Shown here: positions 1 to 34,467 of the stretch, piece by piece
Position numbering within the stretch: the stretch's first letter is position 1
How the letters are laid out: each line of letters opens with the position of its first letter
The notes under the pieces: model-generated
Told to the model about the DNA's origin: nothing
Seen by the model: only the letters and a program-made list of their open reading frames with translations
Databases searched by the model: none
Made by a program: the position numbers and the translations under genes
Source: a virus
Strand: one strand, 5' to 3'
IMG/VR virus record: IMGVR_UViG_3300003322_000941
Coordinates: 1-34,467 of that record
Length of the DNA stretch: 34,467 bases

Positions 1-185
1 CTGGCCCCGATGAGGCTGGCCCCGTTGAGGCTGGCCCCGTCGAGGCTGGCCCCCGCCTTTAATGCGATCCTGACCGCCAAACCCAGCTTCAACGAATAAC
101 TGGCGCTTTCGTCGCATTCGATGGACGCGTTGAAAATCACCTCACCCGAAAATCTATTTTTTATAGCAAAGTCCACAATACTCAC
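1..185 (-). CDS. Pentapeptide-repeat protein, 5' part (runs off the window edge)
   Basis: The minus-strand frame starts at GTG (185-183), just after an AAGGA Shine-Dalgarno; a second GTG three codons later is an alternative. About 40 ordinary residues lead into GASLDGASLNGASLIGA, the A(D/N/S)LxG pattern of pentapeptide repeats, which fold as a right-handed quadrilateral beta helix. The DNA shows matching 15-base units at 1-15, 16-30 and 31-45. The frame is still open at base 1. If the molecule is circular it continues in frame at 34467 and stops at 34365, giving a protein of about 95 residues. Function is unknown: the fold serves as a scaffold or DNA mimic in several settings. It lies downstream of the 204-392 gene on the same strand. 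Confidence 0.75.
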   Translation of the reverse strand, partial: MSIVDFAIKNRFSGEVIFNASIECDESASYSLKLGLAVRIALKAGASLDGASLNGASLIGA

Positions 186-197
186 TTTCCTTGGTTG
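182..197 (-). repeat. Translation-start cassette, copy 1 of 2
   Basis: These 16 bases are identical to 33943-33958. They contain the AAGGA ribosome-binding site and GTG start of the pentapeptide gene, as they do for the 33644-33946 gene. The identity resumes after a few mismatches at a GTCCACA block just downstream of the start. Confidence 0.8.
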
Positions 198-203
198 ATG
201 CAA

Positions 204-392
204 TTAAACTGCTTGTACCCGCATGCCTAAACCCAGGCCAGCCAGGGCCGCGTTAAGGGTGTCAAGGCCGCCGCAGATGCGCACAACGTCCTTGATGTCC
301 ATGGCGCAGCAATGCGCGTGGAACTCGGCCTCGCAGGCCCATATTTGTTGTTCGTCGGTTTCCGGTTGGGGTTCGTAGGGTTGATATGCCAT
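204..392 (-). CDS. Small hypothetical protein (62 aa)
   Basis: Not recognised. The ATG start lies 9 bases after an AAGGAAAGG Shine-Dalgarno. The protein has an acidic, Gln-rich N-terminus (about residues 1-17), a Cys/His-containing middle (WACEAEFHAHCCAM, about 18-31) and a short helical C-terminus rich in Ala, Leu and Gly. The Cys/His cluster could bind metal, but it does not match a known zinc-ribbon spacing. It is the first gene of the leftward unit and precedes the pentapeptide gene by 18 bases, so they are probably co-transcribed from the 393-512 intergenic region. Confidence 0.55.
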   Translation of the reverse strand: MAYQPYEPQPETDEQQIWACEAEFHAHCCAMDIKDVVRICGGLDTLNAALAGLGLGMRVQAV

Positions 393-512
393 GTGTCATT
401 GCCTTTCCTTGAGCAAGGTCATCCTCCCGCACAAATAGTAATCAGTCAATATAAAATAGTGTTGCGTGGGTATATTTGTTGTGCAACGATGAGGCATAAG
501 AAAGAAACGCAC
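393..512. promoter_or_regulatory. Divergent intergenic control region
   Basis: This AT-rich gap separates the leftward gene (start 392) from the rightward series (start 513), so it should hold both promoters. The plus strand has TATAAA-like and TATATT-like hexamers around 450-475. The inverted pair GTTGC...GCAAC (about 461-487) flanks the second of these and is a possible operator. No single -35/-10 pair is convincing, so exact promoters are not assigned. Confidence 0.45.
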
Positions 513-752
513 ATGGGAAGACATATATCTAAGCCGGACCTTCGCAATGTATTTGGTAACGTATTTGATTCGGCTTTTGATGCTAACAAGGCAGCCGTTC
601 GGGACGGCACCTACGAGGAGTTGCTGGCGGCTTGCCGCGCTGCTCGCAATATATTGAACGACCATGTGCAGTTTAGCGATAACGAGACAGAGCGCGGCGT
701 TTTTGACCAGTTAAATGCCGCCATCACCAAAGCCGAAGGTGGGGCTCTATGA
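513..752 (+). CDS. Small hypothetical phage protein (79 aa)
   Basis: Not recognised. The frame is open further upstream, but that part crosses the divergent promoter region. ATG at 513 has a weak AAGAAAG site in front; ATG at 489 is the alternative. The protein is mostly helical and charged: a short basic N-terminus (GRHISKPDLRNVF), then two amphipathic helices. The stop overlaps the start of the next gene (ATGA at 749-752), so the two are probably translationally coupled. It opens the rightward accessory operon. Confidence 0.55.
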   Translation: MGRHISKPDLRNVFGNVFDSAFDANKAAVRDGTYEELLAACRAARNILNDHVQFSDNETERGVFDQLNAAITKAEGGAL

Positions 753-934
753 ACAACGCCGACATGCTGCACTTCGCCGCGACAGCCCTTGAGGGCCTGG
801 CGGAGGGGTTGGAGACGGAAATGCGCCAGGGCAGGTTGCATCCTCTGGAGGAGGAAGGTGTGACGTTGGCCTGCAAGATCGCCCGTCAGGAAGCATTGCG
901 CATGAGGGATAGGGCCAAGGAGTTGGAGGAGTGA
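749..934 (+). CDS. Small helical hypothetical protein (61 aa)
   Basis: Not recognised. Starts at the ATG overlapping the preceding stop codon. It is almost entirely charged helix (LEGLAEGLETEMRQ, then ARQEALRMRDRAKELEE), which suggests a short coiled-coil or protein-binding peptide. Its TGA overlaps the ATG of the next gene (TGATG at 932-936), continuing the chain of coupled genes. Position and size fit a phage accessory (moron-like) gene. Confidence 0.55.
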   Translation: MNNADMLHFAATALEGLAEGLETEMRQGRLHPLEEEGVTLACKIARQEALRMRDRAKELEE

Positions 935-1617
935 TGGGTAAGAAAGAGACACTTGATGAGGTCCACACTACCTTGGCGCAAATCTACGCCGAACTCCCCT
1001 GTCGCCGCCTCTGGGATCAATTGCTCGACAGCCTGGGCGGTTTAGATAATTATGGTGATAACACGCCTCTAACCTTCAGGCAGATTTACGCTAGCAACGG
1101 CTACCACGACACACTATGGTGTCTGCGGGCCACCGATCCCAAATATTTCTATCTCTGGCGCCATTTTGCGGTCGATGCCGCCCAGGCTGTCGAGCCCTTG
1201 ATGACAGACCAACGAAGCAGGGATGCGCTTAAGGTTGCCCGCCGCTATGCCGATGATAAAGCTGGCGATGCAGAGCTGTACGCCGCCAGGAGTGCCGCCA
1301 AGGATGCTGCCTGGGAGATTGGAGAAATCTACTTTGACACCTACGACGCCGACGCGAGGCCCGACGCCTACGCCAGATACGCCGCCGCCCGTGCCGCCGC
1401 TAAATCCGCCTACGCCAAGCCCCACGCCGAACCCGTCTTCTACGCTGCGGCCTACGCCGACGGCGCCGAAGCCGCCTCCAGTGCTGTTACCGCCAATCCC
1501 GAAGCCAGGCGCGCTCAACGCGCTCAAATCGAACTCCTGTTCGAGTATTGCCGGACAGGCAAGCGACCCAAGAACAGCGGAACTTTCATCCGCGCCCGCA
1601 TCAAGGAGGCGAAGTGA
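934..1617 (+). CDS. Imm-5-like alanine-rich putative immunity protein (227 aa)
   Basis: The middle of the protein (about residues 55-120) carries the pattern LWCLRA ... LWRHFAVDAAQAVEPLMTD ... RDALKVARRYADDKAGDAEL. A long Ala-rich helical array follows (about 120-195) in which Ala-Ala-x-x-Ala heptads repeat with Tyr, Trp and Asp. This is the layout of the Imm-5-like proteins found in phages and polymorphic-toxin loci; I recall the family from motif shape only. The start is the ATG of a TGATG overlap behind GGAGGA. A toxin-immunity or exclusion role is inferred from family naming and is unproven. No partner toxin is visible nearby. Confidence 0.6.
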   Translation: MGKKETLDEVHTTLAQIYAELPCRRLWDQLLDSLGGLDNYGDNTPLTFRQIYASNGYHDTLWCLRATDPKYFYLWRHFAVDAAQAVEPLMTDQRSRDALKVARRYADDKAGDAELYAARSAAKDAAWEIGEIYFDTYDADARPDAYARYAAARAAAKSAYAKPHAEPVFYAAAYADGAEAASSAVTANPEARRAQRAQIELLFEYCRTGKRPKNSGTFIRARIKEAK

Positions 1618-1784
1618 TCATTAGGACAAAACACGCCTTGGGTGTTTGGCATAGATCGTTTGCGTGGCTCCCGAAGCGCATAACCTGGCGCGAACGTGAA
1701 GGTGACTTAATCTGGCTGCAAACCTACGAATGGCAATGGTGGTCTAAGGTTCGTTGGTGTTATCATATAAGAGTGCCGGAGTAA
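1614..1784 (+). CDS. Small Trp/Arg-rich protein (56 aa)
   Basis: Not recognised. The open frame extends upstream to 1548, but the start that fits is the GTG at 1614. It overlaps the previous TGA and sits 3 bases after a perfect AAGGAGG (1604-1610). The protein has seven tryptophans in a basic background (WREREGDLIWLQTYEWQWW), suggesting a small beta-structured nucleic-acid or membrane-surface binder. It ends one base before the RuvC-like gene. Confidence 0.55.
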   Translation: MIIRTKHALGVWHRSFAWLPKRITWREREGDLIWLQTYEWQWWSKVRWCYHIRVPE

Positions 1785-1785
1785 T

Positions 1786-2289
1786 GTGAACAACGTCCCG
1801 GTCATACTCGGGGTGGATGTCGGGACCAAGACCGGCCTCGGATTGATCGGCCTCGACGGGGAGCTGACATTCCGCCAAACCCTTACTTTCACCAGGGGCT
1901 ACCAGGCCGAGGAACTTTTCAACGCCCTGCGTGGCATCCTTGATCCGGGCATCGTCGTCGCCTGGGAGCAACCCTTCGGTAAGTTTGCCCAGGATGTCCT
2001 TCAACGGATGGTGGGGGCCGTCCTATGCGCCTGCGCCTATGCCAACTGCAAGAACATGCCTATTCACCTGGTCACCAACAAGAGATTCGCCACCGGCAAC
2101 GCCCGCGCCGACAAGGCCATGATGATCGGAGCGGCGGCAGGGCGATGGGGAGGCGAAGGGTGGGATGAGCACCAGGCGGACGCCTGTTGGGTGGCGGCTT
2201 GCGCGCGGTGGCATCTTGAAAACAAGATCATAGAGGGAGGTGACGATGAGACTAAAGCAATTTCTATGGGCGGTGCTGGCGGCGCGTGA
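1786..2289 (+). CDS. RuvC-like / RNase H-fold nuclease (167 aa)
   Basis: The N-terminus ILGVDVGTKTGLGLIG (D11) is the first acidic strand of the RuvC/YqgF branch of the RNase H fold. E61 in the WEQP motif and D132 in DEHQADACWVA supply the second and third metal-binding acids, with H129 nearby. This is the usual spacing of phage Holliday-junction resolvases and RuvC-like nucleases. It probably resolves branched DNA during recombination or before packaging. The start is GTG at 1786, immediately after the previous TAA. The 3' end overlaps the next gene by about 44 bases. Confidence 0.75.
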   Translation: MNNVPVILGVDVGTKTGLGLIGLDGELTFRQTLTFTRGYQAEELFNALRGILDPGIVVAWEQPFGKFAQDVLQRMVGAVLCACAYANCKNMPIHLVTNKRFATGNARADKAMMIGAAAGRWGGEGWDEHQADACWVAACARWHLENKIIEGGDDETKAISMGGAGGA

Positions 2290-2567
2290 GCCAGCCGAGC
2301 CGCCGGCCAAGCCGTGGACGGCCGATACTCAGTGTGCCCGGCTGCTGAAGGCCCTATGCGAGGGGCATACCATGGGCGGCCGGGAAGCGTGCCTGCTGCT
2401 GCATTCGCATAACGGCGACCGGCGCTTGAGGCAGGTCAGGGCCAGGTTACGGGCTCCACGGCATCGCCACGGTCACGAGCTATGAGAGGTCCGGCCACGG
2501 CACCTCGTTCAAGCTTACCCACCTCCCGCAGACCCACAGGGCGCGGGCGCTCTCGCTGGTGAGGTAG
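2246..2567 (+). pseudogene. Winged-helix-like small protein gene with apparent +1-base frameshift
   Basis: ATG at 2246 follows GGGAGG. As read, the frame ends at 2485 after QVRARLRAPRHRHGHEL. Dropping one base near 2451-2455 continues it as RLRAHGIATVTSYERSG and then GTSFKLTHLPQTHRARALSLVR, stopping at 2567, five bases before the next ATG. The joined protein (about 106 aa) has the common phage helix-turn-helix layout: RLLKALCEGHTM...EA..LL, GDRRLRQVRARLR.HGI, then a Gly-containing beta wing. The family-like C-terminus in the shifted frame argues for a recent indel, a sequencing error or a programmed shift. The intact form would be a small DNA-binding protein. Confidence 0.6.
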
Positions 2568-2571
2568 CACC

Positions 2572-2928
2572 ATGGAATGGCGCCCCCATCACCGCTACAC
2601 CGACCTGGAGGAATGGTTCGCCGCCCTACTGCACGCCAAGATCGAGCGCGCCGAGACTAAAGGCGTTCCGCTCGTCGTGACGATCCGGGGCTCCGAGTTC
2701 GGCCGCCGCAAATACCTGCATATCCTGGCCTGTGACATGATGAACGTGCCTATGACTCACCTCACGGTGAAAGACCTGTCGAACTTTCTGAGGACCCACC
2801 GGGAGTTCACGCGGCGCAGGATCACCCTTGGCGGTCCGATGTTCTACGAGATCACAGGGTTCATAAAAGCGTGGCAGGAAAGACGCACTAGGTCGAAACG
2901 AATAGGAAAAACAACGAACCCGAGTTGA
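2572..2928 (+). CDS. Hypothetical phage protein (118 aa)
   Basis: Not recognised. ATG at 2572 lies just after the restored end of the preceding broken gene. The sequence is basic and mixed alpha/beta: an aromatic N-terminus (MEWRPHHRYTDLEEWF), a strand-like VPLVVTIRGSEFGRR, a segment MTHLTVKDLSNFLRTH that could be a DNA-contact helix, and a Lys/Arg-rich tail (RRTRSKRIGK). This composition suggests a nucleic-acid contact, but no family is assigned. Confidence 0.55.
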   Translation: MEWRPHHRYTDLEEWFAALLHAKIERAETKGVPLVVTIRGSEFGRRKYLHILACDMMNVPMTHLTVKDLSNFLRTHREFTRRRITLGGPMFYEITGFIKAWQERRTRSKRIGKTTNPS

Positions 2929-3061
2929 CAGGGAGTCATGACCGGCCTCACCCTCCAGCCACACCCGACCTACCGAGAAAGGGTAACGGACTTCGCCTCT
3001 CTGCTGTTTGAGGGGCGGAGCGCCCAGGTTGCCTGGGTGAAACAGCAAAAGGAGACATCCT

Positions 3062-3190
3062 ATGAACGGACGCCTCCTCTTGTGGCTCAGGAGCCTTACA
3101 GGAATCGTGACGATTATCGCGTTCCTGCTGGTGCTCACCGCCGTGATCGTTGTCGTACACCTGTGCGGCATAGTTATAGCGACGACCTGA
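3062..3190 (+). CDS. Tiny single-pass membrane protein (42 aa)
   Basis: ATG at 3062 lies 8 bases after a strong AAAAGGAGA. The product starts basic (MNGRLLLWLRSL) and then runs TGIVTIIAFLLVLTAVIVVV (about residues 13-32), a clear transmembrane helix, ending LCGIVIATT. A longer frame covering the same bases in another phase is Arg/Pro-rich and looks like a shadow. It is the first of three consecutive small membrane-protein genes (3062, 3284, 3508). Function is unknown; small phage membrane proteins often act in superinfection exclusion or lysis control, but nothing here decides that. Confidence 0.65.
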   Translation: MNGRLLLWLRSLTGIVTIIAFLLVLTAVIVVVHLCGIVIATT

Positions 3191-3203
3191 GCCGACGACA
3201 AGG

Positions 3204-3233
3204 GCTCCCCTCCTTCCCCGGAGGGAGGGGAGC
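3204..3233 (+). terminator. Strong hairpin (10-bp perfect stem) after the tiny membrane gene
   Basis: GCTCCCCTCC at 3204-3213 pairs perfectly with GGAGGGGAGC at 3224-3233 around a 10-base loop. No T-run follows, so it may be a factor-dependent or partial terminator, or an RNA-stability hairpin between the first and second small membrane genes. Confidence 0.45.
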
Positions 3234-3255
3234 GATTGACCGGGCATGGGTTGCA

Positions 3256-3277
3256 CGGCCTAATAAAAAAAAGGCCG
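3256..3277 (+). promoter_or_regulatory. Hairpin covering the ribosome-binding site of the 3284 gene
   Basis: CGGCCT (3256-3261) pairs with AGGCCG (3272-3277) across an A-rich loop. The only plausible Shine-Dalgarno for ATG 3284 is AAGG at 3271-3274, inside the 3' arm. Folding would hide it and lower translation; this is inference from the sequence. Confidence 0.35.
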
Positions 3278-3283
3278 AAAACC

Positions 3284-3496
3284 ATGTACGACAAATATGA
3301 TCATACCAATGAACTGCGCCTCGGTTACCGTGAGCTGCAACAAAGGCAAGAGAGGAGCCCCAGCGACGCTCTCATTACCGCTCTGTGGCGTTTTTGGGAA
3401 GGACTCGGGGAGTGGGTCGCGGAGGAATATGAAAACCTCGTGGCGCTCTCCTGCTTCGCCCTGATGGCCTATGGCGCGTGGCTGTTGAACCAGTAA
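3284..3496 (+). CDS. Small C-tail membrane protein (70 aa)
   Basis: Not recognised. The frame is open from a TTG at 3236, but those extra codons cross a hairpin; ATG 3284 with AAGG nine bases upstream is preferred. The first 50 residues are charged and soluble (RLGYRELQQRQERSPSD, then WRFWEGLGEWVAEEYE). Residues about 52-69 (LVALSCFALMAYGAWLL) form one transmembrane helix close to the C-terminus, so it should be a tail-anchored inner-membrane protein. It sits between two other small membrane genes. Confidence 0.55.
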   Translation: MYDKYDHTNELRLGYRELQQRQERSPSDALITALWRFWEGLGEWVAEEYENLVALSCFALMAYGAWLLNQ

Positions 3497-3507
3497 AGGA
3501 TAAAACC

Positions 3508-3702
3508 ATGAAAACATCAACCAAAGTCATCCTTGGCGTCCTGATCTACGCCGCTGGCGCGGCACCGACGGGATACGTGCTGTGGCACACACCCTGTGCC
3601 TGCGAACACGGAACCAAGACAGCGGCCGTGGCGTTCCTGACGGCGACCTGGCCCGTGACCTGGCTTGTTGAACTGACCACGGACGCGCATTCGTCGTTCT
3701 GA
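3508..3702 (+). CDS. Small membrane protein, two hydrophobic segments (64 aa)
   Basis: Not recognised. ATG 3508 follows AAAGGA with good spacing. The first segment (VILGVLIYAAGAAPTGYVLW, about residues 7-26) could be a membrane helix or an uncleaved signal. A short loop with CAC and His follows, then a second segment (AAVAFLTATWPVTWLVEL, about 39-56). With both ends on one side it would be a hairpin membrane protein. It is the last gene before the promoter at 3724. Confidence 0.55.
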   Translation: MKTSTKVILGVLIYAAGAAPTGYVLWHTPCACEHGTKTAAVAFLTATWPVTWLVELTTDAHSSF

Positions 3703-3723
3703 TTGGTGATGGGTGGGGGCTGA

Positions 3724-3751
3724 TTGACAACGGCACTGCCTGACGCATAAT
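3724..3751 (+). promoter_or_regulatory. Sigma-70-type promoter, TTGACA-16-CATAAT
   Basis: A perfect -35 TTGACA (3724-3729) and a near-consensus -10 CATAAT (3746-3751) are 16 bases apart. This is the best promoter match seen in the window. It lies about 45 bases upstream of the secreted-protein gene at 3799, and read-through past the 4254 terminator would feed the morphogenesis genes. Confidence 0.7.
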
Positions 3752-3798
3752 CACGTGCGGAACTTACTTAGACGAACTCGGAAGAAAGAGCATTGCCC

Positions 3799-4233
3799 GT
3801 GAACAAAAATCTCCTGCTGGCCACCGCCTGCCTTGGCCTCGCGTCCAGCGCAGCCCTCGCCCAAACGTACTCCGGCCCCGATCCACAGAGGTTCTTGTCC
3901 ACGGGCCTTCGCACCGAGTTGAAGGGCCAACTGAACAGCGGCACCACTCCCATGCCCTTCAAGGTAGACCCATACGAGGCGGTCTACCTTTCCTGTGGCG
4001 GCACTCTCGCGTCCACCAGCGAAACTCTCCTGTTCCAAAACAGCGCGGGCACCACGATCTCGCAAACCAACGTCAACTGCCCCGTAAGCCCCACGCAGGT
4101 GTATGTCGGCGCCGCCGGTGCCAACGGCTTCGTACAGATCACGGCCAGCCCCACGACCACCCTCAGCGCCACGAACACCGTGACGAACTACGTGATCAAG
4201 TTGCCTGCGATGCTGCACCGTAGCTTCCAGTAG
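3799..4233 (+). CDS. Secreted or periplasmic hypothetical protein with signal peptide (144 aa)
   Basis: GTG at 3799 follows a GAAAGAG site. Residues 1-22 (VNKNLLLATACLGLASSAALAQ) form a classic Sec signal peptide: lysine, hydrophobic core, cleavage after ALA. The mature part is Thr/Ser/Asn-rich and strand-forming with two Cys (YLSCGG and NVNCP) that could make a disulfide in the periplasm, ending TNYVIKLPAMLHR. It has its own promoter and terminator, so it is probably an independently expressed prophage (moron-like) gene. No family recognised; a surface or exclusion role is only a guess. Confidence 0.65.
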   Translation: MNKNLLLATACLGLASSAALAQTYSGPDPQRFLSTGLRTELKGQLNSGTTPMPFKVDPYEAVYLSCGGTLASTSETLLFQNSAGTTISQTNVNCPVSPTQVYVGAAGANGFVQITASPTTTLSATNTVTNYVIKLPAMLHRSFQ

Positions 4234-4253
4234 TAGGAACAGCGCCTCTCCCA

Positions 4254-4282
4254 CCCCTCCTGCAACGGAGGGGTTTTCTCTT
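4254..4282 (+). terminator. Rho-independent terminator
   Basis: CCCCTCC (4254-4260), loop TGCAAC, GGAGGGG (4267-4273), then TTTTCTCTT. It ends the secreted-protein unit just before the terminase genes. Confidence 0.85.
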
Positions 4283-4297
4283 GCCAAGTCGTTCCAT

Positions 4298-4765
4298 GTG
4301 AATCATCGTGCACCCATGCGCGCTGGTAGGCCAATCACCTGGACAGAGGAAAAGAAGGCGAAAGCCTGTGAAAAAATCCTCACCGAACTCTCCCGCACTG
4401 AACTCGGGCTTGAACACATATGCGAGGCTGATGAGTCCTTGCCTCACGCCGATACGTTTCATGTTTGGCGGGCAAAAGATGAGGAGTTGGACAGGAGATA
4501 CGTACGCGCGCGAGAGATTCAGGCTGAATACATTTCGGACAATGCCGGAGTTCTCGCCGGACAGTTGGTTGCAAAGAATCCTGTTCGCACAATAGACCCG
4601 GCTGCTTTCCGCGCTTACCTTGACGCTCAAAAGTGGCGGACGGCGAAGCTTGCTCCCAGAACACACGGCGATAAGGTCGATATCACTTCCAAGGGCAATG
4701 AGTTGAAGACGGCCACCATTGTCGTAGCAACCGACAATGACAAGGAACTACTTGAAGCGGTGTGA
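4298..4765 (+). CDS. Terminase small subunit (about 155 aa)
   Basis: The pattern KACEKILTELSRTELGLEHIC...TFHVWRAKDEELDRRYVRAREIQAEYISDN is the N-terminal helix-turn-helix region of Sf6/P22-like small terminases. A helical oligomerisation region and a flexible C-terminus that would contact the large subunit follow. It recognises the pac site and loads the packaging motor. It lies directly upstream of the large terminase, as expected. GTG 4298 is used here; ATG 4316 is an alternative, and neither has a strong Shine-Dalgarno. Confidence 0.75.
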   Translation: MNHRAPMRAGRPITWTEEKKAKACEKILTELSRTELGLEHICEADESLPHADTFHVWRAKDEELDRRYVRAREIQAEYISDNAGVLAGQLVAKNPVRTIDPAAFRAYLDAQKWRTAKLAPRTHGDKVDITSKGNELKTATIVVATDNDKELLEAV

Positions 4766-4847
4766 TGAAAGACGACGGCTACTCCGCCCCCCCGACTTCG
4801 ATATTTTTGCGGTGGTGTTCATTGTTGATGGTAAAGAGTAACGTAGC

Positions 4848-6068
4848 TTGCTCCGATTAACGAGTGTCTTCCGTAAGAATGCCGAAGCCTATATCTCTGG
4901 CAAATACCGCTACATCATCAACCAGGGCGGAACCTCGGCCTCGAAGACGTTTTCGATCCTGCAACTGCTCGTGCAGATCGCTTTGAAGCACAAGAAGCAG
5001 ATCGACATCGTTGGTTTGACTGTGCCCCACCTTAAGGCGGGCGTGATTAATGACATGCCTGCCGTGATGGAGGGGTTCGGACTTAACTTCCACGAAATGT
5101 ATAGTACCACCGATAAGAACATCATATTCCCGGGTGCGGGGGTTGAGAACTTTATATCGGTGGATAAGCTCGGGAAGGCCCATGGAGGACGGCGGGACAT
5201 ACTCTACATCAATGAAGCCAATCACCACATCTGGGCTATCGTTGAGCAATTGATGATCCGCACCCGTGAGGTGATCATCATCGACTACAATCCTACTAAT
5301 GAATTTTGGGTGCATGAGCACATCTTAGACAATCCTGAAGAACGTGCTAAAGCCATTCTGATTAAGTCCAACTACCGCGACAACGAGTACCTTGAACAAA
5401 GCATTGTGGATGCCTTGGAAGCCCGACGAGGCGACGGCACCAACAACTTCTGGCGGGTGTATGGCCTCGGGGAGTTGGGGATCGCCGAGGGCCTGGTGTT
5501 CGACAACTGGGAGCGGCAGGACTTCGACATCTACCGCTTTGCCAAGTACCGCAACGGCGTGGATTGGGGATTCTCGAACGACCCATTCGCGTTCGTGAGG
5601 TGTGCGATTGAGAATGAATCCCTCTACGTCTGTCAGGAGGTTTACCAGCGGGGCCTGATCAACAAGGACAGCGCCGAGATGGTCAAGCCCATCGCCCGCA
5701 ACGAGATGGTATGGTGCGACTCGGCCGAGCCGAAAAGTGTCGCAGAGTATCGCAGCCTTGGCATCAACGCGAAGTCGGCTAAAAAGGGGCCTGGCTCCGT
5801 CGCAAGCTCGATTAAGAAGCTCCAGTCTTTCCGCAATATCATCATCCATCCCAACTGCCCGAACACCTACGCCGAGTTTAAGAACTACCAGTGGAAAAAG
5901 GACAAGGACGGCAAGCAATTGCCGGAGCCCGTCGATGAGTTCGATCACGCCATCACCGCCATCTGGTACGCACTCACTCTCGACACGGTGTACCGCAAAC
6001 CCGTGAACGCCCCTCTCGGCAATCCCTATCAGGGTGGCGTGCGAGGAGCCCTCGGGTGGATGCGTTGA
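4848..6068 (+). CDS. terL: Terminase large subunit (packaging ATPase-nuclease, 406 aa)
   Basis: Terminase_3-type layout. The N-terminal ATPase has a Walker A variant GGTSASKT (about residues 27-34) and Walker B DILYINEAN (about 117-125, catalytic E123). The C-terminal RNase H-fold nuclease has GVDWGFSND (D239), WCDSAE (D291) and DEFDHA (D366). It cuts concatemeric DNA and pumps it through the portal. The start appears to be TTG 4848 behind AAAGAG; the only upstream ATG (4828) is out of frame. Family members of this type usually use headful packaging, which would give a circularly permuted genome. Confidence 0.9.
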   Translation: MLRLTSVFRKNAEAYISGKYRYIINQGGTSASKTFSILQLLVQIALKHKKQIDIVGLTVPHLKAGVINDMPAVMEGFGLNFHEMYSTTDKNIIFPGAGVENFISVDKLGKAHGGRRDILYINEANHHIWAIVEQLMIRTREVIIIDYNPTNEFWVHEHILDNPEERAKAILIKSNYRDNEYLEQSIVDALEARRGDGTNNFWRVYGLGELGIAEGLVFDNWERQDFDIYRFAKYRNGVDWGFSNDPFAFVRCAIENESLYVCQEVYQRGLINKDSAEMVKPIARNEMVWCDSAEPKSVAEYRSLGINAKSAKKGPGSVASSIKKLQSFRNIIIHPNCPNTYAEFKNYQWKKDKDGKQLPEPVDEFDHAITAIWYALTLDTVYRKPVNAPLGNPYQGGVRGALGWMR

Positions 6069-6118
6069 CGCAGAAGCCCGTTGCACGCATATTGAGTGCA
6101 AAGATGATGGCAGGGTAG

Positions 6119-8284
6119 TTGGGAGTTATAAACGACCATAAAGAGGTTCTGGACCGTTATAAGGTACATGAGGAGTTTTGGCGCCCGATCTATCTTCGCG
6201 GTCAGCAGGACGTGGATTTCGCTCTCGGCGACGGTAAGCAGTGGGACGCCAAGATAAGGGCCATCCGGGAGAAGAACGGGCAGCCGTGCCTCGAAGAAAA
6301 CCGGATGCTGCCGTTTGTCAATCAGACGCTGAACAATATACGACAGTCCCGCCTTTCGATCATTCCCAAGCCGGTGGACGACAAGGCCGACCCTCAGACC
6401 GCAGAAATCTGCCGAGGTCTTATCCGTAATATCGAAACCCAAAGCGACGCCAGCACGGTTTATGACACCGCCGCGCGCAACTCCACAATGGCATCGGTGG
6501 GGTGGATTCGGGTATGTACCTGTTATGCCAACCCTATGAGCTTTGACCAGGAGATAAGGTACGAACGCATCCAGAACTTCCAAAGCGTCATGCTCGACCC
6601 CACGCACCAGCGGCAGGACGGCTCGGACGCCGAGGATGGGTTTGTGTTCGACGATCTGGATGAGGAGGAGTTCAAGTCCAAGCACCCGAACGCGAAGTTC
6701 GAAGGGTTCCCGAAGGAGGGAGAATGGAAACGCGGTAGCACCATCCGCGTGGCGGAGTACTTCAAGAAGGAACACACCGAAACCGAGATCGTCGAGTACG
6801 TGCTTGTTCCACGGGTCGAACGGCAGGTGGCTCTTGCTGACGAGGTGCCACCCGGGGCTACCGAACTGCGCCGCCGCAAGACGACGGTTACCAAGGTCAA
6901 ACACCGTAAGCTTTCAGGGGCGGAGTTTCTGAGCGAGGAAAAGGTGTTTCCTGGCATCTATATTCCCCTGGTGCCGGTGTATGGATTCGAGGTCCATACC
7001 GATGGCGGCCGCACGTTCTACTCACTCATCCACCAAGGCAAAGACCCGCAGCGGGCGCTCAATTACTGGATTAGCGCCAACACCGAAACTACTGCCCTAC
7101 AGCCCAAGACACCGTTCGTCGGCCCTGTCGGTTCGTTTAGCACTTATGCGGCCCAATGGGCTGCGGCCAACCAGGAGAATTACCCAACCCTCGAATACGA
7201 CCCTGTTACGGTCATGGGTGATGACGGCACCTCCATGTTGGCCCCGCCTCCCCAGCGCTCCGCCCCTCCGACACCGAGCCCTGGCATGACGCAGGAGATC
7301 ATGCGCATATCGGAGAGCATCAAGGCGTCTCTCGGCATCTACGATCCCTCGATGGGCAAGCCGTCGAACGAGATCAGCGGCAAGGCGATCATCTCGCGCC
7401 AGCTTCAAGGCGACAACGCCACCTTCCATTTCGTGGACAACCTGGCTGTGGGTATACGGCATGTCGGCCGGATCACAATCGGCATCATTCCCATCGTCTA
7501 CACGGGCCAGCGCACCATACGCATTCTTGGGGAGGACGGGACAGAAAGCCTCGTTCCCCTCGGCCGCCCCGTCGTAAAGATCGGCAAAGGCTACCAACCG
7601 GCCCCTGAAGGCCAGGAGGGCACCGTCATCTCGTTCGATGCGGGCGAGTATGACGTGGTTGTGGAAGTGGGAGCGTCTTTCGCCACCAAGCGGCAGGAAA
7701 TGGCGAATCTGCTGATGGAGGCGACCACCGCCAACCCGGCGTTGTTCGCGGCTGCCGGTGACCTGCTCTTCAAGTCCCTTGATGTTCCCGGCGCCGAGGA
7801 GATCGCCAAACGCATCAGGGCCACCATGGACCCTGCCTTGCTGGGCGACGATGTGGAGGCTCAGCGTCTGCAAATGCTCACCAAGGCACTCAAAGACGTG
7901 CAAGACAAACTGGCGCTCACCGAGGAGGCGCTCCTCGCCAAGAAGAATAATGAGGAGTTCAAGAACAGCCTGGAGGCCAAGAAGGTCGAGAACGACACCC
8001 GGAAGATCATGATCGATGCGGCCAAGACGGAGGCCGAGATCAAGAAGATCGAGTCTGAGATCGCCACGACTGTTCCACATGAAGCATTAGGCACCATTGC
8101 CGTGGCGATTAGAGATTTGAAGGCTCAGTTGGACGATGCGTCCGGGGCCATACACGTACTTCTATCCCAAGAGGAAGAGGAGGGAACTGGCGGCCCTGAT
8201 GAATCGCCTGGACCAATAGAAAGTACCGTCGATGCCGGGAGCATTGGAAGCGGGCAGCCCACAGACGCAGCCCGCGCAGAGTAG
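6119..8284 (+). CDS. Portal protein, P22 gp1-like (721 aa)
   Basis: The length is close to P22 portal (725 aa). The N-terminal half has the P22-portal pattern (EEFWRPIYLRGQQDVDFALGD, ENRMLPFVNQTLNNIRQ, NFQSVMLDPT), and a helical core follows (EISGKAIISRQLQGDNATFHFVDNL in the crown-stem region). The C-terminus is a long Lys/Glu coiled coil (about residues 595-665), like the P22 barrel, then an acidic tail. Twelve copies form the DNA channel at one capsid vertex and dock terminase. TTG 6119 is used, and the 3' end overlaps the scaffold gene by 53 bases. Confidence 0.88.
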   Translation: MGVINDHKEVLDRYKVHEEFWRPIYLRGQQDVDFALGDGKQWDAKIRAIREKNGQPCLEENRMLPFVNQTLNNIRQSRLSIIPKPVDDKADPQTAEICRGLIRNIETQSDASTVYDTAARNSTMASVGWIRVCTCYANPMSFDQEIRYERIQNFQSVMLDPTHQRQDGSDAEDGFVFDDLDEEEFKSKHPNAKFEGFPKEGEWKRGSTIRVAEYFKKEHTETEIVEYVLVPRVERQVALADEVPPGATELRRRKTTVTKVKHRKLSGAEFLSEEKVFPGIYIPLVPVYGFEVHTDGGRTFYSLIHQGKDPQRALNYWISANTETTALQPKTPFVGPVGSFSTYAAQWAAANQENYPTLEYDPVTVMGDDGTSMLAPPPQRSAPPTPSPGMTQEIMRISESIKASLGIYDPSMGKPSNEISGKAIISRQLQGDNATFHFVDNLAVGIRHVGRITIGIIPIVYTGQRTIRILGEDGTESLVPLGRPVVKIGKGYQPAPEGQEGTVISFDAGEYDVVVEVGASFATKRQEMANLLMEATTANPALFAAAGDLLFKSLDVPGAEEIAKRIRATMDPALLGDDVEAQRLQMLTKALKDVQDKLALTEEALLAKKNNEEFKNSLEAKKVENDTRKIMIDAAKTEAEIKKIESEIATTVPHEALGTIAVAIRDLKAQLDDASGAIHVLLSQEEEEGTGGPDESPGPIESTVDAGSIGSGQPTDAARAE

Positions 8285-9065
8285 CCCCGTTCCTGCCACG
8301 GAGGGCAAGGCAGAGGAAGGCGATTTAAAGGCGCCCAAGGAAGCTGACAAGGCCGTAGCGAAAGAGGGGGAAGGCGAGAAGCCCAAGCCCGAGAAGAGCG
8401 AGGCCGACAAGGCGCGGGAGGCGATGCAGAAGCGCATCGACCGACAAACCGCAGCTTCCAAGGCGCTGAATGAGCGTATTCGCCAGCTTGAACAGGAAAA
8501 AGCACAATGGGAGGCGAAGGCCCCTAAGGCCCAAGATGAACCGAAGCAAGAGGACTTTGACGATTACGACAAATGGCAAGACGCCGTTATCGAACATCGC
8601 TCAAAGTTGAGGGCTGACGAGAAACTGAAGGCCGAAAAGGAGAAGGAACTCAAAGAAACCCAGGAACGGCGTGCGGCGGAAGTTCGCCGGGAGTTCGAGA
8701 CGAAGGAAAGCGCCTTTCGTACCTCGACGCCCGACTACGACCGGGTGGCCGGTGAGGCCGTCGAAACCGTGGCGGTGCTGGGGCAGGCAGGAAAGGACGT
8801 AGGACCCCTGTTGAATATGGTGATGCACTTTGAGAACCCCCCCGAGATGCTCTACCGGCTCGGCCAGGACATAAACCTGATCGAGCAAATGGTGGGGATG
8901 CCTCCGCTGCAAATCATGCGTGAACTGGTCAAGCTCGAAAGCGCTCCGGTCTCGAAAGAGATCAAACAGGCGCCCGAGCCAATCGAACCCGTGCGCGGCA
9001 AGGGTGGCGTTAAGCCGCTCGCCAAGCGCTCAGGCAAGGAAATATTGGAATGGGTAAAAGGATAA
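8232..9065 (+). CDS. Scaffolding protein (277 aa)
   Basis: It lies exactly between portal and coat, as in P22. It is highly charged and helical: a low-complexity Pro/Lys/Glu region (residues about 10-70), a long coiled coil (about 75-165, EKAQWEAKAPKAQDE, LKAEKEKELKETQERRAAEV), a compact helical part (YDRVAGEAVETVAVLG...EMLYRLGQDINLIEQMVG) and a basic C-terminal stretch (GKGGVKPLAKRSGKEILEWVKG), where P22 scaffold binds coat. It directs procapsid assembly and then exits. ATG 8232 lies inside the portal gene. Similarity is structural and positional more than residue level. Confidence 0.8.
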   Translation: MPGALEAGSPQTQPAQSSPVPATEGKAEEGDLKAPKEADKAVAKEGEGEKPKPEKSEADKAREAMQKRIDRQTAASKALNERIRQLEQEKAQWEAKAPKAQDEPKQEDFDDYDKWQDAVIEHRSKLRADEKLKAEKEKELKETQERRAAEVRREFETKESAFRTSTPDYDRVAGEAVETVAVLGQAGKDVGPLLNMVMHFENPPEMLYRLGQDINLIEQMVGMPPLQIMRELVKLESAPVSKEIKQAPEPIEPVRGKGGVKPLAKRSGKEILEWVKG

Positions 9066-9085
9066 TGACAACGAAATAGAAACAA

Positions 9086-10324
9086 ATGGCTAACGCATTT
9101 GCCAACATCAACGACGCAGCGGCGATCATCGCCAAGGCTGCGGCACAGGAACTGAAGGACAACCTGAAGTTTGCCGCGTCCATCGACCAGGCCGATGAAT
9201 CGGATTGGGAAGGGAAGAACGGCTTCAATGCCGGCGACCCTATCAAGATCAACATTCCGGCCCGGTTCATCCCGCAGAGCACCTTGGACATTACGTCCAC
9301 GATGCAGGACGTGGTCGAAACGCAAGTCTCCCTACCGTTGGACATCAGTTCGACGGTTGGTATGCAGTTCGGTAGCCTGGAACTGGCGACGGACATCAGC
9401 CTGAAGGCGACCATCAAGCGCTGCGTGATCCCCGCCGCTCAGGCCATCGCGCAGGACGTTGAGAAGCGCTTCATCCAGAAGGCGACCCAGGCGGTCTACA
9501 ACCTGACCGGCACCGCTGGTTCCAACACGTTCTCGGTCGATGACGTGTTGGACGGCAAGGTGAAGATGGATGAAGCCCTGGCGCCTCAGGACGGCTATCG
9601 CAACTTCCTGCTGAACAGCCGGAACGGTGCGAAGGCGGTAAGCGCCCGCAAGGGACTGTTCCAATCGTCCAGCGAGATCGACAAGCAATACAAGCGGGGC
9701 ACCATGGGCGTTGCCGACGGCTTCGATTGGATGAGCAACGAACTGCTCTACGTCCACACGAACGGCAACGACGTGACGGGTATCGCACTGACCGCTCAAC
9801 CGACCACGGGCGCCACGACCATCGCCGTGAACGGCATCACCGCCACCACCGGGACGGTCAAAAAGGGCTCGGTGTTCACCATCGATGGCGTGAACAAGGT
9901 CCATCCGATCACCAAGGCCGATACCGGCGTGTTGCAACAGTTCGTGGTCACCGCCGATGCGACCGCTGACGGCTCTGGGGCCGCCACCCTGAGCATCAGC
10001 CCGACCATCTACACCAGCACGTCGAACGGCTTGCAGAACATCGCGTCTCTGCCCGCCTCGACCGCAGCGCTGACCTTCGTGGGTTCGGCGAGCACGAGCT
10101 ACGTGCAGACTTTGCAGTACCACAAGTCAGCGTTCCGCATGGTCTCGGTGCCGATGGAGATGCCGACCCAAGTGGAATTCGCGGGCCAGGAAACCGTGGA
10201 CGGTATCACCGTTCAGGTGATCCGCGCCTTCGATGTCCTGCAACGTCGATTCATCACTCGTATGGACTTCCTTGGCGGCCTCGCCAACGTCCGGCCCGAG
10301 TGGGCGAACCGCGTCACGGCCTAA
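9086..10324 (+). CDS. Major capsid (coat) protein, P22 gp5-like (412 aa)
   Basis: Length and pattern fit the P22 coat family: N-arm and E-loop features (MANAFANINDAAAIIAKAAAQELKD, NIPARFIPQSTLDITSTMQDV), spine region QAIAQDVEKRFIQKATQAVYN, and C-terminal AGQETVDGITVQVIRAFDVLQRRFITRMDFLGG. Residues about 230-330 are Thr/Val/Gly-rich beta structure (TTGATTIAVNGITATTGTV) in the place of the P22 insertion domain. This HK97-fold protein should build the icosahedral shell. A GC hairpin just after the stop may tune downstream expression. Confidence 0.92.
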   Translation: MANAFANINDAAAIIAKAAAQELKDNLKFAASIDQADESDWEGKNGFNAGDPIKINIPARFIPQSTLDITSTMQDVVETQVSLPLDISSTVGMQFGSLELATDISLKATIKRCVIPAAQAIAQDVEKRFIQKATQAVYNLTGTAGSNTFSVDDVLDGKVKMDEALAPQDGYRNFLLNSRNGAKAVSARKGLFQSSSEIDKQYKRGTMGVADGFDWMSNELLYVHTNGNDVTGIALTAQPTTGATTIAVNGITATTGTVKKGSVFTIDGVNKVHPITKADTGVLQQFVVTADATADGSGAATLSISPTIYTSTSNGLQNIASLPASTAALTFVGSASTSYVQTLQYHKSAFRMVSVPMEMPTQVEFAGQETVDGITVQVIRAFDVLQRRFITRMDFLGGLANVRPEWANRVTA

Positions 10325-10333
10325 AGACGAACC

Positions 10334-10353
10334 GGGGGGGGGAAACCTCCCCC
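10334..10353 (+). other. GC hairpin with GAAA tetraloop after the coat gene
   Basis: Eight Gs at 10334-10341 pair with CCTCCCCC at 10346-10353 (one G-U pair) around GAAA. No T-run follows. It sits just after the coat stop and just before ATG 10356, so it could act as a partial terminator, a 3' stabiliser of coat mRNA, or a block on the next start. Confidence 0.5.
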
Positions 10354-10355
10354 TC

Positions 10356-10508
10356 ATGAAAGAAACGACCATGGATGAATACACTCCTGTTTGGATGGAG
10401 AAGAACAAAACGCGCAAGCAGGCCCTTACCGCCGAGGTAAAAGCGCTCCTCGAAAGTCAGGGCTGGAAGGAAAGCAAGCCAGCGAAGCCAGAAAAGGAAA
10501 GCAAGTAG
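10356..10508 (+). CDS. Small hypothetical head-region protein (50 aa)
   Basis: Not recognised. It lies between coat and the gp4-like gene, three bases before the latter, and is probably co-translated. The sequence is very charged (MDEYTPVWMEKNKTRKQALTAEVKALLESQGW, then a Lys/Glu/Pro tail): one helix with a flexible basic end. ATG 10371 is an alternative start, and neither has a good Shine-Dalgarno. A minor virion or assembly role is suggested only by position. Confidence 0.5.
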   Translation: MKETTMDEYTPVWMEKNKTRKQALTAEVKALLESQGWKESKPAKPEKESK

Positions 10509-10511
10509 GCG

Positions 10512-11210
10512 ATGGCCAACGCCCGAAGCATCATCAACAAGGCATGCCGTAAGATTCATGTCCTCGGGCGTGGCCAAACCCTTAGCGCCGAAGAGGCGTT
10601 CGACGCCCTGGAAACCCTCAACGACATGTTGGGGACGTTCTCGGCCCAGGGCGGATTGATCTTCAATAACGTCAGGGAGACGTTCACGCTCACCGGAGCG
10701 CAAAGCTATACAATCGGCTCGGGAGGGACGTTCAGCACTTCCTCGCCCATCGTGATCACTTCGATGTTCGTGACCATCGGCAGCCTTGATTACCCGCTGA
10801 AGCAAATCACCGCCGAGGAGTACGCGGCCAAGGGTTTCAAGGGCATCACCGGCCTGCCGGATGAGGTGTATTTCGAGGACAATACCCCGTTGGGCAGGCT
10901 CTTTTTCTACCCGGTGGTGACGTCAGGGACATTGAACATATGGAGCCGCAAGGCCCTCACCGAGTTCGCCGACCTCACCACGGATTATGACACCCCGCGA
11001 GGCATGGAGGAGCTGTTGTGGTCGAATCTGGCCGTTCGCCTGGCGCCTGACTACGAAACCGAAGCGTCGCGCGATGTGAAGCGGATTGCGAGGGACTCGA
11101 TGCGGGCGCTGGAGGCAGCGACAAAACGCAATAACTATCCGAAGTCACAAATCGACATCGCGTCGGGGGGTTCCACCGGCAACATCTTCAGCGGGTGGTA
11201 TCCCAAGTGA
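10512..11210 (+). CDS. Tail accessory factor, P22 gp4-like (232 aa)
   Basis: The N-terminus INKACRKIHVLGRGQTLSAEEAFDALETLNDMLGTFSAQGG...ETFTLTGAQSYTIGSGGTF matches the P22 gp4 / head-to-tail connector pattern, as does the later FFYPVVTSG...RKALTEFADLTTDYDTPRGMEELLWSNLAVRLAPDY. In P22, gp4 binds under the portal and starts closing the head. It is longer than P22 gp4 (166 aa), with an extended C-terminus. The stop overlaps the GTG of the gp10-like gene (GTGA at 11207-11210). Confidence 0.85.
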   Translation: MANARSIINKACRKIHVLGRGQTLSAEEAFDALETLNDMLGTFSAQGGLIFNNVRETFTLTGAQSYTIGSGGTFSTSSPIVITSMFVTIGSLDYPLKQITAEEYAAKGFKGITGLPDEVYFEDNTPLGRLFFYPVVTSGTLNIWSRKALTEFADLTTDYDTPRGMEELLWSNLAVRLAPDYETEASRDVKRIARDSMRALEAATKRNNYPKSQIDIASGGSTGNIFSGWYPK

Positions 11211-12622
11211 AGATACCGTTCATCGGCCCGTCCTACGACGTCGAGGCTTTAAGCTTCGATTGTCAACGCTCGATCAACCTGTACCCGATCCTCTCGGAGA
11301 GCGGCACCAGCAAGAGCGTAGCGGCACTGCGCAAGTGCCCAGGCCTCGACCTTTTCGCCACCGCGCCAACGGGACCGCACCGGGGCTCCATCTCGTCCAC
11401 CAGCGGCCGGGCGTTCTTCGTCGCAGCGCAGTACTTCGTGGAACTCAACCAGGACGGCACCACGACCACGCGGGGAACTCTGAACACGCAGTCGGGCAGG
11501 GTGTCCATCGCGGAAAACAACACGCAAATCATGGTGGTGGATGGGACGGACGGATGGATACTAACCAAGTCCTCCAACGCCTGGGCACAGATCGTCGATG
11601 CGGACTTCCCGACCACCTCTTATGTCACCCACCAGGACGGCTACTTCATCGCCGTCGAGGACGGGACACAGAACTTTTGGATTTCGGCCCTTGGTGATGG
11701 GTCGAGTTGGACGGCGCTTGACTTTACGACGGTGGAGAGTAGCCCGGATAACCTTGTGGCCGTGATCTCCGATCACGGGAACCTATGGTGCTTCGGCAAT
11801 CGCTCCTGTGAGGTCTACCAGAACACGGGCGCGGCGTCGTTCCCGTTCGAGCGCATCCCCGGCGCCATTATACAGACGGGTTGCGAGGCGCCGTTCACTA
11901 TCGCCAAGTTCGACAACAGCATCGCTTGGCTGGGCACGGATGAGCAAGGCCAGGGCGTAGTGTGGATCGCGGACGGCTACCAGCCAAAACGCATTTCCAC
12001 GGCCGCCATCGAGAAGAAGATCGCCACGGTCGCCAACTTCACCACGGCGTATGCGTTCGTGTACCACGAGCAGGGCCATCTCTTCTATTGCCTGCAAATC
12101 AATGGCCTCGACACCACGCTTTGCTATGACGCGTCTACACAGCTTTGGCACGAGCGGATGTCGATGAACACCGAGACCGACTCCATGGAACTTCACAAGA
12201 CATCGTGCCTCGTGTTCTTCAACAAACGCATCTACATTGGCGACAGGTCGAACGAGAACATCTATCAAATGAGCCTGAGCTTCTATGACGATGCCGGAAC
12301 AAGCATGGTATGGAAGCGCGTATCGCCGCACCTGTCCGACGAAAAGCGCCTTCTGAGTTACCAGAGCTTTGAGCTAGACATGGAGGTCGGGCGAGGCTTG
12401 GCGACAGGACAGGGAAGCGATCCTCAAGTGATGCTCCGCTACAGTGACGACGGCGCCCGCACCTGGTCGAGTGAGTTATGGCGCTCCGCTGGGGAGATCG
12501 GCAAGTACTTTTGCCGTGTCGTGTGGCGACAACTCGGCCGCGGCAGGGATAGGGTGTTCGAGGTGAGCGGTTCGGACCCTGTGTTCGTCCAGCTCAACGA
12601 GGCCACCATCAATGCCACTTAG
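11207..12622 (+). CDS. Packaged-DNA stabilisation protein, P22 gp10-like (471 aa)
   Basis: The length equals the P22 gp10 class (about 472 aa). The family signature is clear: VKIPFIGPSYDVEALSFDCQ, RSINLYP and KCPGLDLFA at the N-terminus, then repeating beta-blade-like segments (RGSISSTSGRAFFVA, QDGYFIAVEDGTQNFWIS, DHGNLWCFGNRSCEVYQNTG). The C-terminus (PQVMLRYSDDGARTWSSELWRS...RVVWRQLGRGRDRVFE) resembles the jelly-roll end of this family. It forms the hexameric tail hub that seals the head and holds fibres. GTG 11207 is chosen because it overlaps the previous stop. Confidence 0.88.
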   Translation: MKIPFIGPSYDVEALSFDCQRSINLYPILSESGTSKSVAALRKCPGLDLFATAPTGPHRGSISSTSGRAFFVAAQYFVELNQDGTTTTRGTLNTQSGRVSIAENNTQIMVVDGTDGWILTKSSNAWAQIVDADFPTTSYVTHQDGYFIAVEDGTQNFWISALGDGSSWTALDFTTVESSPDNLVAVISDHGNLWCFGNRSCEVYQNTGAASFPFERIPGAIIQTGCEAPFTIAKFDNSIAWLGTDEQGQGVVWIADGYQPKRISTAAIEKKIATVANFTTAYAFVYHEQGHLFYCLQINGLDTTLCYDASTQLWHERMSMNTETDSMELHKTSCLVFFNKRIYIGDRSNENIYQMSLSFYDDAGTSMVWKRVSPHLSDEKRLLSYQSFELDMEVGRGLATGQGSDPQVMLRYSDDGARTWSSELWRSAGEIGKYFCRVVWRQLGRGRDRVFEVSGSDPVFVQLNEATINAT

Positions 12623-13025
12623 TCCTCCTCCGATCCAGCAGGGACTCAACGGTGGAGGGCATATCCATAGGATATGGGCCGAGTGGTTGACCCAGTTCTT
12701 TCGTTACGTGGGAGACCTTCCCACCAGCGGGGGCGGAAGCTCGACCCTGACCATTACCTCGGTCAGCGCCGTGTATGCGATGGCCGATACCGACCGGGTT
12801 CTGTTGTGCAATACCGGCGCCGGGGGATTTACGGTCACCTTGCCGACAGCGGCGGCAGGGAACGGGCTTATCTATTACGTCAAAAAGAGGTCGTCGGACG
12901 CTAATATCGTCACTATCCAAGGCAGCGGAGGAGAGTTGATCGATGGTGCGGCTTCTGCGACAATCTTCGGTGCGTATGAGGCAATCAGACTGATAAGCGA
13001 TGGGACGACATGGTTAAGCTTGTAG
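12612..13025 (+). CDS. Tail or virion appendage protein with beta-helix-cap-like domain (137 aa)
   Basis: ATG 12612 lies within the last codons of the gp10-like gene. Residues 1-35 (PPPIQQGLNGGGHIHRIWAEWLTQFFRYVGD) look like a virion-attachment segment. Residues about 47-137 have the domain common in phage fibres: SVSAVYAMADTDRVLLCN, FTVTLPTAAAGNGLIYYVKK, IVTIQGSGGELIDGA, YEAIRLISDGTTWLSL. This is a trimerising or carbohydrate-associated beta domain, and probably a short fibre or adaptor bound to the tail hub. The 3' end overlaps the next gene by 16 bases. Confidence 0.65.
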   Translation: MPLSPPPIQQGLNGGGHIHRIWAEWLTQFFRYVGDLPTSGGGSSTLTITSVSAVYAMADTDRVLLCNTGAGGFTVTLPTAAAGNGLIYYVKKRSSDANIVTIQGSGGELIDGAASATIFGAYEAIRLISDGTTWLSL

Positions 13026-14062
13026 CCCTTGCATTGGCACTCCTGTGCGGGACGGCACAGGCGCAACAGGTCATCGGGCAGGGCCGCTTTATCAATGTTT
13101 CGGCGACAAACAACGTCCAGGCGGCACGGTTCTATGGCGATGGCGCCAACCTCACCAATGTGCCTTTTAGCCCAAGCCCTCCTCAAGGTGGTGTCCAGTT
13201 CAACAGCGGCGGGATTATTTCAGCCACATCAGGACTTACCTACGTTACTGCCACCAACACGCTACTAGTGTCCGGTGGGGTCTCGACGTCAAGCCTGGTC
13301 GGAACGGGCACGATCTCAGGGAGCGCTCCGGCGACAAGCGGGAGCTTGGTGTGGCAGGCCAATACGGGTCTTCTCAAGACATCCTCGAACCTGAAATGGG
13401 ATTTCGTGGCGCTCAACGTGCCCGGAAACATCAGTACCACGGGCGGCATCTCGGCGACGGGTAATATTAAGACAGGCGGGAAGTTCCAGGGCGACGGCAG
13501 CGAACTGACCAACCTCCCGAGCAGCAGTGGCGCATGGACGCTGTTGGCGGCCAAGGTCATCACCAGCGGTGTGTCCGAGGTGTCGTTCACGAGCATCGCC
13601 AGCGGCTATGATGTCTACGCATTCCGTATCATCGAGGCACAGCCTAACTCCGCCAATGCCTTATCTTTGCAAATGAGCACGGACAACGGCGGCTCGTGGA
13701 CCGACTATACCTACGTCAGGGCCAACCGTCGGCAGGTGCCGGGTGGGACCAGTACCGATTACGTGTCCTCCGGCTGGGAGGCAGCCTACGCCCTCGCGGG
13801 CGCGTCGGTGGCGACGGGAGCGCCGGGCGTTAGCGGCCAGGTCGAGATCACCGGCCTTACGTCGGTGGGGCGCCGATACAAGGAGATCACGCACCACGTC
13901 TCCTACATGTGCAACGGCACGAGCCTGCCCTGCATGGAGGTGGGAGGCGGCATGGCGGATATTGGTGGCGCTGTGAATGCCGTGCGGATTTACTTTCTAG
14001 GAGGTGGAAATACGGTGGTGTCGGCGACCGTCGCCATGTATGGGATTGACACGACACCATAG
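13010..14062 (+). CDS. Fibre-like protein with N-terminal signal peptide (350 aa)
   Basis: Residues 1-19 (MVKLVALALALLCGTAQAQ) are a good Sec signal peptide, unusual inside a tail module. Two copies of the motif (R/K)F(Y/Q)GDG(A/S)xLTN(V/L) occur at about residues 38-50 and 158-170, typical of repeat units in fibre and surface proteins. The C-terminal half (from WTLLAAKVITSG, with FTSIASGYDVYAFRIIEAQP and LSLQMSTDNGGSWTDYTYV) resembles receptor-binding fibre tips. Either it is a fibre in which the hydrophobic N-terminus is a structural anchor, or an exported protein that decorates the lysogen. I favour exported; confidence is modest. Confidence 0.6.
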   Translation: MVKLVALALALLCGTAQAQQVIGQGRFINVSATNNVQAARFYGDGANLTNVPFSPSPPQGGVQFNSGGIISATSGLTYVTATNTLLVSGGVSTSSLVGTGTISGSAPATSGSLVWQANTGLLKTSSNLKWDFVALNVPGNISTTGGISATGNIKTGGKFQGDGSELTNLPSSSGAWTLLAAKVITSGVSEVSFTSIASGYDVYAFRIIEAQPNSANALSLQMSTDNGGSWTDYTYVRANRRQVPGGTSTDYVSSGWEAAYALAGASVATGAPGVSGQVEITGLTSVGRRYKEITHHVSYMCNGTSLPCMEVGGGMADIGGAVNAVRIYFLGGGNTVVSATVAMYGIDTTP

Positions 14063-14141
14063 TGTTCAACATATTTGTTCAGCCCGCTTCACGGCTAAAA
14101 ACTGATGGAAGGCGAAAGCCGCTAACCAGTTAGGAGCAAGA
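14063..14141 (+). promoter_or_regulatory. Structured leader before the ejection-protein genes
   Basis: This is the only sizeable gap in the structural block. It can fold as AACTG...CAGTT closing around GGC-GAAA-GCC (a GAAA tetraloop stem), or alternatively with CGGCT pairing to AGCCG, and AGCC to GGCT. The AGGAGC ribosome-binding site lies right after the CAGTT arm. A translational control element is plausible. It matches no riboswitch class I can name. Confidence 0.35.
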
Positions 14142-14768
14142 ATGGGCTTATTTTCTAAGTTATTCGGCAGCGGCAACAAGAGTGCCTACGACACCAGCGG
14201 TGTTTCCTCGGCGGTTAACCAGTCCAACCAGCTTTTAAAGGATATGTACGACAAGGCCGTGGCCTCGGGCCAGCCTTGGCTCGACCTTGGAAAGAACGCC
14301 GCGGGAGAACTCGGCGACCGCCTCTCCGCGCTAACAACGCCGTTCGATTTCAACACATACACGTCCGACCCGAGCTATCAGTTCTTGCAGGACGAAGCGC
14401 AAAAAACGATTGAGCGCTCGGCAGCCGCAAAGGGTAACGTCTACGCCCCTTCGACCCTAAAAGCGCTCCAGGACCGCAGCCAATCGTTAGCGTCGTCCGA
14501 GTACGGCAACGCCTTCAACCGCGACCTAGCCTCCAAATCCAGTATCTACGACATGCTTATGGGCATCTCGAACACGGGCCAAACTCAGGCCAACCAGAAC
14601 GCCCTCTACGGCCTTGATTACGCGGATGCAGTCAGCGGCAATAACATCGGTTTACAGAACGCGATATTAGGGTCTTATCAGGCCAAGAACGCCAACGGCC
14701 AGTCCGCGCTCGGAAACTGGATAAATCTTGGCGGCAGAGCGCTGAGTGGCTGGTTGGGGAGAGGCTGA
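14142..14768 (+). CDS. Ejection / DNA-transfer protein (208 aa)
   Basis: The pattern fits a common podovirus DNA-transfer protein: SGQPWLDLGKNAAGELGDRLSAL, FDFNTYTSDPSYQFLQDEAQKTIERSAAAKG, STLKALQDRSQSLASSEYGNAFNRDLASKS, then Gln/Asn/Ala-rich helices. In P22-like phages small internal proteins of this kind (gp7, gp20, gp16 group) leave the head with the DNA and build a channel across the envelope. ATG 14142 has AGGAGC in front. It overlaps the next gene by TGATG and is the first of three consecutive ejection-type genes. Confidence 0.75.
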   Translation: MGLFSKLFGSGNKSAYDTSGVSSAVNQSNQLLKDMYDKAVASGQPWLDLGKNAAGELGDRLSALTTPFDFNTYTSDPSYQFLQDEAQKTIERSAAAKGNVYAPSTLKALQDRSQSLASSEYGNAFNRDLASKSSIYDMLMGISNTGQTQANQNALYGLDYADAVSGNNIGLQNAILGSYQAKNANGQSALGNWINLGGRALSGWLGRG

Positions 14769-15919
14769 TGGCTAACGGCGCTATTTTTAATACTCCGAAT
14801 ATCTTCCTCCAGGGGTCGCAGCTTTACCAGAACGCCAACAGCCGCATCTTCGATGCGATCACGCAGGCGGCCGACATCTACGAAAAGATGCAGATGACGC
14901 GGGACGCCAACCTGAACGCCCTTCGCATGAAGCAGGCTGAGTTGAACGCGGACCCCGAGAGGGCGTCGCTGCCGATCCTGGCCAAGGCAAGGCAGTTTGG
15001 CGTCGCCTCGCTGTCGCCTGAGGAAAAGGCGATGTTCGATGCATCGCAGCAAATTTTGGCATCGAAAGTGGCGATCCAACCGGCGACCGGACAAGCCTAT
15101 AGTCCCTATACGGCCATCAGTCTTGACAATAAGGCTCCTCCTAGTGCCGCTGCGGAGATGTTCACCAACGCCGGTATTCTTCCGCCGCCCAGGGAGGCCG
15201 CCCCTGCCCCGCTGGGCGAACCGAAGCTAAAGTCTGAGTTTGAGGGGTCTAGTGTCGATGATACGGGCATCGGCAACACACCCGTGGGCCGCATGGAGAA
15301 GTTCAAGTCGAACCTTGAGACCGACAGGCAGATCAAGGTCGAGGATGCCAAGCAGAAGTTCGACCAACGCAAGGCGGAATTCTATAAGCCGAAGCTCCAG
15401 GCCGTCCTGGAGAAGATGTCCGACATCAACGAGCAACTCCAAAAGTCCAGCGCGCTCAAGTCGGAGGATAAGAGCGGGTTGAGCAATGCGTTGAACACGT
15501 TGGCGGGCACCGACATTCCGATACCTTTCTCGGGCAAGAGCATTCCGGTGGGGCGCGCGACGGAGGAGGTGGCCCGCAAGAAGGTCGCAAGCCTCAGGGA
15601 TCAATACGACTCGCTCAAGTCTAACGCCATGAGCCTGCTCAAGAACGCCGCCAACATCGCGGCGGGCTCGATGAACTCCGACGCCGAGCAAAGGCTTGCC
15701 CTCAGCTCTTTCGGCGACCCCAATGGCAATTATGAGGCCAATAAGAAGGCCCTCGAAGCCACGATGGAATCTTACGGCACCCGGGCGGCACGGGCGGCGG
15801 CGGAAAAGGGGGCGCCGAAGGATGAGGCGAAGTGGCCAGAAGCGAAAATCCAAAAGGCGCTGAAAGCGGGCTACTCGATGGACGAAATCAAAGCCTACAT
15901 GAATGGCCGCCGCAAATAG
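14768..15919 (+). CDS. Second ejection / internal virion protein (383 aa)
   Basis: It occupies the position of P22 gp20. Largely helical with a hydrophilic Pro/Glu linker (about residues 120-175), long charged coiled-coil segments (RQIKVEDAKQKFDQRKAEFYKPKLQAVLEKM, split here by no break) and an Ala-rich part (LLKNAANIAAGSM). It has no enzyme motif. The C-terminus AKIQKALKAGYSMDEIKAYMNGRRK resembles the short helical repeats seen in such proteins. Start ATG overlaps the previous TGA, and its last codons overlap the start of the third gene by 17 bases, indicating balanced co-translation. Confidence 0.6.
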   Translation: MANGAIFNTPNIFLQGSQLYQNANSRIFDAITQAADIYEKMQMTRDANLNALRMKQAELNADPERASLPILAKARQFGVASLSPEEKAMFDASQQILASKVAIQPATGQAYSPYTAISLDNKAPPSAAAEMFTNAGILPPPREAAPAPLGEPKLKSEFEGSSVDDTGIGNTPVGRMEKFKSNLETDRQIKVEDAKQKFDQRKAEFYKPKLQAVLEKMSDINEQLQKSSALKSEDKSGLSNALNTLAGTDIPIPFSGKSIPVGRATEEVARKKVASLRDQYDSLKSNAMSLLKNAANIAAGSMNSDAEQRLALSSFGDPNGNYEANKKALEATMESYGTRAARAAAEKGAPKDEAKWPEAKIQKALKAGYSMDEIKAYMNGRRK

Positions 15920-18059
15920 CCGCCCCTCGCTGGACGAGATATTCGGCCAAGATCGGCAGTCACTTGATGCCATCTTCGCCGATGAGGCCGCCGCATCGGA
16001 ACCGCCTCCACCTAACCCCCTAGGTGATCAAGGAATCCCGGCAGACGTGATCCGCCACGCCGCCATGGGCAGGATCGACCGTAAGGCCGCCGAGGACTAC
16101 CTCAAGAGCGTGGGACTCGACCCTTCGGTTATCGACAGATTCGGCAAGAACGCCTCGGCGTCGGACGTGCTGATGGGCTTGGCGCAAAAGCCTGGCCAGG
16201 GCCTTACCGCGGGATTCGGCGATGAAATCACGTCCCGTCTGGTCGCACCCATCGCCATGGCGACCGGGCTCACCTACGAGGAAGCCCAGCAGGCTATCGA
16301 GGACAGGATGCGGCGCCAGGCCGATGCTGCCTCGGCGCGGCATCCGATCCTGTCCGCAGGGCTGGAAATAGCCGGGAGTGTGGCGGGCGCAAAGAAGCTA
16401 ACTAGTGCCTTCCCGAACATAACAAAAAGGGTCACCGATTTTGCAACAAAAGGGGTCGTCCCCTCCCTCGTCACAAGTGGTGCCACTGGTGCGATTTCGG
16501 GGGGTATATATGGACTCGGCAACGGCGAGGGAGATGTGCAAGCGCGCCTCAAGAACGCTGGCGATATGGGACTACTTGGGGGGCTTTTTGGCCTTGGCGG
16601 CGCTGCTGCTTCTCGGCCGGTTGCCAATCTGACGGAAAGGGCCTTGAAGTTCGTCAGGAAGGCAAGGCCCGAGAAGATCGCGCAAATGCCGGGCGGCATC
16701 ACCCGGTCTCCCCTGGCCGTCGATGCCGCCACCACACAAGGGTCCGTCATCCCCCTGACAAAAGGCCAGGCGACCCAAAACCCACAACTGCAATCGCTGG
16801 AGAACATGGCCCGCTCGGGCGCCCTCGATGACACCTCGCAAGCGTCGATGTTGGCCGCCGACTACAAGCAGCAGGACGCGATCAAAAACGGCATAGAAAG
16901 AGTGGCCGGAGGAGAGGCGAGTGAGAATTCACTGACGAAGGCCGGAGAAATTCTCAGGAAGGGGTACAAGGACATTAAGGGCCATGTTTCCAAGGCTTAT
17001 GACGATGCCGCGGCGATCCGTGGCGTGTTCGTGGACAAGAAACCGATGGCCGAGAGCTTCGCGCCGAAGATTAATGACATCATGTACAAGCAAGGTTTCG
17101 ATGCCAGCAACCTGACGCCCGAGAGCAAGAAGATATTGGGCCAGATCGGCACCTTGAAAGACCCCAAAGTGTCGGCCGTCAACCTGGAGAAGATGGAGTT
17201 CTGGCGCCGAAAGGTGAACAATCGCGCCGAGCAGATGAAGGGCGACCCCGAGGGCGTACTGATGGGCCGCGTCGTGAAGGCTTACGACGACTTCATGGCC
17301 AAGTTGCCCGAGGGGGCGCTCAAAGCGGGCGACGAATCGGCCCTGCAACAAATCCTCGATGCCCGGAGCCTGCGGAAACGCCAAGGCGTGCTGTTCGAGC
17401 GCAACAAGGTGGTGAGCGATATCGTTAAGGGAAGCGACCTCACCAACGAGGAACTCGCCAACCTGGTACTGACCGGGAGCGGTCGCGGCCAGAGCATTCA
17501 TGCGGGCTCCGGCAAGGCAGTTAGGGCGATGAAACGGGCGGCGGGAGACAATGCGGGCGACCTGGTGGACAACCTTCGAAAGGGCACCTTCGCGCGCATC
17601 CTATACCGCTCCACTGTGAACACCCAGCGGGCGGGCACGGACATACAGATGATCTCGCCCTCGAAGCTGCTCAAGGAGCTTGACGGCCTGTCGGGCAACC
17701 GGTCGTTCATGGAAGAGGTTTTCGACGAGCAGGGCCGCAACACCATCATGGCGATGAGGAACGACCTGCGTAAGGTTGTGAGCGAGCAACCGGGGACGAA
17801 GAACTACTCCAATTCGGCCTACACCATCATGAACTATCTGCGCCGCCTACCTCTTGGATTGAGCGGTCTCTCCGGACTTGCGGAGATCGGTTTGAAGCCG
17901 GTCGCGCAGAAAGCCGCACGGGACGAGCTGGAAAAGTCTTTGCAAGACGTGATCGGCCAGGTCCAAAGCGAACTCATGGGTAAGGCCAAGCTTTATGGGG
18001 CCGCCGCCGCCGGAGGCCAAGGCGGCAAGCAGGCCGTAGAAATAAACGGGAGGGAATGA
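15903..18059 (+). CDS. Large ejection / internal virion protein, P22 gp16-like position (718 aa)
   Basis: The largest of the three ejection-type proteins. The N-terminus has a short helical repeat (SLDEIFGQDRQSLDAIFADE). Residues about 100-240 carry Gly/Ala-rich hydrophobic stretches (GLTAGFGDEITSRLVAPIAMATG, GAISGGIYGLGNGEGD, MGLLGGLFGLGGAAASR) that could insert into the membrane. The rest is helical and charged, ending in another Gly/Ala-rich segment (LGLSGLSGLAEIGLK). No peptidoglycan hydrolase motif was seen. Role by position: transfer of DNA through the host envelope. Confidence 0.65.
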   Translation: MAAANSRPSLDEIFGQDRQSLDAIFADEAAASEPPPPNPLGDQGIPADVIRHAAMGRIDRKAAEDYLKSVGLDPSVIDRFGKNASASDVLMGLAQKPGQGLTAGFGDEITSRLVAPIAMATGLTYEEAQQAIEDRMRRQADAASARHPILSAGLEIAGSVAGAKKLTSAFPNITKRVTDFATKGVVPSLVTSGATGAISGGIYGLGNGEGDVQARLKNAGDMGLLGGLFGLGGAAASRPVANLTERALKFVRKARPEKIAQMPGGITRSPLAVDAATTQGSVIPLTKGQATQNPQLQSLENMARSGALDDTSQASMLAADYKQQDAIKNGIERVAGGEASENSLTKAGEILRKGYKDIKGHVSKAYDDAAAIRGVFVDKKPMAESFAPKINDIMYKQGFDASNLTPESKKILGQIGTLKDPKVSAVNLEKMEFWRRKVNNRAEQMKGDPEGVLMGRVVKAYDDFMAKLPEGALKAGDESALQQILDARSLRKRQGVLFERNKVVSDIVKGSDLTNEELANLVLTGSGRGQSIHAGSGKAVRAMKRAAGDNAGDLVDNLRKGTFARILYRSTVNTQRAGTDIQMISPSKLLKELDGLSGNRSFMEEVFDEQGRNTIMAMRNDLRKVVSEQPGTKNYSNSAYTIMNYLRRLPLGLSGLSGLAEIGLKPVAQKAARDELEKSLQDVIGQVQSELMGKAKLYGAAAAGGQGGKQAVEINGRE

Positions 18060-18060
18060 T

Positions 18061-19173
18061 GTGAAGATTTCGCCATTTGGCCGCTATTACGCGCCGGACG
18101 CCGATGGGTCACCGCTTTCCGGCGGCAAGCTCTATACCTATGATGCCGGAACCACCACCCCAAAATCGACCTATACCGATAAAGCAGGGGGCTCGGCCAA
18201 CGCCAACCCCGTTATACTGGATGCAAACGGTTATGCCGACGTCTGGCTTGATACCGGCTCCTATAAGTTCGTTTTGAAGAACTCTAGCGACGTTACCATT
18301 TGGACGAAGGATAACATCGATGGCGGCGGCGTGGTGGGATTTGCCTCGACTGTCATTACCAAATCCACTGGTTTTACGCTTTCCACCGCCGAACAAAACA
18401 ATGTCGTCGTGTGTACCGCCGCGATCACCGTCAGCCTGTTGCCCGCAGCTAACGCGGGGGATGGTTTCGCAGCGATCATCATCAACACCAGCGCGGGTAA
18501 CGTCACGATCGACCCCGATGGGTCGGAAACCATCAACGGGTCATCCACCCTTAATGTAAGGGCCGGTTCGTCGGTCACAATCCATACCAACGGCACTGCC
18601 TGGTACGCAACCACACACGTACCGGAAGCTGGCACGGTCGGAACGTCCCAGCTGGCCTTCGGGATGACGGGAATGCTGGCGCCGTTCGCGGGAAGCTCGG
18701 CACCGACGGGCTGGCTGCTCTGCTATGGGCAGGCGGTCAGCCGCACGACCTATGCGGACCTATTCAGTGCCATCAGTACTACTTACGGCACGGGCGATGG
18801 CTCGACCACGTTCAACCTTCCCGACCTTCGCGGACGCTCCGTGTTCGGGGTAGACAATATGGGTGGCAGCGCGGCCAACCGTGTGACGAACGGTAACAGC
18901 GGCATTACGGGCACAACCTTGGGTGCGGCTGGCGGTTCGGAACTGATGCACCAGCACACCCATACGATTACGGATTCCGGCCACGTTCATGCCATCGCCC
19001 GCACCTCGGTAGGTTACTCCAGTGGTGGCGGAACCGGCCCGGCGGTTCCGGGTGGCGAGACAACAATGAACAGTAATAGCGCCACCACCGGCATCAGCAT
19101 CAATAATTCCGGCTCCGGGTCATCCCAGAACATGCCTCCGGCGATCATGATGAATTGGATCATTAAGACGTAG
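18061..19173 (+). CDS. Tail fibre with head-binding-like N-terminus and phage tail-collar domain (370 aa)
   Basis: GTG 18061 follows GGGAGG. Residues about 5-90 (GKLYTYDAGTTTPKSTY, NPVILDANGYADVWLDTGSYKFVL, IWTKDNIDG) are the attachment domain found at the N-terminus of many podovirus spikes and fibres. The middle (about 105-195) is a small beta domain (NAGDGFAAIIINTSAGNVTI). The C-terminus is a tail-collar domain: GMLAPFAGSSAPTGWLLCYG, YADLFSAISTTYGTGDGSTTF and NLPDLRGRSVFGVDNM, with His-rich MHQHTHTITDSGHVHA as in metal-bound trimeric fibre tips. It is probably the main receptor-binding fibre. Confidence 0.82.
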   Translation: MKISPFGRYYAPDADGSPLSGGKLYTYDAGTTTPKSTYTDKAGGSANANPVILDANGYADVWLDTGSYKFVLKNSSDVTIWTKDNIDGGGVVGFASTVITKSTGFTLSTAEQNNVVVCTAAITVSLLPAANAGDGFAAIIINTSAGNVTIDPDGSETINGSSTLNVRAGSSVTIHTNGTAWYATTHVPEAGTVGTSQLAFGMTGMLAPFAGSSAPTGWLLCYGQAVSRTTYADLFSAISTTYGTGDGSTTFNLPDLRGRSVFGVDNMGGSAANRVTNGNSGITGTTLGAAGGSELMHQHTHTITDSGHVHAIARTSVGYSSGGGTGPAVPGGETTMNSNSATTGISINNSGSGSSQNMPPAIMMNWIIKT

Positions 19174-19200
19174 CACCAATTGACAGAGAGAGGAGTGCCC

Positions 19201-19593
19201 ATGATGATGGAACAAACCAACGAAAGTAAAACCATGCGGCGACTTCTTGCGCTCGGTTTCATGGGTGGCCTGGCTGCCGCGTCGGCCCACGCCGCGGTGG
19301 TACAAACCTCCAGCGACTACACACGGAGCGCCACCACTACCAGTTCCAGCTTGCAGTTCTTCAAGCTCCGGCAAGATAAGCCTACGGTGGTCGAGGTGAG
19401 TGGCACGGGCTCGGGCACCTTGAAGGTCGGTACCGCCATCGATGACAGCCCAACGACCTCCAACGGGTTTGTGCCGGACCCGGATGGCACTGTGACAAGC
19501 AATACCGGGTGGGTACTGCCGAGCGGGCTGCTCATGCTTATCTTTGAGCCGACCTCGGGTACGTGGGTCGTAAGGGTAGCGCAACCGAAATGA
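19201..19593 (+). CDS. Small exported protein with signal peptide (130 aa)
   Basis: ATG 19201 is 4 bases after GAGAGGAG. After a polar lead (MMMEQTNESKT) comes MRRLLALGFMGGLAAASAHA, a Sec signal peptide; ATG 19234 would give the signal directly. The mature part is a Thr/Ser-rich beta sandwich-like sequence (FFKLRQDKPTVVEVSGTGSG, SNTGWVLPSGLLMLIFEP, GTWVVRVAQPK). No family recognised. Located between fibre and lysis genes; the stop overlaps the next ATG (ATGA). Confidence 0.6.
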   Translation: MMMEQTNESKTMRRLLALGFMGGLAAASAHAAVVQTSSDYTRSATTTSSSLQFFKLRQDKPTVVEVSGTGSGTLKVGTAIDDSPTTSNGFVPDPDGTVTSNTGWVLPSGLLMLIFEPTSGTWVVRVAQPK

Positions 19594-20204
19594 GGAACAT
19601 CCTTACCCTCACAGTTGCCCTGGCCCTGCTGATCGGCTCGGCGTCCGCGCAAAGCAAGGGCAACATGTTCTCGCGTCTTGGCGATGGAACTGGCCTAATC
19701 TCCACCAACGGGCTGACCGTGGCGGGGTCGGTGACGGCAACCATGGACATCAGCAGTGGCCGTACGCTCGGTTATAACTACGGTCAGTTGACCAATAACG
19801 GCAACGACGCGGTGTTTAAGATACTGAACAGTAACGCCGCCTTCTCGGTAGTTGGCAGCGACTTCGTGCAAATCCTCAAGGCTGACCGTGGCAACCAGGG
19901 CATCATGGTGGGTTTAGCCACGGTGGGACTGAACCCATCGGCAAGCCTGCATGTGAGTGGAACCTCGATCCTCAACAGCAAAACCACCATCGGCGCCAAC
20001 GTCGCACCGACATCGACGCTTGATGTGTATGGAACCGTCTCGGCGACGAACCTTTACCTGGTTCCGCAGGCCACCACCCCGACCACCAACGGGACGATTA
20101 GGCTGGCGATGACGACGAGCGGAACACTTTGCTACCTCAGCAACACCACGTGGGTGGAGGTTGGCCAGAAAACCACGGCATGCAGCTATTCGCCTTCCAG
20201 GTAA
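19590..20204 (+). CDS. Fibre-like exported protein with signal peptide (204 aa)
   Basis: ATG 19590 overlaps the previous stop. Residues 1-21 (MRNILTLTVALALLIGSASAQ) form a signal peptide with an ASA cleavage site. The body has features of fibre-shaft and intramolecular-chaperone regions: ISSGRTLGYNYGQLTN, NPSASLHVSGTSILNSKTTIG, PTSTLDVYGTVSATNLYL, and a closing TNGTIRLAMTTSGTLCYLSNTTWVEVG. It may be a surface-exposed, phage-derived appendage or a fibre with an anchor. It shares the signal-peptide oddity with the 3799, 13010 and 19201 genes. Confidence 0.6.
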   Translation: MRNILTLTVALALLIGSASAQSKGNMFSRLGDGTGLISTNGLTVAGSVTATMDISSGRTLGYNYGQLTNNGNDAVFKILNSNAAFSVVGSDFVQILKADRGNQGIMVGLATVGLNPSASLHVSGTSILNSKTTIGANVAPTSTLDVYGTVSATNLYLVPQATTPTTNGTIRLAMTTSGTLCYLSNTTWVEVGQKTTACSYSPSR

Positions 20205-20208
20205 AGCA

Positions 20209-20466
20209 ATGGAAGGCAACGGCTCTGCACGCCTGGCCCGTCTTGAGAAGAACCAAGACGAAATGATCCGTTACCAATCAGACCACGGTGAGAAGCTGAC
20301 ACGCATCCTTACAATCATGGAGCAGAACTCCGACTTGCCGGATAGGGTTTCCGCGCTCGAAGCACTACGTAACAGGATTTACGGCTACCTCTTTGGAGCT
20401 TCCGTGGCCGGAGCCGGCGGAGGACTTGGTCTGGCCAAGTGGTTCGGCGTTGGCGGGTTCCATTGA
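20209..20466 (+). CDS. XhlA-like membrane-anchored lysis protein (85 aa)
   Basis: ATG 20209, four bases after the previous stop. Residues 1-55 form a charged coiled coil (ARLARLEKNQDEMIRYQSDHGEKLTRILTIMEQ, split by no break), and residues about 60-78 (GYLFGASVAGAGGGLGLAK) form one membrane helix near the C-terminus. This is the shape of haemolysin XhlA / small phage holin-associated proteins. Its place before DUF5675 and holin-like genes supports a lysis role. It overlaps the next gene by TTGA. Confidence 0.6.
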   Translation: MEGNGSARLARLEKNQDEMIRYQSDHGEKLTRILTIMEQNSDLPDRVSALEALRNRIYGYLFGASVAGAGGGLGLAKWFGVGGFH

Positions 20467-20852
20467 TCGCGCTTCAACGCCTTTGCGAAATCAACGGCGC
20501 CACGCTTGGGCGCCTGTTGGTCGAGGACGTTCCCCCCTTATGGACCCTGGAGCGGCCATGGCTGGGTAACCAAACGAGGGTCAGTTGCGTGCCTACGGGT
20601 TGTTACACATGCATACCTCACGGCTGGAGGGGGGGAGCCAGGTTCCGAAGCGTATGGGAACTTGAAGACGTGCCTGATCGTTCTGGCATACTGTTTCATG
20701 CGGGCAACACAGTGGCCGACACCGAGGGCTGCATCCTCGTGGGGCGGGGTTTGATCGCGGTGGAGGGAGTGAGGCTGATCCAAAGCCGTGACGCCATCGA
20801 ACTGATGCGCAAGGCCATCGGCGAGAACGCCTTCGACCTAACAATCAGTTGA
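20463..20852 (+). CDS. DUF5675 family lysis-region protein (129 aa)
   Basis: The start that fits is TTG 20463, overlapping the previous TGA. The family pattern is strong: GATLGRLLVEDVPPLWTLERPWLGN, SCVPTGCYTCIPHG, LEDVPDRSGILFHAGNTVADTEGCILVG. The His (FHAGN) and Cys (EGCI) in the last part are arranged like the catalytic His/Cys of L,D-transpeptidase-type domains, so a peptidoglycan-active enzyme is possible; this is inference. It sits where an endolysin is expected, and no other lysozyme or amidase was found in the window. Confidence 0.75.
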   Translation: MIALQRLCEINGATLGRLLVEDVPPLWTLERPWLGNQTRVSCVPTGCYTCIPHGWRGGARFRSVWELEDVPDRSGILFHAGNTVADTEGCILVGRGLIAVEGVRLIQSRDAIELMRKAIGENAFDLTIS

Positions 20853-20901
20853 CGGCCGCCCCGGCAGGACTCACGATGAGACCGATGAAAGGGTAAGCAT
20901 C

Positions 20902-21102
20902 GTGAATCCTATGGAACTCATTGCTAAGGCGAACGGCATGAAAACCTATACTGCGGCGATAGTCACCATTTTAGTCGCCATCGGCGGGGTTTTAGAGGGT
21001 ACCATTCCGTTAGAGCAGGCCGTTCACTTAAGTGTGGACGCCATTCTCTTCATGACGCTCCGCCACGCCGTCGGCCAACAAAGTAGCAAACAAAGCAAAT
21101 AG
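20902..21102 (+). CDS. Holin-like small membrane protein (66 aa)
   Basis: GTG 20902 follows AAAGGG. Two hydrophobic helices are seen: residues about 15-31 (TYTAAIVTILVAIGGVL) and about 40-55 (AVHLSVDAILFMTLRHA), with a Lys/Ser/Gln-rich tail (GQQSSKQSK). Size, two-helix layout and position after the DUF5675 gene fit a small phage holin that permeabilises the inner membrane. Its stop is two bases before the proposed ATC start of the next gene. Confidence 0.6.
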   Translation: MNPMELIAKANGMKTYTAAIVTILVAIGGVLEGTIPLEQAVHLSVDAILFMTLRHAVGQQSSKQSK

Positions 21103-21103
21103 C

Positions 21104-21562
21104 ATCACCACTATCGCCTACCGAAATGGCGTGCTTGCGTCGGACAGTCTTTCGTCCGCCAATGGCAAGTATTCCGGCCACGTCGTCAAGGTTGAGCGCA
21201 TCAACGGTTGGCTTATCGGTGTCTCAGGCATGTGCGGCGTCGCCAGGGAGTTCTTCGCCTGGTTCGAGGAGAACTGCAAGGACGAGAAACTAAGACGCCC
21301 TCCCTCGACCCTTCTGGTTGACGACGACAAGAACCCCATCAGCGTGTTGCTGGTGAGCAACAAGACCGGGGCCGTCTATATGATCGACGGTTTGGGTTAC
21401 CCCTTTCGGGTTCACGGTAAGTTCTTCGCCATCGGGAGCGGCGAAAGCCATGCGATGGGAGCCATGGCGGCAGGGGCGGACGCTATCAAGGCGGTGCGGA
21501 TTGCCATCACGTTCGATTGCTACACAGGAGGCCCTGTGAGGGTACTCAAAAGGGCCTCATAG
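21104..21562 (+). CDS. HslV/proteasome-like Ntn hydrolase with apparent ATC start (152 aa)
   Basis: From GTG 21131 onward the frame looks like phage proteasome-beta/HslV-like proteins: GVLASDSL, VVKVERINGWLIGVSG, FFAIGSGESHAMGAMAAGADAIKAV and ITFDCYTGGPV. These enzymes need an N-terminal Thr freed by Met removal. The conserved TTIAYRNG lies just upstream, in frame, preceded by ATC (21104) exactly where Met should be. With that start, T1, D13 and K28 match the HslV T1/D17/K33 set. The in-frame open stretch back to the stop at 21053 has no ATG, GTG, TTG or CTG. Starting at 21131 would remove the catalytic Thr. Likely role: a protease of unknown target. Confidence 0.7.
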   Translation: MTTIAYRNGVLASDSLSSANGKYSGHVVKVERINGWLIGVSGMCGVAREFFAWFEENCKDEKLRRPPSTLLVDDDKNPISVLLVSNKTGAVYMIDGLGYPFRVHGKFFAIGSGESHAMGAMAAGADAIKAVRIAITFDCYTGGPVRVLKRAS

Positions 21563-21569
21563 AGGCCCT
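21551..21569. repeat. Perfect inverted repeat across the stop codon
   Basis: AGGGCCTC-ATA-GAGGCCCT is an 8-bp perfect stem that includes the stop codon (21560-21562) of the Ntn hydrolase. It has no T-run. It may protect the mRNA end or be a binding site. Confidence 0.6.
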
Positions 21570-21604
21570 GCTCGGCAAGAACGATACTGATAGAGAGTAT
21601 GTGG

Positions 21605-21640
21605 CAACAAAATGCCCCCGTAAAGGGGGCTTCGGTTTAT
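21605..21640. terminator. Bidirectional rho-independent terminator
   Basis: GCCCCC (21614-21619), loop GTAAA, GGGGGC (21625-21630). Read rightward it is followed by TTCGGTTTA; read leftward by ATTTTGTTG, the better U-tract. It separates the late phage operon from the convergent ardC gene and marks the left edge of the mobilisation module. Confidence 0.85.
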
Positions 21641-22585
21641 TCAGGTGACTTCTTCCTGCAACTCCTCGGCGTGAGACGCCTTTCGGGCTTCCTCGTCGGG
21701 GTCGTCGATACCTTGCACCACGTGTTCCCTCTCGCGCAACCAGTCGGCCGCGCGTGACGCCTGGGAAGCGACCCGGAAGATGGCGCGATTATCCTCACGC
21801 AGCACCGTAAGCCAATGGCCGAGATACTCCGCGCTTTCGCGCTCGTGCTGGTAGCCTAGGTGCGCACAGAGGAAGGCGGCGCCCAACTCGGCGACAAGCT
21901 CCTCCATGGCGTATTCATGATCGCCGAACTTCCGGCCGAGCCGCCGGTCAAGGCGGTCGGGGTGCGCGGTGGCATGGACAAGCTCATGGGTGAGCGTGGC
22001 GCAGAAGGCATCGTCGGAGGTGAACGAGCCGTAGGGCGGGATGTGGATTTCGTCCCGGTGGGGGTAGTAGCAGGCGCGGTTGCCGCCATACTTCACCGGC
22101 ACGCCGGAGGTGTCCGCCAGGCGTTTGAGGGCATCCATGCGCTCCTCGTCTGGCAATCCCTCCTCCTTGCAGGAGAAGATGACCGGAAGGTTCTCCAGTT
22201 GCGCCAGGTTGAACACCGAGTAGGCCTTGAGTAAGGGAATCATCCGGGCGGGTTTTGCCTCGTCGCCCTCGGCCTCGACCGGCTTGAACTTGGTGTAGAT
22301 CACCGTGGCGGCCTTCTCGCCCTTGCGGACGTTGGCCCCGAGGGTGGTAGCCTGGCGGTAGGTCATCCAGCCGTGCGTGGGATAACCCCTCTCCAGGGCC
22401 GTATCCCACAGCAGGAGTATGTTCATTCCCGAGTAGTGATAGCCCGTGGCGGCATTGGTGGGGACCATTGCGACCCCCTGCGCCCCATTGACCTTCCATG
22501 GCCTCTCCCAGGGCTTCACGCCCTGTTCGAGTTGGGCGCAGATGCGCTTGGTGACGGATTCGTAGAGCCCGGCGGTTTTCGCCAT
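21641..22585 (-). CDS. ardC: ArdC family anti-restriction protein (314 aa)
   Basis: The N-terminal domain (about residues 5-130: YESVTKRICAQLEQGVKPWERPW, GYHYSGMNILLLW, GWMTYRQATTLGANVRKGEKAATVIYTK) is the ArdC ssDNA-binding domain. The C-terminal domain is a zinc metallopeptidase-like fold with HELVH at 200-204 and an EELVAELGAAFLC helix (about 228-240) supplying the third ligand. ArdC proteins bind ssDNA and shield incoming DNA from restriction during conjugation; they occur in plasmids, ICEs and phages. ATG 22585 follows GGAGG. It is transcribed divergently from the coupling-protein gene. Confidence 0.9.
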   Translation of the reverse strand: MAKTAGLYESVTKRICAQLEQGVKPWERPWKVNGAQGVAMVPTNAATGYHYSGMNILLLWDTALERGYPTHGWMTYRQATTLGANVRKGEKAATVIYTKFKPVEAEGDEAKPARMIPLLKAYSVFNLAQLENLPVIFSCKEEGLPDEERMDALKRLADTSGVPVKYGGNRACYYPHRDEIHIPPYGSFTSDDAFCATLTHELVHATAHPDRLDRRLGRKFGDHEYAMEELVAELGAAFLCAHLGYQHERESAEYLGHWLTVLREDNRAIFRVASQASRAADWLREREHVVQGIDDPDEEARKASHAEELQEEVT

Positions 22586-22683
22586 GGCAGCCTCCGTGTG
22601 TGGGGATCGGCCTGTATCGGCCGGGAAACGTCAGGGTTAGACTCTTATTTGTTTCTTTGGTGGACAAGGACAAAGGTACGCCG
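22586..22683. promoter_or_regulatory. Divergent ardC / coupling-protein control region
   Basis: ATCGGCC is directly repeated (22606-22612 and 22616-22622), and CGGCC/GGCCG in the same stretch also form an inverted repeat. A regulator binding site is plausible. No confident -35/-10 pair was found on either strand. Confidence 0.4.
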
Positions 22684-24165
22684 ATGTCGAAGCTCTTGAA
22701 AGTCCTGGCCGCGCCCATCTGGTTGGGCGTGTTTATCGTGGAGGCTGTTTGTCAGGCGTTATGGCCGCTCCTTAAAGGGTCGTGGAAGTTCATGAGGAGG
22801 CAAAAGAAGGCGTCGGTGCATGGCAATGCCGGTTGGGCCGACGACAAGACGCTCAAAGCCCGGGGGCACTTCACCCCCGGCGGCATCGCCGTGGGGGCGA
22901 CCCGCAAGGGGCGGCGCATCTACGCCCACCCGGAGAGCAGCGTGCTCATGATTGCCCCGAAGGGTCAGGGCAAAACGCAGTCCTTCGTGGCGATACTCAA
23001 GGCCCTCAAAGATTATGCGAAGCGCCCCGACCTGCTCATCCACGACCCAGCCGGGGATGTGTACCGGGCGACCTCGGCCGATCTGGCGGCGATGGGTTAT
23101 CACGTGGCCATCGTGGACGTGTTCGACCCGGAGGCGGGCGGGAGGTACGACCCTTTCTCGTTCCCCAATCCGGACGATGTATATGACTTCGACCGCGACG
23201 TGAGGGCGATGTGCGAGTTGATGGTGCCCGATGATGCCGACAGCAGGCAGCCGCACTTCGCCGAGTTCAGCCGTATTTTGTTCCGCGAGGTGGTCAGCGC
23301 GGCCATGCGGGACGGCAACACGCGCACCATCGCCGATTGCGTGACGGACCTGACCGACGACGCGCGGCGAGACAAGCTGATCGCCCGCCTGAAGCTTCTT
23401 GGCAAGCCGGAGGCGATGAGCGCGATCACGACCTTTGCCAAGATGGCGGGCAAGCCCGAGGGCAATAGCATGCTTTCGACCTCGCTGCGGAAACTGGAGG
23501 TATGGCGGCTTGAGGCGGTGAAGGCGGTGTCGAGCTTCGGCCCCACGTCGAACCCGCTCCGCCCGCGCGGCTGGAATTGGGATGATGTGTTCAACTATCC
23601 CAAGCCGGTGGCCATGTTCGTGCGCACGGGCCTGGGCTCCGGCGGGGGCGACTTCGTGCGGGTGACGTGCGGCAACGCGATCAACACCGCGCGGCGGCAT
23701 TGGAACCGGACGGGGAAACCCCTGCGCAAAGGGTTATGGCTGATCGTGGATGAAGCCCGCGCCATGGGTAACTGCAACGCGGTCATGGATGCCAATAACG
23801 AACTGAGGAAAGCCGGGGTCAACGTGCTGCTGTGTTTCCTGAGCCTGGCCGATGTCCATAAAACCTATCCCGACGCTGATACGCTGGTCGCCGGGTGTGA
23901 GCTTGTCGTGTTCGGGGGCTCCAAGGATGCCGACTATTACAATGAGATCAGTAAACTCATGGGCACCAGGACGGAGCATAGCCACGGCGAGAGCACCCAT
24001 GAGGGCCGGAAGGGCGAAAGCAGGCATGAAATAGGGGTGCCCCTGCTGCGCCCGGACGAACTGAGGCGCCTGCCCCTCGACGAAGCGGTGGTGTTGATGA
24101 ACGACCTCAACGTCCGCTGCCATAAGCTGTTCAAGCGGGGCAAGGATTGGATACGCTACCTATAG
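22684..24165 (+). CDS. VirD4/TraG-family type IV coupling protein (493 aa)
   Basis: The N-terminus has a membrane segment (about residues 8-30). GWADDKTLKARGHFTPGGIAVG is the typical TraG/VirD4 opening. Walker A is APKGQGKT (91-98) and Walker B is LWLIVDEARAMG (D356/E357). FDPEAGGRYDPFSF, then a late HxxL-type end (LRRLPLDEAVVLMNDLNVRCHKLF), complete the family pattern. It is an ATPase that brings relaxase-DNA complexes to a type IV secretion channel. No VirB/Trb channel genes are in the window, so it would need a channel from elsewhere. Its 3' end overlaps the convergent relaxase gene by 6 bases. Confidence 0.88.
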   Translation: MSKLLKVLAAPIWLGVFIVEAVCQALWPLLKGSWKFMRRQKKASVHGNAGWADDKTLKARGHFTPGGIAVGATRKGRRIYAHPESSVLMIAPKGQGKTQSFVAILKALKDYAKRPDLLIHDPAGDVYRATSADLAAMGYHVAIVDVFDPEAGGRYDPFSFPNPDDVYDFDRDVRAMCELMVPDDADSRQPHFAEFSRILFREVVSAAMRDGNTRTIADCVTDLTDDARRDKLIARLKLLGKPEAMSAITTFAKMAGKPEGNSMLSTSLRKLEVWRLEAVKAVSSFGPTSNPLRPRGWNWDDVFNYPKPVAMFVRTGLGSGGGDFVRVTCGNAINTARRHWNRTGKPLRKGLWLIVDEARAMGNCNAVMDANNELRKAGVNVLLCFLSLADVHKTYPDADTLVAGCELVVFGGSKDADYYNEISKLMGTRTEHSHGESTHEGRKGESRHEIGVPLLRPDELRRLPLDEAVVLMNDLNVRCHKLFKRGKDWIRYL

Positions 24166-25554
24166 TCCCTGCTCCTGCGCTTGTTCCTGCTCCCATTCCT
24201 CTTCTTGCCGGTGCCGCTGCTCGATGGCGTTGACCATGGCATCATCGCCCAACAATTCACAGGCGCGCACGGCCTCCTCGTAGGTGAGGTTGCCGACCTC
24301 GTAGTCGGCATAGACCTGCGGGCTGGTGACTCCCTGCAACTCTTCCTGCACGGTATTGGCCAAGACGGCTTCGGCGGCTTCGATGGTGGCGTGGTTGCCG
24401 TAGGTGCGCTCAAGCTCCATGGCCGCCCTATGCTCAAGCTGGACACTATGGGAAAGCGCCTGGAGCGATTCCTGCTGCCGCACCTCGGCGGCATGCCTGG
24501 CCTCGGCCGAAAGGCGTTTAAAGTTGTCTCGGGTGGCCTCGGCATCGCCATGGATGCGGGACACCTCCTCGCCCTGGCGCCGCATCGGGGACTTCCATTC
24601 GAGGCCGAATAGTTTGACGTGGAACCCGCGCAGGCGCCCGTCCGGCTTGGTGTATTGACCAAGCCATTGCTCGGCGCGGAAGCGCGTCTTCTCGGCTTGC
24701 ATGGCGTGGGTATCCAGGCTGTTGCCGTAAGCGGCGAGTTCGGTCGCCTGGCGCTGGGCGCTCTCCGCCCGCGCCTTGAGGTAGGCGATGCTTTCCCTGG
24801 TCTCCGCCAGGTGGCAGCGATGGGCGTCGTGGCCCAAGGCGTTCTGCACGCGCTCGTAAGACAGGAGTTCCGGGCCGTCGCGCTTGATGGTGGCCATGGC
24901 GAGGTCTTCCTCGGTGGGGTGCTCGGGTTCGTCCATGGCTGACTGCAAGTCGGGGGCATCCTGGGCAAGGGGCAACTCGGGGCGTTGCGGCTCAATCTGC
25001 TCTAGCTGCTCTAGCTGCTCCTGCCGTTGGGTCTCCAGGGTGCGGCGGTCGATGCGCACATCGTAGCCGTACTCCTCCAGCTTGCCGTTGCACACACGCT
25101 CCCACAGCGCCCGCATGCGCTCGGTGCTGCCCCTCTCGCTCATCTGCTGGACGCGCTTGCCGGTTTCCACGTCCTTATCAAAGAACATCACATGGACGTG
25201 GGGGTTGTGGGTCTGTCCGCCGTGGAGGCAGGCGAAGGCTCTTGCGCGGCCACCGTCCGTCAACTGCCACAAGAAGGAGCGGATGGTGGCCGCCTGCTCT
25301 TCGCCGGTCATCTGGCACGGCAAGGCGATGTGGAAGGTGTCGCACACCCGACCGTTTTTGCGGCTCGTTGTCTCGTTGTCGTTGGCGGCCCTTTGCAGGG
25401 CGTTGGGCTCTGCGGCCAAGCCCACCGTGTAGATGTCTTCGCACGCGCTGCGGCGCGTCATGTACCGCACCTTGGCGGCGGCCGTGCCGGGCGCACTACT
25501 CGTCTTACCGACATGTCGGTGGTTGAAGTGATAGTGGCCCCGCTGAAAGTCCAC
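24160..25554 (-). CDS. MobA/MobL-family (MOBQ) relaxase (about 464 aa)
   Basis: Using GTG 25554, the N-terminus (GHYHFNHRHVGKTSS...AAAKVRYMTRRS) lines up with RSF1010 MobA, putting the likely nicking tyrosine at about residue 31. HIALPCQMTGEEQ (about 75-87) and the metal-binding triad in HNPHVH (H116, H119, H121) follow. The rest is a long charged helical region with a Gln/Glu-rich linker, lacking a recognisable primase or helicase. The frame is open to ATG 25611, but that codon lies in the oriT. It should nick oriT and stay bound to the 5' end. It lies beside its own oriT and convergent to the coupling protein. Confidence 0.85.
   Translation of the reverse strand: MDFQRGHYHFNHRHVGKTSSAPGTAAAKVRYMTRRSACEDIYTVGLAAEPNALQRAANDNETTSRKNGRVCDTFHIALPCQMTGEEQAATIRSFLWQLTDGGRARAFACLHGGQTHNPHVHVMFFDKDVETGKRVQQMSERGSTERMRALWERVCNGKLEEYGYDVRIDRRTLETQRQEQLEQLEQIEPQRPELPLAQDAPDLQSAMDEPEHPTEEDLAMATIKRDGPELLSYERVQNALGHDAHRCHLAETRESIAYLKARAESAQRQATELAAYGNSLDTHAMQAEKTRFRAEQWLGQYTKPDGRLRGFHVKLFGLEWKSPMRRQGEEVSRIHGDAEATRDNFKRLSAEARHAAEVRQQESLQALSHSVQLEHRAAMELERTYGNHATIEAAEAVLANTVQEELQGVTSPQVYADYEVGNLTYEEAVRACELLGDDAMVNAIEQRHRQEEEWEQEQAQEQGL
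25507..25520. promoter_or_regulatory. 14-bp perfect palindrome in the relaxase 5' region
   Basis: ACCGACATGTCGGT is its own reverse complement. It lies inside the first codons of the relaxase gene and about 60 bases from the oriT, so it could be an operator or an accessory-protein site. Confidence 0.45.
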
Positions 25555-25568
25555 GGTAACACTGTACC

Positions 25569-25632
25569 CTGTCTGTGGGGCGCTTCCTCTTCGGGTTCGG
25601 CACGAACCCATAAGTGCACCCTATACAGACAG
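25569..25632. other. oriT: Origin of transfer (oriT), MOBQ type
   Basis: GGGTTCG (25593-25599) and CGAACCC (25603-25609) form a perfect inverted repeat, followed at once by ATAAGTGCACCCTA (25610-25623). MOBQ plasmids such as RSF1010 have the same order: an inverted repeat directly 5' of a nic region TAAGTGCGCCCT. The match here is one base off. Outer arms CTGTCTGT (25569-25576) and ACAGACAG (25625-25632) pair perfectly and enclose the whole site. The adjacent MOBQ relaxase supports the call. The exact nick bond is not assigned. Confidence 0.82.
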
Positions 25633-25636
25633 TGGC

Positions 25637-25667
25637 GTAGCTCAGACCCCGAAACCCGCGCAGCTAC
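25637..25667. repeat. Inverted repeat right of oriT
   Basis: GTAGCT (25637-25642) and AGCTAC (25662-25667) are separated by 19 bases. It is probably part of the extended oriT or a binding site for an accessory or regulator protein. The GGCGTAGCTCAG stretch recalls a tRNA D-arm, but no cloverleaf forms. Confidence 0.45.
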
Positions 25668-25761
25668 ACCCGGTGGCAGGAAGGGGCGGATTGACTCTTT
25701 GGCGCATGTGTTTTATGTGCAACACTCGGCCTGGAGATTAAGCGCGCGAATAAGCAATAAA

Positions 25762-25812
25762 GCGGGAACCTACCCGCCCGAATAGAACGGGCACCGCGTC
25801 GGTTATCCGACG
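25762..25812 (+). other. Three consecutive hairpins between oriT and the next gene
   Basis: GCGGG-N6-CCCGC (25762-25777), GCCCG-N7-CGGGC (25776-25792) and CGTCGG-TTAT-CCGACG (25797-25812, followed by ATTTTC). The first two share two bases. The cluster could be a single-strand initiation site, extended oriT structure, or a leader or attenuator for the 25884 gene. The rest of the gene-free stretch 25668-25883 shows nothing else clear. Confidence 0.5.
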
Positions 25813-25883
25813 ATTTTCAAAACAGCCTGTCTGCCCTTGGCGGCCTTTGCATTACCGATACCATTGATAGGAAAGGTGTGCCC

Positions 25884-26519
25884 ATGCCCATCTTTGGGAA
25901 ATGGAATACCCGGAATCTGCCTGCCGTCCCGGCGCCCGCCCCCGCGCCGGTTTACATCACCCACCCGCCTCTTCCCGCGCCGAAGCCCGCCCTGAACCTT
26001 GAGGGCAACAACCCCATCACGATGGCCATCGCCACCAACATGGCCCGCACCGAGCCGGGGGAGATTTACCGATTCTCGGTGGGAGTGACCGAGAGCGGGG
26101 TTTCCATTGCCAGCGGCATCGAAAAGCCCTGGGCGCCCCCGACGCCTCAACCTTCTCACTTGAACGAGGCGGCCGTCACGTCGCTGCGAGAGGCGCTTCA
26201 TGCGCACATCAAGTTGAACGAGAGGCTTTACGGCATGGTGCGGGATATGCGGGAGAAAGACGCGGAGCGCCGGTCTGGGGAACGGATGGAGTCGGACCTG
26301 GCGGCCGAGTTGCGCAAGCTGAGGACCGGCGCCGAGCCGAAAGGCGCGTCCTTCAACATCGCGGACATGATGAGCACGCTGGAATTCGTGCGCGCCATGC
26401 CCGCCCCCAACCGCTACAGCGACACCCAGCGGGCGGCGGTCTACCGCAACAGCGCCGGGCGTGAGGTCGTGTTCATCATCCGCCCGGATGGGCAGCCCGA
26501 GCCGGTGGACATGCCATGA
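25884..26519 (+). CDS. Hypothetical protein of the mobilisation module (211 aa)
   Basis: Not recognised. ATG 25884 has AAAGG with 7-base spacing; GTG 25878 is too close to it. The N-terminus is Pro/Ala-rich (residues about 12-40), followed by a strand-rich part (RFSVGVTESGVSIASG), a charged coiled-coil (LREALHAHIKLNERLYGMVRDMREKDAERRS, split by no break) and a C-terminal strand pair (REVVFIIRPDGQPEP). It could be a transfer accessory or partner protein, judged only by place next to oriT. It overlaps the next gene by ATGA. Confidence 0.55.
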   Translation: MPIFGKWNTRNLPAVPAPAPAPVYITHPPLPAPKPALNLEGNNPITMAIATNMARTEPGEIYRFSVGVTESGVSIASGIEKPWAPPTPQPSHLNEAAVTSLREALHAHIKLNERLYGMVRDMREKDAERRSGERMESDLAAELRKLRTGAEPKGASFNIADMMSTLEFVRAMPAPNRYSDTQRAAVYRNSAGREVVFIIRPDGQPEPVDMP

Positions 26520-26806
26520 CCCACCTGTTGGGCGCCGCCTTCTGCCTGTGGATCGCGGATTATTTCTCCGCCGTTTGGTTCGGTTACCCCTTCGTCTACT
26601 GCCTCGGCGCGGCGTTTATGGCGCCCCTGTTCGCCCCCTGGTTCCACCTGGCCCTGATGGGCTGCGCGCTCTACCTGTTGTTTGTCCTGGTCACCGGCCT
26701 GGGCTTCGGCCTGGCTCTCCGGGTGGCCGTGCTGATGATCCTGCTGGGCGGCCTCCCTGAGCTTGCCCGGACGCTGCTGTCGTTCGGCCACGCGTGCGGC
26801 CCCTGA
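26516..26806 (+). CDS. Polytopic small membrane protein (96 aa)
   Basis: Not recognised. ATG 26516 overlaps the previous stop (ATGA), so the two genes are probably coupled. Nearly the whole protein is hydrophobic: segments LLGAAFCLWIADYFSAVWF, VYCLGAAFMAPLFAPW, LALMGCALYLLFVLVTGLGF and LALRVAVLMILLGGL suggest three to four transmembrane helices. It may anchor or partner the preceding coiled-coil protein, or serve entry exclusion; neither is shown. Confidence 0.6.
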   Translation: MTHLLGAAFCLWIADYFSAVWFGYPFVYCLGAAFMAPLFAPWFHLALMGCALYLLFVLVTGLGFGLALRVAVLMILLGGLPELARTLLSFGHACGP

Positions 26807-26865
26807 GTCAACCTGGCGCAGGGGGCTTGGCGATGGTTCATGATATGTTCACGGGAGGCAGCGCC

Positions 26866-27111
26866 GTGGAAAGGCAGCAGATGCGCGAGGCGATAGCAAA
26901 GCAACTCGGTATCCAGCTCGCGGCTATGTACACGATCCCCAGCGTGGCGAGCATCCTCGGGGTCGATGAGAGCACGGTGAAGCGCTGGAAGCGCGACGGC
27001 AAGACGGAATACGTCCAGCTCGGCCGTGGCGTGCGGTTCTTTGGCTGGCAGATTTGTGACCTGCTGATCAACGGCATCCGGCGCGAACAGGCCGCCAAGG
27101 TCGAGGCGTAA
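26866..27111 (+). CDS. Excisionase-like / MerR-type HTH DNA-binding protein (81 aa)
   Basis: GTG 26866 sits 7 bases after GGGAGG and is preferred over ATG 26833. Residues about 20-60 (MYTIPSVASILGVDESTVKRWKRDGKTEYVQLGRGVRFFGWQICD, continuous) are the HTH_17/excisionase pattern: a helix-turn-helix followed by a beta wing. Placed immediately upstream of the integrase (the next GTG follows its TAA directly), it is probably the recombination directionality factor, possibly also a regulator. Confidence 0.75.
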   Translation: MERQQMREAIAKQLGIQLAAMYTIPSVASILGVDESTVKRWKRDGKTEYVQLGRGVRFFGWQICDLLINGIRREQAAKVEA

Positions 27112-28248
27112 GTGAGCAAATATCAGAAGCGCGACTTCAGGATCGGGGAATGGTACCTCGGCAAGCGGGGCGAGAGCCCCGCCTTTTATCGCTGCCGATA
27201 TGCCAACGGACGGACGGAGCGGGTGAGCCTGGGCGTGACCGACTTCGACGCCGCCAAGCGCATCCTGACCGAATGGTATTACCAGCACATCCGGCTTGAG
27301 GCCGACCGCGCCGCGCCGGAGCGGGTGGCCCTGTCGGCGGTGCTGGACGACTATTGGCACGGCGAGGCGTGCAAGCGCATCTCGGCGCCCTCGATCAAGA
27401 TTTTGCTGCGCTACTGGCGCGAGTTTTGGGTGGGCGCCTCGGTGGCCGACGTGCGCGACGTGGGGCGCCAGGAGGAATTTCAGCGGCACCTGGCGGCCAA
27501 GGGCTTGGCGCCGCAGTCGGTCAACCTTTGCCTCGACAAGGGCAGGGCCGCGATACGCCGCGCGTGGAAGCGTGGCGTGATTTCGTCTCCTGTGGCGGTG
27601 ATGTCAGTCAACGTGGGCAAAAACCCTCCCAAGGGCCGCCCGTTGAGCCTGGAGGAGTTGAAGCGCTTCGTGGCCGGGAGCGACACGGTGCATTGGCGCG
27701 ACCTGGCGCTCGGGCTGATCGGGACGGGCGCACGCCCTAACGCGATCCTGACGCTCACCCGCCAGCAGATCGACTTCGAGCAGGGGCTTTTGAGCCTCAA
27801 CCCAGAGGGCCGGGAGCAGACCAACAAATACCGCCCGACGGTGCGGCTGCCTGCGCTGCTGGCGGAGCGGTGGAAGGACAGGCCCGAAGGTCGCATCGTG
27901 TTGTGGCGCGGCATGCCGGTGGACCGGGGCCAGAACGTGATGCGCATGGCGCGGAAACGCGCTAAGCTGGACAAGTCGGTTAATCTGTACAGTTTCCGCC
28001 ACACCTGCGCGCGGTGGATGCGTGCCCAGGGCGTGGATGCCTGGCAGTTGGCCGCCCAGTTGGGCCACCGCCGCGAGGGCTACGACATCACAGAGCTTTA
28101 CGCCGCCTACGACCCGGCCTACCTCAAAGACGCCTGCGCGGCGCTGAGCCTGCTCCTGGAGAAGGCCGCGCCAGATACGCGCCAGGCCGAAGACGAAGAC
28201 GTTGACATTGCTACGCTTGTCCCTGACCCGGCGTTGTGCACGAGGTAA
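27112..28248 (+). CDS. int: Tyrosine recombinase / integrase (378 aa)
   Basis: GTG 27112 directly follows the HTH gene's stop. The N-terminus (about residues 1-60) is an arm-binding-like region, about 70-160 is the SAM-like core-binding domain, and about 175-345 is the catalytic domain. Catalytic residues seen are R208 (GTGARPNAIL), R296 (YSFRHTCARW, with Tyr where the box-II His is usual), H319 (LGHRR) and probably Y330 (ITELYAAYDP). It should integrate and excise the element at an att site. No tRNA gene or clear attP core was identified near it. Confidence 0.88.
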   Translation: MSKYQKRDFRIGEWYLGKRGESPAFYRCRYANGRTERVSLGVTDFDAAKRILTEWYYQHIRLEADRAAPERVALSAVLDDYWHGEACKRISAPSIKILLRYWREFWVGASVADVRDVGRQEEFQRHLAAKGLAPQSVNLCLDKGRAAIRRAWKRGVISSPVAVMSVNVGKNPPKGRPLSLEELKRFVAGSDTVHWRDLALGLIGTGARPNAILTLTRQQIDFEQGLLSLNPEGREQTNKYRPTVRLPALLAERWKDRPEGRIVLWRGMPVDRGQNVMRMARKRAKLDKSVNLYSFRHTCARWMRAQGVDAWQLAAQLGHRREGYDITELYAAYDPAYLKDACAALSLLLEKAAPDTRQAEDEDVDIATLVPDPALCTR

Positions 28249-28371
28249 GCGTGAAGCCGGATTCGTCAGGGCGAACAATGGTGTGTCGGTCGCCGAAGTG
28301 GCGCGAAAGGGCACCAGATCGCACCAGGGGTCAGCCCCGAACGAGCCAATCCCGCGCCAGTGGAGAACGGC

Positions 28372-28680
28372 ATGAAACCCGATGACCTGAAGGGAATGAC
28401 GATTGACCAGCTGGTGGCCCTGGGCAACCAGGTGGCCTCGATCCTGGCCGAGAAGGTGGCCGCCAAGAAGGCCCAGCTAGAGGAGGAGCTTGCCAAGCTG
28501 GCCGTGATCGAGGGCCGCAAGGCCAGCGGCAACGGCACGAAAGCCGAGCCCACCCACCGCGACCCGGCGACGGGGCAGACCTGGGCGGGGCGGGGCCAGC
28601 CGCCGAAGTGGCTCACCGAGTACGAGAAGCAGGGCCGCAAGCGTGAAGAGTTCTTGCTCAAGGCCCTTAACCCGGCGTAA
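28372..28680 (+). CDS. H-NS family nucleoid protein (102 aa)
   Basis: ATG 28372 follows GGAGAA. Residues about 1-50 form an oligomerising coiled coil (MTIDQLVALGNQVASILAEKVAAKKAQLEEELAKL, continuous). The C-terminus has the H-NS DNA-binding signature RDPATGQTWAGRGQPPKWL and then G..REEFLL. Such proteins silence AT-rich DNA. Encoded on a mobile element next to the integrase, it may keep the element quiet or modulate host silencing. Followed by a strong terminator. Confidence 0.85.
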   Translation: MKPDDLKGMTIDQLVALGNQVASILAEKVAAKKAQLEEELAKLAVIEGRKASGNGTKAEPTHRDPATGQTWAGRGQPPKWLTEYEKQGRKREEFLLKALNPA

Positions 28681-28713
28681 TATGCCTTTGGTTACCCTCG
28701 GTAGTATGTTGGC

Positions 28714-28742
28714 CCCCGCCCTCGTGGCGGGGTTTTGATTTT
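28714..28742 (+). terminator. Rho-independent terminator after the H-NS-like gene
   Basis: CCCCGCC (28714-28720), loop CTCGT, GGCGGGG (28726-28732), then TTTTGATTTT. It closes the rightward mobilisation-integration module. Confidence 0.88.
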
Positions 28743-28980
28743 AAGGGGTGGTGTAGGCGCCCGCCACGGATAACGGTCTCTCCGCATGCCCGCTGAGTAC
28801 CGTCGATCACGGCCCCTTGCTTGCCCCGCGCTATTGGGCGGGCGGCCGTGGGAGAAGTCGCCCCCTTGAGGCGACGGGCGCGGGGATTAATACGTTGATT
28901 TGTGTAAAAGCTGGTAAACACCTCGTGATCGGCCGGAAGGCGGGGAGATACCACCGGCGGAGCCATCTTCGGCCTGCTTG
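28743..28980. other. Gene-free, structure-rich intergenic region
   Basis: No convincing gene. CACGGCC and GGCCGTG (about 28812-28853) can close a long GC-rich hairpin, and GTCGCC/GGCGAC (about 28857-28875) form a second. An AT-rich patch (TTAATACGTTGATTTGTGTAA, about 28886-28906) follows. It lies between convergent units and next to the integration module, so an attP core or a non-coding RNA could be here; I cannot show either. Confidence 0.4.
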
Positions 28981-29406
28981 TCAGGAAGCATGCTTAGACT
29001 CCTTCCGCCAAGCAAATACCGGAGGTTCCTTCAGAACCCACAAGTGGCGCATGTTGGCCACGTTCACAACGTCCTGCTGAGCCGGGTATATCTCAACGGC
29101 ATACTGATCGCCACGGCCGCATTCGGCCTTGATCCTTTGGAGGTCGTCCCAGGATATGTCGTCATGCCATTGGGCTTTCTCTCCAATGAAACCGGCGATC
29201 TTGCAACGGTTGACGCTTATCCGGCAGATTCCACCCTCCTCGGCAAAAACCTGGACCAGGAAGTCCCTGGATCGCCAGACCTCAATGCGGCCTCTTTCAG
29301 CATTGCTCGGCCATGTCTCCACAGGTATGCGCATGAGACATGCCGGGTATTCAAGGTTTCGTTTCTCCACAAACCTGGCGGCTGCGCGGCGTTGGTGGCG
29401 ATTCAT
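28981..29406 (-). CDS. DUF7694 family phage protein (141 aa)
   Basis: ATG 29406 overlaps the upstream stop (ATGA) and gives MNRHQRRAAARF, a typical start for this phage family. The pattern WPSNAERGRIEVWRSRDFLVQVF, CRISVNRCKIAG, DDISWDDLQRIKAECGRGDQYAVEIYP and VVNVANMRHLWVL is characteristic; I know the family by name only and its function is not established. It is the last gene of the long leftward operon. A TTG at 29454 would add 16 residues, but fits less well. Confidence 0.75.
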   Translation of the reverse strand: MNRHQRRAAARFVEKRNLEYPACLMRIPVETWPSNAERGRIEVWRSRDFLVQVFAEEGGICRISVNRCKIAGFIGEKAQWHDDISWDDLQRIKAECGRGDQYAVEIYPAQQDVVNVANMRHLWVLKEPPVFAWRKESKHAS

Positions 29407-29612
29407 AATTGGATCGTTGCCTGTGTTTCGCTGGGCTGCGCTACAGGCCCCCAAGATGCTGGCGCATGGTCGTAAGATACATCAACCCATTTGTATTCAC
29501 GGTTCTCCGTATCTACGTAGCCTCCGTTGTAGGTCGGGTAAGACTTGAGTTGCTGAAGGACACAAACGCCACCAAAGCCTCGGCGCACCCTGAACTTGTA
29601 AAGTGCTGCCAT
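29403..29612 (-). CDS. Small hypothetical phage protein (69 aa)
   Basis: Not recognised. ATG 29612 has GGTGAG at good distance; a GTG two codons earlier overlaps the upstream stop and is also possible. The sequence is basic at the start (LYKFRVRRGFGG) and then rich in Tyr and Trp (YPTYNGGYVDTENREYKWVDVSY), suggesting a small beta protein. Coupled to both neighbours by overlapping start and stop codons. Confidence 0.6.
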   Translation of the reverse strand: MAALYKFRVRRGFGGVCVLQQLKSYPTYNGGYVDTENREYKWVDVSYDHAPASWGPVAQPSETQATIQL

Positions 29613-29614
29613 CG

Positions 29615-29845
29615 TCACTCACCTACCTCGGTGGGTGTGATGGCGCGATGTTTAATCCGCATGGCGTCGCAAATCGCCTTAACTTCCGAAGCCATAAGGC
29701 CGTAGTGGATTTCTCCGCCGTTCGAGTCGAAAATCCGGCCATAGGCGCAATGCTTCTCGGGTGCGCCCCAGAAACAGCCATTCGGAAGCTCGATAACATC
29801 ATGAAGAGAGTTTTTCATCTTATCAACGCAAGCAGCACACATCAT
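29615..29845 (-). CDS. Small Cys-containing hypothetical protein (76 aa)
   Basis: Not recognised. ATG 29845 overlaps the upstream stop (ATGA) with GGAGG six bases ahead; the open frame upstream is a shadow. CAACVDK near the N-terminus, GCFWG, HCAYG and a later Cys could bind a metal. RIFDSNGGEIHYGLMASEVKAICDAM looks like a small alpha/beta fold. Part of the leftward operon. Confidence 0.6.
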   Translation of the reverse strand: MMCAACVDKMKNSLHDVIELPNGCFWGAPEKHCAYGRIFDSNGGEIHYGLMASEVKAICDAMRIKHRAITPTEVGE

Positions 29846-30792
29846 TGACCGCCTCCCTGTGGTTCGCTCGGGGGCGGCGGGAGCGGGCGCCAATGTGTGG
29901 GCCTAAACCTTGTGTATCCATCGAAGGCACAAACCCAATCACTCAACGGGCGGCACTTTCCGTCCACACCAAACCATTTTGAATATTTGGTGATGTGGAT
30001 GCCTTCGTACTCTGCGTCCCCTGTTGCTAGAAACTGTGTGCCATCAGTAGGTGCTTCATTTATCAAAAGCCACGCTTGCTGTGCACGGGCTTCAAGAAGG
30101 GCCTCAAGCGCAAGATAACCTTTTGCCAATTCCACCACGTCATTCGGATTGTCGGCGAAACCCACCATCTGAATATCGTCTGCTAGCGCATGGAGGCGTT
30201 TATCAAATATTGGCCGCTGAACATGCACGCCTAAATTAGGTGCCTGAACAATCGCACCCGGTTCAAGCCGCACCGGCACCGCTTGCTGTTCGGCACGTGT
30301 CTGAGCTTCGAGCAATCTCACCTGTAACTGAGCAACTTGATTTTTAAGCCGTTCAACTTCTTTGATGAGGGGATGGCTGGCAAAGCTTACGCCCCATTCC
30401 GGCGATTGCTGTTCGGATGGGGCAAACAGCTTGCGAGATGCCAAGTGTGCCTCTAGCATCTTTGGATTAGGCTCAGTCGGCTCCGTCGCTGCCTTTATAA
30501 CCGCTTCCACATCCTCCGCACTAATCGTATCCGCCGCTTGCTGTTCGGCCTCGGCAAAGGCCTTTCGTTCCTCTGGCGTGAAGTCTTTATGTACCTCTGG
30601 GAGCGCCTGCTGTTCATCAAGGGCGCGGGCGTTCCACCGTTCTTTCGACACATAGACATTGGTTTCGTCCTGATAGTCCTGTTGCAAAATGCAGATGTCA
30701 TCACCTTGGCCTGAACAGCTGACGTACCATTCATGGTCTATGGCCGGTGAGTTGCAAAGTGGGCAAGGAAGTAGTTTAGTAGCGTCGGCCAT
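29842..30792 (-). CDS. Lar-type zinc ribbon fused to a coiled coil and DUF551-like end (316 aa)
   Basis: The N-terminus [20 protein letters not shown]...ERWNAR (residues about 7-56) is the zinc ribbon of Lar restriction-alleviation-like proteins. Residues about 65-215 are a Glu/Ala/Gln-rich helical linker. The C-terminus [19 protein letters not shown]...[16 protein letters not shown] resembles a DUF551 domain. Lar proteins relieve type I restriction; whether this long fusion does so is untested. ATG 30792 follows AAAGGA and overlaps the HNH gene by 17 bases. Confidence 0.7.
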
Positions 30793-31168
30793 AGGTTTTT
30801 CCTTTCTTGAATGGGCTATTCAAAATGCCCTTATGGCGGCGCTTACTGACGCAATCCTCCATGTTGTCTTTCTGCGTACCGATAAAAAGGTGCGCGGGGT
30901 TGATGCAAGCTGGGTTGTCGCACGAATGGCAAACCTGCATTAAGGCTGGCAGTTCGCCCTTGAACAGCGTGTACGATACGCGGTGAGCGAGAGCCTTCTT
31001 ACCCTCAAACCGCATCTTGCCGTAGCCCTCGGGGCTTAGGTATGCAGTCCAATTCCAGCAGCCTTGGGTGACGTGAGCGTTATTGATGAGGCGAATGAAT
31101 GGGTCGTTACGTCGAACGGTAAATCGCTCGTAAGGCTTCAGCGCCACCCGCAGCGCTTTGTCCGTCAT
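30776..31168 (-). CDS. HNH endonuclease (130 aa)
   Basis: ATG 31168 follows [48 protein letters not shown] leads into [27 protein letters not shown]: the HNH (HNH_3-type) core with H of VCHSC, N of CINPAH and H of PAHL, plus two Cys pairs for structural zinc. Phages use such nucleases as homing enzymes or DNA-processing factors. The gene starts inside the 3' end of the methyltransferase gene (62-base overlap), which looks like insertion or late extension. Confidence 0.85.
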
Positions 31169-31889
31169 GGGCTATCTCCTTTGTTTGTTCAATGCGAGAT
31201 TGGGCTATTTCAAAATAGCCACAATCTACTTCAATGCCGATAAACTCTCGGCCTGTGTTTTTAGCAGCCACTCCGGTAGTGCCACTACCCATGGTGAAGT
31301 CCAGCACTGTGTCGCCGGGGTTTGTGTAGGTTCGGATAAGGTACTCACACAGGGCTACCGGCTTTTGGGTTGGATGCAACGCATCTTTTTGTACATCGCT
31401 AGAAAACTCAATCACACTTTGGGGGTAACGTTCTGTGCTATCGTAAGAACTTTCGCTGTTGGTTTTGCCGTAGACTTCGCTCTGCAGGTGAGTCCCGCGT
31501 TTAGCAACTTTACGAACATGACCACCCGTTTTTTGTGGGTTATAGGTGGGTTGTTTCTCGTAAAAAACACTTATAGCCTCATGATTACGCAAGGGCTGTT
31601 TTTTGGCGTTAAGGAAGCCACTAGCTCGAGGCTTAAACCAAACCCAGTCGTATTTAAAACTCCCAGTATTCGATAAACGAAGTGTAGATGCAAAAGGTTC
31701 AGCACCAAAAAGTAGAACAGGGGTTGTAGGTCTTAAGAGGGGCCTTAATGCCGCCCACATCACTGAAAGGGGCAACGGCTCATCCCAAGCGCATTGAGTT
31801 GTCCCATAAGGCAAGTCACATAGAACCATATCCACCTGACCCTGCAGCGTTGGCAAAATATGCAGGCAGTTACCTAAATGAAGTTCCAA
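31107..31889 (-). CDS. DNA N4/N6 methyltransferase, beta class (260 aa)
   Basis: The start that fits is TTG 31889, 8 bases after GGAGGG and one base past the upstream stop. Motif IV DLPYGTT (25-31) comes first, then [25 protein letters not shown] and [17 protein letters not shown], and motif [14 protein letters not shown] near the C-terminus. That order is the beta class. It methylates adenine-N6 or cytosine-N4 and probably protects phage DNA or regulates it; no cognate restriction enzyme is seen. The recognition site cannot be read from the sequence. Confidence 0.88.
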
Positions 31890-31890
31890 T

Positions 31891-32277
31891 TTATTTACCC
31901 TCCATAAGTTGTTTAAAGGCGGTGGCGATGAGGGCTGCGGCGTGCATAGTTGTGCGTTTAGCGTTTTCAAAACCATCAGCTTCGTTTGCGAATACGCCAT
32001 AAAGCTGCATGGCCACCTCCTGCGCCTTGGCGTCAATGGCGCGGCGTTCGGCACAAGGGCAAACCCTATGATCCGGTTGAGGCCCGATGCAGGCACAGGC
32101 TAACGGCGCCTTGGCGGTCGGGTCGGAGGTGGGGCGGTTCAATGCATCGGCACGATATATCGCGCATTTTTCAAAAGCCTCTCTTAATGTGAGGCTGTCT
32201 CCGCAAGAGCCACAATTACCCTTTGTGGTCTTAATACCTGGCGTTTTGCACTGGCACGGCTTTAGCTCTGTGGTCAT
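31891..32277 (-). CDS. Cys-rich hypothetical protein (128 aa)
   Basis: Not recognised. ATG 32277 overlaps the upstream stop. N-terminal CQCKTPGIKTTKGNCGSCGDS (CxC...CxxC) looks like a zinc knuckle, and a second Cys-rich patch follows (CACIGPQPDHRVCPCAERRA, about residues 61-80). The C-terminal half is helical (QEVAMQLYGVFANEADGFE, HAAALIATAFKQLM). It ends within the Shine-Dalgarno of the methyltransferase gene, so the two are probably coupled. Confidence 0.65.
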   Translation of the reverse strand: MTTELKPCQCKTPGIKTTKGNCGSCGDSLTLREAFEKCAIYRADALNRPTSDPTAKAPLACACIGPQPDHRVCPCAERRAIDAKAQEVAMQLYGVFANEADGFENAKRTTMHAAALIATAFKQLMEGK

Positions 32278-32471
32278 GGCTTGGGGCTTTCGATTGGTTC
32301 GTAATCTTCATCCCATGAATCAAACTTATGCCCGGCTGAAAACACAAAGAGTGGCTTGCCATCGTCTGTTTCAGCGTACCGAGGCTCGCCGCAAATACGG
32401 CAACCAACAAAAGACGTATCGTCAGTTATACGCTCTCTGCTCTTGCACTTATGGCAAACAAGCAGTCCCAT
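32274..32471 (-). CDS. Small zinc-ribbon protein (65 aa)
   Basis: ATG 32471 overlaps the upstream TGA (TGATG). VCHKCKSRERITDDTSFVGCRICGEPR contains two CxxC pairs, a zinc ribbon as in many small phage proteins. The acidic C-terminus (FDSWDEDYEPIESPKP) could contact a basic partner. Specific function unknown. Confidence 0.65.
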   Translation of the reverse strand: MGLLVCHKCKSRERITDDTSFVGCRICGEPRYAETDDGKPLFVFSAGHKFDSWDEDYEPIESPKP

Positions 32472-32911
32472 CACTCCGCCCCCTTCAAGTACGCGCGGGC
32501 GCCGGATAAAGCGGCTTGCAATTCTTGCATGCACATACCGCTTTCCGGTTGTCGCCCGATAATCTTTTGCACGGCACTTTCCCAACTGACTATGCGACGG
32601 CACAGCACCTCACCGGCTTTCACCAGCTCGCCAATCACGCGGGTGGCTTGGGCCAAATCGTTCTCAAGGTCAGGCACAATTTTCACAGCCCTGTTGGCCA
32701 TGCGGACAGAAGCTTCTACCGTTTCCTCTAGTAACTTCTCGCGCTCACCGTCCTTGCGCCGTTCCTCCGCCAGCGCGGCGTCTATGAGTTCCGGCACATC
32801 TTTCCAAAGTTCGGCGGCATAAAATGGGGAGCCTCCTGACCCGTGTTGTTGCACTTCATCGAGCTTTGCGCATATCTCCCGCGCCAGCTTTAGGGCTTTG
32901 GGTGACGGCAT
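32471..32911 (-). CDS. Helical hypothetical protein (146 aa)
   Basis: Not recognised. ATG 32911 overlaps the upstream TAA (TAATG) and follows GGGAG. All-helical, charged: KALKLAREICAKLDEVQQ, LWKDVPELIDAALAEERRKDGEREKLLEE, LENDLAQATRVIGELVKAGEVLCRRIV and MQELQAALSGARAYLK. Leucine and charged residues repeat in a coiled-coil manner, so an oligomer is likely. Confidence 0.6.
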   Translation of the reverse strand: MPSPKALKLAREICAKLDEVQQHGSGGSPFYAAELWKDVPELIDAALAEERRKDGEREKLLEETVEASVRMANRAVKIVPDLENDLAQATRVIGELVKAGEVLCRRIVSWESAVQKIIGRQPESGMCMQELQAALSGARAYLKGAE

Positions 32912-33279
32912 TATTGGGGCTCCCGTATTTCATTGTTGGCTTTCCTGCTGGCTTGCCATGCCCACCAGGCAAGACAGGTTTCTTTTTTTGCGTAATCGTT
33001 GTATATACTATCAATAGAAAGCCCGAGTTCTAGTGCAGGCACTGGCTTGGATTTAACCCAAGACTCAAACATGGCGCGCTGACGATCTCGTTCCTTAACG
33101 AGTGATCGATGGTTGTTTTGGTAAGACCCGCATTTAGCGCAGTGGTTATTAATGAAGACGCCCAGTTTTGTGGGCAACTTATCTACTTCACCCCACACAT
33201 GACGACATGTTTTTTGGCGTAAGCTTTTTTTGAGACGGTCAACTACGCTCGTAAGCTTGAGGGATTTATCGGAGGGCAT
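32911..33279 (-). CDS. Hypothetical protein with Cys/His cluster (122 aa)
   Basis: Not recognised. ATG 33279 has AGAAAG in front. A basic N-terminus (LKLTSVVDRLKKSLRQK) is followed by CRHVWGE and NNHCAKCGSYQNNH, a possible zinc site (Cys, His, CxxC). The C-terminal part (RQRAMFESWVKSKP, CLAWWAWQASRKANNE) resembles short helical segments found in other small phage proteins. Its stop overlaps the next ATG. Confidence 0.6.
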   Translation of the reverse strand: MPSDKSLKLTSVVDRLKKSLRQKTCRHVWGEVDKLPTKLGVFINNHCAKCGSYQNNHRSLVKERDRQRAMFESWVKSKPVPALELGLSIDSIYNDYAKKETCLAWWAWQASRKANNEIREPQ

Positions 33280-33280
33280 A

Positions 33281-33352
33281 TTATTGCTTTCTTTCTATTG
33301 CCGCGCAAATGTAGGTAACTCCCGTCAGCCCCCCACCGATTAAGTTCTTCAT
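33281..33352 (-). CDS. Possible 23-residue peptide gene
   Basis: ATG 33352 overlaps the stop of the 33349-33642 gene (ATGA), and TAA 33283-33281 is one base before ATG 33279. The peptide is MKNLIGGGLTGVTYICAA then IERKQ, short and partly hydrophobic. The exact fit between neighbours favours real translation, or translation that merely carries ribosomes to the next gene. Confidence 0.35.
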   Translation of the reverse strand: MKNLIGGGLTGVTYICAAIERKQ

Positions 33353-33642
33353 GCCACGACGTCCACATGGTGGATTTGATCGACCGGAAGCCCTTGCACG
33401 GCGTGGTAGACGACGGGGGCGCTGGGCTCCCACCCGGTCAGTACCTTTGCCTTCTCCAGCGCTAAGTCATGCGCCTCGTCCATCAATGCACTCGTGTTCC
33501 AAAGCGCGCCCTTGATGACCGGGGTCCGGTTTATCTCGGCAGCATCAACCCGCAACCGGTCGGGGGTTTCGTCGAGCCGCACAACGACTGTCCGCCGATA
33601 GGTGACGGTGCGCTCGACCTCGAACTTGAAATACCAGGGCAT
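33349..33642 (-). CDS. Small hypothetical protein (97 aa)
   Basis: Not recognised. ATG 33642 follows AAGGGGG and is three bases from the upstream stop; the open frame continues upstream to 33843 but is Ser/Arg/Pro-rich there and shadows the neighbouring gene. The sequence MPWYFKFEVERTVTYRRTVVVRLDE looks like a three-stranded sheet, then a helix (WNTSALMDEAHDLALEKAKVL) and a final strand region. Confidence 0.6.
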   Translation of the reverse strand: MPWYFKFEVERTVTYRRTVVVRLDETPDRLRVDAAEINRTPVIKGALWNTSALMDEAHDLALEKAKVLTGWEPSAPVVYHAVQGLPVDQIHHVDVVA

Positions 33643-33643
33643 G

Positions 33644-33946
33644 TCAGCGCCCCCTTCCGATAGTAATGCTGCCCGCCTGGCTCTCGGGCATGTCCGGGTC
33701 GGACCAAAATGGTTCCCAGGTCTCGACTTCAACGGCGATGCCATGTGTGCGGGAGAGGCGGTGGGCAGTGAACACCGCGTCATCAAGCGACACGAACGCA
33801 TCGACACCGGGCTCCCATTGGACCGCTTCGTGGGCGTCGTCAAATTGATTGGGGTCTATGTAGCCAAGAGAGGGAGAGCTGGCTTGGCTGTTGGCCGGAT
33901 GGTTGGGGTGCCGGTCGAGAGAATCTACATAGTCCACATTGGTCAC
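33644..33946 (-). CDS. Small acidic hypothetical protein (100 aa)
   Basis: Not recognised. GTG 33946 directly follows AAGGAAA and begins MTNVDYVDSLDRHPNHP, similar at its first codons to the pentapeptide gene start (V..VD). The body (FDDAHEAVQWEPGVDAFVSLDDAVFTAHRLSRTHGIAVEVETWEPFW, continuous) is acidic with many aromatic residues. An in-frame ATG at 33994 would bypass the duplicated start cassette and is less likely. Confidence 0.6.
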   Translation of the reverse strand: MTNVDYVDSLDRHPNHPANSQASSPSLGYIDPNQFDDAHEAVQWEPGVDAFVSLDDAVFTAHRLSRTHGIAVEVETWEPFWSDPDMPESQAGSITIGRGR

Positions 33947-33958
33947 TTTCCTTGGTTG
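33943..33958 (-). repeat. Translation-start cassette, copy 2 of 2
   Basis: Identical over 16 bases to 182-197, covering the ribosome-binding site and GTG start of the 33644-33946 gene. Confidence 0.8.
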
Positions 33959-34020
33959 CGGAACCAAAGTGCGCCGATCCTGGATAGTCGTCAATAAGTT
34001 CGCTTAAATAATTATCCGCA

Positions 34021-34065
34021 TAAAAAATGGGGGCCTGTGACCAAGTGCAACCAAGGTCGGCCCCC
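34021..34065 (-). terminator. Terminator- or attenuator-like hairpin on the minus strand
   Basis: Read leftward: GGGGGCC, GACC, a 12-base loop, GGTC, ACA, GGCCCCC, then ATTTTTT. A 7-bp plus 4-bp stem with a T6 tract fits intrinsic termination. It lies about 75 bases before the 33946 start and may attenuate the rest of the leftward operon. A leftward frame (34097-33840) reads through it and cannot be ruled out. Confidence 0.55.
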
Positions 34066-34115
34066 GCGCCCCACACATGGCTGAGGCGCTTCACCATTCA
34101 TCTCACAACCCGGGC

Positions 34116-34143
34116 CAAAACAAAAGCCCCCATTTCAGGGGGC
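34116..34143 (-). terminator. Rho-independent terminator (leftward)
   Basis: Read leftward: GCCCCC, loop TGAAAT, GGGGGC, then TTTTGTTTTGG. It follows the stop of the 34169-34372 gene by about 25 bases. Confidence 0.85.
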
Positions 34144-34168
34144 CTGGCCTCGACATATTGCGCGAAGC

Positions 34169-34372
34169 CTACCTCAGCCAAACTTCCAACAGCTTGATCG
34201 CCGATTCGATCTTCGCTTTAGCAGAGATCAGGGCCGCGCGGCGGTCGATGGGGTTGTGGTAGACGCCGTAGCCGTCGATGGCCCGAAACATGGACATAGA
34301 CCGGAGGGCGTGGTCGGTCAGGAGTTCGGCCTGACGGGTCGCCTCGACGAACTTGGGGTGAGGCTCAACCAT
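34169..34372 (-). CDS. Small hypothetical phage protein (67 aa)
   Basis: Not recognised by family. ATG 34372 follows AAGGG and overlaps the end of the upstream frame by 8 bases. Mostly helical: PKFVEATRQAELLTDHALRSMSMF, then YGVYHNPIDRRAALISAKAKIESAIKLLEVWL. It is followed by a strong terminator, so it ends a short leftward unit that, on a circular map, begins at 392. Confidence 0.6.
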   Translation of the reverse strand: MVEPHPKFVEATRQAELLTDHALRSMSMFRAIDGYGVYHNPIDRRAALISAKAKIESAIKLLEVWLR

Positions 34373-34467
34373 GGCCCTTGATCCTGGCCTGGTGGGGCAT
34401 CAGTTCGTCGCAGAAGGAGGCGATGGTGAACCCGTAATAAGTGCCCAGGACGCGCCACACCGAGTTT
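34365..34467 (-). CDS. C-terminal end of a gene cut by the window edge
   Basis: A minus-strand frame open from the right edge ends at TGA 34367-34365 and encodes NSVWRVLGTYYGFTIASF followed by CDELMPHQARIKGHG. It overlaps the next ATG by 8 bases, as the other operon genes do. Its frame matches that of the pentapeptide gene leaving base 1, so it is probably the 3' end of that gene on a circular molecule. Confidence 0.6.
   Translation of the reverse strand, partial: NSVWRVLGTYYGFTIASFCDELMPHQARIKGHG

Follow-up and report, generated by a model that had tools for sequence, protein, structure and literature searches.

How does a phage translate a protease gene that appears to have no conventional start codon? 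The window, by which we mean the whole stretch of DNA analysed, is a virus record of 34,467 bases (IMGVR_UViG_3300003322_000941) with terminase, portal, scaffold, coat, head-closure, DNA-ejection and tail-collar genes and an integrase; the phage is temperate and probably short-tailed. An earlier note had placed in it an HslV-like hydrolase with ATC as its only sensible start, and had offered three explanations: a rare near-cognate start that keeps expression low, a +1 frameshift from the preceding holin-like gene, or loss of the start by mutation. We asked what the frame encodes, what stands at its start in related genes and which of these explanations fits best.

The open frame and its surroundings

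The frame is open from 21056 to 21562, between an in-frame TGA (21053-21055) and the TAG that closes it (21560-21562). There are 16 open codons after the TGA (CGC, TCC, GCC, ACG, CCG, TCG, GCC, AAC, AAA, GTA, GCA, AAC, AAA, GCA, AAT and AGC), and from 21104 the frame continues as ATC (21104-21106), ACC (21107), ACT, ATC, GCC, TAC, CGA, AAT, GGC and GTG (21131). We read every codon and found no ATG, GTG, TTG or CTG in frame between the stop at 21053 and the codon for the catalytic threonine; the first in-frame GTG is indeed the one at 21131, past the nucleophile, and the stop of the holin-like gene does end at 21102 with the protease in its +1 frame, all as the earlier note had described. An upstream NTG start in frame was rejected by this codon-by-codon reading up to the stop. 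Just one further near-cognate codon occurs upstream, the ACG at 21065, on which the earlier note was silent.

Judging from its sequence, the protease frame is a real gene. It matches PHROG 1040 ('peptidase HslV family', E 7e-35) and the Pfam Proteasome family (E 2e-7, above the cutoff of that family), its codon-usage log-odds are 0.39 in its own frame and -0.54 and -0.51 in the two alternatives, and both its codon usage and its GC3 (0.75) are like those of the structural genes of the phage. Because the codon usage and the active-site residues are intact, the gene is not an old pseudogene.

After the tail fibre the order is two ORFs with signal-peptide-like N-termini, the gene at 20209-20466, the DUF5675 gene, the 66-aa gene, the protease frame and a hairpin (Table 1). 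A family search with the 85-aa protein gave no match, and the 66-aa protein had no family match either, nor did phage records or three related records contain a homologue of it; only its size, hydropathy and position make the latter holin-like. The lysis-cassette setting proposed earlier is plausible, given the DUF5675 gene and two small membrane proteins upstream and the fact that some close relatives lie directly after endolysin or holin genes. Going by the terminator-like hairpin, the late operon would end with the protease gene.

Table 1. Coordinates of features around the hydrolase gene in the window
Feature	Position	Strand	Remarks
Two ORFs with signal-peptide-like N-termini	19180-20204		Between tail fibre and lysis region
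85-aa protein	20209..20466	+	Apparent coiled coil and C-terminal membrane segment (by eye only)
DUF5675 protein, putative lysis region	20439..20852	+	Pfam PF18925, E 2e-25
66-aa small membrane protein	20902..21102	+	GTG start, or ATG at 20911; hydropathy maximum 1.99
TAG stop of the 66-aa gene, candidate termination-reinitiation site	21100..21102	+	1 nt before the ATC
PPH-type proteasome-like hydrolase gene	21104..21562	+	152 codons counted from ATC; 151 residues past the initiator position
ATC at the start-codon position	21104..21106	+	NTG here in 78/80 relatives; no in-frame NTG upstream
ACC, codon of the predicted catalytic Thr1	21107..21109	+	Invariant or nearly so in alignments A1-A3; superposes on HslV Thr1
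Terminator-like hairpin GCCCCCGTAAAGGGGGC	21614..21630	+	~50 nt past the protease stop; consensus match only

Further downstream in the window (21641-28248) lie genes for ArdC antirestriction, for a T4SS coupling protein of the TraG/TrwB type, for a MobA/MobL relaxase and for the integrase. The same order and strands are found in a sister record, G001 (IMGVR_UViG_3300037471_000898, 9161-16452), at identities of 47% for ArdC, 34% for the coupling protein, 31% for the relaxase (with one TAG inside the match) and 45% for the integrase. On these sequence matches, the set appears to be a DNA-mobilisation module that a phage lineage has conserved.

A phage proteasome homologue rather than HslV

An AlphaFold2 model of the hydrolase, built from 50 sequences (mean pLDDT 94), aligned with E. 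coli HslV (4g4e) at Z 19.4 and an rmsd of 2.0, with residues 2..152 of the model on 1..173 of the chain; its structure matches were HslV and proteasome beta chains throughout, and its top match in BFVD was a Caulobacter phage 'proteasome subunit beta'. The threonine at residue 2 of the model superposes on the Thr1 of HslV as well as that of the proteasome. With the first residue of E. coli HslV thus matched by residue 2 of the model, the ATC takes the place of a removable initiator Met, and the mature protein is expected to begin at the threonine encoded at 21107. Also kept are Asp14 and Lys29 (model numbering, corresponding to proteasome Asp17 and Lys33), a GSG motif and Asp138. According to DSSP, the model has one helix (44-57) and then mostly loop up to a strand at 80-85; the second helix, H2, is absent.

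A 2021 survey of proteasome homologues defined the PPH type as proteins of ~140 residues, found in tailed phages and their hosts, in which the second helix is absent and there is no propeptide (PMC8665760). Here we found a proteasome-like beta fold with equivalents of Thr1, Asp17 and Lys33, a length that fits (151 residues past the initiator position), no propeptide and no H2. On this match to the published description, we assign the hydrolase to the small phage proteasome homologues of the PPH type. The earlier designation 'HslV-like' thus holds in that this is an N-terminal-threonine hydrolase with the HslV fold, but does not extend to a true HslV: we rejected that identity as there was no match to the NCBIfam HslV family, the length and the first hairpin differ, and no HslU is present among the annotated genes of the window.

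Start codons and upstream stops among relatives

In an alignment-based scan we found 80 viral loci with 29-43% identity over the best segment; these include near-duplicates and the counts are therefore of contigs, not of independent lineages. The codon aligned to the ATC was ATG in 58, GTG in 15, TTG in 5, ATA in one (L097) and GGA in one (L079). The comparison of homologous loci for ATG at 21104, suggested in the earlier note, thus returned ATG in 58/80 and NTG in 78/80, and it is this column of NTG codons that sets the ATC exactly at the Met position, as had been claimed. One scan of genome contigs added seven relatives in bacterial genomes, all with NTG (7/7). In the GGA locus (L079, 2824-3474) an in-frame start lies upstream and the protein is longer; its N-terminal extension ends in Gly directly before the catalytic Thr, a junction that resembles that of a processed proteasome beta propeptide, although propeptides are reported to be absent from PPH (PMC8665760).

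These alignments also bear on the possibility that translation begins at some other codon that is in frame, either the ACG at 21065 upstream or, downstream, the ATC at 21113 or the GTG at 21131. We consider this very improbable: the ACG would add 14 residues before Thr1, the two downstream codons would delete the nucleophile, and the starts of the relatives align to position 21104.

A pattern scan for any Ile codon at the start position found two loci only, L097 (ATA) and L201 (ATT), neither of which has an NTG start in frame. The corresponding NTG pattern scan found at least 120 loci, so that two AUH against at least 120 NTG is an upper bound on the frequency of AUH. Nine relatives of L097 (39-83%) have NTG in 9/9, and L097 itself (2978-3004) has ~23 extra bases after an ATG that matches the start of its relatives, making an 8-codon ORF whose stop overlaps the ATA (ATAA). 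As a clean second example of a non-NTG start, L097 is weakened by the ATG in most of its close relatives and by the extra sequence after the matching ATG; its ATA may reflect an insertion or indel instead of a true AUA start. In L201 (minus strand, 7730-7755) the ATT has an in-frame TGA just upstream, which makes an NTG start impossible; GGGGTG occurs shortly before it, and the homologue overlaps the end of an upstream ORF. It is conceivable, though in our judgement unlikely, that phage proteasome homologues repeatedly swap NTG for AUH (AUC here, AUA in L097, AUU in L201) on or beside an upstream frame, keeping a potentially harmful protease low, dependent on coupling and sensitive to IF3 until late infection.

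At ~47% identity, the nearest relative is too distant to bear on conservation of the ATC. No close relative of the hydrolase was found in a single-protein scan of viral contigs or in a portal-based search, and it had no match in the related phages to which the head-closure protein had led (L013-L019), so that they offer no orthologous locus with ATG for comparison. The sister record G001 likewise has no match to the hydrolase gene and carries another gene in its place, and for this reason the gene looks dispensable in the lineage.

These observations give weight to the view that an ancestor had an ordinary NTG start and that this was lost in a recent point mutation, or that the metagenomic contig contains an assembly or sequencing error. 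ATC and ATG are one base apart, a single G-to-C change in an ordinary ATG would give an identical picture, NTG is found in 78/80 relatives and ATC in no close relative. Against this, the frame is open, and its coding signature and active site are intact. Moreover, undisrupted matches to their families span nearly the whole of the portal, coat and head-closure genes, and the consensus quality of the contig looks good on that account. A recent start loss or base error is a serious contender, which we rate as possible but would not bet on, and it fits almost as well as coupled initiation at the AUC.

The relatives also share a feature of the sequence just before the start. In the window the TAG of the 66-aa gene lies at a spacing of +1 nt from the ATC, within the ~10 nt between stop and start that we used as the criterion for termination-reinitiation, and an upstream stop is within 10 nt of the start in 51/61 relatives, mostly as a 4-base NTGA overlap. 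The NTGA overlap is partly automatic, because Met-Thr is always encoded NTGAC, which contains TGA; spacings of +1 and -1 are not automatic. Two relatives (L025 and L034) have the same stop-C-start spacing as the window, with TGA C ATG in place of TAG C ATC. The genes on the upstream side differ. In L021 and L022 the stop of a holin gene (PHROG 3427, E 2e-19) overlaps the GTG start of the hydrolase, with a phage lysozyme gene (E 3e-46) before the holin in L022, and in L029 an M15 peptidase and small membrane proteins are encoded upstream; in still other relatives a long ORF precedes the hydrolase, as the terminase does in Sinorhizobium phage phiM5. A position after endolysin and small membrane protein genes was observed in L021, L022, L027 and L029, and the lysis-cassette neighbourhood does recur among relatives of the hydrolase. 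Such a position, right behind genes for holins and endolysins, is recurrent among phage proteasome homologues.

Coupled initiation and its precedents

No Shine-Dalgarno sequence was found in the 20 bases upstream of the ATC (anti-Shine-Dalgarno pairing -0.1 kcal/mol); the coat gene of the same phage is likewise without one (0.1). A structured start region was also rejected, no RNA structure being detected at the start (z 0.28) in what is an A-rich region. The absent Shine-Dalgarno sequence and the family-wide abutment of stop and start are the best clues to mechanism, and both were missing from the earlier note.

Of the three explanations offered there, we favor near-cognate initiation in a coupled form, and hold it somewhat more probable than all others together that reinitiation occurs at the AUC with fMet, at low output tied to the upstream 66-aa gene. 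Reinitiation needs an overlap or very short spacing (PMC10666635). In this working model, ribosomes finishing the 66-aa protein at the UAG (21100-21102) would stop one base from the AUC and the same ribosomes would reinitiate on it (21104) with fMet-tRNA; deformylase and methionine aminopeptidase would then strip the Met, exposing Thr1 as in HslV. Output would depend on upstream translation and be sensitive to IF3, and it is expected to be low because there is no Shine-Dalgarno sequence and the codon is near-cognate. The low-level hydrolase expression envisaged in the earlier note would follow, and initiation at the AUC without a Shine-Dalgarno sequence (-0.1 kcal/mol) may even be negligible. 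Our guess from the position of the gene is that the protein acts in late morphogenesis or in the timing of lysis.

The remaining explanation is that +1 ribosomal frameshifting at AAA-UAG-C produces a fusion of the 66-aa membrane protein and the hydrolase. The frame of the hydrolase is +1, a C follows the UAG, and tRNA-Lys could conceivably slip from AAA to AAU. The site is not of the RF2 type, however, in that its codon is AAA and it has neither an SD-like stimulator upstream (-0.1 kcal/mol) nor a stable structure; in substitution tests of the RF2 type, CUU-U was by far the best +1 site (PMC5009743). Furthermore, propeptides are reported for proteasome beta and HslV and not for other homologues (PMC8665760), and it is because a fusion would bury Thr1 that we regard frameshifting as highly unlikely. 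The residue before Thr would also be Ile, not Gly. In processed proteasome subunits, Gly precedes Thr.

Returning to coupled initiation at the AUC, there is precedent for starts of this kind. In E. coli infC begins with ATT and in Streptomyces with ATC, sigR was expressed ~4-fold more strongly once its GTC start was replaced by ATG, and IF3 restrains non-NTG starts (PMC5472188). The hydrolase is a known kind of protein, and its start codon is rare but precedented (infC of Streptomyces). If AUC initiation is real, the locus exemplifies, in a phage, the use of a near-cognate start via termination-reinitiation. It also matters for annotation: gene callers limited to ATG, GTG and TTG would begin this gene at 21131 and drop the catalytic threonine, and such enzymes would therefore be annotated truncated or missed.

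Compared with known systems, the hydrolase is like HslV (ClpQ) in its fold (Z 19.4 to the E. coli protein) and in having an N-terminal Thr after the initiator Met, but it is shorter, has a shorter first hairpin (Asp 13 from Thr1 versus 17), is without H2 and has no HslU gene seen nearby. It resembles the PPH proteins and PHROG 1040 in its length (~150 aa), its Thr1/Asp/Lys set, its tailed-phage genome and the absence of both propeptide and H2; it differs from them in having ATC rather than NTG at the start position and in its placement after a region of DUF5675 and small membrane protein genes. Like infC and Streptomyces sigR (GTC), it would use an AUC or other non-NTG start restrained by IF3; for those genes, which are cellular and regulatory, the proof is experimental, whereas the evidence here is from sequence alone. 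Finally, as in termination-reinitiation pairs (ATGA/TAATG), the downstream start is a few bases from the upstream stop, and unlike in those pairs, the reinitiation codon would be a near-cognate AUC that works without a Shine-Dalgarno sequence.
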